Below, in pieces: positions 1-64,000 of a stretch of DNA of 64,000 nucleotides; position 1 is the stretch's first letter; each line of letters begins with the position of its first letter. Under the pieces are notes generated by a model. The model was given only the letters and a program-made list of their open reading frames with translations. It had not been told where the DNA came from and did no database searches. Source of the stretch: Galbibacter orientalis DSM 19592. GTDB taxonomy: Bacteria; Bacteroidota; Bacteroidia; Flavobacteriales; Flavobacteriaceae. A program made the translations under genes and the position numbers. The stretch is taken from the NCBI RefSeq assembly GCF_000260115.1, contig NZ_JH651379.1, positions 2,050,501 to 2,114,500 on the forward strand, written 5' to 3'.

Positions 1-269
1 ATAATGATCGTATACTTATTACTATTTATGATACAAAGCTACAAGTCATAAATAGTGGAAATGAAACTTTAGACCGACCCGATCAGGTTTTTGAACGTTT
101 TTATAAAGAAAGTAGGCGGAAAGACTCAACTGGATTGGGGCTTTCCATTGTTAAGAAAATTTGCGACTATTACGGGTTTTTGCCTTCATACCGTTTTCGG
201 GCTTCAACAGAGTTACAGGAAGGACAAGGAAAGCATATATTTCAAATAGATTTCAATCTAAAAATGTAA
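1..269 (+). CDS. Sensor histidine kinase, C-terminal fragment
   Basis: The gene is open from the left edge and stops at TAA 267-269, so only about 88 C-terminal residues are present. They match the end of a HATPase domain. An F-box-like segment (RPDQVFERFYKES) is followed by the G2 box STGLGLSIVKKIC and a short strand ending QIDFNLKM. This part of the enzyme binds ATP and phosphorylates the sensor's dimerisation-domain histidine. The response-regulator partner, usually adjacent, would lie to the left of the window. The next gene encodes a PepSY-like exported protein, a frequent neighbour of such two-component pairs. CTTTAGA-type 11-bp repeats nearby suggest the partner is an OmpR/PhoB-type regulator. 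The family call is firm; the stimulus cannot be told. Confidence 0.9.
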   Translation, partial: NDRILITIYDTKLQVINSGNETLDRPDQVFERFYKESRRKDSTGLGLSIVKKICDYYGFLPSYRFRASTELQEGQGKHIFQIDFNLKM

Positions 270-297
270 TTATCAGCAATAAGGGGAAAATTGCTAC

Positions 298-341
298 CAA
301 TAGAATCTCTTTAGAATCCCTTAAAGCCATCTTTAGAATTA
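298..341 (+). promoter_or_regulatory. Tandem 11-bp-phased repeats (OmpR/PhoB-type operator candidate)
   Basis: Consecutive 11-bp units are CAATAGAATCT, CTTTAGAATCC, CTTAAAGCCAT and CTTTAGAATTA, placed 38 bp before the ATG of the PepSY-like gene. Direct repeats at exactly one helical turn are what OmpR/PhoB winged-helix regulators bind. Matching arrays occur at 1173, 2564 and 4305. Confidence 0.6.
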
Positions 342-379
342 CAACGTAAGTTTACTCTATAACTAAAAAATATAATACA

Positions 380-847
380 ATGAAAAAAGCAATTTTAGGT
401 ATAGGCTTGCTATTTTTGGCCATTACCGCAGTAGCATTTACTACGAGAAACCAAGAGAAAGTACCCCAAACCGTAAAGAATGCTTTCGCTAAAAAATTCC
501 CAACCGCAAAAAAGGTAGATTGGGGAAAAGAATCTAATGATGAATGGGAAGCCGAATTTAAAATGGACAATAGGGAATATTCCGCAAATTTCCTGCAAAA
601 TGGAACCTGGATGGAAACCGAGCACGAGATTGAAAAATCGGAAGTACCAAACACGGTAATTTCATCCCTTAAATCGAATTTCCCAGGGTATGATATTGAA
701 AGTGCCGAAATGACCGAAACTACAGACGGCAAGTTCTACGAGTTCGAGATCGAAAAAGGAAATAGCGAAATGGAAGTGGTTATAGACAACAATGGCAAGG
801 TGGTTAAAAAGTATTCCGAAGAAGATGAGGAAGTTGATGAAGATTAA
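380..847 (+). CDS. Exported PepSY-like domain protein
   Basis: The 155-residue protein starts with a signal peptide (hydrophobic core ILGIGLLFLAITAVAF). Two PepSY-like (PF11396-type) repeats follow. The first runs from about residue 30 (VPQTVKNAFAKKFPTAKKVDW), and the second from about residue 95 (VPNTVISSLKSNFPGYDI). The C-terminus is acidic (EEDEEVDED). Such periplasmic proteins commonly sit beside two-component systems in Bacteroidota and may modulate the sensor; their biochemical role is unknown. A phased repeat box lies just upstream and a strong intrinsic terminator just downstream, so it probably forms a single-gene transcript controlled by the adjacent kinase system. Confidence 0.8.
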   Translation: MKKAILGIGLLFLAITAVAFTTRNQEKVPQTVKNAFAKKFPTAKKVDWGKESNDEWEAEFKMDNREYSANFLQNGTWMETEHEIEKSEVPNTVISSLKSNFPGYDIESAEMTETTDGKFYEFEIEKGNSEMEVVIDNNGKVVKKYSEEDEEVDED

Positions 848-1154
848 ATTTTTTCTTTGATTAAATTTGTAATGTCCAAATCTATACCTGATTTGGACAT
901 TTTTTTATAATTTGTTCTTAACCCAATTAACTGTTCTAATACTCCTTCTTCAAGTTTTATATTTGGATAGTAATTCAGTAATTTTTGAGCTCAATAATCG
1001 CCTTGGTTCTTAATTGATCACCTGAACGAGGAGGTTTTTCTTCAATTTTGATAGAGGTTTCAAGCAACCTTTCTATAACTGTTATTGCTTGCCCGTTTGT
1101 GTATTCCTTATCCGTTCTCAGATTGATGTCCTGACCGTTAGGTTTATGGCAATA
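844..1154 (-). pseudogene. Degraded C-terminus of an NAD-dependent epimerase/dehydratase
   Basis: Reading the minus strand from about 1154 gives NLRTDKEYTNGQAITVIERL, then KPPRSGDQLRTKAIIELK. A one- or two-base frameshift lies in an A5 run near 979-983. The following frame gives LLNYYPNIKLEEGVLEQLIG and stops at 844-846. The order of TNGQAITVIE..L, GDQLRTKA.I and L.Y.P...LEEG is the C-terminal signature of extended-SDR sugar epimerases. The catalytic N-terminal half is absent, so this is a relic. It fills the 848-1229 gap, which otherwise holds only the terminator and the next promoter. The family assignment comes from the motif pattern alone. Confidence 0.5.
871..907 (+). terminator. Intrinsic terminator after the PepSY-like gene
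   Basis: ATGTCCAAATC (872-882) pairs perfectly with GATTTGGACAT (890-900) across a 7-nt loop, and a T run follows at 901-906. It lies 25 nt after the stop codon. Confidence 0.85.
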
Positions 1155-1172
1155 TTTTCAAAATAGGTAAAT

Positions 1173-1205
1173 CTTAAAAATTGCTTTAGAATGCTTGTTT
1201 ATTAT
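1173..1205 (+). promoter_or_regulatory. Tandem 11-bp-phased repeats before the glycosyltransferase gene
   Basis: The units are CTTAAAAATTG, CTTTAGAATGC and TTGTTTATTAT, contiguous with an 11-bp period and ending 24 bp before the ATG at 1230. The central unit matches the boxes at 298, 2564 and 4305. It is probably a binding site for the response regulator paired with the left-edge kinase. Confidence 0.55.
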
Positions 1206-1229
1206 TAAATCCATTTTTGAAATTAAACA

Positions 1230-1943
1230 ATGAGCGAAACCTTTACCATTATAGTCCCTGTTTATAATGAAGAAGAAAATTTACGACGAGTTGAAAAAGA
1301 ACTCCAAGAGTACATAGATTGCGCAGAAATACCTACTTCGGTTTTATTTGTAAATGATGGATCCAAAGATTCAAGTTTGAGCATTATAAGACAAATATGT
1401 GATCAAAGCCTTGTATTCAACTACATTGATTTTGACCAAAATTATGGTTTGAGTACTGCTATAAAAGCTGGATTTGACTATGCCGAGAGCTCGCTTATAG
1501 GCTACATCGACTCAGACCTTCAAACTAGTCCAATGGATTTTAATCTCCTGCTGGAATATATTGATGAATATGATTTAGTTACAGGAGTTCGTTCCAATAG
1601 AAAAGACAGTTTTACCAAAAACCTGTCCTCTATAATTGCCAATGGCGTACGCCGCAGTTTCACCCACGATGGTATGGACGACACAGGTTGTCCACTTAAA
1701 ATTATTAAAAGAGACTGTGCCAAACGCATTACGATGTTTAAGGGACTGCACCGCTTTTTACCAGCAATGGTTCTCTTGCAAGAAGGAAAAGTGAAGCAAG
1801 TACCGATACAACATTTTCACAGGATTGCCGGTAAAGGGAAATTTGGTTTGTGGAACCGCCTGCTCGGCCCCTTAATGGATTGCTTTGCTTTCTTATGGAT
1901 GAGAAAAAAATATATTAACTACAAGGTTGAGGATAAGGGGTGA
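1230..1943 (+). CDS. Family 2 glycosyltransferase, ArnC/DPM1-like
   Basis: The 237-residue protein has a GT-A fold of the polyprenyl-phosphate glycosyltransferase type. It starts with TIIVPVYNEEENL and has nucleotide-binding NDGS (42-45) and the metal-binding DSD (94-96, IGYIDSDLQTS). Unlike ArnC or GtrB it lacks C-terminal membrane helices, which the overlapping next gene may replace. The family moves a sugar from a nucleotide donor to polyprenyl phosphate on the cytoplasmic face. Its stop overlaps the GTG start of the LAB_N gene by GTGA, indicating translational coupling. With LAB_N and the ArnT-like gene it resembles the ArnC-ArnEF-ArnT order, so lipid A or another glycolipid is the inferred acceptor. 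Confidence 0.85.
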   Translation: MSETFTIIVPVYNEEENLRRVEKELQEYIDCAEIPTSVLFVNDGSKDSSLSIIRQICDQSLVFNYIDFDQNYGLSTAIKAGFDYAESSLIGYIDSDLQTSPMDFNLLLEYIDEYDLVTGVRSNRKDSFTKNLSSIIANGVRRSFTHDGMDDTGCPLKIIKRDCAKRITMFKGLHRFLPAMVLLQEGKVKQVPIQHFHRIAGKGKFGLWNRLLGPLMDCFAFLWMRKKYINYKVEDKG

Positions 1944-2569
1944 ATATTTGGTTGATATATAGTATTGGTTTTACTGCCCAACTCCTATTTTCAGGGCGCT
2001 CCATCTTGCAATGGGTTCTTTCTGAAAGGAACAAACGTGTGCTCACCCCGGTGCTTTTCTGGCAATTGAGCTTAATTGCATCATTTCTCTTATTTGTGTA
2101 TGGTTATTTAAGAAATGATTTTGCGATAATGCTGGGACAGATTTTGACATATTTCATCTACATACGAAATATGCACTTACAAAATCAATGGATTAAATTT
2201 CCAAAGCTTTTACGTTGGTTCTTGTATCTATTTCCATTCATTATTCTCTATATTGGTTATAACAACAAAGTATATGACCGCGTTTTGTTGTTCCAGAATG
2301 AAAATATCCCATTTTGGTTATTGATACTTGGTATCATTGCACAAACAATCTTCACTTTGCGTTTTGTATATCAATGGTTCTACAGCGAAAAACGAAAAGA
2401 GTCTTAGCTCCCTATGGGCTTTTGGATATTAAGTTTAACAGGCTCAACGCTTATACTTTTCTATGCGGTTTTGCGAAAAGATCCTGTATTACTAGCAGGT
2501 CATTTACTCGGGATTTTTCTTTACACAAGAAATATTTTACTATTAAAAAAAGAAAAAACACTTCTTTAG
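1940..2569 (+). pseudogene. LAB_N-domain membrane protein split by an in-frame amber stop
   Basis: Translation starts at GTG 1940, overlapping the previous stop. The protein has two copies of the lipid-A-disaccharide-synthase N-terminal-like (LAB_N) membrane unit: FSGRSILQWVLSE in the first and TLRFVYQWFYSEKRKES in the second. TAG at 2405-2407 ends it after 155 residues. Reading on in the same frame continues the second unit without a shift (LPMGFWILSLTGSTLILFYA and GIFLYTRNILLLKKEKTLL) to TAG 2567-2569, giving about 209 codons. One substitution, for instance TTG to TAG, explains this. Such small multi-helix proteins next to GT2 and ArnT genes may flip the lipid-linked sugar. The short form may be non-functional, or the amber may be suppressed. 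Confidence 0.75.
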
Positions 2570-2596
2570 ATTTGCTTTAGATTCCGTTCAGGTTTT
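2564..2596 (+). promoter_or_regulatory. Tandem 11-bp-phased repeats before the ArnT-like gene
   Basis: The units CTTTAGATTTG, CTTTAGATTCC and GTTCAGGTTTT are contiguous at 11-bp period and overlap the distal LAB_N stop codon. The box ends 21 bp before the chosen TTG start. It closely resembles the array at 4305. Confidence 0.6.
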
Positions 2597-2617
2597 AATA
2601 AGAATCCCTTTCCACAT

Positions 2618-4294
2618 TTGCATTCTAAAAATGTAGATGTGACGCTTAAAAATTCCACCGACCGTTATTACCTTTTATTTCTTTTTATAGCCTTTCTTAT
2701 ACTTATTATAGGATTGGGAAGTTATGGGCTTGCAGAAACCAGTGAAGCTCGTTATGCAGAAATAAGCCGTGAAATGTTATTGAACGGCGATTACCTTAAC
2801 CCTGAACTGTTGGGAATTTTTCACTTTCACAAGCCCCCCATCACCTATTACATTACAACTTTGGGTTATCAAATTTTTGGTGTTAATGAGTTCGGCGCTC
2901 GCTTCTTTTTGCAAGTGGCCATTATCATTCAGTTGTTATTAATATATCGTTTGGCATATTTACTCTATAAGGACAAGCGTATTGCCTTCATAGCAGGATT
3001 AGTATATTTTTCGTTTCCAATAGTCTTAATTTCAAGCCGTAACCTGACCACCGATGCATTCCTGACAACTTTTATCCTTGGAGCTATATATTGTTGGCAA
3101 GTGTATGACCATAAAAATAAGACTGTCTTTTTATACTTTTTTTATACTCTCGTGGGGGTTGCCTTATTGACCAAAGGACCGGTCGCCCTTCTATTTGTTC
3201 TTGCTTATATCATTACCAGAAAATTGATTTATGGAGATGGGGCGAAAATTACCAACCACCACGTAATTGGTTTTGTATTGTGCGCCTTAATAGGGGCTAG
3301 CTGGTATATAGCAGTAATTATGGAGCACCCCAAAATTTGGGATTATTTTATCAATAAACAGCTTGCGGGGAGGATGACAGGTAACGCATTTAAGGAAAGG
3401 TCGAAACCTTTTTGGTACTATTTCCCAATTTTGCTTGGCCTGCTTTTACCTTGGTGCTTATCACTAATTTCAAACTTTAAAAAGTATATAAAATCATTTT
3501 TTGCAAAGCAGAAGGAAACCAAAGTGTTAATCTATTCAAGTGCTATTTTGTTTTTTTTATTTTCTGCATTCAGCACAAAATTGATACTGTACATCTTGCC
3601 AATTTTCTGGATGGTTGCAATAATTATAGCGGTCGGGTTACCTAAGATTTCCAATACTTCTAAAAATATCGTAAATCTTACTTATGCCTCATTATTGACA
3701 ATGCTTTTTGTTGGTCTGGTTTTTAGCTGGATTTTCAAAACCAATATGGAAAATGTTTCAATAAAAACACTTATAGTAGCACTTATTTCCCTTATCATTT
3801 TTGGATTAGTATATCATTTTATTGAAAATGAAAAGTTTTATAAGCCCCCTGTATTGGCCGCAACATTTGGCGGTGCAATAATTTTGATTTCAACTTCTTT
3901 TATGTCACATAATAGTCCCGTGACCAATTCTACGAAAGATATGGTTAAATTCATAGACAATGTTTCCAACGAAAGGAACAAAACTATTTTAGTTTACGAT
4001 TACCTTCTCTCGTCTATTCCGTTTTATACTAATGATACCTTAATAACCCTAAAATATTCCCATCATACTACCCAGCGCGAAACACAATTTGAAAATAATG
4101 ACACTTACAAACAAAATCTTTGGGATATGCATAAAGAAACCGAAATAAATAAGCTTTCTAAAATTTCAAAAAAACACTCCACCTATCTCCTTGTTCGCAA
4201 TAAACGGGATTTAGATAAAAAATTTTCCTTTTTAAAAGAAAATTTCGACAGCGAAAAGCACTATCAAAAGTGGACGTTATATTACCACAAATAG
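2618..4294 (+). CDS. ArnT-like membrane glycosyltransferase (PMT/GT83 type)
   Basis: The 558-residue polytopic protein begins, after a short N-terminus, with a transmembrane helix. Family loop motifs are ETSEARYAEISREML and FHFHKPPITYY, with the acidic/arginine pair near residues 40-46 and KPP near 72-74. ArnT-type enzymes transfer a sugar from undecaprenyl phosphate to lipid A phosphate on the periplasmic side. The C-terminal third after about residue 440 is soluble and rich in Lys and Thr. No ATG exists between the preceding stop and the first helix, so TTG 2618 is the best start. Its own phased repeat box lies just upstream. The donor sugar cannot be told. Confidence 0.82.
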   Translation: MHSKNVDVTLKNSTDRYYLLFLFIAFLILIIGLGSYGLAETSEARYAEISREMLLNGDYLNPELLGIFHFHKPPITYYITTLGYQIFGVNEFGARFFLQVAIIIQLLLIYRLAYLLYKDKRIAFIAGLVYFSFPIVLISSRNLTTDAFLTTFILGAIYCWQVYDHKNKTVFLYFFYTLVGVALLTKGPVALLFVLAYIITRKLIYGDGAKITNHHVIGFVLCALIGASWYIAVIMEHPKIWDYFINKQLAGRMTGNAFKERSKPFWYYFPILLGLLLPWCLSLISNFKKYIKSFFAKQKETKVLIYSSAILFFLFSAFSTKLILYILPIFWMVAIIIAVGLPKISNTSKNIVNLTYASLLTMLFVGLVFSWIFKTNMENVSIKTLIVALISLIIFGLVYHFIENEKFYKPPVLAATFGGAIILISTSFMSHNSPVTNSTKDMVKFIDNVSNERNKTILVYDYLLSSIPFYTNDTLITLKYSHHTTQRETQFENNDTYKQNLWDMHKETEINKLSKISKKHSTYLLVRNKRDLDKKFSFLKENFDSEKHYQKWTLYYHK

Positions 4295-4304
4295 GTTTAT
4301 AACA

Positions 4305-4337
4305 CTTTAGATTTCCTTTAGATTCTCTTCAAATTTC
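4305..4337 (+). promoter_or_regulatory. Tandem 11-bp-phased repeats before the methyltransferase gene
   Basis: The units CTTTAGATTTC, CTTTAGATTCT and CTTCAAATTTC form the most regular of the four arrays. It starts 11 bp after the ArnT-like stop and ends about 108 bp before ATG 4446, further from its gene than the other three boxes. Confidence 0.6.
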
Positions 4338-4445
4338 AAAAAGATTGGTAGGTTATTTTTGGTCAAAATTAAAATCATAAGCCTATAGGCCAAAGGTTAC
4401 AGTCGGCATAACACAATAATTGTTTCCAATATTATTTTAAAAAAT

Positions 4446-5198
4446 ATGGCATTACAAACAGAATTTAAGGTACAGGGGGATTTCCTTTTTAAGAACCGTA
4501 GCTATTTACCGCTACTTTTTCTGGCAGCGGGATTCGGCGTGTATCTATATGGGATATATTTTGAGCCACGGCAAGTTGAAAAAGTACCTGAAGGTTATTA
4601 TCAGTTTACCTGTTTAATGTTGAGTCTCTTGGGTTTGCTTATTCGGGTAACCACTATAGGGTATACACCTAGAAACACATCTGGCAGAAATACAAAAAAC
4701 GGTCAAATAGCAGATGAATTGAATACCACTGGAATGTACTCGCTCTTGCGCCACCCTTTATACTTAGGGAATTTCTTTATGTGGTTCGGGATAGCAATGC
4801 TTACTGGAAATATTTGGTTTACAGTAGCTTTCGTATTGCTATACTGGTTGTACTACGAACGCATTATGTATGCTGAAGAAAGCTATTTGATCAAAAAATT
4901 TGGCACAGATTACCTAAGGTGGTCAGCCATTACACCCGCTTTTATACCAAATTTTAAAAATTACCGCAAGGCAAAATACCCTTTTTGCCCTAAAAAGGTC
5001 CTGAAAAAAGAAAAGAATGGGTTCGCGGCCATATTTATTGTTTTCTGGTTTTTCGAATGGATTGGCGGTATGGTTGAAAAACAAAAAATAACCGTTGAAT
5101 TTAATTTTTGGTTTTATGCTGCCATAGCAAGCTGTTTCATATATCTCATTTTAAAAATAATGAAAAAGGGAAGTATGTTGACCGAAACCAATGTTTAG
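4446..5198 (+). CDS. Isoprenylcysteine-methyltransferase-like (LmtA/PEMT-type) membrane protein
   Basis: The 250-residue protein has several helices and the ICMT/PEMT core at about residues 95-165. This includes TTGMYSLLRHPLYLGNFF (the RHPxYxG S-adenosylmethionine site) and YYERIMYAEESYLIKKFG (the EE motif). The family methylates lipid or isoprenyl substrates at the membrane; Leptospira LmtA methylates the lipid A 1-phosphate. A lipid A phosphate substrate is inferred here from the ArnT-like neighbour before it and the PAP2 gene after it. About 65 residues follow the core, ending with a further helix. The upstream phased repeat box suggests envelope-stress control. The fold call is strong, the substrate speculative. 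Confidence 0.78.
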   Translation: MALQTEFKVQGDFLFKNRSYLPLLFLAAGFGVYLYGIYFEPRQVEKVPEGYYQFTCLMLSLLGLLIRVTTIGYTPRNTSGRNTKNGQIADELNTTGMYSLLRHPLYLGNFFMWFGIAMLTGNIWFTVAFVLLYWLYYERIMYAEESYLIKKFGTDYLRWSAITPAFIPNFKNYRKAKYPFCPKKVLKKEKNGFAAIFIVFWFFEWIGGMVEKQKITVEFNFWFYAAIASCFIYLILKIMKKGSMLTETNV

Positions 5199-5231
5199 TG
5201 ATCTAAAGTTTAAAATATAAGTGTTATTGTT

Positions 5232-5825
5232 ATGGATAATTTGGGATTAATAGAAAAAACGAGGGTTTATTGCAAAAGTACAATGGAAGCCAACAGATGT
5301 AAGTATCTACCCTTCCACAATTGGCAGCACGCCAAAGATGTTGCGCGTAATTCAAAATGGATAGCCCAACACGAAAACCTTCCTGAAGATATAATGGAAG
5401 AGCTGGCCATTGCATCTTATTTTCACGACCTGGGACATATTAATGGTGCTACCAATCACGAAGAGCTGAGTTGTGAATATGCCCGAAATTTCCTTTCTAA
5501 TGAAGACTTTCCGGAGGAGCGTATTATTAAGGTCCTTAAAAATATACAGGCAACCAAAATGCCTCAAAATCCAGAAACCGTATCACAAAAAGTTATTTGT
5601 GATGCAGACCTTGCCCATCTGGGCAAAAAAAATTTTCTTGTTAAGAACGCAAAGATTCGTAAAGAGTGGGCTCTATTCAATAATCAAAAATTTTCTGATG
5701 AGCAGTGGGTAGTAATGAATATCAAATTCTTAAACAAACATAACTTTCATACAAACTACGCCAAGAAATCCTATTCTGCACAAAAGTTGAAAAACATAAA
5801 TAACCTCAAACAACTTCTAAACTAA
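5232..5825 (+). CDS. HD-domain phosphohydrolase
   Basis: This is a soluble 197-residue protein with HD-superfamily metal ligands in order: H29/H33 (FHNWQH), H65-D66 (ASYFHDLGH) and D124 (ICDADLAHLG). HD enzymes use these residues to hydrolyse phosphate esters, often of nucleotides. Length and motif spacing fit a single catalytic domain without sensory additions. It lies between the methyltransferase and PAP2 genes with 33- and 29-bp spacers, so it is probably in the same transcript. Its substrate is unknown, and nothing in the sequence links it directly to lipid A chemistry. Confidence 0.75.
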   Translation: MDNLGLIEKTRVYCKSTMEANRCKYLPFHNWQHAKDVARNSKWIAQHENLPEDIMEELAIASYFHDLGHINGATNHEELSCEYARNFLSNEDFPEERIIKVLKNIQATKMPQNPETVSQKVICDADLAHLGKKNFLVKNAKIRKEWALFNNQKFSDEQWVVMNIKFLNKHNFHTNYAKKSYSAQKLKNINNLKQLLN

Positions 5826-5854
5826 TTTGGTTTCGATCTAATAATGATTTAAAT

Positions 5855-6526
5855 ATGCAGATTTTAAGATATTTCAGATTCCTAGAAGACAAAGAAAAAG
5901 CTTACCATTTATTAATTATATTAATTATCCTTTTTGCTTTATTTACGGCCCTTGTTTATTTTTTACCCACTACTTTTATAGACATCGAATTTTCTGAAGA
6001 AGTCCAAGAGCAAAGTAGCCCGGCTCTCAATTTTATTATGAAATCTATCAGCTGGTTTGGTAGTAGTACTGCCGCATTGGGTATTACTTTGGGTACCGCA
6101 CTTTTATTTTTTATTTGTAAATTCAGGAAAGAAGCTTTATTCTCAGCTTCTACCCTAATAGTGTCCCTTCTTACTTTTGGAATTAAAGTTTTGATAAACC
6201 GGCCACGGCCAACTGCCGATTTGGTAAATATCATAGAAAAAGCACAACATCAGAGCTTTCCAAGTGGACATACTTCTTATTATGTGGCCTTCTATGGGTT
6301 TATAACTTTTCTAATGCTAAGGTTGACCAATATAAAAAGGATAATTCGTATCCCGGTGATAATATTATCACTTTTCTTGATTTTCACAGTACCATTTTCC
6401 CGCATTTATCTTGGGGCCCATTGGTTTACTGATGTCGCAGGAGGGTTCATTTTGGGACTTGTTGTTCTTTATGGTATTATACGCTTTTATATAAGGGAAA
6501 AACATTCCAGGAACAACAAGTATTAA
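5855..6526 (+). CDS. PAP2-family membrane phosphatase
   Basis: The 223-residue protein has about six helices and all three phosphatase signatures: K111...RP (KVLINRPRP), PSGH at 136-139, and SR...H189...D193 (SRIYLGAHWFTD). The His pair is the catalytic nucleophile and acid. PAP2 enzymes dephosphorylate undecaprenyl pyrophosphate, phosphatidylglycerol phosphate or lipid A (LpxE/LpxF). The neighbouring glycosyltransferase and methyltransferase genes favour a lipid A or undecaprenyl role, but the sequence alone cannot separate these. The N-terminus carries a charged segment (RFLEDKEKAYH) before the first helix. It is the last gene of the envelope cluster. Confidence 0.85.
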   Translation: MQILRYFRFLEDKEKAYHLLIILIILFALFTALVYFLPTTFIDIEFSEEVQEQSSPALNFIMKSISWFGSSTAALGITLGTALLFFICKFRKEALFSASTLIVSLLTFGIKVLINRPRPTADLVNIIEKAQHQSFPSGHTSYYVAFYGFITFLMLRLTNIKRIIRIPVIILSLFLIFTVPFSRIYLGAHWFTDVAGGFILGLVVLYGIIRFYIREKHSRNNKY

Positions 6527-6551
6527 TTCTTAGAATAATATTAAAAAATAT

Positions 6552-7826
6552 ATGAACAAAATTTTTTCAATATTTTTCCTCCTATTGATTGCAGGTCAGC
6601 TCCAAGCACAGAAAACGCTCGGTTATTACCTGGAGACCGCAAGGGTCAACAGCCCTTTGGCCAATGATAATGAAAACAAGGCCAAAGTGAGCGAACTGGA
6701 AGCGGAACGGCTTTCGGCTGTTTACAATAGGCCCAAAATCGACCTGAACGGGAATTTTCTTTTTGCGCCAATCCTTTCTACAGAAAACAACAAAACCCGT
6801 TTTGAGGCAAATTCAAACGGCTCAACCGACTATTATGGGTACGATCTCTCAAGTACCAACGGTGGGCTTTATCAAGGCGTTGCCAAATTAACGCAGCCTC
6901 TGTTCAATGGGGGCAAAGCTTTTGAAAAACAGGCAGAAATTATTGCGGAGGTCAACCGCAATATGGCAAAACTCAATATTCACGATCTTGAAAAACTGGT
7001 TACCGACCAGTACATCCTCTGCCTCAAGGATAAAAACCAGATAGCTTTTGTCGATTCTATGCTCAAACTGCTCGACAATCAAACCAATCTGGTGAAAAAA
7101 TTGGTCGATAATGCATTGTTGAAACCCTCTGACCTATCCTTGGTCAATATCGAACAAAAAAATTATAGAGGATTACGAACTACGTTCAAGGCGAATTACA
7201 GGAGCGACCTGATGGATTTAAATGTCCTTTCGGGCATTAAGGACACCACCTTGGTAGAATTGGAAAAGATTGACCTAAGTGTTCCTCCACGCGAAACAAA
7301 TAATGCTTTTCTGGAAAAGTACAGGTTGGATAGCTTGAACCTCCTTGCAGGACAGGAGGTATTTGAGGCCAAATATAAACCACAGCTCAATTTTGTGGCT
7401 GATGCCGGGCTGAACACTACCTACGCCCCAGATATCCCCAATCGTTTCGGGCTAAGTGCCGGGCTGAACTTTACCTGGAACCTATTTGACGGCAGGCAAA
7501 AATCGATTGTTCAGAACAAGACGGATATCCAATTGCAAACGGTTTCCTTTTACAGGGAGAACTTCCTCAAAAAAAACGGGGTCAGAAAAAACAAGTTGTT
7601 GAACGAACTCAAATCCTATGAGGATAGGATGGCAATAGCCGAAGCCCAACTGGAAGAATATGATAATCTATTGACCAATTTTAGAAAGGAAATCCTTTAC
7701 GGGCAACTTTCCATCATCGACTACATCACTACTTTAAAAAACAGGAATATGGTAGAGCGGGACTTTATACTCCTAAAAACAAACCGACTCCTATTGATCA
7801 ATGCTTACAATTACTGGAACTGGTAA
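6552..7826 (+). CDS. TolC-family outer-membrane factor
   Basis: The 424-residue protein has a signal peptide (IFSIFFLLLIAGQLQAQ) and two outer-efflux-protein repeats rich in Asn, Leu and Lys, with the usual coiled-coil segments. Near residue 118 it has AKLTQPLFNGGKAF, and near residue 305 LNFTWNLFDGRQKS. These are the paired beta-hairpin and groove motifs of OEPs. It forms the trimeric outer-membrane channel of a tripartite pump. It is the first gene of a tight three-gene operon with an adaptor (10-bp spacer) and an RND pump (8-bp spacer). Base composition is visibly more GC-rich than the preceding envelope cluster. Confidence 0.9.
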   Translation: MNKIFSIFFLLLIAGQLQAQKTLGYYLETARVNSPLANDNENKAKVSELEAERLSAVYNRPKIDLNGNFLFAPILSTENNKTRFEANSNGSTDYYGYDLSSTNGGLYQGVAKLTQPLFNGGKAFEKQAEIIAEVNRNMAKLNIHDLEKLVTDQYILCLKDKNQIAFVDSMLKLLDNQTNLVKKLVDNALLKPSDLSLVNIEQKNYRGLRTTFKANYRSDLMDLNVLSGIKDTTLVELEKIDLSVPPRETNNAFLEKYRLDSLNLLAGQEVFEAKYKPQLNFVADAGLNTTYAPDIPNRFGLSAGLNFTWNLFDGRQKSIVQNKTDIQLQTVSFYRENFLKKNGVRKNKLLNELKSYEDRMAIAEAQLEEYDNLLTNFRKEILYGQLSIIDYITTLKNRNMVERDFILLKTNRLLLINAYNYWNW

Positions 7827-7836
7827 ATAAACCCTT

Positions 7837-8763
7837 ATGAAGAAACTATTTTTGATTTTAATGAGCGTTACGGCCCTTACCGCCTGTAAGGACAAAGCTT
7901 CAAACGAGGAAAAAAACACCGTTGAACCTAAAACTGCCGTGAAGGTTACCCGTATCCGCCAAGGTTCTGTTGAGGACAATCTGGAACTGTTTGCCACCAC
8001 CGTTTATCTCAAACGCAATATCGCGACTGCCCCAATACCCTCTTATATAACCAAGGTCAACATCCGCTTGGGCGACAGGGTCAGCAAAGGCAAGGTCTTG
8101 TATGAACTGGAAAGCAAGGAACGCCGTGCCTTGGGCGAATCCATAAAACTCGATTCCTCGCTAGTAGGATTTGGGCTGATCAAGGTAAGGGCACAGGTTT
8201 CCGGAATCGTCACGACACTTGACAAACAGCAACCCGGTGATTACGTTCTGGAAGGGGCAAAACTCTGTACCATTGCCAAAAGCGGGGATATGGTTTTCCA
8301 GATCAACGTTCCTTACGAATATAACAGCTATGTTAAACAAGGCGAAAAGTTAAAGTTTGTACTCCCCAACGATTCCATAAGAATGGCCGAGATCACAACC
8401 ACGCTGGCAGGAATGAGCGGCACCGCACAAACCCAAAAAGTATTGGCAAAGCCCGTTAAACCCATCTTTCTGCCCGATAGCCTAATCGTAAAGGCACTTT
8501 TTAGCAAGGGCAACAACGATAAAAAACAGATTGTTCCCAAAGCTGCACTCCAAAGTGATGAAATGATGAAGGATTTTTGGGTGATGAAACTTATCAATGA
8601 CAGTACTGCGGTAAAAGTCCCGGTAACCGTGGGGAGCAAAGACCAGAATGAAGTAGAGATCCTTAGCCCGACCTTTAGAAAATCAGACCGCATCATTACA
8701 GCGGGGGCTTATGGTATGCAGGATTCAACCCTTGTGAAGATAACTGGTCAAGAGAAAATGTAA
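7837..8763 (+). CDS. RND periplasmic adaptor (membrane-fusion protein), lipoprotein
   Basis: The 308-residue protein has a lipobox near residues 14-17 (TALTAC), so it should be lipid-anchored. A biotinyl-lipoyl half (YITKVNIRLGDRVSKGKVL) and its partner (VRAQVSGIVTTLDKQQPGDYV) flank a very short hairpin. Beta-barrel and membrane-proximal segments follow. At 308 residues it is short for the family, mainly because the alpha-helical hairpin is nearly absent. It bridges the TolC protein before it and the RND pump after it. The substrate is unknown; no His- or Met-rich metal segment is present, unlike the adaptors later in the window. Confidence 0.87.
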   Translation: MKKLFLILMSVTALTACKDKASNEEKNTVEPKTAVKVTRIRQGSVEDNLELFATTVYLKRNIATAPIPSYITKVNIRLGDRVSKGKVLYELESKERRALGESIKLDSSLVGFGLIKVRAQVSGIVTTLDKQQPGDYVLEGAKLCTIAKSGDMVFQINVPYEYNSYVKQGEKLKFVLPNDSIRMAEITTTLAGMSGTAQTQKVLAKPVKPIFLPDSLIVKALFSKGNNDKKQIVPKAALQSDEMMKDFWVMKLINDSTAVKVPVTVGSKDQNEVEILSPTFRKSDRIITAGAYGMQDSTLVKITGQEKM

Positions 8764-8771
8764 ATCTTTCA

Positions 8772-11700
8772 ATGCGCAAAATGAACAGGAAAAACTACTT
8801 TCAAATATTCTCAAAACCCATCATCTTCATTGGGCTGCTCTTCCTGATGGCCGGTATATTCTCGTATACCAAAATGCAGACCAACCTCTTCCCGGAAGTT
8901 CTTTTTCCGCGGGTCACTATTATTGCCGATGCGGGTCAACTCCCCGTTGACCGTATGATGATCACCGTCACCAAACCTTTGGAAAGTGCGGTAAAAAAAG
9001 TAAGGGGGGTCAATGTGGTAAAATCGAATACCAGTCGGGGAAGCGCAACGATCAGCGTGTTTTTTGACTGGGGGCTTGATACCTATACCACAAAATTACA
9101 GATGGAGAGCCGCATCAATGAGATAAAAAATTACCTGCCACAAGGGCTTACCCTTTCGGTAGAGGCGATGAACCAGTCCCTTTTTCCCGTGTATGGGTTT
9201 ACTTTGGAAAGCAAAAATAACGGTTCGGTTGCCTTACGCGATAAGGCCAAACTGGTGGCACGGCCTATTTTTTCACAAGTAAAGGGTATTTCAAATGTTG
9301 TAGTGAGGGGCGGAAGGGCAAAAGAGTACGTGATCATACCCGATGCCGCCAAAATGTCGGCCGTGGGCGTAACGGTAAACAGTTTTGTTACCGCATTCAA
9401 CAACAATAATTTTGTGCTCTCGAACGGAAATGTGGCCGATTATGACCGTTTGTACCTGACCCTGACCGATACGCGCGTCAAGGATGTCGAGGAGCTAAAA
9501 GACATCATCATTAAAAACGATGGCCAACGCATTTTAAAAGTAAAAGATCTGGCCACCGTAGAGATACAGGAGCAAAAAGAATTTGTAAAGGTCAATGCAA
9601 ACGGGGAAAGGGCGGTCTTGATAGACCTTGTGAAACAACCGGGCGTCAACCTTGTTGATTTTGCCAAAAATGCGGATGAAAAGGCCAAGGAGATCAGAAA
9701 GCTTTTACCGGACGGCTATGAACTAAAACCCTATTACAATCAAAGTGCCTTCGTGGGGGACAGTATTGATAGCGTTATCAAGACCATTTATGAAGGTCTT
9801 TTCTTGGCCGTCATCGTAATGATCTTTTTCTTAAGGTCGTGGCGGGCAAGTTTGGTCGTGATGCTCACTATTCCGGTCACTGTTACCTTTACTATCTTGG
9901 TGCTGTACCTGTTCGGGATTACGATAAACGTGATGTCGCTGGGTGCGATCGCCGCTTCCATCGGGCTCATTATCGATGATGCCATAGTCATTATAGAACA
10001 GATTTACCGAACCCACGAGAATAATCCCGAAAAAGATCGTTTTACCGTTGTAAAAGAGTCCATACACCTTTTATTTCCAGCAATGATAGGCTCTTCCTTG
10101 GCCACTATTGTGATTCATTTTCCATTTGGTCTGATGAGCGGTCTGGCGGGTAGTTTCTTCAAAGAACTTTCGGACACAATGCAGATCACTATGGTCTGTT
10201 CCTTCCTTGTCACTTGGCTTTTGCTCCCGGTACTGCACTTGATCATTGGTTATAAGAAATCTTTAAAGCCCCATCACAATGATGAGGAAAAGTCCATAAA
10301 AAAGCTTCGGTGGCTTACCTGGTTTTTCGATAAGCCCATTATTACGGGCGTTTTCATTTTGTTCTTGGGGGTTTCGGCTTGGTTGGCATCAGGTGCGCTG
10401 GAGACAGGTTTCCTTCCAGCTTTGGACGAAGGCACCATTGTCTTGGACTATTTTTCCCCGCCCGGCACCAGTTTGGAGGAAACGGATCGTTTGAACCGGC
10501 AAATGGAAGCTATTATTTTGGCCAACCCCAATGTGGATACCTATTCTCGCAGAACCGGTATGCGTATGGCCTTCCGTACCGTAACGCCCAACTACGGCGA
10601 TTACCTGATATCCCTGAAAACCGACCGCACCAAGACTACCGAAGAGGTCATTAGTGAGCTAAGGGAAAAAATAACGGCCTCGGTACCGGTGATGAACGTA
10701 TCCTTTGGTCAGCGGATCGCCGACCTTCTGGGCGATTTGATGAGTACTTCGGAACCTATTGAAATAAAATTGTTCGGGGATAATTACAATATCCTTCAGC
10801 AAAAAGCCGAGGAAGCGGAAACTATAATCAAAGGCATTCCAGGACTTGCTGACATCAATAATGGTCTGATCACGGCGGGGCCTTCCCTGGTCTTTGTTCC
10901 CGATCAGGAAAAACTGAGCCAATATAACATCCCGCTTTCAGACTTCCAAAAACAGCTCACGGCCTACACCGGGGGAGTTCCCTTGGGCCTAAATGCCGCC
11001 AACCAACCCACGCCCTCGCCGGCACAGGCAGCTATGACGGGCGGCCTGCAAATAGGGGAGCTACAGGATGGGGAACAAATGCGGAGGATATTGCTCAGGT
11101 TTACGGACTTTGACAAGAATGACGTTGAAAAACTTAAGGAACAATTGATTTTTCTTCCGAATGGAACTACACGTCCGCTATCATTTTTCAGTAAAGTAGA
11201 AGTTGTCCCCGGGGAGATCGAGCAAAAGAGGGAAGACCTTAAATCGGTCATTGGCCTTACGGCAAGGCTCGATAATCGGGATCTGGGGAGCGCAGTTTCG
11301 GAAATCCAACAAAAGCTCAAAGAAAATCTGGCGCTGCCTAAGGGCTATAGCATTGTTTACGGGGGTGCCTATGCAGAACAGCAACAGTCCTTTAATGAAC
11401 TTTTGCTTATTCTGGCAATGGCATCGCTCTTTGTGTTTGCTGTGATCCTGTTCCTTTTTAAGGATTGGGGGATCGGCCTGATCTTGTTGTTTATTTCCGT
11501 AATGGGGATTTCGGGGTGCATATTGGCCTTATTTATTTTCGGCATTCCGTTGAACGTCAGTAGTTATACGGGCATTATAATGATCGTAGGGATCATTGCC
11601 GAGAACGGGATTTTTACCGTCAACCAATTTAAACAGAACCTATTGAAAAGTAAGGATATTGATTGGGCTATAAATTATGCGACCGCCCTTCGTCTCCGGC

Positions 11701-11888
11701 CTATACTAATGACTGCCTTGGGGGCTATTTTAGCCTTGATGCCACTTGCACTCGGCATTGGTCTCGGTGCACAGATGCAGCAACCTTTGGCAATTGCCGT
11801 AATCGGGGGTTTTGTTGTTGGCCTGCCCTTATTGCTTTTCGTACTTCCCAGCCTGATTAGGGTTTTGTATAGAAAGAGAAGGCTGTGA
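8772..11888 (+). CDS. RND efflux pump, AcrB/HAE-like
   Basis: The 1038-residue inner-membrane pump has twelve helices in the usual 1+5, 1+5 arrangement and two large periplasmic loops. Helix 4 carries the acidic pair D402-D403 (GLIIDDAIVIIEQIY), typical of proton-coupled HAE pumps. The HME signatures DFGxIVDGA and AIGxMVD seen in the metal pumps of this window are absent. The last helices include IIMIVGIIAENGIF and ALGAILALMPLALGIGLGAQ. Substrates are probably organic compounds or lipids, an inference only. Two ATGs lie at the start (codons 1 and 4); the first gives an 8-bp spacing from the adaptor gene. Confidence 0.9.
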   Translation: MRKMNRKNYFQIFSKPIIFIGLLFLMAGIFSYTKMQTNLFPEVLFPRVTIIADAGQLPVDRMMITVTKPLESAVKKVRGVNVVKSNTSRGSATISVFFDWGLDTYTTKLQMESRINEIKNYLPQGLTLSVEAMNQSLFPVYGFTLESKNNGSVALRDKAKLVARPIFSQVKGISNVVVRGGRAKEYVIIPDAAKMSAVGVTVNSFVTAFNNNNFVLSNGNVADYDRLYLTLTDTRVKDVEELKDIIIKNDGQRILKVKDLATVEIQEQKEFVKVNANGERAVLIDLVKQPGVNLVDFAKNADEKAKEIRKLLPDGYELKPYYNQSAFVGDSIDSVIKTIYEGLFLAVIVMIFFLRSWRASLVVMLTIPVTVTFTILVLYLFGITINVMSLGAIAASIGLIIDDAIVIIEQIYRTHENNPEKDRFTVVKESIHLLFPAMIGSSLATIVIHFPFGLMSGLAGSFFKELSDTMQITMVCSFLVTWLLLPVLHLIIGYKKSLKPHHNDEEKSIKKLRWLTWFFDKPIITGVFILFLGVSAWLASGALETGFLPALDEGTIVLDYFSPPGTSLEETDRLNRQMEAIILANPNVDTYSRRTGMRMAFRTVTPNYGDYLISLKTDRTKTTEEVISELREKITASVPVMNVSFGQRIADLLGDLMSTSEPIEIKLFGDNYNILQQKAEEAETIIKGIPGLADINNGLITAGPSLVFVPDQEKLSQYNIPLSDFQKQLTAYTGGVPLGLNAANQPTPSPAQAAMTGGLQIGELQDGEQMRRILLRFTDFDKNDVEKLKEQLIFLPNGTTRPLSFFSKVEVVPGEIEQKREDLKSVIGLTARLDNRDLGSAVSEIQQKLKENLALPKGYSIVYGGAYAEQQQSFNELLLILAMASLFVFAVILFLFKDWGIGLILLFISVMGISGCILALFIFGIPLNVSSYTGIIMIVGIIAENGIFTVNQFKQNLLKSKDIDWAINYATALRLRPILMTALGAILALMPLALGIGLGAQMQQPLAIAVIGGFVVGLPLLLFVLPSLIRVLYRKRRL

Positions 11889-11982
11889 GAATAAATTCAA
11901 TCAAAATAGAATGAAAAAGATGTCTGTGAAAAATTAAAACCTATGGGATAAACTTTGCACACCCTATGCATCACAATTTTGT

Positions 11983-11990
11983 TATCTTTG
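11983..11990 (+). promoter_or_regulatory. Bacteroidota -7 promoter element (TATCTTTG)
   Basis: TATCTTTG matches TAnnTTTG. A TTTG at 11954-11957 is a possible -33 element, but the 25-nt gap is longer than usual. The GTG start lies only 4 nt downstream, implying a leaderless or nearly leaderless transcript. Confidence 0.5.
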
Positions 11991-11994
11991 CAAC

Positions 11995-12312
11995 GTGAAA
12001 TTACTAACATTCATATTCGGTTTATATGTGCTAACGCTCAATGCGTTTCCCTGTACTGATGTTAGTGCGGATGTGGTTTCCGATAATTCTCAGACCGTGG
12101 TCGTAGCCGCTTCAAATTTGGATCATAACCATAGCTTGTCAGATACTTGCCCCCCTTTCTGTACCTGCCATTGCTGTCACGTACATACGGTGGAATTTGC
12201 TTCAGCGAATTTTAAGCCAATTAATACAGAAATATCTTCTAAGGTTTTCCTTCATTTTGATAGTTTGGGCGAAGAGCCTATTTCGTCCCTTTTAGATCCT
12301 CCAAGAGTTTAA
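11995..12312 (+). CDS. Small secreted Cys/His protein (DUF6660-like) leading the Czc module
   Basis: The 105-residue protein starts at GTG with a signal peptide (LLTFIFGLYVLTLNAFPC). A metal-ligand-rich centre at about residues 50-66 contains DTCPPFCTCHCCHVHTV, and the C-terminus is SSLLDPPRV. It resembles the small DUF6660-type proteins placed before Bacteroidota cation pumps; their function is not established. A periplasmic metal sensor or chaperone role is plausible from the clustered Cys/His. Genes at 31646 and 50223 occupy the same position before other RND pumps and also have a Pro-Pro near the end. Between this gene and the pump lies a hairpin followed by T5. Confidence 0.7.
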   Translation: MKLLTFIFGLYVLTLNAFPCTDVSADVVSDNSQTVVVAASNLDHNHSLSDTCPPFCTCHCCHVHTVEFASANFKPINTEISSKVFLHFDSLGEEPISSLLDPPRV

Positions 12313-12324
12313 TTCATTTTTTAT

Positions 12325-12349
12325 AGGATAGCTATGCTATATCCTTTTT
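12325..12349 (+). terminator. Hairpin with T-run between small secreted gene and CzcA gene (attenuator candidate)
   Basis: AGGATAGC (12325-12332) pairs with GCTATATCCT (12336-12345) with a two-base bulge, and a T run follows at 12345-12349. It could terminate part of the transcription before the pump gene at 12416. Confidence 0.6.
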
Positions 12350-12415
12350 CGACAGGTCAAGATTCTTTTGGCCACTCTTTTACATTTCAAAAACTGAATT
12401 AAATTTTCAACTTTT

Positions 12416-15064
12416 ATGATCAATAAAATCATCGCTTTTTCCATCCGGAACAAGCTTATCGTGGGACTGATGGTACTCGCACTCGTGGGAGTGGGCGTCT
12501 ATTCAATGTCCACCATTAACCTGGGCGCACAGCCCGATATTACCAATAACCAGGTACAGGTTATCACACAGTCGCCCAATCTGGCCACCGAAGACATCGA
12601 GCAATTTGTAACCTATCCCGTAGAGTTGGCGATGGCCAACCTACCGGGCGTTACAGAAGTAAGGTCTATCTCGCGTTTTGGGCTTTCGGTGGTGACCATT
12701 GTTTTTAAGGACGATATGGGCACGTACCTGCCCCGCCAACTGATTTCTGAAAAGCTCAACGAAGTAAAATCCGAGATTCCCGAACAATTCGGTAGTCCTG
12801 GAATGGGGCCGATCACCACCGGTCTGGGCGAAATCTATCAATATTCCCTAGTACCACAAGAAGGCTATGAGGATAAATTTTCTCCGACCAAATTACGAAC
12901 CATACAGGACTGGATCGTAAAACGCCAATTGGCCTTAACGGAAGGTGTTGTGGAAGTCAATGCTTTTGGTGGGAAGATCAAGCAATATGAAATTGCCATC
13001 GATCCCGCCAAACTCAATGCGATGGATGTAACAATGACGGAAGTCTTTGATGCCCTTCAGGAAAACAATGTGAATACCGGGGGCGCTTACATCGAAAAGA
13101 ACAAAATGGCCAATTTCATCCGTGGGGAAGGTTTGGCACGTTCGCTGGACGATATCCGTCAGATCGTGATAAAAAACGAAAATGGCCTGCCTATTTTAGT
13201 GAAAGACGTTGCCGAAAAAGTACATTTTGGGAGCCAAGTCCGCTACGGTGCCTTTACGCAGGATGGTCAAGAGGCTGTAGGGGGAACAATTATGATGCTG
13301 CGCGGTGATAACCCCAATTCAGTCGTGAATACCGTTAAGGACAGAATTAAAGAAGTACAGAAATCTTTGCCGGAAGGATTGAAGATCGTGCCTTTTTTAG
13401 ATCGAAGCGAACTCATCGGAAGGACTACGGCAACCATAGAGAAAAACCTTATAGAAGGGGCACTTATCGTGATTTTTGTACTGGTGCTGCTCCTCGGTAG
13501 TTTCCGTGGAGGATTGGTTACCGCTTCGTTAATTCCGCTTTCCCTGCTGTTTGCCTTTATTTTGATGAAAGCTTTTGGGGTCTGGGCCAACCTGATGTCC
13601 CTCGGGGCAATCGACTTCGGTATCATTGTCGATGGTGCTGTGATTATTGTGGAGGGAACGGTACACGAGATTGAAAAACGCATTAAACGTGGAAAACAGA
13701 GTTTTAATCAGTCCGAAATGGATGAAGTGGTCTATGATGCGAGTAGTACCGTAATGAATTCGGCCTTCTTTGGACAGATCATTATCCTGATCGTATTTAC
13801 ACCTATTTTATTCCTGACCGGGATCGAGGGCAAAATGTTCCGCCCTATGGCATTTACCTTCGGGTTTGCAGTATTAGGGGCGATTATATTATGCCTTACC
13901 TACGTACCGATGATTGCCTCGCTTACAATGAAACCGGCGACGAAAAAGAAAAATTGGTTTCATAAGATTGAAGATAAAATCTCGGGCTTTAGCAACGGGA
14001 TGATGAGCCGTATCAACAACGGCTATCGGCCGGTAATCCTGAAATCCCTGAACCACCGCATTATCGTACTGGTCATCGCAGTTGTACTGCTTGTCGGTGC
14101 CGGATATTCTTTTAGCCGAATGGGCGGGGAATTTATCCCAAGTATCGATGAAGGCGATATCGCAATGCAGGCCTTGTTAAGGCCGGGAAGTTCTTTGACC
14201 GAATCCATCGAGACTTCAAAGAGGATAGAGAATATTGTGCTGGACAACTTTCCCGAGGTGGAAACGATGGTGGCCCGGATCGGGGTGGCCGATATCCCGA
14301 CCGACCCGATGCCAATGGATATTGCCGATTCCTACATTATTTTGGACAAGGACAAGGATAATTGGACTTCGGCGGAAACAAAAGAGGAATTGATCGAAAA
14401 AATCAAAGAAAAATTATCGGTCGTTCCCGGGGTCAACTTCGTTTTTAGTCAGCCCGTGGAACTGCGATTTAACGAACTGCTTACCGGTGTTCGGGAAGAT
14501 GTAGCGATTAAATTGTATGGTGAAGATCTTGATGTTTTAACTGAAAAGGCTTCTAAAATGGCCAATATAATCAAGACCGTGCCCGGTGCCGGCGATGTGA
14601 ACCTGGAGGCCACCTCGGGACTGCCACAAATGACAGTTCGATTTAACCGAAGAAAGGTAGCCCAATACGGCCTGAACATCCAAAAACTGAACCAGTACGT
14701 AAGCACTGCTTTTGCGGGGAGTTCCGCAGGGGTCATCTTTGAGGGCGAAAAGCGCTTTGATATGGTTGTAAGATTGGACAAGGAACATCGCCAAAGCATC
14801 GATAATCTAAAAAACCTATTGATCGACCTGCCCGGTGGAAACCAGATCCCCATAAAAGAGGTGGCCGATATCAGTTACCAACCGGGACCGATGCAGATTT
14901 CCCGGGACAATACCTCTCGAAGGATTTACGTAGGGGTGAACGTACGGGGTCGAGATGTAGAATCAATGGTGCACGATATCCAGGCAAAAATGGATGAGCA
15001 ATTGGATCTGCCGCCCGGCTACCATATTGAATACGGCGGTGCTTTTGAATGTAAATTCCTGTAA
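12416..15064 (+). pseudogene. czcA: CzcA-type metal RND pump, N-terminal part of a disrupted CzcA-CzcC fusion
   Basis: The native frame runs 12416-15049 (878 codons). It then enters the IS element and ends with four foreign residues (CKFL) at 15064. The helix-4 signature AIDFGIIVDGAVIIVE near residues 398-413 is the CzcA/HME type for Zn, Co or Cd. Both periplasmic domains and helices 1-7 are present, while helices 8-12 lie beyond the insertion. Removing the 2547-bp IS and one target repeat joins GAFE to NLQRAKDRLVIVVPIAL in frame, giving about 1487 residues, close to the intact 1466-residue paralogue at 50831. The truncated protein should be inactive. Confidence 0.9.
15044..15049. repeat. Target-site duplication, left copy (TTTGAA)
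   Basis: TTTGAA directly abuts the left IS end and recurs at 17597-17602 beyond the right end. It encodes Phe-Glu in the pump frame. Six bases is within the range for IS21-family elements. Confidence 0.85.
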
Positions 15065-15152
15065 AGTTGACCCACCCATTCCTGTTTAAATTGAGCATAG
15101 TAAAACAGGTTCTAAAAAGAGCAGTTTTGTGCTTATAAAAATATAAAATTTA

Positions 15153-15881
15153 TCATTGTTTTTTTCTTTTTTTTCTCATGGATTCACCTTTAAGTTCCAC
15201 TCTATGTGCTGCATGTACCAGTCGATCTAAAATAGCATCAGCAATAGTTTGTTCTCCGATAATTTGATGCCATCCCATAATTGGTAGTTGTGAGGCTATG
15301 ATAGTAGCACGTTTTCCATGTCTATCTTCGATGATTTCCATAAAAGCTTGTCTTTTATTAGTATCAAGTTCTTGAAGTCCAAAATCATCAAGAATGAGCA
15401 AATCCTGTTTTTCTATTCTATCGATTTCTTTCATGTATGAACCGTCTGCTTTAGCTAGTTTGAGTTTAGCAAAAAGCTTATTGATATTGTAATATTTGAC
15501 TTTATACCCTAGAGAACAAGCTTGGTATCCAATAGCTGAGGCAATAAAGCTTTTACCAACACCTGTGCTTCCTGTAATGAGTATGTTTTCCTTGTTTTTA
15601 ATAAACTCGCACGATGTGAACCTAATTAATAGGTTTTTGTCAATCATTCGGCTGGATTCAAAAGATATCTCTTCTACAGAAGCTTTATATCTAAACTTGG
15701 CTGCTTTGGTTAATCGTTCTATTTTTCTATTGTGTTTATCATCCCATTCAGATTGTAATAAATACGCTACTAGCTCATCATTAGTATATGCTAGATGATT
15801 TGCTTCTAGTGTTGTCGTAAAGGCTCTATGCATGCCATATAGCCTTAGTTGTTTCATTTGTTGTAATGTTTGGTCATTCAT
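15153..15881 (-). CDS. istB: IS21 ATPase helper IstB
   Basis: The 242-residue AAA+ ATPase has Walker A ITGSTGVGKSF near residue 102 and Walker B DLLILDDFG near residue 162. A sensor region (TIIASQLPIMGWHQII) and a basic tail (KGESMRKKRKKQ) follow. IstB proteins bind DNA and stimulate the IstA transposase during target capture. It lies 17 bp downstream of istA on the same strand, as expected for the family. Length is typical (about 240-260), with no frameshift or missing motif. Confidence 0.95.
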   Translation of the reverse strand: MNDQTLQQMKQLRLYGMHRAFTTTLEANHLAYTNDELVAYLLQSEWDDKHNRKIERLTKAAKFRYKASVEEISFESSRMIDKNLLIRFTSCEFIKNKENILITGSTGVGKSFIASAIGYQACSLGYKVKYYNINKLFAKLKLAKADGSYMKEIDRIEKQDLLILDDFGLQELDTNKRQAFMEIIEDRHGKRATIIASQLPIMGWHQIIGEQTIADAILDRLVHAAHRVELKGESMRKKRKKQ

Positions 15882-15898
15882 AATTTATAATGATTTAA

Positions 15899-17443
15899 TT
15901 ATTTATAATAATCGCCCCCTCTGATGTTTCCATGCTTAGGGATTGTAGATTCTGTATTGGTATCTTCCTGTATAAAATCCAATCCTTTTTCAAGAATACT
16001 TTTAACACTTTGATAATTGATGCGTTCATAATCTAAAGCTCGTTTACAAGCATTATCAAGACGTTCATTCCCAACTTTTTTAGCTAGCCCTAATACACCA
16101 GCACAAGATTTATAGGATTGTTCAGGATGTTGTCTTTTTCCTAATAATAAAGTGATGAAAGTTTTACAATGGCCTCCAATACCTTCAGCCCAATTTAAAA
16201 AGGTGTCAGGATTCCAATCAGCTACATAACGATGTGTTGAAGGCATATGCTCGCTATCGGTAGTGTAACCATGACGTTTTAAGCCTCTTTTATGAACAGC
16301 AATCCGTTTTTGCTTATAGTAAATTTCAACGGTGTCTTTTGTATAAATGATGCGAACCTTCTTTCCTATATAACGATAAGGAACGCTGTAATAATGCTTA
16401 TCTTTATTAATGTGGATATGAGAGGTCTTATATACTGTTCCCATTAGGTAGGCACGTAGTTGATATTTATCTGTAGGCAATGGCAATAATTCTTCTTGCT
16501 CCAAAGATGTAAATAAATCTAACCTAGAACAGTCCCTTGCTTGAAAGTTAATTTTATTATGCTTCCCCGTGAGTTCTAATACAGCTTCATTTAAAGCACT
16601 TAAGGTATAATAATCATTCCCATTTAATGGAGCAAAAACTCTTGTGTAGATAATCTTTACAGCATTTTCTACTAGTGCCTTATCTCTTGGACGATAGGTT
16701 CTTGTTGGAAGTATCGTGGTATCATAATGAGTTGCCATAGCCAATAAACTCTCATTAAGGATAGGCTCATACTTGCTACTTTTTGTAACAGCTGACTTTA
16801 AGTTATCAGTTACTATTGCTCTAGGAACGCCTCCGAAAAAATGTAATGCACCTACTATGCACCCAATAAAATCCTCTCGTTTTTGTGAACGACAAGCTTC
16901 TACATAGGTATAGCCGCTTGCTCCTAGTACAGCAATAAATACTTCCATTTCTTTTAGTAAACCAGTAGCGGGATCTATGATAGCTAATTTCTTTCCTGTG
17001 AAGTCCACAAACATTTTATCCCCAGCCTTATGGTTAAATCGCATGACTGGATTTTGAGTACGAGACCAAACTCTATACAAATGACAAAATCTAGAATAAG
17101 AGATAAATACCTTTTTATTTTGATAATAGTCCTCCCAGATCATGTAACGAGTAACTCCAACCTTTTTAAGGCGTTTGCTTACCTCTGGGTATAACTTAAA
17201 AACATACTCATGACGAGTCGTTATGTGGGTCTCATCAATATGCAATAATATACGTAAATCTTCAAAACCAAGCTTATCAACCTCTTCACTTGTAAGCTTG
17301 CTCTTTAGTAATAATTCGATGTATTTGCGAACAGTATTCCTGGATATACCAAGTTGTTTACTGATGCTCCGCTTACTAACTCCTTGAGTATGTAAACGAT
17401 ATAGTTGTTTGATTTTTCGCATGTCTAAATGTATGTTTGCCAT
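15899..17443 (-). CDS. istA: IS21 transposase IstA
   Basis: The 514-residue transposase has an N-terminal helix-turn-helix (GVSKRSISKQLGISRNTVRKY) and a retroviral-integrase-like DDE core. Candidate acidic residues are D in KMFVDFTGKK, D in AIVTDNLKSAV, and E in DKALVENAVKIIY. A C-terminal Mu-transposase-like beta domain follows (VYKTSHIHINKDKHYYSVPY). It catalyses cut-out and insertion of the element together with IstB. It starts at ATG 17441-17443, about 150 bp inside the right end, and appears full length. Confidence 0.95.
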   Translation of the reverse strand: MANIHLDMRKIKQLYRLHTQGVSKRSISKQLGISRNTVRKYIELLLKSKLTSEEVDKLGFEDLRILLHIDETHITTRHEYVFKLYPEVSKRLKKVGVTRYMIWEDYYQNKKVFISYSRFCHLYRVWSRTQNPVMRFNHKAGDKMFVDFTGKKLAIIDPATGLLKEMEVFIAVLGASGYTYVEACRSQKREDFIGCIVGALHFFGGVPRAIVTDNLKSAVTKSSKYEPILNESLLAMATHYDTTILPTRTYRPRDKALVENAVKIIYTRVFAPLNGNDYYTLSALNEAVLELTGKHNKINFQARDCSRLDLFTSLEQEELLPLPTDKYQLRAYLMGTVYKTSHIHINKDKHYYSVPYRYIGKKVRIIYTKDTVEIYYKQKRIAVHKRGLKRHGYTTDSEHMPSTHRYVADWNPDTFLNWAEGIGGHCKTFITLLLGKRQHPEQSYKSCAGVLGLAKKVGNERLDNACKRALDYERINYQSVKSILEKGLDFIQEDTNTESTIPKHGNIRGGDYYK

Positions 17444-17501
17444 GGTTATTTTTCTTGATTATAACCATACAAGTTATTTAATACATGCTCTTTCTAGAGG
17501 T

Positions 17502-17596
17502 GGGTCAATTTAGACAGGAATACCCGGGTCACTTTAAATAGGATTCAGTGGGTCACTTTCGCAGGATTACATGGGTCAGTTTGGCAAGAATTTCCA
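17502..17596. repeat. Multiple terminal repeats of the IS21 element (four GGGTCA iterons)
   Basis: GGGTCA occurs at 17502, 17526, 17550 and 17573, each followed by a related A/T-rich stretch and an AGGA- or AAGAA-type core. Spacing is 23-24 bp. The other end has one good copy (TGACCC at 15068-15073) and a degenerate one. Such repeats are IstA binding sites in IS21 relatives. Confidence 0.75.
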
Positions 17597-17602
17597 TTTG
17601 AA
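17597..17602. repeat. Target-site duplication, right copy (TTTGAA)
   Basis: This is identical to 15044-15049 and directly follows the right IS end. The native pump frame resumes at 17603 with AAC CTG CAA. Confidence 0.85.
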
Positions 17603-19432
17603 AACCTGCAACGGGCGAAAGACCGTTTAGTCATTGTGGTTCCCATTGCTTTGGCGCTTATTTTCCTATTACTCTATTTTGCGTTGGGTTCGTTATCACA
17701 ATCCATTATGATCTATATGGCGGTTCCCTTGGCGGCCATCGGCGGGATTTTTGCGCTTGCCATACGTGGGATGCCCTTTAGTATCTCCGCGGGTGTTGGT
17801 TTTATCGTACTCTTCGGGGTTGCGGTATTAAACGGCCTGGTACTCATCAGTAGATTGAACTCATTAAAAGAAGAAGGTGTTATGGATATACAGGAACGTA
17901 TTTTAATAGGGACACAGGAACGGATCCGTCCCATTTTATTGACGGCCCTGGCCGCAATAATGGGCTTTTTTCCGATGGCACTTTCCCACGGGGCGGGTGC
18001 TTCGGTACAGCGACCATTGGCAACGGTTGTCATTGGCGGATTGATAACCGCGACCTTGCTTACGCTTATCGTAGTTCCCATTTTATACAGTTTTGTTGAA
18101 AAAACTGGAAAAAACAACAACGGAAAATCGGGTAAAGTTGCTATAAACCCTGCCCTGATCGCCGTTTTATTGGGTCTTATATCAATGGCCATCCCGGCAA
18201 GTGCAAGTGCGCAAACGCAGGATAGCCTCCAGCAAAATGCGCCCCGGCAGGATAGCCTTCAGGTTGAACAAGGGTTTACCCCAATTTCTTTACAGGATGC
18301 GGTTGAAAAAGCCAAAGCGAACTATCCCAAGTTAAAAGCGGCCCAATTGGAAATAGAGAATCAACAGGCTCTGAAAAAAACGGCTTGGGATTTGGGAACT
18401 ACTAATATTTTTACGGGCGGTGAAGAGTTGCCGGACAGTCCCAATGGCGATGAAGGTATTTATACCACCATTGGCGTCCAGCAGCAGAATATCGATGTGT
18501 TCAGTATCGGTGCCAAAAATAGGGTACAAAATGAGAAAATTGCCCTAAGTGAAACGGCACTCGATCTAACCTCCCTTCAAGTCGAACGGGAAGTGAGCAA
18601 GGCCTGGGGCGATGCCTACACCTCCAAACGGAAGTACCAATTGTATGTGGAACTCGATTCCATTTTTAGCGATTTTGAACGGGCGGCGCGTATCCGTTAT
18701 GAGACCGAGGCTTCCTCGAAGCTGGAATATTTGGCCGCCACCAATCAGGCCCGGCAGGTAAGCCTTCAGAAAATGCAGGTCTATCGGGATTATCTGGGCA
18801 ATCTGCAAAAACTGAATTTATGGCTGGTGAGCGATACGCTCTTTACCGTTGCGGATGCAGGTGTAGATGAAATGGACACGCCCATACTACAGCGAAAGGA
18901 TTCGATCACGAGCCACCCGATGCTGCAATATTATGAGCGGCAGATCGAGGTGGCCGATGCCGAGCGTAATCTCAGCAACAAAGCGTTTTTCCCAAAGTTC
19001 AACGCACAATATGGGCGGCAGAAAATTGCGGGACAGAACGGATTCTTCAACTTTCAGGTCGGGATTTCCATTCCGCTCTTTTTCGGCCCTGAACTGGGGC
19101 AGGCGCAATCGGCCAAAATACAGACCCAGATTGCGGAGCAGAATTTCAGGGAAAAACAGCTTCAGGTCAATTCAAAATATAAGGACCTGCAACAGGACTA
19201 TCTAAAATGGCTGGAATCTTGGCAGTACTATGAACAGGAAGCCCTTCCGCTGGCCAAAGAGCAACGGGACGGGGCGGTTTTTGCCTATAAAGAGGGCGGT
19301 ATCGATTATACCACCTTTCTGCAAACGGTACGCGACGCCATAGGCATTCAAAGTAAGTCCTGGGATGCACTTAACAATTATCTGAGATCAAAATACGAAC
19401 TGGAATTTTTCCTCAATTCCGCTAAACAATAA
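17603..19432 (+). pseudogene. C-terminal part of the disrupted CzcA-CzcC fusion (pump helices 8-12 plus outer-membrane factor)
   Basis: The segment resumes the frame of 12416 after the IS. Residues from GTG 17636 (MVPIALALIFLLLYFALG) cover RND helices 8-12, including FSISAGVGFIVLFGVAVLNG. The pump ends near FVEKTGKNNNGKSGK. Next comes a signal-peptide-like stretch (LIAVLLGLISMAIPASASAQ, AxA site near 18211) and then a complete outer-efflux protein from about 18270 to 19432, with FFNFQVGISIPLFFGPELGQ. Reinitiation at GTG 17636 could still make the outer-membrane factor. The layout matches the intact paralogue at 50831. Confidence 0.88.
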
Positions 19433-19443
19433 AGACAGAAACT

Positions 19444-20676
19444 ATGAATTTCAATATAAAATCAATTTTTTACGCAGCCCTGGTCCTATTCAGTTTAAGT
19501 TCCTGTAAACAGGAAAAAACCGCTGAAAGTGGGCACGAAGAGCATAATGAAACAGCTTCTGCCGAAAATGGTGGCGAGCATCAGGAAGAAAGCGCAGGCC
19601 TCGAGGGCAAAAAACTGCACCTGTCCCAACAAAAGTTTGAAGCGATGGGATTGAAGGTGGATAGCCTGCCCACCAAGAGCCTTACTGGGCTCGTGGAGGC
19701 CAACGGGCAATTGGAAGTGCCCCCGCAAAATGAAGCTGCCGTTACCGCAATTATTGGAGCCAACGTGACGAGCATAAAGGTCATTGAGGGCGATAAGGTG
19801 AGCAAAGGGAGCATTTTGGGGTATTTGAGCCATCCCGATCTTATCAAATTGCAGACCGATTATTCCAATGCCTATAATCGGATGAACTTTTTAAATAAGG
19901 AATATGACCGTCAAAAACGCTTGTACGATGCCGAAGTGGCTTCCGGAAGAAAATTTCAGGAAACTGAATCGGAATACAACAGTATGAAGGGGATGGTTAA
20001 GGGGCTGGAATCCAAGTTACGCTTATTTGGAGTTAGTCTGGACCGCATCAGGAACGGGAATGTTTATAGCCAAGTTCCCGTGGTAAGCCCAATCAACGGT
20101 TACGTGGAAAAAGTGAATATTAAAGTGGGACAATTTGTCCAGCAACAGACCGAAATTTTCGAGATCGTGAATACCGAACATATCCACGCCGACCTTATGG
20201 TATATGAAAAGGACGTCAGCAAGGTTAAAGAGGGACAGACGGTGGAATTTAATATCGAATCCCTTCCCGAATCCGATCTGAGTGCAAAAATTTATTCCGT
20301 AGGAAAAACATTCGAGCAGAATCCCAAAGCGGTTCACGTGCACGCTGAGATCGAGAAGAAGCAGGGCAATCTGTTTCCTGGTATGTACATTACGGGTAAG
20401 ATAGCCACTTCAGAGAATCAGGTACCCGCCCTTCCCGAAGAGGCGATCATTACCGAAAACGGGGAGCCGTACATTTTTACGGCCAAAAAGGTAACCGAAG
20501 GTGGCGAGGAAGAATGGGCGTTGAGCCCCTTAAAAGTCGTAACCGGCCAAGAAGATGATGGATGGGTTGAGATTAAACTATTACAACCTTTGCAGTCCGG
20601 CGAAAAAGTGGTCTGGAACAAGGCATATTACCTGATCTCGGAAATGAAAAAAGGGGAAACAGAACACGGGCATTAA
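19444..20676 (+). CDS. czcB: CzcB-like periplasmic adaptor, lipoprotein
   Basis: The 410-residue protein has a lipobox (FSLSSC) and a His/Glu-rich linker (SGHEEHNETASAENGGEH, residues about 29-50) likely to bind divalent metal. A lipoyl half (ANVTSIKVIEGDKVSKGSIL) and a long coiled-coil hairpin (NRMNFLNKEYDRQKRLYDAE) follow. The second lipoyl half is NGYVEKVNIKVGQFVQQQTE, with beta-barrel and membrane-proximal domains after it. The C-terminus is KKGETEHGH. It would link the CzcA pump to its outer-membrane channel. It lies 11 bp after the interrupted fusion gene, so its expression may be reduced by polarity of the IS. Confidence 0.9.
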   Translation: MNFNIKSIFYAALVLFSLSSCKQEKTAESGHEEHNETASAENGGEHQEESAGLEGKKLHLSQQKFEAMGLKVDSLPTKSLTGLVEANGQLEVPPQNEAAVTAIIGANVTSIKVIEGDKVSKGSILGYLSHPDLIKLQTDYSNAYNRMNFLNKEYDRQKRLYDAEVASGRKFQETESEYNSMKGMVKGLESKLRLFGVSLDRIRNGNVYSQVPVVSPINGYVEKVNIKVGQFVQQQTEIFEIVNTEHIHADLMVYEKDVSKVKEGQTVEFNIESLPESDLSAKIYSVGKTFEQNPKAVHVHAEIEKKQGNLFPGMYITGKIATSENQVPALPEEAIITENGEPYIFTAKKVTEGGEEEWALSPLKVVTGQEDDGWVEIKLLQPLQSGEKVVWNKAYYLISEMKKGETEHGH

Positions 20677-20780
20677 ATTTATCATTAGCTGGGCTTGCCA
20701 AAGACTGTTTGTCAATAGGTTAGTAAAGATTTTGGTAAGTCCTGTTTTTACAAAAAAGTTTAACAGATAAAATCAGAAAA

Positions 20781-21119
20781 ATGAAAGAAATTAAAGCATT
20801 TATAAAGCCCAACAGGGTACAAAAAACAATTGAGGCATTGAGTGATGCCGGATTCAAAAGTATGACGCTCTCACAAGGCGAAGGTACGGGCAGGTTCAAA
20901 GCTAAAGGAGCTTCCCCGTCTTTGGACTTTCATATAACCGATAGCCCGGTGGTCAAACTGGAACTGGTGTGCCAAAACGAAGAAGCGAAAAGGGCCATTG
21001 ATATTATTATTGAAAATGGAAAAACACCAACCCCCGGTGATGGGATCATCTATCTTTCCAATGTAGAAGATGCTTTCCAGATCAAGACCGGAAAGTCGAT
21101 AAAGCAATTTCAGAAGTAA
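20781..21119 (+). CDS. PII-like signalling protein of the metal-efflux (PII-NG) type
   Basis: The 112-residue protein has a ferredoxin-like PII fold with conserved start MKEIKAFIKPNRV and B-loop TPGDGIIYLSNVED. The T-loop is shortened and lacks the uridylylated Tyr of GlnB. The position equivalent to GxGRxK is GEGTGRFKAKG. The published PII-NG group is characteristically linked to CusABC/CzcABC cation pumps, which matches its place here directly after czcB. A role in sensing nucleotide or metal status at the pump is inferred. It begins about 100 bp after czcB and is followed 13 bp later by a Fur-family gene. Confidence 0.82.
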   Translation: MKEIKAFIKPNRVQKTIEALSDAGFKSMTLSQGEGTGRFKAKGASPSLDFHITDSPVVKLELVCQNEEAKRAIDIIIENGKTPTPGDGIIYLSNVEDAFQIKTGKSIKQFQK

Positions 21120-21132
21120 AATGCATTGAAAT

Positions 21133-21549
21133 ATGAGTGAAATCGAAACCCTTCTGAACAAGCATAATGTGCGGCCCACCGCAATGCGCATCCTTATTTA
21201 TAAGTTTATGGCGAAAAAGGAAAGGGCCGTAACATTGACCGAGATAGAGCAGGCCTTTGTTAAATCGGACAGGGCTACGCTATCCCGAACCATTAAAACC
21301 TTTGAGACCAATGGAATTGTACATCAAATAGACGATGGCACCGGCATACCCAAATATGCCCTCTGTGAAAGCGGGTGCAATTGTGAGGTAGATCAGGATT
21401 TGCATATTCATTTTCATTGTACCAACTGTGATGAGACGGTTTGCTTAACCGATCATAAAATACCCCACATCAACCTGCCGGAAGGGTATATGGCCGAAAA
21501 TGTCAATTTGGTTGTTAAAGGTATATGCGAAAAATGTAGTGTCGTTTGA
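21133..21549 (+). CDS. Fur-family transcriptional regulator (first of two)
   Basis: The 138-residue protein has an N-terminal winged helix (RPTAMRILIYKFM, then SDRATLSRTIKTFETNGIVH) and a C-terminal metal-binding domain. The latter has LHIHFHCTNCDE and a terminal CEKC, the two structural-zinc CxxC pairs. An unusual CESGCNCEVDQ precedes the His-rich strand. Fur proteins repress transport genes when loaded with Fe, Zn or Mn. Its place between PII and ZIP genes favours a zinc-type (Zur-like) sensor. It ends 10 bp before the second Fur gene, to which it is clearly related. Confidence 0.85.
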   Translation: MSEIETLLNKHNVRPTAMRILIYKFMAKKERAVTLTEIEQAFVKSDRATLSRTIKTFETNGIVHQIDDGTGIPKYALCESGCNCEVDQDLHIHFHCTNCDETVCLTDHKIPHINLPEGYMAENVNLVVKGICEKCSVV

Positions 21550-21559
21550 TTATTTAAAG

Positions 21560-22036
21560 ATGAAAGAAGCTGAAAAAATACTTGCTGGCAAAGGGATTAG
21601 ACCTACCGAAACGAGGTGTACTATTTATAAATACCTCAAAAGGAAGTTTTATGCCATAACATTAAGGGAAATAGAAAAGACTTTCATCAAAAAAAACGAT
21701 GATAATAAAACAGCGGACAGGACAACAATTTTTAGAACCATAAAACTATTTCAAGAAAAGGGAATAGTACATCAAATAGATGACGGAATGGCAGTCGCCA
21801 AATATGCGCTTTCCGATGAAAAAGGTTTGGATCTTCACCTGCACTTTCATTGTACACATTGCGGAAACACATTCTGCTTGCCCAATAAAGTACGCCGGGA
21901 TAGTCTGCCGGATAAGTATGAAATAACCGATGTGAATTTAGTTATAAAAGGCCTGTGCATAAAATGTAGAAAAGCAAAAAACACAAAACGGAAAACGGAT
22001 CAATCAGATTATAAAAATTTAAAGTTATCGCGTTAA
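21560..22036 (+). CDS. Fur-family transcriptional regulator (second of two)
   Basis: The 158-residue protein starts at ATG 21560, where similarity to the preceding regulator begins (MKEAEKILAGKGIRPTETR); an upstream in-frame ATG at 21500 lies inside the first gene. The winged helix has ADRTTIFRTIKLFQEKGIVH. The metal domain has LHFHCTHCGNTFCL and GLCIKC. The first gene's CESGCNC insert is replaced by SDEKGLD, so the regulatory metal site may differ. A basic tail (KAKNTKRKTDQ) is extra. Tandem paralogues suggest two metals or two affinity ranges are read in one operon. Confidence 0.85.
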   Translation: MKEAEKILAGKGIRPTETRCTIYKYLKRKFYAITLREIEKTFIKKNDDNKTADRTTIFRTIKLFQEKGIVHQIDDGMAVAKYALSDEKGLDLHLHFHCTHCGNTFCLPNKVRRDSLPDKYEITDVNLVIKGLCIKCRKAKNTKRKTDQSDYKNLKLSR

Positions 22037-22065
22037 AAATCAAATCAGATATAAACAAAACACCG

Positions 22066-22782
22066 ATGGAAAATTATTCAAATGTCTTGATGTACGGTGC
22101 TATTGCCCCAATTGCGCTATTGCTGGGTGGAATCGTTTCCATTTTAAAAAAACCAAATGTCCAAGTACGGAGTGCTATCCTACATTTTGCCGCAGGGGTG
22201 ATATTCTCGGTGGTTTCAGTTGAAATCCTTCCGGAAATTATGGCTAAGCACGACGTTCCGGAAATTGCAATCGGTTTTGGTGCAGGTGTACTTCTAATGC
22301 TGGGGATTCGCTATTTTTTAGAACCTCAAAAAGAGCAAAAGAAAGAAACCGGATTCCCCACAGCTTTTATACTGGTAATCGCGATCGACTTGTTGATCGA
22401 CGGGGTGCTTATGGGCATCGGTTTTGTCACCAATCAGGAGACCGGAATTTTTTTAGCCGTGGCAATTTCTGTGGAACTGCTTTCATTGGGGATGGCCACC
22501 TCCATCACGCTGGGAAACGCTAACATCAACCGCAAAAAAATAATCTTTACCATACTTGGGTTATCCATTTTGGTTTTTGGAAGTACCTTGTTGAGTGCTG
22601 CCTTATTGGCGGGGGTTTCGACAGGTTTTCTGGAAATCATTTTGGCCTTTGGATTGGCTGCCCTATTGTACCTGGTTACCGAGGAATTGTTGGTGGAGGC
22701 GCACGAAAGCAAGCAAAATATTTGGTTGACCGCCGCTTTCTTCGGAGGCTTTTTGTTGTTTATGCTGCTGCCGGGAGGTTGA
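22066..22782 (+). CDS. ZIP-family-like metal transporter with altered ligand motifs
   Basis: The 238-residue protein has about eight helices with ZIP-like organisation. Helix 4 reads VIAIDLLIDGVLMGIGF and helix 5 AISVELLSLGMATSI. Canonical ZIPs have HNxPEG in helix 4 and HExxHE-like residues in helix 5. Here the His and Pro are missing and only Asp/Glu remain, and there is no His-rich cytoplasmic loop. It may move a different ion, act as an exporter or sensor, or have lost transport. It follows the two Fur genes by 29 bp and is probably co-transcribed. The family assignment is moderately firm; the function is open. Confidence 0.72.
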   Translation: MENYSNVLMYGAIAPIALLLGGIVSILKKPNVQVRSAILHFAAGVIFSVVSVEILPEIMAKHDVPEIAIGFGAGVLLMLGIRYFLEPQKEQKKETGFPTAFILVIAIDLLIDGVLMGIGFVTNQETGIFLAVAISVELLSLGMATSITLGNANINRKKIIFTILGLSILVFGSTLLSAALLAGVSTGFLEIILAFGLAALLYLVTEELLVEAHESKQNIWLTAAFFGGFLLFMLLPGG

Positions 22783-22901
22783 TGAAATCGACGATAAACA
22801 CTCCCGAATGAATATGAAGTAAATAAATATAAATCTGATTTTAAAACGGAGGTGGAAAAAAGGAAATTTAATCATATCGTTCTAAATAATAACGTAATAA
22901 G

Positions 22902-23078
22902 ATGGACTCGATGTTCGAAGATTTTAAAACAGACCTAGATTCCCTTAATCCCCTTGTTAGGAAAAAGGCACTGGAAATTGCCAAACAACTGGTGTTAAAG
23001 AAAAACTATACGGAAAAAGAAGCTATCACTAAGGCCATTATAAAAGCAGAGGAATGGTTTTACGATTTAGAAGGATAA
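22902..23078 (+). CDS. Small helical protein, 58 residues, unknown function
   Basis: ATG 22902 opens a 58-residue frame ending TAA 23076-23078. The product is charged and helical, with no signal or helix for membrane insertion. It begins MDSMFEDFKTDLDSLNPL, has KKALEIAKQLVLKKNYTEKE in the middle, and ends AEEWFYDLEG. It lies between the ZIP and SpoIIAA-like genes with a 23-bp gap downstream, so it should be part of the metal operon. I do not recognise the family. The even, codon-like composition and operon position support a real gene. Confidence 0.6.
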   Translation: MDSMFEDFKTDLDSLNPLVRKKALEIAKQLVLKKNYTEKEAITKAIIKAEEWFYDLEG

Positions 23079-23101
23079 TAATCACTTAACACCTAAAAAA
23101 A

Positions 23102-23458
23102 ATGTTACATATAATCGAGTTGGAAGAAAAAAATATTGTTGCAACAAAAGCGACCGGCACACTGGGAAAAGAGGATATAGAAAAAATCTATCCGCTTATC
23201 CACGCTATACTGGACAAGGGAATGAAGGTTCGGTGGTATTTTGAAATGGAAGATTTTACAGGCTGGGATTTTCCCGGGTTATGGGAGGACCTGAAAATGG
23301 ACACGGCCCACGCAAAAGATTATGAAAAAATAGCGATGGTGGGTGAAAAAAAATGGCAGGATTGGATTGCCCAATTTATGAAACCGTTTACCAACGCGGA
23401 GATCAACTATTTTGATTTGGAAAATAGGGAAATAGCTAAACAATGGATAAAAAAATAA
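23102..23458 (+). CDS. SpoIIAA-like (STAS-fold) protein
   Basis: The 118-residue soluble protein matches the SpoIIAA-like family (PF11964 type). The first strand is IVATKATGTLGKEDIEKIYP, followed by KVRWYFEMEDFTGWD and a C-terminal YFDLENREIAKQWIKK. It has no obvious phosphoacceptor Ser as in true anti-sigma antagonists. Members are common in stress and mobile regions, and their biochemistry is not settled. It is 11 bp before the CDF exporter gene. A second, shorter member with the same C-terminal pattern lies at 59551 at the end of the other Czc module. Confidence 0.78.
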   Translation: MLHIIELEEKNIVATKATGTLGKEDIEKIYPLIHAILDKGMKVRWYFEMEDFTGWDFPGLWEDLKMDTAHAKDYEKIAMVGEKKWQDWIAQFMKPFTNAEINYFDLENREIAKQWIKK

Positions 23459-23469
23459 AATAGATAATT

Positions 23470-24366
23470 ATGGCACACGATCATTCACACGGTTCACAGA
23501 ACTACGGAAAGGCTTTTGGTATAGGAATAGCACTAAATAGCATCTACGTTGCAGTAGAACTCTACTACGGATTTGTGGCAAATTCTTCCGCGCTCTTGGC
23601 GGATGCAGGCCACAATGCAAGCGATGTATTTAGTCTGATACTTGCTTGGGCGGCAATTAAAATAGCCACAAAAAGACCCTCAAAACGCTATACGTATGGT
23701 TTACGAAAAACCACTATTCTCGCCTCAATGATCAATGGCCTGATTATTATTGCAGCTGCGGGACTGATCGCTTGGGACGCCATTCAAAAATTCCAAAATC
23801 CAGCAGAAATTTCCGGTAACATCGTAATGATTGTAGCGGCTATTGGTTTGGTGGTAAACACCGGTACGGCTTTCCTTTTTTGGAAAGGTTCAAAAGGCGA
23901 TTTGAACATACGTGGTGCATTTTTACATATGGCCGCCGATGCCGGGGTAACTTTAGGAGTGCTTCTTGGTGGACTTGCCATTAAATACACAGGATTAACG
24001 TGGATAGACCCTGCGCTTAGTTTGGTCATTGTCCTGGTCATTTTATATAGTGCCTGGGGGCTTTTGAGGGACTCCGTAAAAATAGCCATTGATGCCGTTC
24101 CCAAAAACATCGACATTGATGAAGTGGAAAAATATTTAATGAATATTGAAGGGGTCGAAGAAGTACACGATTTACATATCTGGGCGATGAGCACTACCGA
24201 AACCGCACTTTCTACCCACTTGGTCGTTCCCGATGGGCACGAAGATCAATTTTTATATGATATCCGGGAACAATTGCACGATAAATTTGAAATAACCCAT
24301 ACCACTCTGCAAATAGAACAAGAGTTCGGGGATAAAGAATATAAACCCTATCAAGGTTTGAAATAA
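23470..24366 (+). CDS. Cation diffusion facilitator (CzcD/ZitB-like) exporter
   Basis: The 298-residue protein starts with a His-rich tail (MAHDHSHGSQ) and has six helices. The zinc-site motifs are on helix 2 (LLADAGHNASDV) and helix 5 (LHMAADAGVT), giving the His/Asp tetrad expected for Zn or Co. The cytoplasmic C-terminal domain (about 215-298) has VEEVHDLHIWAMS and THTTLQIEQ. It exports Zn, Co or Cd from cytoplasm to periplasm, where the Czc pump could take over. It sits 10 bp before the P-type ATPase gene and is co-transcribed with it. Confidence 0.93.
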   Translation: MAHDHSHGSQNYGKAFGIGIALNSIYVAVELYYGFVANSSALLADAGHNASDVFSLILAWAAIKIATKRPSKRYTYGLRKTTILASMINGLIIIAAAGLIAWDAIQKFQNPAEISGNIVMIVAAIGLVVNTGTAFLFWKGSKGDLNIRGAFLHMAADAGVTLGVLLGGLAIKYTGLTWIDPALSLVIVLVILYSAWGLLRDSVKIAIDAVPKNIDIDEVEKYLMNIEGVEEVHDLHIWAMSTTETALSTHLVVPDGHEDQFLYDIREQLHDKFEITHTTLQIEQEFGDKEYKPYQGLK

Positions 24367-24376
24367 TAAAATCAAG

Positions 24377-26341
24377 ATGAAGAAAAAACAAAATCTAAGG
24401 GATATCGATAACCAGAAACATTCTGGCGAACATAGCCACGATGATGGCCATAACCATAGTAGTCCGGAAAAGGCATCAAAATTTAGAACCTACCTACCCG
24501 CTATTTTCAGCTTTGTAATGCTGATTACGGGTATTGTCATCGATTATTTTGATGCCTTCCCGTTTTTCGAGGGTTGGGTTCGAATAATCTGGTACGTTGT
24601 AGCCTATATTCCTGTTGGGTTTCCCGTTATTATTGAAGGTTGGAAAAGTATAAAAAATGGGGATTTCTTTACCGAATTCCTTTTAATGTCAATCGCAACA
24701 TTGGGGGCATTTGCCATAGGCGAATATCCCGAGGGCGTGGCAGTAATGCTTTTTTACGCTGTTGGCGAGCTCTTTCAAAGTGCTGCGGTCAAAAAAGCGA
24801 AGGGCAATATAAAAGCGTTGTTAGATGTGCGTCCCAATGAAGCCTTGGTATATCGAAAAAGTGATTATGTACCCGTTGACCCAGAAACGGTAGAGATCGG
24901 CGAAAAAATTCAGGTTCGCGTAGGCGAAAAAATTCCTTTGGACGGTAAGCTTTTATCCGAAAAAGCTTCGCTGAATACTGCTGCCATTACTGGCGAAAGC
25001 AAACCCGGTACCGTTACAAAAGGCGAGAAGGTTTTTGCCGGAAGCATCAACCTCGATGGCGTTATTGAAATCGAGACCACAAAAGAATTCAAGGACAGTT
25101 CCATTGCCCGTATTCTCGATCTGGTACAGAACGCCACTGCCCGCAAATCAAAGACGGAATTGTTCATCAGAAAATTCGCAAGGATTTATACGCCTATAGT
25201 AGTATTCCTTGCTATTGGACTGACCTTTTTACCATATCTATTTGTCGATAATTATGTTTTTGAAGATTGGTTGTACCGTGCCTTGATCTTCCTTGTTATT
25301 TCTTGCCCCTGCGCCCTGGTTGTTTCGATTCCGTTGGGCTATTTCGGTGGTTTGGGTGCTGCCTCTCGCAACGGTATTCTTTTTAAGGGAGCGTCATTCT
25401 TGGATACAATGACCAAAGTGAATACCGTGGTAATGGACAAAACGGGAACGGTTACCAAAGGCGTGTTTAAGATCAAGGATGTTGTTAATAATAATGCCTT
25501 CCCGGAAGCGGAATTTATGAAATACCTGATGGCGATGGAAGAACAGTCCACCCATCCCATTGCCAAGGCGATTCTGGAATATAAGACCGAAGGTGCGGAT
25601 TTTGAAGCTTCCGAAGTATCCGAGGTGGCAGGAAAAGGCTTGAAAGGCACAGTAAACGGTAAAACGGTTTTAGTTGGTAACAAGGCCTTAATGACCTCAA
25701 ACAATATTCAAGTCCCTGCGGAAACTGAAAGCATTGTAGAATCTATTGTAATGGTTTCAATTGATGGTCAATTTGCAGGCTACGTAACCATTGCTGACGA
25801 ACTGAAGGAAGATGCCCACGAAGCAATCAAACAAATCCGTAAAGCGGGGATATCAAGAATCATAATGCTTTCTGGCGACAAGGATTCCATAACCAAAGAA
25901 GTTGGTAGGGAAATGGGTGTGGATAGTGCAATGGGAGGATTATTACCGGAAGATAAACTCAACGAAGTTGAGCGTCTCAAAAGGGAAACCGGTACCACAG
26001 TAGCATTTATTGGGGACGGTATCAACGATGCCCCCGTTTTAGCCACGAGTGATGTAGGTATGGCTATGGGAGGTCTGGGCAGCGATGTGGCCATTGAGAC
26101 CGCAGATGTCATCATCCAAACCGACCAGCCCAGCAAAATTGCAAGGGCCATTCAAATAGGGCGTTCTACCAGACGAATTGTTTGGCAGAATATCGGTTTG
26201 GCATTCGGGGTTAAAATTGCTGTTATGGTCTTAGGTGCTTTTGGAATGGCTACAATGTGGGAGGCCGTATTTGCAGATGTAGGTGTCGCATTCCTGGCCA
26301 TACTCAATGCCATACGTTTACAGAAAATGAATTGGAAATAA
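24377..26341 (+). CDS. Zn/Cd-type P1B ATPase
   Basis: The 654-residue exporter has CPC at 310-312 (SCPCALVVSIPLG), phosphorylation Asp354 (DKTGTVTKG), the HP motif (EEQSTHPIAKA) and GDGINDAPV. The amino-terminus replaces the usual HMA domain with a short His/Asp segment (HSGEHSHDDGHNHSS, residues about 15-30). SCPCALV with the GYFGGLG context fits P1B-2, the Zn/Cd/Pb group. It moves metal to the periplasm using ATP. It completes the zinc operon with the CDF gene. Alternatives such as cobalt transport are less likely given the CPC. Confidence 0.9.
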   Translation: MKKKQNLRDIDNQKHSGEHSHDDGHNHSSPEKASKFRTYLPAIFSFVMLITGIVIDYFDAFPFFEGWVRIIWYVVAYIPVGFPVIIEGWKSIKNGDFFTEFLLMSIATLGAFAIGEYPEGVAVMLFYAVGELFQSAAVKKAKGNIKALLDVRPNEALVYRKSDYVPVDPETVEIGEKIQVRVGEKIPLDGKLLSEKASLNTAAITGESKPGTVTKGEKVFAGSINLDGVIEIETTKEFKDSSIARILDLVQNATARKSKTELFIRKFARIYTPIVVFLAIGLTFLPYLFVDNYVFEDWLYRALIFLVISCPCALVVSIPLGYFGGLGAASRNGILFKGASFLDTMTKVNTVVMDKTGTVTKGVFKIKDVVNNNAFPEAEFMKYLMAMEEQSTHPIAKAILEYKTEGADFEASEVSEVAGKGLKGTVNGKTVLVGNKALMTSNNIQVPAETESIVESIVMVSIDGQFAGYVTIADELKEDAHEAIKQIRKAGISRIIMLSGDKDSITKEVGREMGVDSAMGGLLPEDKLNEVERLKRETGTTVAFIGDGINDAPVLATSDVGMAMGGLGSDVAIETADVIIQTDQPSKIARAIQIGRSTRRIVWQNIGLAFGVKIAVMVLGAFGMATMWEAVFADVGVAFLAILNAIRLQKMNWK

Positions 26342-26350
26342 TATAACTAG

Positions 26351-26518
26351 ATGTCTCAAAACAGAAGAAATAGAAGAAAGAAAAAAGTTCAGAAGCCATC
26401 TAAGAACAAAATCACAAAAAAGGATAAGGTCAAGGGTATTATTGTACTTATCCTTCTGGTTATCGCCGCATTTCTGCTTTACTTTTTTGTGCTAAAAGGG
26501 AATATTCATAAGCATTGA
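26351..26518 (+). CDS. Small basic membrane protein, 55 residues
   Basis: ATG 26351 opens ten bases after the P-ATPase stop and ends TGA 26516-26518. The first 28 residues are very basic (MSQNRRNRRKKKVQKPSKNK). One helix (IIVLILLVIAAFLLYFFVL) and a short tail ending GNIHKH follow. The topology should be cytoplasmic N-terminus, with the His tail in the periplasm. Function is unknown; as the last gene of the zinc operon it may be a small accessory of the ATPase. I know no named family for it. Confidence 0.6.
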   Translation: MSQNRRNRRKKKVQKPSKNKITKKDKVKGIIVLILLVIAAFLLYFFVLKGNIHKH

Positions 26519-26551
26519 GATTTTTTAACAAGGTGTAACTAACGGCTTGCT

Positions 26552-27409
26552 TCAATCAATGGTGTCTTTGTATTGATAAGCGGTTTTACCATAAGCTTTT
26601 TTAAAAATTTTGTTAAGGTGACTACCATCTGTAAAATTCAGTTCATCGGCAATTTCTGAAATGCTAAGGTTACTGAACTTTAACCTGGTTTTAATAAGTT
26701 CAATCTTATAAGCATTGATGTAGCTTTTAATTGTTTTGCCTGTTTCCCGCTTAAAATACCGGTTTAAATGATCGGGCGATTTATTAAAATTGTCAGCTAA
26801 TGATTTAAGTTTAATAAGATCCTTTTCATAAATATTTTGTTGTATATAGGTAATGATTTCATATATCTTGTTTTTTGGATCCTTTAGTTTAGAATGTGCG
26901 ATAATGTTTTCTTGAATATTTCTAGCCACAAGATGAAGTAGTAAAAAAACGATGTTTTGTGCTATAATAAACCTGTATTGTCGATTATTGTCTTCCTCAT
27001 TTAGCAACTGATCGATCAGTGCCCGGTAAATCATTTTATCGTTCTCCGTAATAATATTCCCCTGTATATTGTGGTGGTTATGGAAAACATATTCCAGTTC
27101 TTTAAAGAACCTGCTCAAATCCGCTTTCCCAGTTTTCTTCTTGGGATTTTCGCTAAAAAAGCTTTCCGTAAAATCTATGATACAGAAGGTAGTTGTTTCG
27201 GCAACGGCAAAGTTATGTATATCTTCAGGAGTCAACAAAAACAGGTCTCCCTTTGAAAAATCATAGTGGTTTTTGTTGATCGTATGCTTGCCTTTTCCTT
27301 TTAATACATATATCAACTCAAAATAATTATGACTATGCGACCGTGATGTATTGGAACTAATGGTCTTGGTGAAAATTTTTACATCGGTATAAATATGGGC
27401 GGAATTCAT
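26552..27409 (-). CDS. AraC-family regulator with N-terminal cupin
   Basis: The 285-residue protein has a cupin sensor domain (HSHNYFELIYVLKGKGKHTI, about residues 23-42) and a C-terminal double HTH at about 185-285. The latter includes LKSLADNFNKSPDHLNRYFK and ISEIADELNFTDGSHLNKIF. The cupin's His residues could bind a small molecule or metal. It is divergent from the P1B-4 ATPase gene with about 100 bp between them, so it probably regulates that gene and itself. It is also convergent with the end of the zinc operon, 33 bp away. The inducer cannot be told. Confidence 0.87.
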   Translation of the reverse strand: MNSAHIYTDVKIFTKTISSNTSRSHSHNYFELIYVLKGKGKHTINKNHYDFSKGDLFLLTPEDIHNFAVAETTTFCIIDFTESFFSENPKKKTGKADLSRFFKELEYVFHNHHNIQGNIITENDKMIYRALIDQLLNEEDNNRQYRFIIAQNIVFLLLHLVARNIQENIIAHSKLKDPKNKIYEIITYIQQNIYEKDLIKLKSLADNFNKSPDHLNRYFKRETGKTIKSYINAYKIELIKTRLKFSNLSISEIADELNFTDGSHLNKIFKKAYGKTAYQYKDTID

Positions 27410-27467
27410 TTCGCTAAGGTACTCAAAAAAGTCGTTTTTTTACCTAAATAATTTTACTTTGTTGCCA

Positions 27468-27475
27468 TATATTTG
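27468..27475 (+). promoter_or_regulatory. Bacteroidota -7 promoter element (TATATTTG) for the P1B-4 ATPase
   Basis: TATATTTG matches TAnnTTTG and lies 36 nt before the ATG at 27511, within the divergent spacer shared with the AraC gene. I see no convincing -33 TTTG at normal distance, which fits an activator-dependent promoter. Confidence 0.4.
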
Positions 27476-27510
27476 TACGACACGGTCAATTTATATTCAA
27501 ACAAGGGGTT

Positions 27511-29412
27511 ATGGAAGCTACGCTCAGTACTAAAAAAGGTTTTTCGTTCGGTTTATGGGAAAGTCACGGGTCGGCAATCGTTACTTCGTTTTGCCTTCTA
27601 TTTATCATTCTGGCCTATTTGGCGAGGATAAATGACCATTTCTTTCTTGAAATTACCCTATTTCTGTTTGCATATCTTATTGGAGGGTATCAAAAAGCAC
27701 TAGAAGGTCTCCATACGCTGTTCAAGGAAAAGGATTTAGATGTCGATCTGCTAATGGTGATCGCCGCAATTGGTGCTGCCGCAATAGGGTATTGGATGGA
27801 CGGGGCCATTTTGATTTTTATTTTTTCGTTGAGCGGCACTTTGGAAGGATATACGATGGAACGGACCAATAAGGATATTCGCTCCATTCTGGACCTCCGT
27901 CCGGAAAAGGCGGTTTTACTAAGAAATGCCAAACAAGTACCGATCAAAGCAGAAGAATTAAAGAAAGATGACACTATTTTGGTCAAGCCCGGGGAGCGTA
28001 TCGCAGCTGACGGTATTATTTCCCAAGGATATTCTGCAATATATCAAGCTACCATAACCGGAGAATCGGTTCCCGTGGACAAAACTGTTGATGATGAAGT
28101 TTTTGCAGGTACGGTAAACGGTTACGGCGCCATAGAGGTCAAGGTAACCAAGCTGGCGGGAGAAACGATGCTCTCCAAAATTATTCATTTAGTGCAGGAA
28201 GCTACAAAGGAAAAACCGCCCAACCAGCTTTTCGTTGAAAAATTTGAGGGTATATATGCAAAAATCGTTGTATTAACGGCCATAGTCCTAATGATTGCCC
28301 CTCCTTTTTTGATAGGTTGGTCGTGGAAGGAAACCATTTACAGGGCTATGATTTTCTTAGTTGTGGCTTCCCCCTGCGCGTTGGTATCCTCTATTATGCC
28401 GGCTATATTGTCGGCAATATCGAACGCTTCCAAGGAAAGGGTTTTGTTCAAAGGGGGTGCGCACCTTGAAAATATCGCAGGGGTTAAGGCAGTAATTTTC
28501 GACAAAACAGGAACCCTTACTTACGGCCAACCCGTTGTGCAGGAGATCATTTCATATGAAGGTACTCCTGAAATGGAATTATTGAAAATAACGGCTTCCA
28601 TAGAGGCTTTATCCGAACATCCCATCGCAAGGTCAATAGTTCAATATGCCATAAATAATGATCTTGAACTGGAGCACTCCACAAACTTACGGTCTCTTCA
28701 AGGTTTGGGGGTTGAAGGCTCATTGAATGGAATAAATTATAAAGTGGGCAAAAAGGATATGTTAGATAACATAGCCCTGACCAAAGAACAGGAAAATTTG
28801 GCGCTCAAATTTGAACAGCAGGGAAGGACGATCATATTTGTTTCCAACGAACAAAGCCTTATAGGAATGATTTCAATTTTTGACCAAGTAAGGCTCGAAG
28901 CTAGAAGTGTGATCAAACAGTTAAAAAATATGAATATTCGTGTAGCGCTTTTAACGGGTGATAACGAGGTAACGGCTAAAAAAATTGGGGAAAACGCAGG
29001 GATAGAAGAAATTTATTCTGGTCTTTTACCGGAAGACAAGGTTGAATTTATAAAAAAAATGACCACTAAATATGGGAAGGTGGCAATGGTTGGGGATGGA
29101 ATAAATGACGCACCTGCCCTGGCCGCTGCATCCGTAGGTATCGCTATGGGCGCAGCAGGCACGGATATAGCAATAGAAGCTGCCGATGTCGTTTTAATGG
29201 CCGACAATATCGAAAAAATACCATTTGCCATTTCCTTGGGCAAAAGGACCAACAGGATCATCAAACAGAACGTGGCCTTTGCCATTGGCGTAGCGCTTAC
29301 CCTTATTGTCTTAAATTTTATAGGAGGAATTATAAATTTACCAGAAGGTGTCGTTGGGCACGAAGGAAGCACCGTGTTGGTTATACTTAGCGGTTTGAGG
29401 TTACTGCGATAA
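27511..29412 (+). CDS. P1B-4-type ATPase with SPC motif (Co/Fe exporter candidate)
   Basis: The 633-residue P-type ATPase has SPC at 287-289 (ASPCALVSSIMPAIL) instead of CPC, D331 in DKTGTLTYG, SEHPIARS and GDGINDAPA. SPC and the lack of an N-terminal metal-binding domain define the P1B-4 group, whose characterised members export Co(II) or Fe(II), as CoaT, PfeT and CtpD. A cytochrome-FTR1 iron permease gene follows 118 bp downstream, favouring an iron role. The AraC regulator is divergent. The ion assignment is inferred from motif and context, not shown. Confidence 0.87.
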   Translation: MEATLSTKKGFSFGLWESHGSAIVTSFCLLFIILAYLARINDHFFLEITLFLFAYLIGGYQKALEGLHTLFKEKDLDVDLLMVIAAIGAAAIGYWMDGAILIFIFSLSGTLEGYTMERTNKDIRSILDLRPEKAVLLRNAKQVPIKAEELKKDDTILVKPGERIAADGIISQGYSAIYQATITGESVPVDKTVDDEVFAGTVNGYGAIEVKVTKLAGETMLSKIIHLVQEATKEKPPNQLFVEKFEGIYAKIVVLTAIVLMIAPPFLIGWSWKETIYRAMIFLVVASPCALVSSIMPAILSAISNASKERVLFKGGAHLENIAGVKAVIFDKTGTLTYGQPVVQEIISYEGTPEMELLKITASIEALSEHPIARSIVQYAINNDLELEHSTNLRSLQGLGVEGSLNGINYKVGKKDMLDNIALTKEQENLALKFEQQGRTIIFVSNEQSLIGMISIFDQVRLEARSVIKQLKNMNIRVALLTGDNEVTAKKIGENAGIEEIYSGLLPEDKVEFIKKMTTKYGKVAMVGDGINDAPALAAASVGIAMGAAGTDIAIEAADVVLMADNIEKIPFAISLGKRTNRIIKQNVAFAIGVALTLIVLNFIGGIINLPEGVVGHEGSTVLVILSGLRLLR

Positions 29413-29477
29413 CTAAAAAAAACAGTAATACTATTTAAGATTTTCGATGATGACGCTTAATAGGTCTCAAAATATGA

Positions 29478-29485
29478 TACCTTTG
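29478..29485 (+). promoter_or_regulatory. Bacteroidota -7 promoter element (TACCTTTG) for the iron permease
   Basis: TACCTTTG matches TAnnTTTG, giving a predicted start a few bases downstream, at or next to the palindrome at 29491. The ATG is at 29531. Confidence 0.45.
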
Positions 29486-29490
29486 TTTAT

Positions 29491-29503
29491 ATTTAGTCTA
29501 AAT
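29491..29503. promoter_or_regulatory. Palindromic operator candidate before the iron permease gene
   Basis: ATTTAGTCTAAAT is a perfect 13-bp palindrome at the predicted transcription start, 28 bp before the ATG. The half-site resembles DtxR/IdeR-type iron-repressor boxes more than the classical Fur box. I saw no second copy in the window. Confidence 0.45.
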
Positions 29504-29530
29504 AATAATTAGTTATTTAATATTATCCCA

Positions 29531-31480
29531 ATGCGATTACAACTTCATTCAATCCCGTCATACTTCCTATATATTTTTATATTTTTCTCGTCTCTTCAGG
29601 TTTCTGCCAAAGAAAAGGATACTAATATTCAAAGTGTAATCCACCTTTTGGATTATCTTTCAAAAGATTATCCAATGGCGGTAAGGGATGGTGAGATACT
29701 GGATAATGCGGAGTATGCCGAAATGCAGGAGTTTAGCGACAAAATTTTCAACTTAGCACAAAAAATAAAATTACCATCCGAATCAGGGCAATCTATCCTT
29801 TCTGACTTAAATGATTTAAAAACCCTTGTTCGGAATAAAGCTTCCAGTAAAAAAATCAAGGATGTAGCGGAAAAAGCAAAATGGGCGATCATTAAAGCGA
29901 CCGGTTATGAAGTTGCGCCCATAAATTGGCCGGACAATGCAAATGGCAAAAGTCTATATATGCAGAACTGCGTTCAATGCCACGGACCAAAAGGCGGAGG
30001 AAACGGAACTTTAGCCGCCGGCTTAAAACCTGCACCTGCAAATTTTTTAAATGATTCATTAATGGCAGGCCTGTCCCCATTTGAAGCCTATAATACAGTC
30101 AAACTGGGCGTGGAAGGAACAGCTATGCGGTCGTTTACAGAACTAACCGATAAAGAAGCTTGGGATTTGGCCTTTTATGTCAAATCATTACGGTTTCAAA
30201 AACAAAAAATAGATTCTGTATCCTTGAAAAAAATATTCGATGAAGAATATGGCAATACCACTCTAAAATATGTCGCTACCCTATCCGATAATGAATTAAT
30301 AAACAAACTCGGCCCGGATATACAGGGTCAAAAAAAGTTGAAGGCGTTAAGGATTTTTTCCCCTTCGGGAAAACTATCGCAATCCAGTTTGACTGTTGCG
30401 AGAGATTACCTTCATCAAGCATTGTTAAACTATAAAAATGGCAAGAAAGACGAAGCCCGTCAAAAAGCCTTGGCTGCCTATTTAGAGGGTATTGAACCCG
30501 TAGAAGTAAGGCTAAAAGCCAATGACCCTGCATTTACTTCCCAATTGGAGCAAAAAATGATGGATGTTAGGCAGGTCATTGAACAAGGCAAAAATTCAAG
30601 TGAGGTCGAAAATAAAATAAATAATGCTCTCTCAACAATAGACAGCGCCGAAAAAATGATGAAAGATGAAAAGCTCAACTATTGGCTTTCTTTCTTTTTG
30701 GCAGCATCTATAATGCTTCGGGAGGGACTGGAAGCCTTTTTGATCATTGCGCTTATCTTGGCGCTAATACGGAGTACACCAAAGGCTAAAAAAGCCCTGC
30801 CCTATATACACGGCGGATGGATAACCGCTATTTTAATGGGGGTGGCAGGATGGTTTCTTTCAGATTGGATTATTGGCATAAGTGGACAGAATAGGGAGAT
30901 AATGGAAGGGATTATTTCCCTGATAGCGGTAATCGTACTTGCCTTTGTCGGTTTTTGGCTTCACAACCATTCCCATTCCAAAAAATGGAAGGAGTTTATT
31001 GAAAAAAAGGTCGGGGCACAATTGAAGGGTGAAAGAATGATCGGGCTGGCATTCTTTTCATTTATGGTGGTTTTCCGCGAAGCTTTTGAATCGATTCTTT
31101 TTCTACAGGCTATTGGTTTGGAAACCGAATCCGGTGATCAATCATCTATCGGGTTTGGAGTGTTGGCGGCTTTTGCATTGATAGGTCTGCTCGCATTCCT
31201 TTTTCTGAAATATTCAAAAAAAATTCCGGTAAGGCAACTTTTTAGATATTCTTCTTGGGTAATTACCCTTCTGGCTATAATTCTAATAGGTAAAGGTATT
31301 CACGCCATTCAAGAGGCTGGTTGGCTTTCTGTAACAGGTTTCCCTGTTTCTCTTAAAATAGATTGGTTGGGGATATATCCTACCACAGAGACTTTAATAT
31401 CACAAGTGGTCTTGTTAGGGTTTCTATTGCTATTATATTATTTGAGCAGTCATAGAAATAGGGTTGTTCAAGTCAAATAA
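29531..31480 (+). CDS. Cytochrome c / FTR1 iron permease fusion
   Basis: The 649-residue protein has a signal peptide, an N-terminal helical region and a c-type cytochrome segment with haem motif CVQCH near residue 147 and an axial Met candidate (GTAMRSFTEL). From about residue 390 it has a seven-helix FTR1 permease. Both REXXE iron motifs are present: MLREGLEAFLII and VVFREAFESILF. It should import Fe(III) made by oxidation of Fe(II) at the periplasmic face, with the cytochrome passing electrons on. The architecture is known in bacteria. A palindromic operator candidate precedes it and an SPC-type ATPase lies upstream. Confidence 0.9.
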   Translation: MRLQLHSIPSYFLYIFIFFSSLQVSAKEKDTNIQSVIHLLDYLSKDYPMAVRDGEILDNAEYAEMQEFSDKIFNLAQKIKLPSESGQSILSDLNDLKTLVRNKASSKKIKDVAEKAKWAIIKATGYEVAPINWPDNANGKSLYMQNCVQCHGPKGGGNGTLAAGLKPAPANFLNDSLMAGLSPFEAYNTVKLGVEGTAMRSFTELTDKEAWDLAFYVKSLRFQKQKIDSVSLKKIFDEEYGNTTLKYVATLSDNELINKLGPDIQGQKKLKALRIFSPSGKLSQSSLTVARDYLHQALLNYKNGKKDEARQKALAAYLEGIEPVEVRLKANDPAFTSQLEQKMMDVRQVIEQGKNSSEVENKINNALSTIDSAEKMMKDEKLNYWLSFFLAASIMLREGLEAFLIIALILALIRSTPKAKKALPYIHGGWITAILMGVAGWFLSDWIIGISGQNREIMEGIISLIAVIVLAFVGFWLHNHSHSKKWKEFIEKKVGAQLKGERMIGLAFFSFMVVFREAFESILFLQAIGLETESGDQSSIGFGVLAAFALIGLLAFLFLKYSKKIPVRQLFRYSSWVITLLAIILIGKGIHAIQEAGWLSVTGFPVSLKIDWLGIYPTTETLISQVVLLGFLLLLYYLSSHRNRVVQVK

Positions 31481-31632
31481 GGAGGTGCGTAGAGTTGGTT
31501 TCCTCAATTATTTTTGAAAATTAAATACAAACTGAGAACATTTCAAAAGTTTTAAATCAAAACACTTAGACTATTTTTATTGTTAAAAAAATTAAAAAAA
31601 TGTTAATAAGAACCGAAACTCTTAAATTTTCG

Positions 31633-31640
31633 TAAATTTG
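31633..31640 (+). promoter_or_regulatory. Bacteroidota -7 promoter element (TAAATTTG) for the copper module
   Basis: TAAATTTG matches TAnnTTTG and ends 5 nt before the GTG at 31646. The same close spacing to a GTG start is seen at 11983. Confidence 0.45.
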
Positions 31641-31645
31641 CTAAA

Positions 31646-32062
31646 GTGAAAAAAATCTTCAATAAAATACTATCTGTTTTAATGGCATCTATAGTGCTGT
31701 TTACTACAATGTCGTTCGCGGTAGATATGCATTATTGTGGAGATTCTCTGGTTGATTTTTCTTTATTTCATAATGTTAAGACCTGTGGAATGGAGAATCA
31801 ACAACCCCAAAAAAGCTGTGAAAAAGGTTTCTCTGAAAAACCTTGCTGTTCTGATACGCAAATAACGATTGATGGTCATAATGAATTAAAATCATCATTC
31901 AATAATCTAACTTTTGAGCAACAAGCTTTCGTTGTCACTTTCTTCTATACTTACATTAATCTTTTTGAGGGCTTGGATGAGAACATCATCCCTTTTAAAG
32001 ATTATACGCCGCCCTATCTCATACGGGATGTGCAAGAATTAAACGAGACTTATTTAATTTGA
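31646..32062 (+). CDS. Small secreted HYC_CC_PP-family-like protein
   Basis: The 138-residue protein starts at GTG with a signal peptide (LMASIVLFTTMSFAVDM). The landmarks fit the HYC_CC_PP family: HYCGDSLVDFSLF after the signal, EKGFSEKPCCSDTQ in the middle, and KDYTPPYLIRDVQ near the end. Paired Cys and His suggest Cu binding outside the cytoplasm; the function of the family is not settled. It precedes the CusA gene by 136 bp, a spacer holding two hairpins. It is the second of three such leaders in the window (11995, 31646, 50223). Confidence 0.75.
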   Translation: MKKIFNKILSVLMASIVLFTTMSFAVDMHYCGDSLVDFSLFHNVKTCGMENQQPQKSCEKGFSEKPCCSDTQITIDGHNELKSSFNNLTFEQQAFVVTFFYTYINLFEGLDENIIPFKDYTPPYLIRDVQELNETYLI

Positions 32063-32073
32063 TTTTAAAACAG

Positions 32074-32125
32074 TTCCCGATGATTATCGGGAAAATTAGC
32101 CCTATGGTTTCTACCATTTTGGGCT
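32074..32125 (+). promoter_or_regulatory. Tandem hairpins between the secreted leader gene and cusA
   Basis: TTCCCGAT (32074-32081) pairs with ATCGGGAA (32086-32093) across GATT. Next, AGCCC-ATGGT (32098-32108) pairs with ACCAT-GGGCT (32113-32125) across TTCT, and CATTTTGTTGTG follows. Either could attenuate transcription or protect the mRNA end. The first tail (AATT) is too short for a strong terminator. Confidence 0.6.
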
Positions 32126-32198
32126 CATTTTGTTGTGTTTAATTTTCTGATACGATCAGGATTTTATTCAATGTATAACTGTTTAATTATCAATACCT

Positions 32199-35100
32199 AT
32201 GTTAAATAAGGGTATAAAATTCCTCATAGAAAATAAACTTATCGCTGTACTTATGCTCACGATTTTTGTGGGCTGGGGCATCGTTAATGCCCCATTTAAT
32301 TGGGACACCGGTTTTCTTCCCACAGATCCAGTTGCGGTAGATGCAATCCCTGATATTGGGGAAAACCAGCAAATCGTATTCACTAAATGGGAAGGCCGTT
32401 CCCCACAGGATATTGAAGATCAGATAAGTTATCCGCTTACCACCGCGTTATTGGGTATTCCGGGGGTAAAGACCATCCGTAGTTCTTCAATGTTCGGATT
32501 TTCCAGCATCTATATTATTTTTGATGAAGATGTTGAATTTTATTGGAGCCGAAGCCGCATTCTTGAAAAATTGAATTCCCTGCCCAATGGTCTTTTGCCT
32601 GATGGCGTAAACCCAAGTTTGGGTCCAGATGCGACCGGATTGGGTCAGATTTACTGGTACACTTTGGAAGGCCGTGATAAAGACGGAAATGTAACCGGGG
32701 GATGGGATTTACAGGAACTGCGCAGTATTCAGGATTATTACGTGAAATACGCCCTTTCTTCCGCTAGCGGGGTTTCTGAAGTAGCTTCTATTGGTGGTTT
32801 TCAAAAGGAATATCAAATAGATGTAGACCCCGAAAAAATGCGGCAGTACAACATCGGTCTAGGAGATGTTGTAACCGCAATAAAAGAGAGCAACAAGGAT
32901 ATTGGTGCACAAACCCTTGAAATAAACCAAGCTGAATATCTGGTGCGCGGTTTGGGCTATGTGAAATCGGTAGGGGATATTGAAAATGCAGTTGTTACTT
33001 CCGAAGATTATACTTCGATACGGGTCAAAGATATTGCCCACGTGCATTTAGGCCCTGCCCCACGTCGTGGGATTTTGGACAAGGAAGGCGCCGAAGTGGT
33101 AGGTGGTGTTGTAGTGGCCCGAAACGGGGCAAACCCGATGGAGGTCATCAACAACGTAAAGGGCAAAATAAAAGAACTGAGTTCGGGATTGCCGACCAAG
33201 AAATTGAAAGATGGCCGGACTTCCCAATTGACCATCGTTCCTTTTTACGATCGAACAGAGCTTATTAACCAAACATTAGGTACGCTCGATGAAGCACTGA
33301 CCCTTGAAATATTGATAACGATTCTGGTGATCATCGTGATGGTCTTCAATTTAAGGGCGTCTTTACTTATTTCAGGATTACTTCCAGTCGCGGTGTTGAT
33401 GGTGTTCATTGCGATGAAATTTTTTAATGTGGATGCCAATATCGTGGCTCTATCGGGAATTGCCATTGCCATTGGGACAATGGTGGATGTGGGGGTAATC
33501 CTCTGTGAAAATATTATCAGGTATTTAGACGAAGAAGATAAACGGGTTCAACAAGGGGAAATCAGACAGCCCATCAACACGCTTGTCTATAATGCTACTG
33601 CGGAAGTTTCAGGGGCAATTATCACTGCGGTACTGACCACAATCATCAGTTTTATTCCCGTATTTACGATGATAGGTGCGGAAGGAAAGTTGTTCCGCCC
33701 ATTGGCTTTTACCAAAACAATGGCATTAACAGCATCTCTTATTGTTGCTTTATTCCTTATTCCGCCATTTGCCGCATTCCTGTTCCGAAGAAAAAGCATC
33801 CGAAAAACGACCGCGCATATCATCAACGTAGTATTGATCTTTTTGGGGATCACCGTGATAGTTTTTGGATATTGGTTGGGCCTTATTTTGATTGCCTTCG
33901 GAATTGTGGGTCTTTTAAAAGATGAAAAAATTGCATCAAGGGTTTCGGACAGACTGTGGCTTTCTGAAAAGCGTGCGAACATCGTCAATATGATTATTTC
34001 CGCAATCGCCATCATATTTCTTTTGGCAGAATACTGGCGACCCTTGGGCTTTGACCGAAGCATTATGATCAACCTTCTTTTTGTGGGGATTATCTGTTTT
34101 GGTCTTTTGGGTGCATTCTGGGTACTTAAACATTATTATTCCAGCATTTTGAAATGGGCTTTGCGCAATAAAGTGTTATTTCTTTGCATCCCTACCACCG
34201 TTTTCGTCTTGGGCGTTTTAATAATGACAAATATTGGCAAGGAATTTATGCCCTCGCTCAACGAAGGTTCATTCTTGCTAATGCCCACATCGCTGCCACA
34301 CGCCGGTGTAGCGGAAAACAAGCGGGTATTACAGCAACTGGATATGGCCGTGGCAGGAATACCCGAGATTAAGACCGTAGTGGGAAAATCGGGACGGACG
34401 GAATCGGCGCTCGATCCCGCTCCCTTGTCGATGTATGAAAATATCATCCAGTATAAATCGGAATATATGGAGGATTCCGATGGAAGTCCACAACGCTATA
34501 AAGTGAACGAAGATGGGTTTTTTATACTGAAAGATGGCGGTTTGGTGACCAATCCTAACAATGAGGTTACCAATTCGGAAAACTACAAAAATGCTAAAAT
34601 TGAAGATCCGCTCCTTATTAACACAGGAAACCTTATACCGGATGAAGACGGGGAATTCTACCGAAACTGGCGTCCAAAAATACAATCCCCCGATGACATC
34701 TGGAACGAGATCATAAAGGTCACCAAACTTCCCGGGGTCACTTCCGCTCCTAAATTGCAACCTATCGAGACCCGTTTGGTAATGTTACAGACTGGGATGA
34801 GGGCACCAATGGGTATAAAGGTCAAAGGTCAGGATCTGAAACAGATTGAAGCCTTCGGTTTAAAATTGGAAGATATTTTAAAACAGGCGAAAGGTGTAAA
34901 AAAGGAAGCTGTTTTTGCGGACCGTATAGTCGGTAAGCCCTATCTGTTGATCGATATAAAAAGGGAACGGCTTGCCCGTTACGGCATTTCCATTGAAGAT
35001 GTACAACAGGTTCTTCAAGTTGCCGTGGGTGGGATGCCTTTAACGCAAACCGTTGAAGGCCGTGAACGTTATGGCGTTCGAGTGCGGTATCCAAGGGAAC

Positions 35101-36026
35101 TTCGCGGAAACGCTAATGAAATAAAAGATATTTATGTACCCGTGGAAAAAGGCAACCCGGTGCCCCTTGGGGAATTGGTGGACATCCGTTACGAAAAAGG
35201 GCCTCAGGTCATTAAAAGTGAAGATACATTCTTGGTTGGTTATGTCCTCTTTGATAAACTCGATGGCTTTGCAGAAACCAATGTAGTGGAAAATGCCCAG
35301 GCACTTATCCAACAGAAAATCGATACCGGTGAACTTACCGTCCCAAAAGGGATCAATTACAAATTTACGGGAACTTATGAAAACCAGATACGAGCCGAAA
35401 AAACCTTATCGATAGTCGTTCCGCTTGCACTCATCATTATCTTTTTAATCCTTTATTTTCAGTTCCGTTCAGTATCGACTTCTTTAATGGTTTTTACTGG
35501 GATTGCGGTCGCTTTCGCGGGTGGATTTATAATGATCTGGCTGTATGGGCAGGACTGGTTCTTCAATTTCAACTTCTTTGGGGAGAACCTCCGGGATCTT
35601 TTCAATATGAAAACCATCAATTTAAGTGTGGCCGTCTGGGTGGGCTTTATCGCTTTGTTTGGTATTGCCACCGATGATGGGGTGGTTATGGCGACTTACC
35701 TCACCCAGACATTTGATAAAAATGACCCAATGGACAAAGCGGCCATTAGGGAATCTGCTTTGTTTGCGGCCCAAAAACGTATCCGCCCCTGCTTGATGAC
35801 CACGGCAACCACCATACTTGCTCTGTTGCCCGTTTTGACCTCCACCGGCCGGGGAAGTGATATTATGATCCCAATGGCGATACCAAGTTTTGGTGGGATG
35901 ATCATTGACGTCACCTCCTATTTTATTGTACCCGTATTATTTAGTTGGAAAAAGGAAGCTGCACTTTCGCGGAAGAAGAAAGCACTAAAAAACAAATCAG
36001 GGAATACCAAAAATATTTCGAGATGA
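32199..36026 (+). CDS. cusA: CusA-type copper/silver RND pump
   Basis: The 1275-residue protein has helix-4 signature SGIAIAIGTMVDVGVILCEN around residue 430, the CusA (monovalent) class rather than the DFG type seen in the two CzcA pumps. ETRLVMLQTGMRAPMGIKV includes one Met equivalent to the CusA methionine relay. Extra length over E. coli CusA comes mainly from an insertion between about residues 740 and 840 (NEVTNSENYKNAKIE and around). It exports Cu(I) or Ag(I) from periplasm to outside. Its TGA stop overlaps the ATG of the TolC gene (ATGA at 36023). The matching adaptor lies much further away, at 48250. Confidence 0.92.
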   Translation: MLNKGIKFLIENKLIAVLMLTIFVGWGIVNAPFNWDTGFLPTDPVAVDAIPDIGENQQIVFTKWEGRSPQDIEDQISYPLTTALLGIPGVKTIRSSSMFGFSSIYIIFDEDVEFYWSRSRILEKLNSLPNGLLPDGVNPSLGPDATGLGQIYWYTLEGRDKDGNVTGGWDLQELRSIQDYYVKYALSSASGVSEVASIGGFQKEYQIDVDPEKMRQYNIGLGDVVTAIKESNKDIGAQTLEINQAEYLVRGLGYVKSVGDIENAVVTSEDYTSIRVKDIAHVHLGPAPRRGILDKEGAEVVGGVVVARNGANPMEVINNVKGKIKELSSGLPTKKLKDGRTSQLTIVPFYDRTELINQTLGTLDEALTLEILITILVIIVMVFNLRASLLISGLLPVAVLMVFIAMKFFNVDANIVALSGIAIAIGTMVDVGVILCENIIRYLDEEDKRVQQGEIRQPINTLVYNATAEVSGAIITAVLTTIISFIPVFTMIGAEGKLFRPLAFTKTMALTASLIVALFLIPPFAAFLFRRKSIRKTTAHIINVVLIFLGITVIVFGYWLGLILIAFGIVGLLKDEKIASRVSDRLWLSEKRANIVNMIISAIAIIFLLAEYWRPLGFDRSIMINLLFVGIICFGLLGAFWVLKHYYSSILKWALRNKVLFLCIPTTVFVLGVLIMTNIGKEFMPSLNEGSFLLMPTSLPHAGVAENKRVLQQLDMAVAGIPEIKTVVGKSGRTESALDPAPLSMYENIIQYKSEYMEDSDGSPQRYKVNEDGFFILKDGGLVTNPNNEVTNSENYKNAKIEDPLLINTGNLIPDEDGEFYRNWRPKIQSPDDIWNEIIKVTKLPGVTSAPKLQPIETRLVMLQTGMRAPMGIKVKGQDLKQIEAFGLKLEDILKQAKGVKKEAVFADRIVGKPYLLIDIKRERLARYGISIEDVQQVLQVAVGGMPLTQTVEGRERYGVRVRYPRELRGNANEIKDIYVPVEKGNPVPLGELVDIRYEKGPQVIKSEDTFLVGYVLFDKLDGFAETNVVENAQALIQQKIDTGELTVPKGINYKFTGTYENQIRAEKTLSIVVPLALIIIFLILYFQFRSVSTSLMVFTGIAVAFAGGFIMIWLYGQDWFFNFNFFGENLRDLFNMKTINLSVAVWVGFIALFGIATDDGVVMATYLTQTFDKNDPMDKAAIRESALFAAQKRIRPCLMTTATTILALLPVLTSTGRGSDIMIPMAIPSFGGMIIDVTSYFIVPVLFSWKKEAALSRKKKALKNKSGNTKNISR

Positions 36027-37255
36027 TAAAAAAAAGAAAATACAAAATAATTTTGGTACTTGTTTTTTGCTTGTATGCAGGTTTTGCCGAAGCACAACAA
36101 CTGCAATCCTACATTCAGGAAGCCGAATCCAACAATCCGGATATCCAAGCGTATGAATTGCGGTATAATATTGCAGAAGAAAAAGTGAACGAGGTAAACT
36201 CGCTGCCCAATACCGAATTTGGGGCGGGCTATTTTGTGAGCGAGCCGGAAACCCGTACCGGGGCGCAGCGGTCTCGTTTTTCGGTCAAGCAGATGCTGCC
36301 TTGGTTCGGTACAATAACCGCAAGGGAAAATTACGCATCTTCAATGGCCGATGCAGAATACGTGGAGATTGCCATTGCGAAAAGAAAATTGGCACTTTCT
36401 GTTTCACAATCCTACTATCAGCTGTATGCCATTACCGCCAAACAGCAGGTTTTGGAAGAAAACATCCAGTTGCTCAAAACATACGAGCGGTTGGCACTTA
36501 CATCGGTAGAAGTTGGTAAGGCTTCTGCCGTAGATGTACTTCGGTTGCAGATCAGGCAAAATGAACTGGAAAAGGAAAAGGATATTTTGATGGAAGATTT
36601 TCTTGCCGAAAAAGTCCAGTTCAACAACCTGCTAAACAAGGCAGAGAAAGCTCCAATATCGGTAGTTGATACGATGATCGTTCCTTTGGAAAAAGCTGAT
36701 TTTTCTTCCGAAGACTTAAAACTTCATCCAGAGATTTTAAAGTACGACAAGTTATTTGAATCGATAGCACAGTCAGAAGCACTCAATCAAAAAGAGAGTC
36801 TGCCCAACATAGGTGTGGGACTGGATTATATACCCGTTGCCGAACGCCCAGCGATGAATTTCAGCGACAACGGAAAAGATATATTAATGCCAATGGTGTC
36901 TGTATCCATTCCCATATTCAACAACAAATACAGCTCACTTACCAAACAAAACAAGTTGAGGCAGCAAGAGATAACGGCTCAAAAACAAGACCGTTTAAAC
37001 AAATTGAAGACCCTTTTTGCCCAGGCGATCCAAAACCAGAATTCAGCAAGGATAAGCTACGACACCCAATTAGAAAACTTGAAACAAGCAAATGATGCCG
37101 AAGATATCCTGATCAAGAACTATGAAACGGGAACGATAGATTTTAACGATGTGCTTGATATTCAGGAACTGCAATTGAAATTTCAGATGAACCAAATCGA
37201 GTCGGTTAAAATGTATTATGTGCAATCGGCCATTATTAATTATTTAACCAACTAA
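36023..37255 (+). CDS. CusC-like TolC-family outer-membrane factor
   Basis: The start is ATG 36023, which overlaps the cusA stop and gives a proper signal peptide (KYKIILVLVFCLYAGFAEAQ). An earlier in-frame ATG at 35945 lies inside cusA and lacks one. The 410-residue protein has two OEP repeats, with RFSVKQMLPWFGTITAREN near residue 82 and PMVSVSIPIFNNKYSS in the second half. It provides the outer-membrane channel for CusA. The HMA-AraC regulator gene starts 2 bp after its stop, so the three are one operon. Confidence 0.9.
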   Translation: MIKKRKYKIILVLVFCLYAGFAEAQQLQSYIQEAESNNPDIQAYELRYNIAEEKVNEVNSLPNTEFGAGYFVSEPETRTGAQRSRFSVKQMLPWFGTITARENYASSMADAEYVEIAIAKRKLALSVSQSYYQLYAITAKQQVLEENIQLLKTYERLALTSVEVGKASAVDVLRLQIRQNELEKEKDILMEDFLAEKVQFNNLLNKAEKAPISVVDTMIVPLEKADFSSEDLKLHPEILKYDKLFESIAQSEALNQKESLPNIGVGLDYIPVAERPAMNFSDNGKDILMPMVSVSIPIFNNKYSSLTKQNKLRQQEITAQKQDRLNKLKTLFAQAIQNQNSARISYDTQLENLKQANDAEDILIKNYETGTIDFNDVLDIQELQLKFQMNQIESVKMYYVQSAIINYLTN

Positions 37256-37257
37256 GA

Positions 37258-37824
37258 ATGGAAACAACACTCTACATAAAAAATATGGTCTGCGACCGGT
37301 GCATCAAGGTTTTAAAGAATGAGCTGGCCGATGAAAACATTAAAGTATTGGGTATAAAACTGGGAGAAATAACGGCAGACATTCAAATAAGTAAGGAGAA
37401 AAAGATAATACGAAAAGTCGTGGAATCAAACGGGTTTTATATTATCGATGGCGAAAATTTTAAATTGGTCGAACAGACAAAATTAATATTGATCAACCTC
37501 CTGAAAAACTTGCCATTAGCTGGAAATGAGAAGCTTTCAGAAATACTTTCAAATGAGATGTACCACGAATATTCAAAAATAAGCAAGATTTTTTCTTACA
37601 ATGAAAAGATCACCATTGAAAAATATTTCATCAAACTGAAGATTGAAAAAGCCAAGGAGCTTATACACTACAAGGAACTCAACTTTACGGAAATAAGTCA
37701 ACTGTTAAATTACAGTAACCTCACACATTTGAGCAATCAATTTAAAACTGAAACAGGGATGAGCCTCACAGAATATAAAACTATGGAAAAGAATTTTAGG
37801 AGTTCATTAGACCAAATTATATAA
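37258..37824 (+). CDS. HMA-like/AraC fusion regulator (first copy)
   Basis: The 188-residue protein joins a ferredoxin-like heavy-metal-associated domain (about residues 1-70) to an AraC helix-turn-helix (about 110-188). The former contains TLYIKNMVCDRCIKVLKNEL with metal-type C12xxC15. The HTH includes LNFTEISQLLNYSNLTHLSN. There is no cupin or other sensor, so the CxxC domain is the likely Cu(I) sensor that controls DNA binding directly. It lies 2 bp after the CusC-like gene and 65 bp before the multicopper oxidase gene. A close paralogue at 44361 precedes CopA. Copper sensing is inferred from domain and context. Confidence 0.85.
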   Translation: METTLYIKNMVCDRCIKVLKNELADENIKVLGIKLGEITADIQISKEKKIIRKVVESNGFYIIDGENFKLVEQTKLILINLLKNLPLAGNEKLSEILSNEMYHEYSKISKIFSYNEKITIEKYFIKLKIEKAKELIHYKELNFTEISQLLNYSNLTHLSNQFKTETGMSLTEYKTMEKNFRSSLDQII

Positions 37825-37889
37825 GTATAAACCAAAATTATTAAACAACAATTTTAAAGTAAACAATATTTTTATTAAAAATCAATTCA

Positions 37890-40301
37890 ATGAAAAAATT
37901 AGTATTGACATTTTTGGCAATGTTTGCGCTTATTGATTTGCAGGCTCAGACCGCCAACGGTTCAGAGGAAAATGTGGATAATTGGCCTGTTCACGAATAT
38001 AACCTCACTATCGATTATGAAACGGTAAACTTTACAGGGAAAGATGTAAAAGCAATGACCGTAAATGGCGGGATTCCGGGTCCTAATCTGGTATTTACAG
38101 AGGGTGAATTTGCGGTTATAAACGTAACCAATAATATGGACGAGGAAACATCGGTCCATTGGCACGGAATGATATTGCCGAATTTCTATGATGGCGTACC
38201 CTATCTTTCCACTCCCCCCATACGGTCCGGTGAAACGTTTCAATACAAATTTGCCATCAAGCAGACCGGTACATATTGGTATCACTCCCACACGGGCTTG
38301 CAGGAACAGCGCGGTGTTTATGGTTCCATCCAGATCAACCCAAAAGAAAAAACCTTGGATTATGACAAAGATTTGGTTCTTGTACTTTCTGACTGGATGG
38401 ACGAAGACCCATCTTCCCAGCTTAAAAACCTAAAACGGGGCAATGAATGGTATCTGATCAAAAAAGGACAGATCCAAAGTTGGGATAAGATCATAAAGAA
38501 AAAAGCAGTCGGCGCCAAGTTAAAAATGATTTGGCAACGGATGCCCGATTTTGCCATTTCCGATAATTTCTATGAAAACTTTTTTATAAACGGAGTTACT
38601 AAACAGGAATATCCAGATTTCAAACCCGGTGAAAAGATACGCTTGCGGTTTGTAAATGCTTCGGCAGCTTCTTACTTCTGGTTGACTTTTGGCGGCCAAG
38701 ACCCGATGTTGGTTTCGGCAGACGGTAAGGACGTTGTACCCGTAAAGCATAATAAAACTCTTATCGCGGTAGCCGAGACTTATGATTTTATTGTTACCGT
38801 GCCCCAAAGTGGTAAGTTGGAAATTAGAGCAATGGCACAAGACGGCTCTGGTTTTGCAACTGCATATTTAGGTCAAGGCCCTGTGCTAAAGGCTCCGGTC
38901 GTCCCCAAACCTGATCTTATTGAAAATATGAAACGGATGATGGCTATGGATATGAAAATGGGTGCACCGGCTTCAAAATTTAACCCTTCAAAAAATGATT
39001 CCATTAAATATATGAAGAAGTACAGTATGGATATGGGTGGAATGAAGATGGGCAATATGAAGGATGGCGATGACAAGATGAAAATGAATGCAATGTCTAT
39101 GAAGGATGAGAGTATGGATATGAAAGACAAAATGAAAAAGGATTCAACCAAGATGTCTCAAATGGATCATTCCAAAATGGAGATGAAAAAGGAAGGAATG
39201 AAAATGGATAGCAGCAAGGATATGGACGAGATGAAAATGGGCTACGTTGTCCCAGCTGACAAGGTTATTGGTGATAATATGAAGACTGGTGGAAACCCGC
39301 AGTTCAATTATGATTATTTAAAATCGCCCGTAAAAACCACTTTTGAAGGCGATAAACCCGTCAAGGAAATGCTTTTTAACCTGACCGGGAATATGAACAG
39401 ATACGTATGGAGTATCAACGGTGTGCCACTTTCAGAGACCGATAAGATCAAGATCAAACAAGGGGAAGTCGTTCGTATTACGCTAAATAACCTGACGATG
39501 ATGCACCACCCTATGCACCTGCACGGACACTTTTTTAGGGTGCTGAACAAAAATGGTGAGTATTCTCCATTAAAGCATACGGTGGATGTTGCGCCTATGC
39601 AGAAAGTGGTCATTGAATTTGATGCCAACGAAACGGGTGATTGGTTCTTTCATTGCCACATTTTATATCACCTTAATGCTGGTATGGCTCGTGTTTTTAG
39701 CTATGATGGCCCACGCGACAAACGCCTTAAAGGTTATCCCCTTACCAAACTGACCAATGAAGCCGACCATATGTTTACCTGGGGCGAATTGACCGCCGCA
39801 AGCCATATGACCGAACTCTATGCCACAGCGACCAATATCAGGAACCAGTTCACCTTTAGGGGCGAATATGGTTGGAACAAAAATATGGAAATCGAGGCGA
39901 CCTATGAGCGTTATCTTAACGATTATTTTCGGGTCTTTGGTGGTGTGAATGTTGAAAACGAGCTCGATGATAGTTTGGATAAGATCAATACCACGGCCAT
40001 AGGGGGAATCCGGTATTTAATGCCGCTGCTTATCAATGCCGATCTTAGGATAGACAGTGAGCTACGGCCACAGATCAGCTTTTCCAAAGCGACGATGATC
40101 TTCCCCCACGTCCTGCTTTATGGGGAATATGAATATCAAGCTGATTTTGGATGGGTCAATGATTTTGAACCCGGTAGGGATTATGAGAAAGAAACCACTT
40201 GGCAGGTGGGCCTTGAATATATTTTGGGAAGGAACTTTTCCTTAATGGGAAGTTATGATAACCGCTTCGGTGTTGGAGGGGGGCTTTCCGCGAGATTTTA
40301 A
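37890..40301 (+). CDS. Multicopper oxidase fused to a CopB-like outer-membrane barrel
   Basis: The 803-residue protein has a signal peptide and three cupredoxin domains. Copper sites are VHWHGM (H90, H92), YWYHSHTG (H132, H134), HHPMHLHGHFF (H540-H547) and FHCHILYHLNAGM (H588-C589-H590). Residues about 347-451 are extremely Met-rich (MKRMMAMDMKMG and MGGMKMGNMKDGDDKMKM). From about 620 the sequence becomes a beta-barrel of CopB type (MFTWGELTAASHMTELYA), ending GVGGGLSARF with a terminal Phe. CopA oxidises Cu(I) and CopB is an outer-membrane partner; here they form one chain. The barrel would anchor the oxidase at the outer membrane. It starts after the HMA-AraC gene. Confidence 0.9.
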   Translation: MKKLVLTFLAMFALIDLQAQTANGSEENVDNWPVHEYNLTIDYETVNFTGKDVKAMTVNGGIPGPNLVFTEGEFAVINVTNNMDEETSVHWHGMILPNFYDGVPYLSTPPIRSGETFQYKFAIKQTGTYWYHSHTGLQEQRGVYGSIQINPKEKTLDYDKDLVLVLSDWMDEDPSSQLKNLKRGNEWYLIKKGQIQSWDKIIKKKAVGAKLKMIWQRMPDFAISDNFYENFFINGVTKQEYPDFKPGEKIRLRFVNASAASYFWLTFGGQDPMLVSADGKDVVPVKHNKTLIAVAETYDFIVTVPQSGKLEIRAMAQDGSGFATAYLGQGPVLKAPVVPKPDLIENMKRMMAMDMKMGAPASKFNPSKNDSIKYMKKYSMDMGGMKMGNMKDGDDKMKMNAMSMKDESMDMKDKMKKDSTKMSQMDHSKMEMKKEGMKMDSSKDMDEMKMGYVVPADKVIGDNMKTGGNPQFNYDYLKSPVKTTFEGDKPVKEMLFNLTGNMNRYVWSINGVPLSETDKIKIKQGEVVRITLNNLTMMHHPMHLHGHFFRVLNKNGEYSPLKHTVDVAPMQKVVIEFDANETGDWFFHCHILYHLNAGMARVFSYDGPRDKRLKGYPLTKLTNEADHMFTWGELTAASHMTELYATATNIRNQFTFRGEYGWNKNMEIEATYERYLNDYFRVFGGVNVENELDDSLDKINTTAIGGIRYLMPLLINADLRIDSELRPQISFSKATMIFPHVLLYGEYEYQADFGWVNDFEPGRDYEKETTWQVGLEYILGRNFSLMGSYDNRFGVGGGLSARF

Positions 40302-40312
40302 AAAGCAATGTT

Positions 40313-40504
40313 ATGATGTACGAGTGGGACTGGTTGATTTTAATAGGCGTGATAATACTTGGTGTTTTTATCTATTCCGGGAGAAAAAATAAAAAGCTGA
40401 AAAAGCGGAAAGATGCCCTGAAAATACTGGATGAACGGTACGCCAAAGGCGAAATTACCAAGGAAGAGTATGTAGAACATAAAGAAACGATAAAACAAAA
40501 ATAA
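40313..40504 (+). CDS. SHOCT-domain membrane protein
   Basis: The 63-residue protein has one N-terminal helix (DWLILIGVIILGVFIYSG), a basic turn (RKNKKLKKRKD) and a C-terminal SHOCT motif (ALKILDERYAKGEITKEEYV). SHOCT segments are oligomerisation or nucleic-acid-linked modules at the ends of many small proteins, and no enzyme activity is expected. It begins 11 bp after the oxidase-barrel gene and belongs to the same copper operon. Its specific role is unknown. Confidence 0.85.
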   Translation: MMYEWDWLILIGVIILGVFIYSGRKNKKLKKRKDALKILDERYAKGEITKEEYVEHKETIKQK

Positions 40505-40571
40505 AAAAGGATGAGGGTAGCAACCGCTCAATTTTAACAATTAACTCAAATATTAATTAAAACCAGAAACT

Positions 40572-40895
40572 ATGAAAAATTCAAAATTGATTGAAGCATT
40601 GAACAACTGTGTTGCTCATTGTAATTATTGTGCAGATGCTTGTCTGGGCGAAGATGACATCAAAATGATGGTAGATTGCATAAAAACTGACAGAGCTTGT
40701 GCAGAAGTATGTAGTGCAACGGCAAAACTACTTGCCGCAAATTATTCAGATGCCCAGGAAATGGTGGAATACTGCCATAAAACCTGTAAAAAATGTGCTG
40801 ATGAATGTGCAAACCACGATGCCCAGCATTGTAAGGATTGTGCAGAAGCGTGTAAAAAATGCGCAGAGGCCTGTGAAGCTTATTTAAGCTATTAA
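40572..40895 (+). CDS. Cys-rich four-helix-bundle copper-storage protein (Csp/DUF326)
   Basis: The 107-residue protein has 16 cysteines arranged as CxxxC, CxxC and CxxxC along amphipathic helices (NNCVAHCNYCADACLG, YCHKTCKKCADEC, HCKDCAEACKKCAEAC). No signal peptide is present, matching the cytosolic Csp3 class. Csp proteins hold many Cu(I) ions inside the bundle core through thiolates. It would buffer copper in the cytoplasm alongside CopA and the Cus pump. It is preceded by a 67-bp spacer and followed by a stable hairpin. Confidence 0.92.
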   Translation: MKNSKLIEALNNCVAHCNYCADACLGEDDIKMMVDCIKTDRACAEVCSATAKLLAANYSDAQEMVEYCHKTCKKCADECANHDAQHCKDCAEACKKCAEACEAYLSY

Positions 40896-40902
40896 TAATT
40901 AG

Positions 40903-40933
40903 TAATCTTCCCCTATTTAAAGGGGGAAGATTA
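40903..40933 (+). terminator. Stable hairpin after the copper-storage gene
   Basis: TAATCTTCCCC (40903-40913) pairs perfectly with GGGGAAGATTA (40923-40933) across a 9-nt loop. A T-run is lacking on both sides, so it may be a processing or mRNA-stability hairpin rather than an intrinsic terminator. Confidence 0.5.
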
Positions 40934-41017
40934 ATCAAAAATCCAATCTGGAATAGACCCTAAAATATGGGTATGACAGAAATTAAATTTTTAAACAACA
41001 ATTAAAATTAAATCAAG

Positions 41018-41608
41018 ATGAAAAAAATAAGAATGACAGTAGGTATTTTGACAATGGCATTGGTTTCGCTAATTACAATGTCCTGTAAGGATGGAAAAAA
41101 AGAAGGGGCTACAGAACCAATGTCCAATGAGATGCATCAAGAAGATGCAGCATCTGAAATGATGGCAGATAATTCAAGTAAAGAAGGTTCATCTGCAATT
41201 TTAGATAATTACCTGAAAATCAAAAATGCTTTGGTTGCAGATAACCAAGAAGATGCCGCTAAGGCCGGTGGGATGTTATTTGCAGATTTTAAAAAATTTG
41301 ACAAAAGTAGTTATTCCTCTGATGAGCAGCAGGAATTGACAGATATAATTGAAGATGCTAAAGAAAGTGCGGAACATATCTCAGACAGTCCTATTGAACA
41401 TCAAAGGGAGCACTTCGATATTTTGAGCAAAGATGTTATTGATATGATCGCCATAACGGGAACTGATCAAAAATTATATCAGGATTTTTGTCCGATGTAC
41501 AACGATAATAAAGGGGCTCAATGGTTGAGCACCACTGAAGAAATTAAAAACCCATATATGGGCAGCAAAATGCCGGGATGTGGAAAAGTACAGAAAGAGA
41601 TCAAGTAA
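41018..41608 (+). CDS. DUF3347-domain lipoprotein
   Basis: The 196-residue protein has a lipobox (LITMSC) and a Met/Glu/His-rich linker (EPMSNEMHQEDAASEMMAD). A DUF3347 domain runs from about residue 65 to the end. It ends with CPMYNDNKGAQWLS then NPYMGSKMPGCG, placing Cys and Met residues as possible copper ligands. The same domain and ending occur at the C-terminus of CusB at 48250, so this may be a free-standing copper carrier related to the adaptor's tail. It is directly followed by the haem-binding gene with no spacer. Periplasmic copper binding is inferred. Confidence 0.8.
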   Translation: MKKIRMTVGILTMALVSLITMSCKDGKKEGATEPMSNEMHQEDAASEMMADNSSKEGSSAILDNYLKIKNALVADNQEDAAKAGGMLFADFKKFDKSSYSSDEQQELTDIIEDAKESAEHISDSPIEHQREHFDILSKDVIDMIAITGTDQKLYQDFCPMYNDNKGAQWLSTTEEIKNPYMGSKMPGCGKVQKEIK

Positions 41609-42061
41609 TTGAAGGTCTTTAAAACCATAGCGTGGATTTTATTGATTGCTTTTGTGGGGATTCAATTTTTCCCCACAGACCGCAATCAAAACGAAGCCGT
41701 GTATGTTTCCGATTTTATGAGGGTCAATAATGTCCCTCCTGTGATTCAAAATAAGATAGAGGTATCTTGTTATGATTGCCATAGCAATAACACCAAATAT
41801 CCCTGGTACAATAGAATACAACCGGCTGCTTGGTTTCTCGAAGATCACATTAAAGAAGGCAAAGACGAATTGAACTTTAACGAATGGGACGATTATTCAG
41901 ACCGAAGAAAAAACAGCAAACTACGTTCGATTATCAGTCAGATTGAAGATGATGAAATGCCGTTAGATTCCTATACCTTAATTCATAGGGATGCGAAATT
42001 TTCAGAATCGGAGAAAAAGGAAATTATAAAATATATGACCAAACTTAAAAATAATCTATAA
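41609..42061 (+). CDS. Haem-binding-domain (cytochrome c-like) membrane-anchored protein
   Basis: The 150-residue protein starts at TTG immediately after the TAA of the lipoprotein gene. It has one N-terminal helix (TIAWILLIAFVGIQFF) and a single c-type haem motif (VSCYDCHSNNTKYPWYNRIQ). The rest matches the small haem-binding family PF14376, including RKNSKLRSIISQIEDDEMP with a candidate axial Met. It would face the periplasm and could pass electrons for copper redox chemistry, an inference from its neighbours. No ATG gives a better start, since the signal helix begins at residue 4. Confidence 0.82.
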   Translation: MKVFKTIAWILLIAFVGIQFFPTDRNQNEAVYVSDFMRVNNVPPVIQNKIEVSCYDCHSNNTKYPWYNRIQPAAWFLEDHIKEGKDELNFNEWDDYSDRRKNSKLRSIISQIEDDEMPLDSYTLIHRDAKFSESEKKEIIKYMTKLKNNL

Positions 42062-42105
42062 CATCTAAAATTTAAGTGGTTATTGAAAAATAAAGTAAAT
42101 AAAGT

Positions 42106-42173
42106 TATACCCGAAAAAAGGAAAGAAATTTTTTCATTGATTGGTTAGTTAGAACTTTCCTTTTTAGGGTATA
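42106..42173 (+). repeat. Long intergenic hairpin with TTGGTTAGTT loop (first of tandem pair)
   Basis: TATACCC...GGAAAG (42106-42125) pairs with CTTTCC...GGGTATA (42155-42173) with a small internal mismatch. The 29-nt loop contains TTGGTTAGTT, also found in the loop of the next hairpin. Confidence 0.6.
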
Positions 42174-42179
42174 GTGATA

Positions 42180-42248
42180 AAGTCCTGTAAGGGAAGGGTA
42201 TTCTTAATTTGGTTAGTTTAAAAAACCCCTTCCCTTGACAGGCACAAA
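42180..42248 (+). repeat. Conserved intergenic hairpin element, copy 1
   Basis: AAGTCCTGTAAGGGAAGGG pairs with CCCTTCCCTTGACAGG, and CACAAA follows. The loop contains TTGGTTAGTT. The arms and flanks match the element at 59408-59474. Two positions change as compensated pairs (T:A to C:G, and G:C to T:A). Confidence 0.6.
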
Positions 42249-42258
42249 AAGAAAGCCG

Positions 42259-42396
42259 ATGAAAGATTGTTGCAAAACAGGAAATGAAAAAGAACAAAAG
42301 AAAGGTGGCTTTAGAAAGTGGTTCAACTATATCATTTATGGAATTATAGCCATTATAATTATGGGGGCATTGTGGCTCCAATTAACTGGAAACTAA
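42259..42396 (+). CDS. Small membrane protein with N-terminal Cys pair, 45 residues
   Basis: ATG 42259 gives a 45-residue product ending TAA 42394-42396. It begins MKDCCKTGNEKEQKKGGF, followed by an aromatic-basic segment (RKWFNYIIYG) and one helix (IIAIIIMGALWLQL). The CC pair on the cytoplasmic side could bind Cu(I). It starts 10 bp after the conserved hairpin and ends 16 bp before the DUF2231 gene, so it is probably translated from that transcript. I do not recognise a named family. Confidence 0.65.
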   Translation: MKDCCKTGNEKEQKKGGFRKWFNYIIYGIIAIIIMGALWLQLTGN

Positions 42397-42412
42397 TTTA
42401 AAAACCATAGAA

Positions 42413-43078
42413 ATGAAAACTAAACAACTATTTTTTACCGTATTGGTGTTGGTCTTTTTTGGAAACTTTTCAAACGCCTTTGCGGCAAATAATTCACTTA
42501 CAGATAGTGGCGCAACTGAAATCTCAAATGAGAAATCTGTTGCAGCCTTTGAAAAAAGTGGTTCTGTACCAAATTTACAAACCGATCCTAAAGCCGATTT
42601 AGATGAATTTCCAAACCTGCACCCCTTGGTTGTTCATTTCCCCATAGCACTATTGCTATTGGCTGTTGTATTGCAATTGATACAACTTTTTACAATGAAC
42701 CGGACGATGGATTGGGTTGTCCTGCTAACAGTAGGAGCAGGATTTATAGGGGCTTATGTCGCTGGAACATTTGTACATCCACACACCGAAGGACTTACAG
42801 AAGCTGCAAAAAAGGTATTGGAACAGCACGACAAATATGCTATGTGGACAATGTGGTCCAGTGCTGCCGCCGCTGTTTTAAAACTGGGAAGTCTTTTCCT
42901 TTTAAAGCAAAGAAGATGGTTTGAGGTTTTAGTGTTTTTGGTGCTTGCCTTTTCAGGGTATTCTGTTGGCTGGGCAGGACATTATGGTTCCCAACTGGTT
43001 TATATTGAAGGTGTAGGTCCTCAAGGAAAGTATTTGGGAAATGAATCTGAAGAAGGTCACGGTGGACATTCACATTAA
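42413..43078 (+). CDS. DUF2231-domain membrane protein
   Basis: The 221-residue protein has a signal peptide (LFFTVLVLVFFGNFSNAFA), an exported spacer of about 45 residues, and four helices of DUF2231 type. These start with FPNLHPLVVHFPIALLLLAV, where the two His may bind haem or metal. The C-terminus is GNESEEGHGGHSH. DUF2231 proteins are common with copper and cytochrome genes, and their role is not defined. It lies between the small CC protein gene and the permease gene. Confidence 0.82.
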   Translation: MKTKQLFFTVLVLVFFGNFSNAFAANNSLTDSGATEISNEKSVAAFEKSGSVPNLQTDPKADLDEFPNLHPLVVHFPIALLLLAVVLQLIQLFTMNRTMDWVVLLTVGAGFIGAYVAGTFVHPHTEGLTEAAKKVLEQHDKYAMWTMWSSAAAAVLKLGSLFLLKQRRWFEVLVFLVLAFSGYSVGWAGHYGSQLVYIEGVGPQGKYLGNESEEGHGGHSH

Positions 43079-43128
43079 CCCTTATGTTCAATTTTGCATT
43101 TATTAGAATCCTTAAAATAAAATAATAT

Positions 43129-44358
43129 ATGAACGATTTTTTAAAACAATGGGGCGAAGCCGCATATACCACCACCGGATTTTTCTGGATGGCCTTGTGG
43201 GCATTCGTATTGGGCTACATCATCAGTAGTATGATCCAGATTTTCGTTACAGAAAAACGGATGCAAAAAACAATGGGCGGTGCAGAATCCAAGGGTGTAT
43301 TGCTGGGTACGTTTTTTGGATTTATAAGCAGTTCGTGCAGCTTTGCGGCACTTGCATCCACAAAATCCCTTTTCAAAAAAGGAGCTAGTTTTATATCGTC
43401 CATTGCGTTTTTATTGGCTTCGACCAATCTCGTCATTGAGCTTGGGATCATCATTTCCATCTTTTTGGGATGGCAGTTCGTAGTGGGCGAATATGCCGGG
43501 GGAATTTTATTGATAGGGATCAGCTGGATTTTAATACGGCTCATCAATCCCAAAAAGCTTATTGACAAGGCAAGAAAAAATCTTGAAAAAGAGGACGGAG
43601 ATTCAGGAATGGACGACTCCAAGGATTGGAAAAAGCAGATGCAAAAAGAAGATTCTTGGGCAAAAGTGGGCAAGAAATATAAGATGGAATGGCAAATGGT
43701 CTGGAAAGATGTAACCGTGGGCTTTACCATTGCCGGTATTGTTGCGGCATTTGTACCTGATGCGTGGTTTCAGACCCTCTTTATTGGGAGCGGTCAGGGA
43801 AATACGGACTTTTCTTTTTTTGAAATTCTGGAACACATTATAGTTGGCCCCGTTGCAGCGTTTGTAACATTTATAGGGTCTATGGGCAATATTCCCTTGG
43901 CTGCTTTGCTCTTCGGAAAAGGGGTCAGTTTTGCGGGGGTAATGGCCTTTATTTTCAGTGATCTGGTCGTTTTTCCAATTTTAAGGATCAATGCGAAGTA
44001 CTACGGTTGGAAAATGTCATTATTTATTCTCTTCTTACTATTTACTTCGTTAATTGGAGCCTCACTTATTTTGCACTATTCTTTTGACTTGATGAGCCTT
44101 TTACCAGATCCATCACAGGTACAGGTTCAGGATAGCGAATATTTTAAGATCAACTATACCTTTTACCTAAATCTTGCTTTTCTGATTATATCAGGATACT
44201 TGATTTATCTGGGCTTTTTCAAAAAGAAGGATGTGGACAGCAAAATGGGTGAAATGGCTCCAAAAAGCCAATTGCTCGAAAACATCTTAAAATATGCGGC
44301 CTTTATCAGTTATATATGGATTGCGGGAGGATTGGCTGTAAAATTTTTAATCCAATAG
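43129..44358 (+). CDS. ArsP/DUF318-type permease
   Basis: The 409-residue polytopic protein has the paired motif regions of PF03773 permeases. FGFISSSCSFAALASTKSLF in the first half contains the conserved SCS. GSMGNIPLAALLFGKGVSFA is in the second. A cytoplasmic charged loop (EDGDSGMDDSKDWKKQMQ) separates them. ArsP members export organoarsenicals, but relatives next to copper genes have unknown cargo. Here all neighbours concern copper, so a copper or thiol-conjugate substrate is possible. It ends 2 bp before the second HMA-AraC gene. Confidence 0.85.
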   Translation: MNDFLKQWGEAAYTTTGFFWMALWAFVLGYIISSMIQIFVTEKRMQKTMGGAESKGVLLGTFFGFISSSCSFAALASTKSLFKKGASFISSIAFLLASTNLVIELGIIISIFLGWQFVVGEYAGGILLIGISWILIRLINPKKLIDKARKNLEKEDGDSGMDDSKDWKKQMQKEDSWAKVGKKYKMEWQMVWKDVTVGFTIAGIVAAFVPDAWFQTLFIGSGQGNTDFSFFEILEHIIVGPVAAFVTFIGSMGNIPLAALLFGKGVSFAGVMAFIFSDLVVFPILRINAKYYGWKMSLFILFLLFTSLIGASLILHYSFDLMSLLPDPSQVQVQDSEYFKINYTFYLNLAFLIISGYLIYLGFFKKKDVDSKMGEMAPKSQLLENILKYAAFISYIWIAGGLAVKFLIQ

Positions 44359-44360
44359 AT

Positions 44361-44918
44361 ATGAAGGTTAAACTGAAAAATATGGTTTGCGACCGTTGCA
44401 AAACGGTCCTAAAACAAGAATTAAAGCAAGCAGGAATAGATATTTTATCTATTGAATTGGGCGAATTAATTGTTATGGATGAAGCGTCAGTTAGTCAAAG
44501 TGTTTTAAAAGAGATAGCAGAACGTAATGGATTTGAAGTTATTGATAGTAATACTTCCGTTCTAGTAGAGAATGTCAAAACAGCTTTGATAAAGAAAGTC
44601 GAAAGCCTCCAAGGCTTAAACGAAAAGACGTCCACTTTCCTTTCCAATGAACTCAATGTTGATTACTCTGTCATTAGCAAGTCTTTCAGTGTTTCAACAG
44701 GAATTACAGTCGAAAAATATCTAATAAAACTGAAAGTAGAAAAAACAAAAGAACTATTGCAAATGGGTAATAAGACTTTTGCTGAAATAGCATATTTCTT
44801 GGATTATAATAGTGGAAGCCATCTCGCAAAACAATTTAAAAATATGACGGGGATGTCGATGACCCAATACAGAAAACTACAAAAATGGAATCGTAGGACG
44901 CTGGATAGAATTGTATAA
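44361..44918 (+). CDS. HMA-like/AraC fusion regulator (second copy)
   Basis: The start is ATG 44361, giving MKVKLKNMVCDRCKTVLKQ; an upstream in-frame ATG at 44316 lies inside the permease gene and would add non-family residues. The 185-residue protein is colinear with the regulator at 37258: CxxC at residues 10-13, a middle helical segment, then a C-terminal HTH (KTFAEIAYFLDYNSGSHLAK). It lies 2 bp after the permease gene and 77 bp before copA. The two copies presumably arose by duplication and may respond to Cu(I) at different promoters. Confidence 0.85.
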   Translation: MKVKLKNMVCDRCKTVLKQELKQAGIDILSIELGELIVMDEASVSQSVLKEIAERNGFEVIDSNTSVLVENVKTALIKKVESLQGLNEKTSTFLSNELNVDYSVISKSFSVSTGITVEKYLIKLKVEKTKELLQMGNKTFAEIAYFLDYNSGSHLAKQFKNMTGMSMTQYRKLQKWNRRTLDRIV

Positions 44919-44995
44919 GAATTAACCTGAATTATCAAAGCTTCCACCTTGAAAGCTGCATAACTTGTTCACCTTAACATTAAATAGTTTTTAAG

Positions 44996-47722
44996 ATGAA
45001 ACATACATATCAAATTGAAGGAATGACCTGTAAGGGTTGTATGAGAAACGTTAAATCAGCCTTGTGCGATGTTCGAGATGTTATCGATGTTGATATAGAC
45101 TTAGATGCATCAACTGCAACCATTGAAATGCAAAACCACATCTCAATAGATAAATTTGAAGAAGCGGTACAAAAAAAGAAAAGCAAATACCATATACATC
45201 CAGTTAAAGCCAATGGTATAAAGACGCGCACCTACCCGATTAATGGAATGACCTGCAACGGTTGCAGGTCTCACGTTGAAGATACACTTTCCAAAGTAAA
45301 TGATGTTGTAAACGTATCTGTAAGCTTGGAAAAAGCCGAGGCGGTTGTTGATATGAAATCTGAAATATCAATAGAGAAATTTCAGGATATCCTAAAGAAA
45401 GATGGTGGCGGTTATACTATTTACAAAGCAGGTCAGCGTCCTGAACCTACCAAGGAAAAGATTGAAAAGCCAAAAGGCAAAGGAACGGGCGCGTTCTATT
45501 GCCCAATGCATTGCGAGGATGATAAGACCTATGACAAACCGGGTGATTGTCCAGTATGTGGGATGGATTTGGTCGAAGAACAAAATTTATTTGCTACTTC
45601 AGGTGATCAATGGACCTGCCCGATGCACCCTGAAATCGTAAAGGACGAAGCGGGTGCCTGTCCTATTTGTGGGATGGATCTCGTCCCGATGGAACCAGAT
45701 CTTTCTTCTGAAGAAAAGACCTACAAAAAACTGCTTAAAAAATTCTGGATAGCACTGGGTTTTACATTGCCCATTTTCTTAATGGCAATGAGCGAAATGA
45801 TTCCAAATAATCCATTGTACGATTTGATGGAACAGAAATGGTGGAACTGGGTTCAGTTTGGTTTATCCATTCCTGTAGTATTCTATGCTACGTGGATGTT
45901 TTTTGAACGCGCTTACCGCAGTATCAAAACGTGGAATTTGAATATGTTTACGCTTATTGGCATAGGGGCGGGCGTCGCGTGGCTTTTCAGTGTATTGGGG
46001 ATGTTCTTTCCAGATTTCTTCCCCGAACAATTTAAAACGGATTCTGGCGCAGTACACGTTTATTTTGAAGCTGCTACCGTAATCCTCACATTAGTATTAA
46101 TGGGACAAGTATTGGAAGCCCGTGCACATAGTAAAACCAATTCCGCAGTCAAGGAATTACTAAAATTGGCACCTAATAAAGCGGTGCGTGTGGTAAACGG
46201 TAACGAAAAAGAAGTTTCTATTGACCAGATTGAAAAAGAGGATATCCTAAGAGTTAAACCAGGTGATAAAATTCCCGTGGATGGCGTAATTACAGAAGGA
46301 AATACAACTGTAGATGAATCTATGATCTCGGGAGAGCCTATTCCAGTTGATAAAGCTGAAAATGATAAGGTAAGCAGTGGAACCATAAATGGCAATCAAT
46401 CTTTCTTGATGAAAGCCGAAAAAGTGGGTAGCGACACCTTACTTTCCCAAATTATACATATGGTAAATGATGCGAGCCGCAGTCGTGCGCCTATTCAGAA
46501 ATTAGCTGATACGGTTTCCGGTTATTTTGTTCCAGTAGTGGTTCTAATTTCCTTAATTACTTTTGCAGTTTGGGCGATATGGGGACCAAATCCAGCTTAT
46601 GTATATGCCTTGGTCAATGCCATTGCAGTGCTTATTATTGCGTGTCCCTGTGCATTAGGATTGGCTACGCCAATGTCTATAATGGTAGCGGTTGGCAAAG
46701 GAGCGCAAAATGGGGTATTAATAAAAAATGCTGAAGCGCTGGAGAAAATGGACAAGGTGAATACCCTTATCGTAGATAAAACAGGAACGATTACAGAAGG
46801 AAAACCTACCGTCGAAAAAATAGGTGTTTTTGGTTCAAATTTTTCCGAAAATGAAATTCTAAAATTCATCGCTTCCCTAAACAGTTCCAGTGAGCACCCA
46901 CTTGCAGAAGCGACTGTAAAATACGGAAAAGAGCAAAATACCGAATTCTCTAAAACCGAAAACTTTAGCGCAGTAACAGGAAAAGGAGTAGAAGGAACGG
47001 TTGATGGGAAAAAGCTCGATCTGGGAAATGCAAAAATGATGGAGTACGCTAATGCAACTATCTCAACAGAAATGGAAGCCGAAGTACAATCTTTTCAGAA
47101 ACAAGGAAAAACAGTTTCATATTTGGCGATAGAAGGTAAAGTTTCGGGTTACGTAATGATAGGCGATAAAATTAAAAAGACAAGTGCCAAGGCCATTAAA
47201 GAACTGCAAGATAAGGGTATCGCGGTAATAATGTTGACGGGCGATAATCACGACACCGCACAAGCCGTGGCAAGCGAACTCAATCTCGCTGATTTTAAGG
47301 CAGGAATGCTCCCAGAAAATAAATTGCAGGAAGTGGAAAAACTGCAAAACGAAGGCAAAGTAGTTGCAATGGCAGGCGACGGTATCAACGATGCACCTGC
47401 TTTGGCCAAAAGTGATGTGGGGATTGCAATGGGAACGGGAACAGATGTGGCGATTGAAAGCGCAATGATCACATTGGTCAAAGGCGATCTGCACGGTATC
47501 GTAAAAGCAAGGAATTTGAGCGATGCGGTTATGAAAAACATTAAGGAAAACCTGTTTTTCGCCCTCATCTATAACACCTTGGGAATCCCCATAGCCGCTG
47601 GTTTACTTTACCCTTTCCTTGGAATTTTATTATCCCCTATGATTGCGGCCTTGGCAATGAGCTTCAGTTCGGTTTCCGTTATAGGAAATGCACTCAGATT
47701 ACGAACAAAATCTATCAACTAA
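44996..47722 (+). CDS. copA: Copper-exporting P1B-1 ATPase CopA
   Basis: The 908-residue protein has two HMA domains (GMTCKGC, C12/C15; GMTCNGC, C87/C90). Two heavy-metal-binding (YHS-like) domains follow: YCPMHCEDDKTYDKPGDCPV and TCPMHPEIVKDEAGACPICG. Next is an eight-helix ATPase with CPC at 550-552 (ACPCALGLATP), D594 in DKTGTITEG, SSEHPLAE and GDGINDAPA. Helix-8 MSFSSVSVIGNAL completes the Cu(I) set. It exports Cu(I) from the cytoplasm. The two extra binding domains are also found in CusB at 48250, suggesting metal hand-over between the two. Confidence 0.96.
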   Translation: MKHTYQIEGMTCKGCMRNVKSALCDVRDVIDVDIDLDASTATIEMQNHISIDKFEEAVQKKKSKYHIHPVKANGIKTRTYPINGMTCNGCRSHVEDTLSKVNDVVNVSVSLEKAEAVVDMKSEISIEKFQDILKKDGGGYTIYKAGQRPEPTKEKIEKPKGKGTGAFYCPMHCEDDKTYDKPGDCPVCGMDLVEEQNLFATSGDQWTCPMHPEIVKDEAGACPICGMDLVPMEPDLSSEEKTYKKLLKKFWIALGFTLPIFLMAMSEMIPNNPLYDLMEQKWWNWVQFGLSIPVVFYATWMFFERAYRSIKTWNLNMFTLIGIGAGVAWLFSVLGMFFPDFFPEQFKTDSGAVHVYFEAATVILTLVLMGQVLEARAHSKTNSAVKELLKLAPNKAVRVVNGNEKEVSIDQIEKEDILRVKPGDKIPVDGVITEGNTTVDESMISGEPIPVDKAENDKVSSGTINGNQSFLMKAEKVGSDTLLSQIIHMVNDASRSRAPIQKLADTVSGYFVPVVVLISLITFAVWAIWGPNPAYVYALVNAIAVLIIACPCALGLATPMSIMVAVGKGAQNGVLIKNAEALEKMDKVNTLIVDKTGTITEGKPTVEKIGVFGSNFSENEILKFIASLNSSSEHPLAEATVKYGKEQNTEFSKTENFSAVTGKGVEGTVDGKKLDLGNAKMMEYANATISTEMEAEVQSFQKQGKTVSYLAIEGKVSGYVMIGDKIKKTSAKAIKELQDKGIAVIMLTGDNHDTAQAVASELNLADFKAGMLPENKLQEVEKLQNEGKVVAMAGDGINDAPALAKSDVGIAMGTGTDVAIESAMITLVKGDLHGIVKARNLSDAVMKNIKENLFFALIYNTLGIPIAAGLLYPFLGILLSPMIAALAMSFSSVSVIGNALRLRTKSIN

Positions 47723-47740
47723 CCAATAAATTATAAAAAA

Positions 47741-48229
47741 ATGAATTCAACTGAAAAAAATAACATCGGAACGAAGAAAAGCAACTATGGCAAATTTATA
47801 GTGATGCTGGTGCTTTCATTTATAGCAATGTACATTACAATGTATTTGAACACCTATGAGTGGAACCACGTCTATTTCAGCCTTACACGGTTTTATATGG
47901 CTTGTTTGGGGATTTCGGCAATGGCGGTAATTATGCTTTCCTTGATGCACCAAATGTATAAAAACAGAAAAAAGAATATCGCAATTTATCTCGGCAGCCT
48001 AGTACTTTTTATTGGTGCCCTGTCTTTGGTACGTACCCAAAAACCGATTGGAGATGTGCTTTATATGAAAGCTATGATCCCCCATCATTCCATAGCCATA
48101 CTTACCAGTAAAAGAGCCGCGATCAAAGATCCTAAAGTAAGGAAATTGGCAGATGGGATTATTAAGGCACAGGAAAAAGAAATCGCTGAAATGAAAGCAT
48201 ATATCAAGCGATTGGAAAATAATGAATAA
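47741..48229 (+). CDS. DUF305-family membrane protein
   Basis: The 162-residue protein has three predicted helices (FIVMLVLSFIAMYITMYL, FYMACLGISAMAVIMLSLM, IAIYLGSLVLFIGALSL). It ends with a DUF305-like segment starting MKAMIPHHSIAILTSKRA, with M and HH as likely copper ligands, and a coiled C-terminus (QEKEIAEMKAYIKRLE). Family members accompany copper and silver systems and are thought to bind metal in the periplasm; this is not proven. It is 18 bp after copA and 20 bp before cusB, within the same operon. Confidence 0.85.
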   Translation: MNSTEKNNIGTKKSNYGKFIVMLVLSFIAMYITMYLNTYEWNHVYFSLTRFYMACLGISAMAVIMLSLMHQMYKNRKKNIAIYLGSLVLFIGALSLVRTQKPIGDVLYMKAMIPHHSIAILTSKRAAIKDPKVRKLADGIIKAQEKEIAEMKAYIKRLENNE

Positions 48230-48249
48230 ATAAACTAAGGAAATAAGTT

Positions 48250-49983
48250 ATGAATAAGAACCTAATATATATAGGCATTGCAGTACTCGTAGGACTGCTT
48301 GCGGGTTGGCTCATTTTTGGAACATCGGTAGATAAATCAATGGCGGTTAAGGACGTGTCAACTATGTCAGATGATCACGATCATTCCGCTGAAACCGCAG
48401 AAGGAATGTGGACGTGCTCAATGCACCCTCAGATTATGCAGCCCGAACCCGGTGACTGCCCCATTTGTGGGATGGATTTGATTCCGGCAGAATCGAGTGC
48501 GGATGGTCTTGCAGCCGACCAGTTTAAAATGACAAAAAATGCAATGGCGTTAGCAAATATTCAAACCAGTAGGGTTGGGAATGCAGAAGGGAAAAATGGG
48601 AACACCATTTCGCTTACCGGAAAAATTGTAGAAAATGAAGAAGCAAATTCCGTTCAGGCAAGCTACTTCGACGGAAGGATAGAACGCCTCAATGTAAGTT
48701 ATGAAGGACAGGAAGTCCGGAAGGGACAGCTCTTGGCAACCATATATGCGCCCAATCTTGTCGCAGCACAACAGGAGCTTATTACAACTGCATCGCTTAA
48801 AGAAAGCCAACCGGCACTTTATAAATCTGTAAGGAATAAATTAAAGCTTTGGAAACTTTCTGAAGGCCAAATCAACAGTATTGAAGAATCAGGCAAAGTA
48901 CTTGAAAATTTCCCGATTTATGCCACGGTTTCTGGAACAGTTTCCGAGAAAATGGTGGAAGAAGGCGATTACGTAAAACAGGGTCAGCCTATTTTAAAAT
49001 TAAGCAACCTAAACTCTGTTTGGGCAGAGTTTGACGCCTATGAAAACCAAATTTCTCAATTTAAAAAAGGGCAAGAAATAAAAATGACCACCAATGCCTA
49101 TCCCAATAAGGAATTTGATGCTATCATCTCTTTTATTGACCCGGTATTAAACACCCAAACCAGAGTGGTAACGGTACGGGCTACCATACAAAATAATAAC
49201 AACCTTTTAAAACCGGGAATGTTTGTTGCTGGAAACATAGAGGGTGTTAGTGCTTCCAAGAAACAGCAACTTGTTGTTCCAGCATCTGCGGTAATGTGGA
49301 CAGGAGAACGTTCGGTGGTGTACGTAAAAACCAATCCTGACGAACCTGTTTTTGAAATGCGGGAAGTAACCATAGGGAATAGAAACGGTGAAACCTATAC
49401 CATAATAGATGGTCTTGAAAATGGTGATGAAATCGTAACCAATGGTACATTTACGGTAGATGCAGCTGCGCAGTTACGCGGTAAAAAATCAATGATGAAC
49501 CAAGACAATGTTGAGGATGAAACCACGATACCAGAAATGAAGATGGAACTGTCTCAAGAAGCGCAAAAGACGATTGAGAAAAGCTTAAAACCATATCTAA
49601 ATATGAAAGATGCATTTGTGGAAGGGAATATTGCCGATGTTTCTGCTTCCGCCAAAACTACATTGGAGCAACTAAAATTGATACCAGAAAGGGATTTGGG
49701 GAAAATGGAACAATCCCACATTTCCAAAATCAAGCGAATGCTAATTGCTATTAATGAAGCGGACAACATCAAAAATCAAAGAGATCATTTTGTTGTATTG
49801 AATCAAAATATGGTGCCCCTTGTAATGAATATTAAGAATATCGATCCTCAAATATTGATTCAAAAATGTCCTATGGCCAATAATAACAAAGGTGCATTTT
49901 GGCTAAGCACCAATAAAGAAATCCGCAATCCATATTATGGAGAGCAGATGATGACCTGTGGGAGTACAATTGATTCTTTGTAA
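48250..49983 (+). CDS. cusB: CusB-type adaptor with metal-binding N-domain and DUF3347 tail
   Basis: The 577-residue protein has one N-terminal membrane helix and a His/Asp linker (DDHDHSAE). A heavy-metal-binding domain with C56, C70 and C73 follows (TCSMHPQIMQPEPGDCPICG). The adaptor proper runs from about 85 to 415: lipoyl halves IERLNVSYEGQEVRKGQLL and YATVSGTVSEKMVEEGDYV, then barrel and membrane-proximal parts. The C-terminal domain is DUF3347 (about 435-577), ending CPMANNNKGAFWLS. It should pass Cu(I) to CusA, encoded 12 kb upstream at 32199. No other adaptor in this island fits CusA better. Confidence 0.9.
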   Translation: MNKNLIYIGIAVLVGLLAGWLIFGTSVDKSMAVKDVSTMSDDHDHSAETAEGMWTCSMHPQIMQPEPGDCPICGMDLIPAESSADGLAADQFKMTKNAMALANIQTSRVGNAEGKNGNTISLTGKIVENEEANSVQASYFDGRIERLNVSYEGQEVRKGQLLATIYAPNLVAAQQELITTASLKESQPALYKSVRNKLKLWKLSEGQINSIEESGKVLENFPIYATVSGTVSEKMVEEGDYVKQGQPILKLSNLNSVWAEFDAYENQISQFKKGQEIKMTTNAYPNKEFDAIISFIDPVLNTQTRVVTVRATIQNNNNLLKPGMFVAGNIEGVSASKKQQLVVPASAVMWTGERSVVYVKTNPDEPVFEMREVTIGNRNGETYTIIDGLENGDEIVTNGTFTVDAAAQLRGKKSMMNQDNVEDETTIPEMKMELSQEAQKTIEKSLKPYLNMKDAFVEGNIADVSASAKTTLEQLKLIPERDLGKMEQSHISKIKRMLIAINEADNIKNQRDHFVVLNQNMVPLVMNIKNIDPQILIQKCPMANNNKGAFWLSTNKEIRNPYYGEQMMTCGSTIDSL

Positions 49984-50222
49984 TAGATAATTCAGAATAA
50001 GACGTCGAATAAGCAAAACGTTAATCTTCTAATCAACCTGCCAAGCGTAAATTCTTAAACCCAAAAGTATAGTATAACTTTTCAATGATTCGGATTTTAT
50101 TCAGTGAAGGCATACACCTTGATCAGTTTTGAGAGAAATTTTTACTCACTAAAAATACCTTTTCTGTTTTTTTAAGAAAAAACTTATCGCTATTTTCGCA
50201 AAGAAATTTTAGAATCAAATTT

Positions 50223-50627
50223 TTGAAGCTATTTAGAAATATATTATTCTTTACGGCAGCCTTCATTATGATAGGTCACGACATCGTGCCTCATAATGAC
50301 ATATCCTCTGATGGCAAACAGATTTCTTTTTCTATTGCTTCAACAACAGGTTCTCAACAAATAGCTCAAGAACATTTAGAACTAGGTCATATATTTGAAC
50401 ACTTTCAGCATACTTCTAATGAAAGGACTCTAAAATATGTAGTTGGAACGGCTAAAAACCTTAACTTTAAAACTAAAATCCTTCAAAATACCGCTTTAAT
50501 AGTTGATATAGAAAATCAATTTATTTGGCATACAAACCTTGAAAAGCAACGCTTTCGGGATTGTCCCATAATTCCATATTTTTCAACATTTTCCTCCTAT
50601 ACCCTTCGGGGACCTCCTTCTTGTTAA
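50223..50627 (+). CDS. Small secreted His-containing protein leading the second Czc module
   Basis: The 134-residue protein starts at TTG with a signal peptide (LFRNILFFTAAFIMIGHD). Several His sites follow (DIVPHNDISS, AQEHLELGHIFEHFQHTS) and the C-terminus is YTLRGPPSC. No family was recognised. Its position, size, export signal and terminal Pro-Pro mirror the genes at 11995 and 31646, which also precede RND pumps. His rather than Cys clusters suit a Ni/Co/Zn ligand set, an inference. A nested hairpin lies in the 203-bp spacer before the pump gene. Confidence 0.6.
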   Translation: MKLFRNILFFTAAFIMIGHDIVPHNDISSDGKQISFSIASTTGSQQIAQEHLELGHIFEHFQHTSNERTLKYVVGTAKNLNFKTKILQNTALIVDIENQFIWHTNLEKQRFRDCPIIPYFSTFSSYTLRGPPSC

Positions 50628-50636
50628 TTCCCTAAA

Positions 50637-50685
50637 GTGATATTTATATTCAAGTCTCAATTGAACTTGATACTACCTATATCAC
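50637..50685 (+). promoter_or_regulatory. Nested hairpin between the secreted leader gene and the pump gene
   Basis: Outer arms GTGATAT (50637-50643) and ATATCAC (50679-50685) enclose inner arms TCAAGT (50650-50655) and ACTTGA (50665-50670). No T-run follows, so a simple terminator is unlikely. Hairpins occur in the same place in the other two modules. Confidence 0.5.
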
Positions 50686-50830
50686 GATTTAGTTATGTAA
50701 TACTCTTTTGTCATAACTATATTCATCTTTAGCATTAAAAAAATATAAGCACTTTTTTTAAAAAGGTTTATAAACTCAGCTCTTGGTGATTTCTATTTTC
50801 GTTTTTCCATTTTAAAATTCTTCTACTATA

Positions 50831-53800
50831 ATGTTAGATAAAATCATTCAATTTTCGATCAACAATAAGCTTGTTGTCGGAATATTAACCTTGTTCCTTA
50901 TTGGGTGGGGAACCTATTCACTTACCAAACTGCCCATAAGCGCCGTACCGGATATTACAGATAATCAGGTAATGGTCATAACCGTTTCCCCCACCCTTGC
51001 CGCGCAAGAGGTCGAACAGCTTGTTACTTTTCCGGTCGAACAGACAATGGTAAGTATCCCTGAAATAAAGGATATGCGGTCATTTTCCCGGTTTGGGCTT
51101 TCCATAGTAACCATCGTTTTTGAGGAAGATACCGATCTGTATTGGGCACGGCAGCAAGTGCAAGAACGCCTATCATCCGCAGCAGACGAAATCCCGGAAG
51201 GCGTGGGAAAACCTGAAATGGCACCGGTCACAACAGGACTTGGGGAAATATACCAATACACCGTACTTCCCGAAGAAGGTTATGAAGACCAATACGATGT
51301 TACCGAACTGCGAACGATACAGGATTGGATCATTAAACGGCAGTTATTGGGAACGAAAGGAGTTGCCGAAGTGAGCGGTTTTGGTGGCTTTGTAAAGCAA
51401 TATGAAATTGCCATAGACCCCAATAAGCTTCAAAGTATGGATATAACCATTGAAGATATTTTTACGGCACTTGAAATGAACAACCAGAATACGGGCGGGG
51501 CTTATATTGATAAAGGCCCCAATGCATACTTTATTAGAAGTGAGGGCTTGGTCAACAATCTGGATGAAATAAATAAGATAGTTGTCAGGGAAAGTAATGG
51601 AACCCCCATACTGATAAGGGATGTCGCCAAAGTACAGTTTGGCCACGGGATCCGTTATGGTGCTGCAACCCGCAACGGTGAAGGCGAAGTGGTCACGGGA
51701 ATTGTAATGATGCTCAAAGGAGCAAACTCTTCCGCAGTTATTTCCGATGTAAAGGAAAAAATTGAACAAATTAAGCAAACCCTTCCCGAAGGGGTGACCA
51801 TTGAGCCCTTTCTAGATCGGAAACATCTTGTGGATCGTGCAATCGGCACCGTGACCACAAACCTTGTAGAAGGTGCATTGATCGTTATTTTTGTTTTGAT
51901 ACTCTTCTTGGGTAACCTACGTGGTGGCTTGGTGGTAGCATCGGTGATACCGCTCTCAATGTTATTTGCAATAGCAATGATGAACCTCTTTGGGGTCGCG
52001 GGTAACCTGATGAGCCTGGGTGCGATAGATTTTGGCCTTATTGTAGATGGGGCGGTGATCATTGTTGAATCTGTAATGTTCGGTATTCATAGCGGTAAAA
52101 AGAAGTATGCCGGGGTTGAAAAGTTGTCTTCTGGACAAATGGATGTTGAAGTAAAAAGCTCAGCAGGTAAAATGATGAATTCCGCTGCCTTTGGACAAAT
52201 CATCATACTCATCGTTTACCTGCCTATTTTGGCTTTGAGCGGGGTCGCAGGAAAAATGTTCCACCCAATGGCACAAGCGGTGATGTTTGCTATTCTGGGG
52301 GCATTGATATTATCGCTTACATACGTTCCGATGATGTCTGCCCTTGCATTGGGCCGCAAAACAGCACATAAGAGGAATTTTTCCGATAAAATGATGGATT
52401 TTTTCCAGCGTATTTATAGCCCCATTATAGAAGCTGCCCTTCGCGCGAAGCTTTTGGTCCTTGGATTGGCAATAGGTTTATTCATTATTACGCTAATAAT
52501 GTTTTCCTATATGGGTGGCGAATTTATTCCTCAATTGGACGAAGGGGATTTTGCGGTGGAAACCAGAGTACCTGTGGGAAGTTCCGTTCAGCAGTTGATC
52601 GATGTTTCCCAAAAAGCGCAGACCATTTTATTAAAGGAATATCCGGACGAAGTAACACAAGTGGTCAATAAAATTGGTTCTGGGGAAATCCCAACAGACC
52701 CTATGCCCATTGAGGCCGGCGATATGATGGTGATCCTGAGCCCGAAAGACGACTGGACAAGTGCCGATGGTAGGGAAGGTTTGATAGCGGAAATGCAGGA
52801 ATCTTTATCAGTTATTCCTAACGCTACCTTTAGTTTTCAACAACCCATACAGATGCGTTTTAATGAATTATTGACCGGGGCAAAACAAGATGTGGTACTG
52901 AAGATTTATGGGGAAGAATTGTCCACGCTTTCAGATTTGGCCAATGAAGTGGGACAGAAAATAAAATCTGTAGAAGGGGTCAACGATTTATATGTGGAGG
53001 AGATTACGGGTTTACCTCAAATCAAGATCAAATTAAACCGTGATAAAATTGCGCAATATGGCTTGAATGTGGCCGATATAAATAACGCCATTGAAACCGG
53101 TTTTGCCGGAAAATCGGCGGGAATGGTATTTGAAGGGGAAAGGCGTTTCGATCTCGTAGTACGTCTGCAAGAAGAAAGCCGTGGCGATATAACAGATGTT
53201 GAAAATCTATACATAGGTACTCCCGAAGGCCAACAAATCCCGCTCAGTGAGGTTGCCAATGTATCCTTTGAGCCCGGCCCCGTCCAAATACAACGGGATA
53301 ATGCAAAACGTCGGGTTATGGTTGGCTTTAATGTACGTGATAGGGATGTTCAAAGTATTATTGAGGACATCAAGCAGATTATGGCTACTAATGTTGATAT
53401 GCCACCAGGTTATTATGTAACCTACGGCGGACAATTTCAGAACCTGAAAGAGGCCAATCAACGGTTAATGATCGCACTACCTGTAGCTTTACTATTAATC
53501 CTAATACTGCTCTATTTTGCTTTTGGCTCTATAAAACAAAGTTTACTCATTTTTACGGCCATACCTTTATCTGCTATTGGTGGCGTGTTTGCGCTGCTTC
53601 TTCGTGGTATGCCATTTAGTATTTCGGCCGGAGTTGGTTTTATTGCCTTGTTTGGAATTGCTGTTTTAAATGGAATAGTGCTTATTGCAGAATTTAACAG
53701 GCTAAAAGAAGAAGGGGTCACAGATACTTATGAACGTGTTCTTAAAGGTACACGCGTGAGACTCAGACCCGTATTAATGACCGCTACCGTAGCTGCCCTT

Positions 53801-55231
53801 GGATTCTTGCCAATGGCATTGGCCACATCATCCGGTGCAGAGGTACAGCGGCCATTGGCCACGGTGGTAATAGGTGGGCTAATTACGGCTACGGCATTAA
53901 CCCTAATCGTGCTTCCTGTCCTGTATATATATTTTACGGAAGGAAAGCTAAAATTGAATTTAAAAAGAAAGAAAATTTCCACTGTTTTAGTTGTAATTGG
54001 AGGAATGTTCTTTCCGGCGATGCAACTTCAAGCACAAGAAATGGATCAGGTGCAGGAGCGGGAACTTACTTTACAGCAAGCCATTGAAATTGCACTTCAG
54101 AATAATAACCGTATTAAGATCGCACAATATGACATAGATGTTGAGGAAACAGGAAAGTACGGTGCGATAACCATTCCCAAAACAGAATTTTCCTATTCAA
54201 GTGGCGAATTTAACACACCCACAATAAAGGATAATTCATATGGAGTTATCCAGCGGATCAATTTTCCTACAGTTTACACTAGTCAGTTCAAGTTGGCAAA
54301 AGCCAGGGTCAAAAGTAGTGAACAACTTAAGGCCATAGCCGAAAATGAACTGATTGCCGACGTAAAAGTTGCCTATTTAAGGTATGTGTTCTTAATGGAA
54401 AATAAACAATTGCTACAGCGCCAAGATAGCCTGTACAGCAACCTTGACAGATCCAGCTCGATGCGTTATAAAACCGGCGAATCCACAAAGCTGGAAAGTG
54501 TGACCTCGGCAACACAATCGATGCAAATAAAGAACAAGCTTCAACAGAACGAGGCCGATTTGAGAATTGCCAATAAACGGTTACAGGTAGTCTTGAAAAC
54601 CAATGATAATATTAGTGTTGCTGATGCTGAACTGGTTCCCCGGGAGATTGATTTGGATATCGAAAGCCAATCCGTGGAGCAAAGTCCCTTGTACGTTTAT
54701 TTAAAACAACAATTGGCCGTAAGGAAACGGGAGACCAACGTGGAAAGGAACAAAGTATTACCTGACCTTATGTTCGGTTATAACAGCCAAACCTTTGTAG
54801 GGGATCAATTTATAGATGGTCAGGACATTCAATATGATAGTGGTGATCGGTTTTCCTATTTTCAGGTAGGTGTGGCTATCCCTATTTTTCCGGGAGGGCA
54901 CCGTTCCAAGATCAACGCGGCAAAAATTGAAGAGGATATCGCCCAGTCTCAAATGGAGCTGAAGCAGACCCAATTGGAAGGCGAGTTACAAAACTTGTTA
55001 CAGGAATATTACAAACTTCAGGGCACTTTAAATTACTATCAAAATGAAGCCCTGCCACAAGCGGAACTAATCATTAATAATTCGGAAAAGAGCTTTAAAA
55101 GCGGTAATGTTTCTTATGCCCAATACCTGCAAAACCTCACTTTGGCGAATAGTATTCAGACAGAATATTTAAATACACTTTATCAATATAACCAGTCCAT
55201 CATAGTAATCGAAGCCTTATTGGGCCTGTAA
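50831..55231 (+). CDS. CzcA-CzcC fusion: divalent-metal RND pump joined to its outer-membrane factor
   Basis: The 1466-residue protein has a complete CzcA-type pump at about 1-1040, with AIDFGLIVDGAVIIVES near D400 and helices 8-12 ending YIYFTEGKLKLNL. At about 1045-1068 comes a sequence with all parts of a signal peptide: KRKK, a hydrophobic core (STVLVVIGGMFFPAMQ) and LQAQ. A full outer-efflux protein follows to residue 1466 (FQVGVAIPIFPGGHRSK). After cleavage by signal peptidase the chain would give both pump and channel. It is the intact paralogue of the gene split by the IS at 15050. Substrate is Zn, Co, Ni or Cd. Confidence 0.93.
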   Translation: MLDKIIQFSINNKLVVGILTLFLIGWGTYSLTKLPISAVPDITDNQVMVITVSPTLAAQEVEQLVTFPVEQTMVSIPEIKDMRSFSRFGLSIVTIVFEEDTDLYWARQQVQERLSSAADEIPEGVGKPEMAPVTTGLGEIYQYTVLPEEGYEDQYDVTELRTIQDWIIKRQLLGTKGVAEVSGFGGFVKQYEIAIDPNKLQSMDITIEDIFTALEMNNQNTGGAYIDKGPNAYFIRSEGLVNNLDEINKIVVRESNGTPILIRDVAKVQFGHGIRYGAATRNGEGEVVTGIVMMLKGANSSAVISDVKEKIEQIKQTLPEGVTIEPFLDRKHLVDRAIGTVTTNLVEGALIVIFVLILFLGNLRGGLVVASVIPLSMLFAIAMMNLFGVAGNLMSLGAIDFGLIVDGAVIIVESVMFGIHSGKKKYAGVEKLSSGQMDVEVKSSAGKMMNSAAFGQIIILIVYLPILALSGVAGKMFHPMAQAVMFAILGALILSLTYVPMMSALALGRKTAHKRNFSDKMMDFFQRIYSPIIEAALRAKLLVLGLAIGLFIITLIMFSYMGGEFIPQLDEGDFAVETRVPVGSSVQQLIDVSQKAQTILLKEYPDEVTQVVNKIGSGEIPTDPMPIEAGDMMVILSPKDDWTSADGREGLIAEMQESLSVIPNATFSFQQPIQMRFNELLTGAKQDVVLKIYGEELSTLSDLANEVGQKIKSVEGVNDLYVEEITGLPQIKIKLNRDKIAQYGLNVADINNAIETGFAGKSAGMVFEGERRFDLVVRLQEESRGDITDVENLYIGTPEGQQIPLSEVANVSFEPGPVQIQRDNAKRRVMVGFNVRDRDVQSIIEDIKQIMATNVDMPPGYYVTYGGQFQNLKEANQRLMIALPVALLLILILLYFAFGSIKQSLLIFTAIPLSAIGGVFALLLRGMPFSISAGVGFIALFGIAVLNGIVLIAEFNRLKEEGVTDTYERVLKGTRVRLRPVLMTATVAALGFLPMALATSSGAEVQRPLATVVIGGLITATALTLIVLPVLYIYFTEGKLKLNLKRKKISTVLVVIGGMFFPAMQLQAQEMDQVQERELTLQQAIEIALQNNNRIKIAQYDIDVEETGKYGAITIPKTEFSYSSGEFNTPTIKDNSYGVIQRINFPTVYTSQFKLAKARVKSSEQLKAIAENELIADVKVAYLRYVFLMENKQLLQRQDSLYSNLDRSSSMRYKTGESTKLESVTSATQSMQIKNKLQQNEADLRIANKRLQVVLKTNDNISVADAELVPREIDLDIESQSVEQSPLYVYLKQQLAVRKRETNVERNKVLPDLMFGYNSQTFVGDQFIDGQDIQYDSGDRFSYFQVGVAIPIFPGGHRSKINAAKIEEDIAQSQMELKQTQLEGELQNLLQEYYKLQGTLNYYQNEALPQAELIINNSEKSFKSGNVSYAQYLQNLTLANSIQTEYLNTLYQYNQSIIVIEALLGL
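54031..54039 (+). other. Predicted internal signal-peptidase site in the CzcA-CzcC fusion
   Basis: The residues LQAQE around 1066-1070 follow a basic KRKK and a hydrophobic stretch, as at a normal signal peptide end. The same arrangement is found at ASASAQ near 18200-18215 in the disrupted paralogue. Cleavage would separate pump from outer-membrane factor. Confidence 0.5.
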
Positions 55232-55263
55232 CAAACTTAATGCTACCATTAAAATATAAAAAG

Positions 55264-56463
55264 ATGAAAATTCAATTCAATACAAAAATTTCACTGCTCA
55301 TTTTATCCACCCTATTTATAGTGGCTTGCGGCAACAAGGATTCAGAAAAAATGGAAACTTCCGCAGGATCTTCTATGCCAAAAGAACAGCCTGCTGCAAA
55401 CGGGGCCAAACAGATCACTTTTACAAAGGATCAATACAATCTTGCCGGAATAGAAACCGGGGAGATCGAAATGAGAAATCTTAGCAACATTATTAAACTC
55501 AACGGTGTTATTGATGTGGAACCCAAAAGTATGGCCTCTGTATCTGCCCCGTTAGGTGGGTATGTAAAAACCGCCGGAAAGTTACCTGGAGAAGAAGTCA
55601 AAAAAGGACAGGTCCTGGCAACGATCGAAAACCCTGAATTTATCCAAATCCAACAGGATTACCTTGAAAGCTTAGGCAAGCTGCAATTTCTTGAAGAAGA
55701 ATATAATAGACAAAAACAATTAAGGGAAGAGGACATCAATTCTGCAAAAACTTTCCAACAGGTTTCTTCAGATTATAAAATAACACAAGGCCGGGTCAAG
55801 GCGTACGAACAACAACTTGCGCTTGTCGGAATCAGTAGAAAATCTGTTCAAAACGGGAACATTTCACGGACAGCAAACCTTTATGCACCTATAACAGGTT
55901 TTGTAAAAACAAGCAATGTGAATATCGGTGATTATGTGTCACCACAAGATGTGCTCTTTGAAGTGGTTAATTTGGAGGATATTCATTTGGCATTGAATGC
56001 CTTTGAAAAAGATCTGGGAAAAATCGAAGTAGGCCAAACCGTAAAATTCTCCCTTGCCAATGATAATAAATTCAACCGTACAGCAGAAGTTTTTTTAATA
56101 GGAAAAGCTACAGGAAACGATCGCATCACACCTGTTTACAGCCATATAAAAAAAGAAGACAAAAAAGGCATATTACCGGGAATGTACGTGAAAGCCTGGA
56201 TAGAAAGCGGTACAGATAAGCAAAAGGCGATCCCATCGGAAGCCATTGTTCAATATGAAGGAAAGGATTTTATAATCCTTCAAACCGAAAAATCTGATAA
56301 TGCTTATACTTTTAAATTGGAACAGGTAAAAAAAGGAATTGAGCAGGAAGGATACACGGCCATAACCTTTGCTGAAAATGCTGATGTCAGCAATTTCAAG
56401 CCGGTGGTCAAGAATGCCTATTCCATTTTGTCCGCATTGAGAAATTCGGAAGAAGAAGAATAG
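55264..56463 (+). CDS. czcB: CzcB-like periplasmic adaptor, lipoprotein (second module)
   Basis: ATG 55264 is chosen because a lipobox (FIVAC) then follows a normal signal peptide; an in-frame ATG at 55240 adds eight residues (MLPLKYKK). The 399-residue protein has lipoyl halves GGYVKTAGKLPGEEVKKGQV and ITGFVKTSNVNIGDYVSPQD and a coiled-coil hairpin (LGKLQFLEEEYNRQKQL). A barrel and a membrane-proximal domain follow. It lacks the His-rich linker of the adaptor at 19444 and ends RNSEEEE. It lies 32 bp after the fusion pump gene and 33 bp before the MFS gene. Confidence 0.9.
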   Translation: MKIQFNTKISLLILSTLFIVACGNKDSEKMETSAGSSMPKEQPAANGAKQITFTKDQYNLAGIETGEIEMRNLSNIIKLNGVIDVEPKSMASVSAPLGGYVKTAGKLPGEEVKKGQVLATIENPEFIQIQQDYLESLGKLQFLEEEYNRQKQLREEDINSAKTFQQVSSDYKITQGRVKAYEQQLALVGISRKSVQNGNISRTANLYAPITGFVKTSNVNIGDYVSPQDVLFEVVNLEDIHLALNAFEKDLGKIEVGQTVKFSLANDNKFNRTAEVFLIGKATGNDRITPVYSHIKKEDKKGILPGMYVKAWIESGTDKQKAIPSEAIVQYEGKDFIILQTEKSDNAYTFKLEQVKKGIEQEGYTAITFAENADVSNFKPVVKNAYSILSALRNSEEEE

Positions 56464-56496
56464 TCCCAATTTGAAAAATAATTTTAAGATATCAGG

Positions 56497-57753
56497 ATGA
56501 AATTCGGCAAGGCCATATCCAAATTAACAGAACCCTTTCAGGCACTGCAAAACAAGCTGTTTGCGAAAGTATATCTGGCACAGACTATTATCCTGCTGGG
56601 GGATGCCTTTACCTGGGTTGGCCTTGCATTACTGGCCTATCAATTTGGGAAAGGAAGGGCTGCGGTAATTTTGGCCACGGCACTCACTTTACGGGTAACC
56701 GCTTTCATCCTCTTTTCTCCATTTGCCGGTGTGCTTGCAGACCGCATAGACCGGAAAAAGATTCTGTACACGACCCATTTTATCAGAATGGGGCTTGTCG
56801 CCTTGCTGCCGTTCGTTAGCGCCGAATGGCAAATTTACGTTTTGGTGTTTCTTATGAATGTTTTCAATGCCTTTTTTAGCCCTACCTATCGTTCTGTGAT
56901 TCCTCAGATCGTAGATAAAAAATTATATCGGCAGGCTATCGGTTTATCGGCTGCCACGTATCAGTTATTAGGAGTTTTGGGTCCAGGACTGGCGGGCATA
57001 CTTGCAGTTTGGTTGGGTGCCAGGGAAATATTCCTGGTTGATGCGGGAACATTTATTATCGCAGGGATTTTGCTCCTAACACTTCCGAAAAGCTTTTTAA
57101 ATGCTCCAAAAGAAGAAAAGGTTCTACAGAAACACCCTACTACCTGGCAAGATGTTACAAAAGGGGCCAAGCTCTTGTTTCAAAATAGATATATATGTTT
57201 TGCCCTTTTCATAGAACTGGTATCGGCGATGGCCGGAGCTTTCATATTGGTAAATACCATCATTCTCGTAAAGGGTGGATTGAGCCTGACCGATAGGGAA
57301 TATGGTTTGATTATGGCCGCTTTCGGTATTGGCGCAACGGTGGCCGCCTTCGTTTCCGGGGTTATTGATAAATCCAAATCGAGGCAGGTTTCCTTAATAG
57401 TGGGAGCACTGGTATTGGGACTGTCAATTAGTGCCGCAAACTACCTGAATTTCTCTTTGCTTTTTGTGTTCTGGATCTTTGCCGGTTTGGGGCAAAGTCT
57501 TGCAGAAATTCCTTCGGAAACGCTTATCGGTGAAAATATCGCTGACGAAGAACAAGGCAAAGTATATGGCTCCCATTTTGCATTTTCACATCTGTGGTGG
57601 GCTATCGCATATCCGATAGCCGGATTATTGGGAACTAATTTTCCTGAAAAGGAATTTCTCTACGGTGGTATCCTGGCATTATCGCTGTTACTGATAATGT
57701 TTCTACTGTTAAGGCCAAAAGAGAAGCCCAATATTAAAATCAATTTAAATTAA
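56497..57753 (+). CDS. MFS exporter, possibly NreB-like
   Basis: The 418-residue protein has 12 predicted helices and the MFS loop motif between helices 2 and 3 (GVLADRIDRKKIL). Features such as FNAFFSPTYRSVIPQIV and AEIPSETLIGENIADEEQG match the MFS_3/enterobactin-exporter-like group that also contains NreB nickel exporters. It lacks the His-rich C-terminal tail of classical NreB and ends KPNIKINLN. Placement between CzcB and HupE/UreJ genes favours export of Ni or Co, but drug or siderophore export cannot be excluded. Confidence 0.82.
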   Translation: MKFGKAISKLTEPFQALQNKLFAKVYLAQTIILLGDAFTWVGLALLAYQFGKGRAAVILATALTLRVTAFILFSPFAGVLADRIDRKKILYTTHFIRMGLVALLPFVSAEWQIYVLVFLMNVFNAFFSPTYRSVIPQIVDKKLYRQAIGLSAATYQLLGVLGPGLAGILAVWLGAREIFLVDAGTFIIAGILLLTLPKSFLNAPKEEKVLQKHPTTWQDVTKGAKLLFQNRYICFALFIELVSAMAGAFILVNTIILVKGGLSLTDREYGLIMAAFGIGATVAAFVSGVIDKSKSRQVSLIVGALVLGLSISAANYLNFSLLFVFWIFAGLGQSLAEIPSETLIGENIADEEQGKVYGSHFAFSHLWWAIAYPIAGLLGTNFPEKEFLYGGILALSLLLIMFLLLRPKEKPNIKINLN

Positions 57754-57803
57754 GAACATAGAATAATAAATTTTTTAATCACTAATATCAAAATCAATAA
57801 ATT

Positions 57804-58016
57804 ATGAAAAGAGTATTTTTTATTACAGCCGTTACAATGACCTTATTGGCATCTTGCAAGGACGAACCCAGAACTAAAATGGGACCAACAACGCAGGATG
57901 AGATTAAGAAAGACAATAATGCAGAAATGCTTAGGACCCAGGATAGCATCCAAATGGCCCACAAAAAAACAATGGATAGTTTAGAACAGGTAAAATCTCA
58001 CGGGCACGCCCATTAA
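57804..58016 (+). CDS. Small lipoprotein with His-rich tail, 70 residues
   Basis: The signal peptide and lipobox (TMTLLASC, Cys18) are followed by a charged helical segment (MLRTQDSIQMAHKKTMDSLE) and the tail KSHGHAH. The ligand-type tail suggests divalent metal binding in the periplasm, perhaps Ni or Co. No named family was recognised. It lies 50 bp after the MFS gene and 53 bp before the HupE/UreJ gene, with a hairpin in the latter gap. It is likely part of the metal operon. Confidence 0.7.
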   Translation: MKRVFFITAVTMTLLASCKDEPRTKMGPTTQDEIKKDNNAEMLRTQDSIQMAHKKTMDSLEQVKSHGHAH

Positions 58017-58023
58017 TAACTAT

Positions 58024-58055
58024 AATCCCATTTTAGCGTAATGCAAGATGGGATT
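58024..58055 (+). terminator. Intergenic hairpin before the HupE/UreJ gene
   Basis: AATCCCAT (58024-58031) pairs with ATGGGATT (58048-58055) across a 16-nt loop and TAATC follows. The T-tail is poor, so it may be a processing hairpin rather than a terminator. Confidence 0.4.
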
Positions 58056-58069
58056 TAATCAAGTTTACT

Positions 58070-58759
58070 ATGAAAATAAAAAAGATAATATCCTTTCTGA
58101 TACTGACCATCGTTTGCGCACTTTGTAGTACTGCATTTGCGCACGGTGTCGATGAAAACACACAAACGTTTTTATTAGGAAATAGTGGTGTTGCATTTGG
58201 CCCCTTTCTTTACATAGGAGCAAAACATATGATTACAGGCTATGACCATCTACTATTTTTGGTAGGCGTTATCTTCTTTTTGTTTAAACCGAAAGAAGTG
58301 CTTTTGTATGTTAGCTTTTTTACAATTGGTCACAGTACCACTTTACTATTAGGTGTTTTAGCCGACATCAATATTAATGCATACTTAATAGATGCTATCA
58401 TTGCGCTCTCTATTGTATATAAGGGATTCGACAATTTGGGAGGTTTCAAACGTTTCTTTGGCAAACAACCAAACACGAAAGCAGCAGTTTTAATATTCGG
58501 GCTGTTTCACGGTTTTGGTCTTGCCAGTAAACTGCAAGAATTCAAGTTTGATAAAGAAGGTCTTTTCACTAACCTGATTGGTTTCAATATAGGTGTAGAA
58601 ATAGGACAATTTATTGCTTTAGCGGTAGTGTTGATTCTTATAACCGTATGGAGAAGACAACGCAGTTTTATGAAATTTTCAACAATTACGAATACAGCTT
58701 TGATGGCCGCTGGGTTTTTATTGCTCGGTTTTCAATTAACAGGCTACTTTACATCTTAA
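58070..58759 (+). CDS. HupE/UreJ-family membrane protein
   Basis: The 229-residue protein has a signal peptide ending FAHG and about six helices. Family hallmarks are GAKHMITGYDHLLFLVGVI (the HxxxxxDHxxF metal motif), FTIGHSTTLLLGVL and FGLFHGFGLASKLQEF. HupE/UreJ proteins import Ni or Co for hydrogenase or urease; no such enzyme is visible here. The setting, next to a Czc fusion and MFS exporter, suggests Ni/Co handling or efflux accessory function. It is 11 bp before the anchored protein gene. Confidence 0.87.
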   Translation: MKIKKIISFLILTIVCALCSTAFAHGVDENTQTFLLGNSGVAFGPFLYIGAKHMITGYDHLLFLVGVIFFLFKPKEVLLYVSFFTIGHSTTLLLGVLADININAYLIDAIIALSIVYKGFDNLGGFKRFFGKQPNTKAAVLIFGLFHGFGLASKLQEFKFDKEGLFTNLIGFNIGVEIGQFIALAVVLILITVWRRQRSFMKFSTITNTALMAAGFLLLGFQLTGYFTS

Positions 58760-58770
58760 AAAAAATAACT

Positions 58771-59403
58771 ATGTCAGAAATGAAACATCCAGTATTGGAA
58801 AAAAGTAAAATTATAAAAGCAACCGCCATTTCACTAATCGTCGGTGCGCTATTATTGGTTATAGCGGTTTTACCGGCAGAATTTGGAATGGATCCCACGG
58901 GTGCGGGAAAATTATTGGGATTTAGCAAACTTTACGTTCCCGAAGAAACCGGCACATCTAGTTTGGGAGCTATGTCAACAAATCCCTCGACTCAAATAAT
59001 CAAACTCGAAAAAGCAGGTTCGGGGCCCAAAGTGGAAAGACCTGTAGAGGCTGATAATCCTCCTCCGACCACGCAATTAAGTTCACGTGAAGATGAAACC
59101 AAAGTGGTTGTTCCAGCAGGGAAAGGTATCGAATTCAAAATAAATATGCTTAAATACGGGAAAATGAAATACGAATGGACTACCGCAAATGGTGAGGTTC
59201 TTTATTTCGATTTTCACGGTGAGGTAAAACAAGAAAAAGAAGTAAAGGAAGTTTACTTCGAAAGTTACACCATTGCCAATTCCAACAATATGGTGGGTAC
59301 TTTTTTAGCCCCTTATGAAGGAAAACACGGATGGTTTTTTAGGAACACCGGTGATGAGGACGTTATAGTAAATTTAAGACTGAAAGGTCAGTATGCATTA
59401 TAA
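58771..59403 (+). CDS. Membrane-anchored periplasmic protein beside HupE/UreJ
   Basis: ATG 58771 follows the HupE/UreJ stop by 11 bp; longer readings overlap that gene out of frame and are rejected. The 210-residue protein has one N-terminal helix (TAISLIVGALLLVIAVLPA) and an extended linker rich in Pro and Glu. A beta-rich C-terminal domain follows (about 105-210) with FKINMLKYGKMKYEWTTANG and APYEGKHGWFFRNTGDEDV. It resembles proteins annotated as transmembrane anchor proteins next to HupE/UreJ genes. Function is unknown. Confidence 0.68.
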   Translation: MSEMKHPVLEKSKIIKATAISLIVGALLLVIAVLPAEFGMDPTGAGKLLGFSKLYVPEETGTSSLGAMSTNPSTQIIKLEKAGSGPKVERPVEADNPPPTTQLSSREDETKVVVPAGKGIEFKINMLKYGKMKYEWTTANGEVLYFDFHGEVKQEKEVKEVYFESYTIANSNNMVGTFLAPYEGKHGWFFRNTGDEDVIVNLRLKGQYAL

Positions 59404-59407
59404 TTTT

Positions 59408-59474
59408 AAGTCCTGCAATGGAAGGTCAATTTCTACAACCTAATAGAAATAGCCTTCCATTCAGCAGGCACAAA
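59408..59474 (+). repeat. Conserved intergenic hairpin element, copy 2
   Basis: AAGTCCTGCAATGGAAGG pairs with CCTTCCATTCAGCAGG, and CACAAA follows. Inside is a second stem, ATTTCTA with TAGAAAT. It matches the element at 42180-42248 in arms and flanks, with two compensated pair changes. It begins 5 nt after a stop codon. Confidence 0.6.
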
Positions 59475-59550
59475 TCATATCCACATATTTCAAAAAATTA
59501 TTGCTATTCCGGCAATTCAAACATATTTAAATTTTAAAAGTGAACTTATT

Positions 59551-59892
59551 TTGATATTACTCTACTCAAATAAATATGCAGTCTATATGATTGTCAAGGA
59601 AAAGGTTGATTTTCAAGATTGCAATCAGGCACTAACTTTCTTAAAATCAAAAGTTACGGAAGAGATTGATATCAGGCTGTACTTAGAAGTTAATGAATTT
59701 GCTATAGAGGAATTGTTGCGGGAAATCAGTTTCAAATTTCAAAGTAATATAAAGAAAATGGCAATCGTTTGTAACAACGAATCTATAGAAAGTATTCGAA
59801 AAATAACCAATAAATTTTATGATTCGGAAGTTAAATTTTTTGAAATTCAAGAAAATACAAAGGCTAAAAAGTGGATTCAATTGAAAGCTTGA
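59551..59892 (+). CDS. Short SpoIIAA-like (STAS-fold) protein
   Basis: The 113-residue reading from TTG 59551 includes the expected first strand (NKYAVYMIVKEKVDFQD). ATG 59587 would remove it, so TTG is preferred, with doubt. The centre (IDIRLYLEVNEF) and the C-terminus (KFFEIQENTKAKKWIQL) are similar to those of the SpoIIAA-like protein at 23102 (NYFDLENREIAKQWIKK). It closes the second metal module as the other member accompanies the first. The conserved hairpin element lies 77 bp upstream. Role unknown. Confidence 0.6.
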   Translation: MILLYSNKYAVYMIVKEKVDFQDCNQALTFLKSKVTEEIDIRLYLEVNEFAIEELLREISFKFQSNIKKMAIVCNNESIESIRKITNKFYDSEVKFFEIQENTKAKKWIQLKA

Positions 59893-59970
59893 AAGAATTA
59901 TTTATGAACCCGGATTAGAGTTTTTGTCAATGTGGGTCTATTTAAATTAACAAATAAACCCAGATAGGAT

Positions 59971-60822
59971 TTGGAAAAACTTTTACTTAGAATAATAGAT
60001 GACTACAAAAAAGAAATGAAACCCGTAGAAGAATCCAACCTCAATGATTTCAGCATCGTTGAAAAGGGAATCTCGATTTCCAGACAGTATTTACAGAAAT
60101 TACGAATATGCGTTCGTGAAAATGAGTTCAAAAATTCAGAGGAAGAAATCACATTTTTCAAAAAGCATAAGCCCTATGTTTACAGTCGCTTGAAATATTA
60201 TGCTAAACTTTATAATTTTCTGATTAACCGGCCTGCCGGAACCATTAAATCGCAGCAACTTTTCATAGACGATGAGATTAAAAAACTTCAGGAAAGCAAT
60301 CGCCGCCATTTAGACTTTATAAAGTATTATAGAGAAGGATCAACCATTCTCGATGAGTTCTATTTTTTGCGGGGAAAAGACAAAATCAGCTTGGTTTCAG
60401 ACACCTCGCATTTTTATACCGATGCAGAATTTTCCACGAGCCACGATAATGCCGTTGCCAAAATTATGGCCTATGATCTTTTAGTCAACCACTACATTCA
60501 GGAACTGGACGATTTAAGGGATTTAACTTATGGCAAATCGCGGAAAATAAACACTTTAGCCAATGGAGACCGACTGAGTTGGACCGCTTCAAAAACCGAC
60601 TTGATCGAATTGATATATGCTTTACAAGCCTCTGGAGCCATAAAAAGTGGAACTGCCGGAATCAAAGAAATGGCTATTGCTTGTGAAAGTATTTTTGATC
60701 TTAATCTTGGAAATGTCTATCGAACTTTTTTAGAAATACGTGAACGAAAAATTGACCCTACCAAGTTTATTGACAGGCTAAAATCCACACTTTTACAAAG
60801 AATGGAAGAAACTGACGGTTAA
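59971..60822 (+). CDS. rteC: RteC-family protein of a conjugative transposon
   Basis: The 283-residue soluble protein starts at TTG. Family signatures are the central DISTSHFYTDAEF-like segment (SDTSHFYTDAEFSTSHDN) and YDLLVNHYIQELDDL. The C-terminal half has WTASKTDLIELIYALQASGA, then FDLNLGNVYRTFLEIRERK. RteC activates the excision operon in CTnDOT-type elements. Its presence, with an excisionase-like HTH gene after it, marks mobile-element DNA adjoining the metal island. A repeat-containing spacer of 295 bp follows. Confidence 0.88.
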   Translation: MEKLLLRIIDDYKKEMKPVEESNLNDFSIVEKGISISRQYLQKLRICVRENEFKNSEEEITFFKKHKPYVYSRLKYYAKLYNFLINRPAGTIKSQQLFIDDEIKKLQESNRRHLDFIKYYREGSTILDEFYFLRGKDKISLVSDTSHFYTDAEFSTSHDNAVAKIMAYDLLVNHYIQELDDLRDLTYGKSRKINTLANGDRLSWTASKTDLIELIYALQASGAIKSGTAGIKEMAIACESIFDLNLGNVYRTFLEIRERKIDPTKFIDRLKSTLLQRMEETDG

Positions 60823-60854
60823 TTTATATCAATCCTGAAAATGTTAAATTTTCT

Positions 60855-61005
60855 CCCAAGTGGGGTGCGACTTGGGAAAAAATAAGATTAATTTTTTTTA
60901 ATGGTATTTGGTATTGGCTTTCCAAAGGCAAACAATCAAATAAAACCAATTTAACTCATTGAAAATGAGAAAATAAAAACACCCAACTTGGATGTAACTT
61001 GGGAA
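60855..61005. repeat. Two imperfect copies of a 24-bp CCCAA...ACTTGGGAA motif
   Basis: The copies lie at 60855-60878 and 60982-61005. They share CCCAA, a GG-TG centre and ACTTGGGAA, or CTTGGGAA with flanking A. Each can form a short stem. They lie between RteC and the HTH gene and could be regulator-binding sites or transcript-end hairpins. Confidence 0.45.
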
Positions 61006-61056
61006 TAAAACCCAATAAACCACCCCAAATTTGTAGAACGAAAGTCAAATCCTGCG

Positions 61057-61098
61057 AAGGGCTATCAAATTAGTTTAGACTGAGGCGATAGCCCTTTT
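61057..61098 (+). terminator. Leader hairpin with T-run before the HTH gene (attenuator candidate)
   Basis: AAGGGCTATC (61057-61066) pairs perfectly with GATAGCCCTT (61087-61096) across a 20-nt loop, and TT follows. It lies 20 bp before ATG 61118, so it could attenuate or terminate readthrough into the HTH gene. Confidence 0.6.
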
Positions 61099-61117
61099 CA
61101 TTTAAAACCGTTCTATT

Positions 61118-61402
61118 ATGCCAACAAGTATCATTACCACAGACGATCTTCGGGAATTCAAAATGGAATTGCTCGACGACATTAAAAAGCTCCTATCCCG
61201 ACAAGCCACAGGGAAAATCAAAAAATATCTGAAATCTTCCGAAGTAATGGAACTGCTTCAGGTCAGTCCGGGAACACTTCAAAATCTTCGCGTCAATGGC
61301 ACGTTACCCTACACCAAAGTGGGCGGTATCATTTACTACGATGCCGAGGAAATCCAGAATGTGATGACCGCAAACCGTGTGCAGCACGGATTAAATTCTT
61401 AA
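61118..61402 (+). CDS. Helix-turn-helix DNA-binding protein, excisionase-like
   Basis: The 94-residue protein has an N-terminal coiled stretch (DDLREFKMELLDDIKKLL) and a C-terminal MerR-like/HTH_17 domain (YLKSSEVMELLQVSPGTLQN, then LPYTKVGGIIYYDAEEI). Such proteins sit at the start of mobilisation or excision operons in Bacteroidota conjugative transposons, controlling excision. It ends 3 bp before the next gene. It is preceded by a leader hairpin and a pair of repeats. Confidence 0.85.
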   Translation: MPTSIITTDDLREFKMELLDDIKKLLSRQATGKIKKYLKSSEVMELLQVSPGTLQNLRVNGTLPYTKVGGIIYYDAEEIQNVMTANRVQHGLNS

Positions 61403-61405
61403 GCG

Positions 61406-62125
61406 ATGAATTATATAAAGCTACTCAATGCGGCTTTTGAAAAATTCTTCTTCGATGACCGCTTGAACCCAACGCACATTAGCCTGTATATGGCCCTGTT
61501 CCAAGAATGGAACAGCAGCCGCTTTGCGGATGAGTTTTACGTCAACCGAAGGGAACTGATGCGCGTGGCCAAGATTGGTTCAAAATCTACGTACCATCGC
61601 TGCGTAACCGACCTTGATACGTGGGATTACCTATCCTATATCCCATCCAACAATCCGTACAAAGGCAGCAAAATCAAGATGGCCATTATCGGGACAAGTG
61701 ATGAACCGGATATGGGACGGTACAATCCCGAATTGGAACAGCTTGCGGAACGGTACCATCCCATACGTGAACCAGTAGTGAACCAGCACCGTCCCACCAA
61801 CGGACAAGCATTGGTATCTAATATAAACAATACCAAACAGGTAAACATTAATAAACAACCAAAGGGCAGGCAGGCGGTTTTGGATTTTTTTATTGAAAAA
61901 GATTTTAATGCTGATGAAGGAAAAAAATTCTTTGCGCATTATGAAGCCAACGATTGGAAAACAAGCGATGGAAAAGCAATTAGGGATTGGCGAGCCCTAG
62001 CCACAAATTGGATGGATCGAACCGAATTGTTTGCCGAAGAAAACACACCAAACAAGAAGGGAGCGTCCCAAAATAGGGACAACCTCAAAACCACTAAAAC
62101 CAAAGATTATGGACAACCCCTCTAA
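61406..62125 (+). CDS. Replication/regulation-like protein of the mobile element
   Basis: The 239-residue protein has an N-terminal winged-helix-like region (about 15-95) with ISLYMALFQEWNSSRF and RVAKIGSKSTYHRCVTDLD, as in phage or transposon replication proteins. A polar linker and a DnaD-like C-terminal part follow (VLDFFIEKDFNADEGKKFF and WRALATNWMDRTELF). It overlaps the next gene, a DnaC-like ATPase, by 17 bp. The pair looks like an initiator-helicase loader set. The assignment rests on order and fold-like motifs, so confidence is moderate. Confidence 0.65.
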   Translation: MNYIKLLNAAFEKFFFDDRLNPTHISLYMALFQEWNSSRFADEFYVNRRELMRVAKIGSKSTYHRCVTDLDTWDYLSYIPSNNPYKGSKIKMAIIGTSDEPDMGRYNPELEQLAERYHPIREPVVNQHRPTNGQALVSNINNTKQVNINKQPKGRQAVLDFFIEKDFNADEGKKFFAHYEANDWKTSDGKAIRDWRALATNWMDRTELFAEENTPNKKGASQNRDNLKTTKTKDYGQPL

Positions 62126-62771
62126 AATAACCGAAGGCGGCGTGGAATACTCGCTGGGAAAATTTGACGGGAAATGTGTGCTTTACGACTTCCCAAAAAT
62201 CCTGATTTATCTCAATGCCAAGGGCAAATTGCTTTTTGGCAAAAAATTCAAAATCTATGAAGAGGACAAGGATATTTTACTGAAACTCTGTTCCTACTTC
62301 ATCAAGGATAAAGAAAACTGTCAAAAATTTGATCTCGATGTTGAAAAAGGGATTTTGTTATCGGGCCCAGTAGGGTGTGGTAAAACGAGTTTATTAAAAC
62401 TTTTACGGCATTTAGTGCCGTTACAACGCCCTTATGAAATGATCCCTTGCCGAAATGTTGTGTTCAGTTTTAACCATCTTGGTTTTAAAACCATCGAGGA
62501 TTATGGAAACACGAAATTCTTCTGTTTTGACGACTTGGGCGTAGAACCTGCCGGAAGGTTTTATGGCAAGGATCTGAATGTGATGGGTGAAGTTCTACTA
62601 TCCAGATACGAGCTGTTCCTACAGACCAAACACAAAATCAAGACCCACGCCACTACCAACCTAAATGCCGAGGAACTGGAAGAACGCTATGGGAACCGCG
62701 TTCGTAGCCGGATGCGGGAACTTTTTAATTTGATTGCTTTTGATGAGAAGGCTGGGGATAAAAGGAAATAG
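62109..62771 (+). CDS. DnaC-like P-loop ATPase of the mobile element
   Basis: ATG 62109 (MDNPSKITEGGVEYSLGKFD) is chosen; an in-frame ATG at 62031 lies inside the previous gene and gives a basic, low-complexity extension. The 220-residue protein has Walker A GPVGCGKTSLLKLL near residue 82 and Walker B FFCFDDLGVE near 140. The arginine-finger region is YGNRVRSRMRELFNLI. It resembles helicase loaders of phage and transposon type. It overlaps the upstream gene and ends 49 bp before the convergent cargo genes. Confidence 0.83.
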   Translation: MDNPSKITEGGVEYSLGKFDGKCVLYDFPKILIYLNAKGKLLFGKKFKIYEEDKDILLKLCSYFIKDKENCQKFDLDVEKGILLSGPVGCGKTSLLKLLRHLVPLQRPYEMIPCRNVVFSFNHLGFKTIEDYGNTKFFCFDDLGVEPAGRFYGKDLNVMGEVLLSRYELFLQTKHKIKTHATTNLNAEELEERYGNRVRSRMRELFNLIAFDEKAGDKRK

Positions 62772-62820
62772 ATTTGAAAAAAACTGACACTATTCAAAGT
62801 ATACTTGCTTCTGTTTTTTT

Positions 62821-63150
62821 TCAATTTCTCGGTGCATAATAAATAATGCAAACACCCAATAGTGCAATCAATGCTCCTATTATATCGTATTTGTCGGGCG
62901 AATAATTGTCAAACTTCATCGACCATAGTAGTGACATTACAATAAAGACTCCGCCATAAGTTGCATAAACTCTCGCAAAGCTTGCGGTTTGCAAAGTTGC
63001 AACCACACCGTAAAATGCAAGAATTAGGGCCCCTATTAAACCATACCAAATAGGCTTATCTTCCTTCAACCATAGCCAAATAAGATAACCTCCACCAATT
63101 TCGCAAAGTCCTGCTAAAATGAATATGGGAATTGATTTAATAATCTGCAT
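62821..63150 (-). CDS. ynfA: YnfA/UPF0060-family small membrane protein
   Basis: The start is ATG 63148-63150, giving [20 protein letters not shown]; a longer upstream reading overlaps the previous gene. The 109-residue protein has four helices and the family motifs [16 protein letters not shown] and TFAR-like [14 protein letters not shown]. YnfA proteins resemble small multidrug-resistance transporters; their substrates are uncertain. The start codon overlaps the previous stop (TAATG), so it is translationally coupled to the GDCCVxC gene. It ends the minus-strand cargo operon. Confidence 0.9.
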
Positions 63151-63356
63151 TAGCAACAACTTTTGTTTTCTTGAATTGGCGGACAAGGTACAGTTCCATA
63201 AGAGCAATAAACACAACAATTACCTTCGTTTGGTTTTAGAACCGTTTTACAATTCTCACACTCGTAAAAGAATTGACAGGCGTTTGTTGGCATATCTTCC
63301 ACTTTTTTATGTCCGCAGGTTGGACAGGTAATTTCTGATTTTAATATAGTTTCCAT
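63150..63356 (-). CDS. GDCCVxC-domain small Cys-rich protein
   Basis: The 68-residue soluble protein has ten cysteines: [34 protein letters not shown] and a terminal SCC. The GNCCVYC segment is the GDCCVxC motif. Relatives occur next to mercury and other metal genes and sometimes contain selenocysteine, but here all positions are Cys and no in-frame TGA was needed. It lies between the flavoprotein gene (11-bp spacer) and ynfA (TAATG overlap). Metal or mercury binding is inferred. Confidence 0.85.
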
Positions 63357-63367
63357 TCGATTTTTTG

Positions 63368-64000
63368 TTAAAGCATATGTGTTATGTCCGAAGCCAATGT
63401 TGGATATGAGAAAATCATTGTTCTAATATCATTAACCTTCATCTTTGTTTTTATGGCCATTGCGAAGAGATTTATGGTTTCTTCTGTATGTGGTCCGATT
63501 AAATGCGCTCCCAAAATTGTTTGGGTTTCATTGTCAATTATAGTTTTGAACGCATATTCTTCTACATTCAAGCGTTTAGCATTGAACCAATTGCCAACCC
63601 CTTTATAGTTTATCCTAATGTTGTAATTCAGCTCTTTCGCTTTCAATTCAGTAAAGCCAACAGAAGCCATAGTAGGCAAAGTAAAAACTACCGTTGGCAT
63701 TGGTGGATAACTTATTTCTTTAGAATTGCCTTTAATTATATTTGAAGCAACAATATGACCTTCCAAAACAGCAATAGGGGTTAATGGCAAACCTGCTGAA
63801 TCTGCGGCATCGCCCGCTGAATAAATATTTGGATTTGAAGTATTTTGAAGATATTCGTTTACTGAAATACCCTTTTTAGTAAAGGCTATATTGGCTTTAT
63901 CCAAGTCTAAATCAAAAATTGCAGGTGGTCGTCCTGCAGAATTAAAAACAGCTTCGGCTTCAAAATATTCAGTATTCTCTGCGGATTTTCCTTTCACTCT
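63368..64000 (-). CDS. MerA/Lpd-type flavoprotein oxidoreductase, C-terminal part
   Basis: This is the C-terminal roughly 210 residues of a pyridine nucleotide-disulphide oxidoreductase, open through the right edge and ending TAA 63368-63370. It has the second FAD-binding motif (NIYSAGDAADSAGLPLTPIA) and the dimerisation domain (PPMPTVVFTLPTMASVGFTE, then TILGAHLIGPHTEETINLFA). Dimer-interface residues usually containing HPT are replaced by YPTLASDITHML, unlike true dihydrolipoyl dehydrogenase. It also lacks the C-terminal Cys pair of classical MerA. Context (GDCCVxC, YnfA, metal genes) favours a mercuric-reductase-related enzyme. The active-site CxxxxC lies outside the window. Confidence 0.87.
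   Translation of the reverse strand, partial: RVKGKSAENTEYFEAEAVFNSAGRPPAIFDLDLDKANIAFTKKGISVNEYLQNTSNPNIYSAGDAADSAGLPLTPIAVLEGHIVASNIIKGNSKEISYPPMPTVVFTLPTMASVGFTELKAKELNYNIRINYKGVGNWFNAKRLNVEEYAFKTIIDNETQTILGAHLIGPHTEETINLFAMAIKTKMKVNDIRTMIFSYPTLASDITHML

Follow-up and report, generated by a model that had tools for sequence, protein, structure and literature searches.

The window, a stretch of 64,000 nucleotides of the Galbibacter orientalis DSM 19592 genome, carries on its forward strand a gene (50831..55231; 1466 amino acids, ~162 kDa uncut) that joins a CzcA/CusA pump and a TolC/CusC-type outer-membrane factor (OMF) in a single frame. The pump part (aa 1-1037; 50831..53941) belongs to the HME-RND family, exceeding the curated cut-off of the CusA/CzcA model TIGR00914 (1201.8 bits vs 701.45) and spanning nearly all of it (positions 1-1037 of 1051). 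Its twelfth transmembrane helix (TM12) follows R1007 and appears as a helix at ~1010-1036 in the predicted structure. The OEP domain PF02321 was also above its cut-off, with the best stretch at aa 1278-1465. A CzcB-type periplasmic adaptor gene (55240..56463, forward strand) begins directly 3' of the fusion stop, giving the gene order A-C-B with A and C in one frame. The pump half is predicted to be a heavy-metal transporter working with an OMF and an adaptor, the gene for which adjoins.

The first-pass annotation had described a basic segment, a hydrophobic core and a small-residue site behind the last pump helix, and all three are present where it placed them. On the forward strand, the basic n-region FTEGKLKLNLKRKK (53933..53974; aa 1035-1048), predicted to be cytoplasmic, is followed by the h-region ISTVLVVIGGMFFPAM (53975..54022; aa 1049-1064), an uncharged core of 16 residues that the structural model renders as a short low-confidence helix at ~1047-1059, and by the c-region QLQA (54023..54034; aa 1065-1068). 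The junction thus has the basic n-region, uncharged h-region, small -1 residue and small or aliphatic -3 residue of a Sec signal for signal peptidase I, the gene for which is present in the genome. The predicted cut between A1068 and Q1069 would leave a mature OMF of 398 aa (54035..55228, forward strand; ~45.5 kDa) with an N-terminal Gln. This site is among the weaker ones, having Leu at -3, which is permitted by the -3 rule applied; it scored 1.9, the 10th percentile of linkers, on a crude home-made matrix trained on SusC signal peptides. Such a weak site is common to two of the five intact copies in this genome (L001 and L002). An in-frame TTG (53954..53956, forward strand), a candidate internal start, lies seven codons before the core, behind AAGGAAAG.

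The mature OMF alone gave an AlphaFold model with a pLDDT of 90.5 and a complete CusC-like fold, for which the best PDB matches found by Foldseek were SilC and CusC (CusC 3pik, TMq 0.75). Together with the OEP domain, the α-barrel/β-barrel fold of this model places the protein in the TolC/OMF family. Across the fusions surveyed below, 4-19 aa (median 7) separate the predicted cut from the first OMF helix, H1, which forms part of the equatorial domain, mid-way on an α-barrel ~100 Å long (PMC8277102). With so short a spacer, an uncut chain would not allow the OMF to reach the outer membrane.

The first-pass annotation spoke of two fusions, one intact and one broken; both are real, but the genome holds five intact fusions and one broken copy. 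The broken copy, also in the window, consists of a 5' piece (12416..15064, forward strand; pump model positions 1-871) and a 3' piece (17636..19432, forward strand) with the pump end, internal signal and OMF. They are split by an insertion on the reverse strand (15153..17443), in which 15899-17443 alone matched an IS21 model and encodes an IS21-family transposase; we take the second ORF (15153-15881) to be its helper ATPase. The linker of the broken copy (18098..18211, forward strand) comprises a basic stretch from EKTGKNNNGKSGK (18098-18136), a core at 18152-18199 and SASA to 18211, followed by Q. The ASASAQ motif that had been noted near 18211 is exactly placed, the -1 Ala codon in ASASA-Q ending at 18211. 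As a control, the window also encodes, on the forward strand, an unfused CusA-type pump of another subfamily (32199..36026) and its separate OMF (36023..37255), the start of which overlaps the pump stop (ATGA) and which by eye has the N-terminal signal MIKKRKYKIILVLVFCLYAGFAEA followed by Q.

A fusion-sized pump frame was found in 37 of 60 genomes of the class, and in 133 cases, a few of them ended by contig edges, the frame was open from the pump through the linker into the OMF. Four of the 133 were removed for linkers at least 80% alike, leaving a survey set of 129 non-redundant Bacteroidota fusions; L028, L030, L037 and L111 were left out as repeats of L092, L093 and L094. Searching by the motif RPLATVV at the TM12 end placed 21 fusions only, many relatives reading KPLATVV; alignment instead placed all of the first 60. 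A 1777-aa frame (L049) was dropped as a fusion, as its pump frame extends upstream and no OMF was seen in the stretch examined.

The n/h/c anatomy was present at 129/129 junctions, with an uncharged core of 9-16 aa (16 being the upper search bound) and a net charge of at least +1 over the 12 residues before it in 123/129. [AGST]Q stood directly after the core in every one of the 129 fusions, compared with 201/1704 hydrophobic segments from elsewhere in these pumps; adding the -3 rule gave 122/129 against 102/1704. The -1 residue was A in 113 linkers, G in 9, S in 5 and T in 2. Gln at +1, found on average in 71% of Bacteroidetes signal peptidase I substrates (PMC5837995), was likewise universal among the linkers, in a search that had Q as part of the pattern. 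When the residues after the core were shuffled in the first 60 fusions, the strict rule was obeyed in 3977/12000 trials vs 57/60 observed. In an alignment of 25 fusions (A2) for which no site was chosen beforehand, the A and Q columns were nearly invariant (at least 90% conserved). The SusC-trained matrix, from whose training set 4 of 30 N-termini lacking a small-Q site were left out, separated linkers from controls with an AUC of 0.941 with Q and 0.772 without; 67/129 linkers scored above the 99th percentile of the controls, and with the Q-blind matrix the best site was followed by Q in 72/129. Simple patterns for a Tat motif and a lipobox-like motif matched 0/129 linkers each, and Tat and lipoprotein signals were discarded as readings of the segment; the lipidated N-terminal Cys of OMF lipoproteins such as CusC and OprM, a group that does not include TolC, is accordingly not predicted here.

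Relatives divided at the same junction provide a further line of evidence. Pumps whose OMF is encoded by its own gene nest among the fused ones, and by eye 16 of 17 separate OMFs carry the same kind of signal at their N-terminus, the remaining one (L158) having no clear start or signal. In L149 and L175, the pump and internal signal are followed by a different domain instead of an OMF, ~170 residues long in L149; a Pfam search returned no name for either domain. Both have an in-frame Met upstream of the internal signal.

Taken together, the n/h/c anatomy, the Gln at +1, the short spacer, the signal-bearing separate OMFs and the exchanged partners of L149 and L175 best support the reading already offered in the first-pass annotation, namely that the gene in all likelihood encodes a polyprotein from which signal peptidase I would release the OMF at an internal Sec signal. 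An alternative, which we consider unlikely, is that most OMF arises by translation from an internal start shortly before the signal, a relic of a separate gene; the segment would then be an ordinary N-terminal signal peptide and the full-length fusion a by-product. In 43/129 fusions the core has an in-frame ATG ahead of it, and in 69/129 any of ATG, GTG or TTG. By eye, 16 of the first 60 place an ATG 2-6 codons ahead of the core, against ~7.5 expected at an ATG frequency of 0.025, often with an A-rich sequence upstream; the TTG of the window copy is a further candidate. However, all three codons are absent between TM12 and the core in 60/129, and an ATG anywhere in that interval occurs in 21 of the first 60, matching the codon-frequency expectation of 20.6. 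The window's TTG is not shared by its paralogue L002, no ATG, GTG or TTG precedes the core in the linker of the broken copy, and L051 is still fused with ACG in place of the ATG of four related fusions. The in-frame fusion has, moreover, been kept across a large clade. Some members may re-initiate translation internally.

An uncut thirteenth helix in place of a signal, leaving the OMF tethered to the pump, appears very improbable. The tether would set a 1:1 ratio, and 76/129 segments reach at least 1.6 in a 19-residue hydropathy window, but the other 53 fall below this value, compared with 0/129 for TM12, and the spacer of so few residues, the small-Q site kept in every fusion and the existence of relatives with separate pump and OMF genes argue against it. 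There is next to no likelihood of a dead gene, or of a fusion created by an error of sequencing or annotation: one of six copies in this genome is split by an insertion sequence, yet five are intact, and the arrangement recurs in the 37 class genomes and 133 open frames described above.

For the polyprotein, we propose that the twelve pump helices insert and leave the pump C-terminus in the cytoplasm, upon which the hydrophobic segment that follows the basic linker would act as an internal Sec signal, pulling the OMF across into the periplasm. The junction would very probably be cut by signal peptidase I, here behind A1068, and the new N-terminal Gln would probably be cyclised, like that of other Bacteroidetes substrates of this enzyme. 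The OMF would then fold, trimerise and move to the outer membrane, while the spent signal would remain on the pump as a C-terminal tail. Synthesis would be roughly 1:1; the fixed ratio proposed in the first-pass annotation is likely, though not strict, because in some members an in-frame ATG retained upstream of the signal could serve as a second start. More tentatively, the cytoplasmic C-terminus of Bacteroidota RND pumps might serve as an export launch site whose signal sends out whatever follows, mostly the cognate OMF but a different domain in L149 and L175, with pump and channel born together in equal number and in one place, perhaps assembling before or during the cut.

The system resembles the CusCBA/CzcCBA tripartite pumps in its pump family (TIGR00914), OMF fold and adjoining adaptor gene, and differs in having pump and OMF in one frame in the order A-C-B. 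CusC is acylated, whereas the OMF here has a signal peptidase I-type signal with Gln at +1. OprM has a palmitoyl anchor (PMC8277102). The Q-rule substrates of Bacteroidetes share the small -1 residue and the Gln at +1, but their signals are N-terminal, whereas this one is internal, after twelve helices. A close parallel is FbcH, the cytochrome b/c1 polyprotein of Bradyrhizobium and relatives, in which an internal signal peptide links a multi-helix inner-membrane protein to an exported partner and signal peptidase cuts the chain. The fusion described here has this layout in its sequence and is predicted to be cut likewise; the products of FbcH, however, belong to a respiratory complex and both lie in the inner membrane, whereas our second product should reach the outer membrane. 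The name 'cytochrome b/c1 subunit' occurs in PMC12456017. In QsdH of Pseudoalteromonas, an exported protein, a GDSL hydrolase, is likewise joined to a CzcA-like RND pump, with a signal that its authors suggest is perhaps uncut (PMC3466314); the exported part there lies on the N-terminal side, and there is no OMF. Our search of the open-licence literature found no description of a pump-OMF fusion, and nothing on point concerning internal signals in bacteria or the processing of FbcH; papers on zinc in Riemerella and on Mesorhizobium added nothing.

Should the cut take place, many families within a single phylum make a two-membrane pump out of a polyprotein, and the stoichiometry and assembly order of the pump become directly testable, with relatives that have separate genes or an exchanged partner as ready comparisons. 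The fused arrangement occurs in many Bacteroidota and is mostly annotated as a pump alone. If the chain is cut, entries so named may conceal an outer-membrane protein, and the location predicted for the last quarter of the chain may be incorrect; among the plasmid records listed, 23 of 25 bear only the annotation 'CusA/CzcA family RND transporter'.

The open reading frame at 50831-55231 (+) encodes a product of 1466 residues in which a CusA/CzcA-type RND pump is joined in frame to an outer-membrane factor (OMF): residues 1-1037 score above the cut-off of TIGR00914, the CusA/CzcA model, and the C-terminal part above that of PF02321 (outer membrane efflux domain). TM12 of the pump lies after R1007, and behind it come the basic stretch FTEGKLKLNLKRKK (residues 1035-1048), the uncharged core ISTVLVVIGGMFFPAM (residues 1049-1064) and, directly after the core, QLQA and then Q1069, with signal peptidase I (SPI) predicted to cut at A1068/Q1069. 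A CzcB-type adaptor starts at 55240, directly after the stop of the fusion. The window's second fusion copy is split into two pieces, 12416-15064 and 17636-19432, with an IS21-family transposase inside the gap, and its 3' piece retains an equivalent junction, SASA/Q at 18211. The first-pass annotation had described both copies as pump-OMF fusions with an internal signal peptide, an observation confirmed by the matches to TIGR00914 and PF02321 and by the two junctions. Five intact fusions are present in the Galbibacter orientalis genome. The IS21-family element spans 15153-17443 within the second fusion gene; positions 8772-57753 form a metal-resistance region with several RND pumps, a heavy-metal P-type ATPase (44996-47722) and a protein resembling multicopper oxidases (37890-40301).

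Among 129 fusions remaining after four near-duplicates were dropped, [AGST]Q was found just past the core in all 129, versus 201 of the 1704 hydrophobic segments elsewhere in these pumps that served as controls, and [AGST]Q combined with the -3 rule in 122 junctions versus 102 of the 1704 control segments. The -1 residue, before Q, was A in 113, G in 9, S in 5 and T in 2. These fusions are related and hence not independent, so no p-value is attached to the junction counts. Because the junction pattern search itself included Q, an alignment of 25 fusions with no site chosen beforehand provides the fairer figure: the A and Q columns were at least 90% conserved, and 23 of the 24 other fusions in this alignment shared only 25-47% identity with the window protein. 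A small scoring matrix built from 26 SusC signal peptides separated junctions from controls with an AUC of 0.941 with Q and only 0.772 without it, placing 67 of the 129 junctions above the 99th percentile of controls; the window's own junction was among the weak scorers. The multicopper oxidase-like protein at 37890-40301 (labelled by eye), which is secreted, has the same LQA/Q end in its N-terminal signal, as read by eye, so Galbibacter orientalis probably tolerates Leu at -3. Bacteroidetes SPI substrates carry Gln at +1 in 71% on average, and pyroglutamate at this position has been reported in five species (PMC5837995); the same source notes that inner-membrane proteins are still to be tested.

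The window fusion and its kin are probably cut at the junction, and the proposal in the first-pass annotation of a processed polyprotein is supported by the junction conservation, the spacer geometry and the relatives with a separate OMF. The computed mass is 162 kDa for the uncut chain and 117 and 45.5 kDa for the cut products. Modelled alone from Q1069, the OMF part formed a complete OMF with high confidence (pLDDT 90.5), with SilC and CusC as its best structural matches. The spacer from the predicted cut to the first OMF helix measures 4-19 residues (median 7), whereas helix H1 of known OMFs is part of the equatorial domain, at mid-height of the ~100 Å periplasmic barrel (PMC8277102), with the pump and adaptor sitting beneath that domain; on this geometry, an uncut chain could therefore hardly span from the membrane to the position of H1. 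The hydrophobicity of the junction segment is often lower than that of a membrane helix, falling below 1.6 in a 19-residue hydropathy window in 53 of the 129 fusions (at or above 1.6 in the other 76), compared with none of the 129 for TM12. When the C-terminal 465 residues were modelled, the segment came out as a short, low-confidence helix. The genome carries a gene for signal peptidase I.

The OMF could instead arise from translation starting within the fusion gene. Of the 129 fusions, 43 carry an in-frame ATG in the stretch from TM12 to the core and 69 carry at least one in-frame ATG, GTG or TTG there, leaving 60 with none. In the first 60 fusions, ATG occurred there in 21, against 20.6 expected from codon use; 16 of those 21 lay 2-6 codons before the core, against about 7.5 expected (both figures are our own count), as would fit start-codon relics. 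However, the locus L051 has ACG in place of the ATG found in four related fusions and its gene is still fused, and the TTG that the window copy carries behind a AAGGAAAG sequence is absent from its paralogue L002. Some members may make additional OMF by internal initiation, but this can hardly be the general route.

TIGR00914 matches (E <= 1e-250) were obtained in 47 of 60 genomes sampled from the class, that of Galbibacter orientalis included, with up to 10 candidates scored per genome; 45 of the 72 matches listed, from 37 genomes, have fusion-sized open frames (1435-1504 aa), counted by eye on frame length only. Across the phylum, with two candidates scored per genome, at least 289 of 392 genomes gave a match. 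True fusions were found at 55 of 56 loci picked by frame length from the phylum matches listed, and in all five own copies, while a scan of named genomes gave 73 fused and 7 unfused forms in the best 80 of 508 relatives, both samples being biased toward fused forms by construction. These best 80 are Bacteroidota as far as recognised, with genera including Aquimarina, Algoriphagus, Chryseobacterium, Pedobacter, Chitinophaga, Spirosoma, Hymenobacter and Flavobacterium. Thirty public plasmid records showed at least 80% query coverage; among the best 25 of them, the gene is named only as a transporter or pump of the CusA/CzcA family in 23, while the other 2 list no gene at that place. Domain databases probably show the pump-OMF architecture; no description of a pump-OMF polyprotein was found in the open-licence literature searched, and the addition to known biology would be a tripartite metal pump made as a polyprotein across many families within a single phylum.

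Among 17 relatives with a separate OMF that were examined by eye, the OMF starts in 16 with a signal peptide that resembles the fused junctions, such as MKTSISTIFLLLISSFSLA/Q at locus L102, the exception being L158. In an 85-row tree of the pump part, built by a quick method without bootstrap and with a warning on long branches among outgroup rows, a single clade of 67 rows (SH-aLRT 100) holds all fused pumps except three GC-rich ones, and ten separate-OMF pumps are nested inside it at three places; from this nesting we infer the direction of change. At least five changes between the fused and separate states are needed in this tree and at least nine in a 161-row tree, where the placements of L145, L158, L159 and L171 are weakly supported. 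L045, L081 and L092 are GC-rich-looking loci with fusion linkers of negative net charge and a clade of their own in the pump tree, and may represent a second origin of the fusion. At L158 (Arachidicoccus ginsenosidivorans, ~4604-4660), the OMF is out of frame with the pump and shows no clear start by eye, reflecting a frameshift or else a break of recent date.

At 32199-37255 the window encodes a 1275-aa CusA-type pump and a separate OMF, the OMF start overlapping the pump stop (ATGA); ATGA overlaps likewise occur in L095, L159 and L171. At L149 (1444-5202) and L175 (1477-5205), the pump is followed by an internal signal (ITAQA/Q and VSAQA/Q, respectively) and a ~170-residue unknown domain with zero Pfam matches at E <= 1, the OMF being encoded separately and carrying a signal of its own. 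Because the internal signal here leads into a domain other than an OMF, it suggests an exchangeable export module, although both loci also have an in-frame Met before the signal. Repeat-like DNA was seen by eye between pump and OMF in L096-L101, L103 and L104, and the repeat TTTGCGAACTTTGCG lies in frame within the n-region of the OMF signal in L096, L098, L099 and L100. The reversed control pattern is absent from all five genomes searched (G222, G206, G314, G000 and G057), and exact copies of TTTGCGAACTTTGCG, absent from G000 and G057, number 49 in G222, 29 in G206 and 11 in G314, often as inverted pairs.
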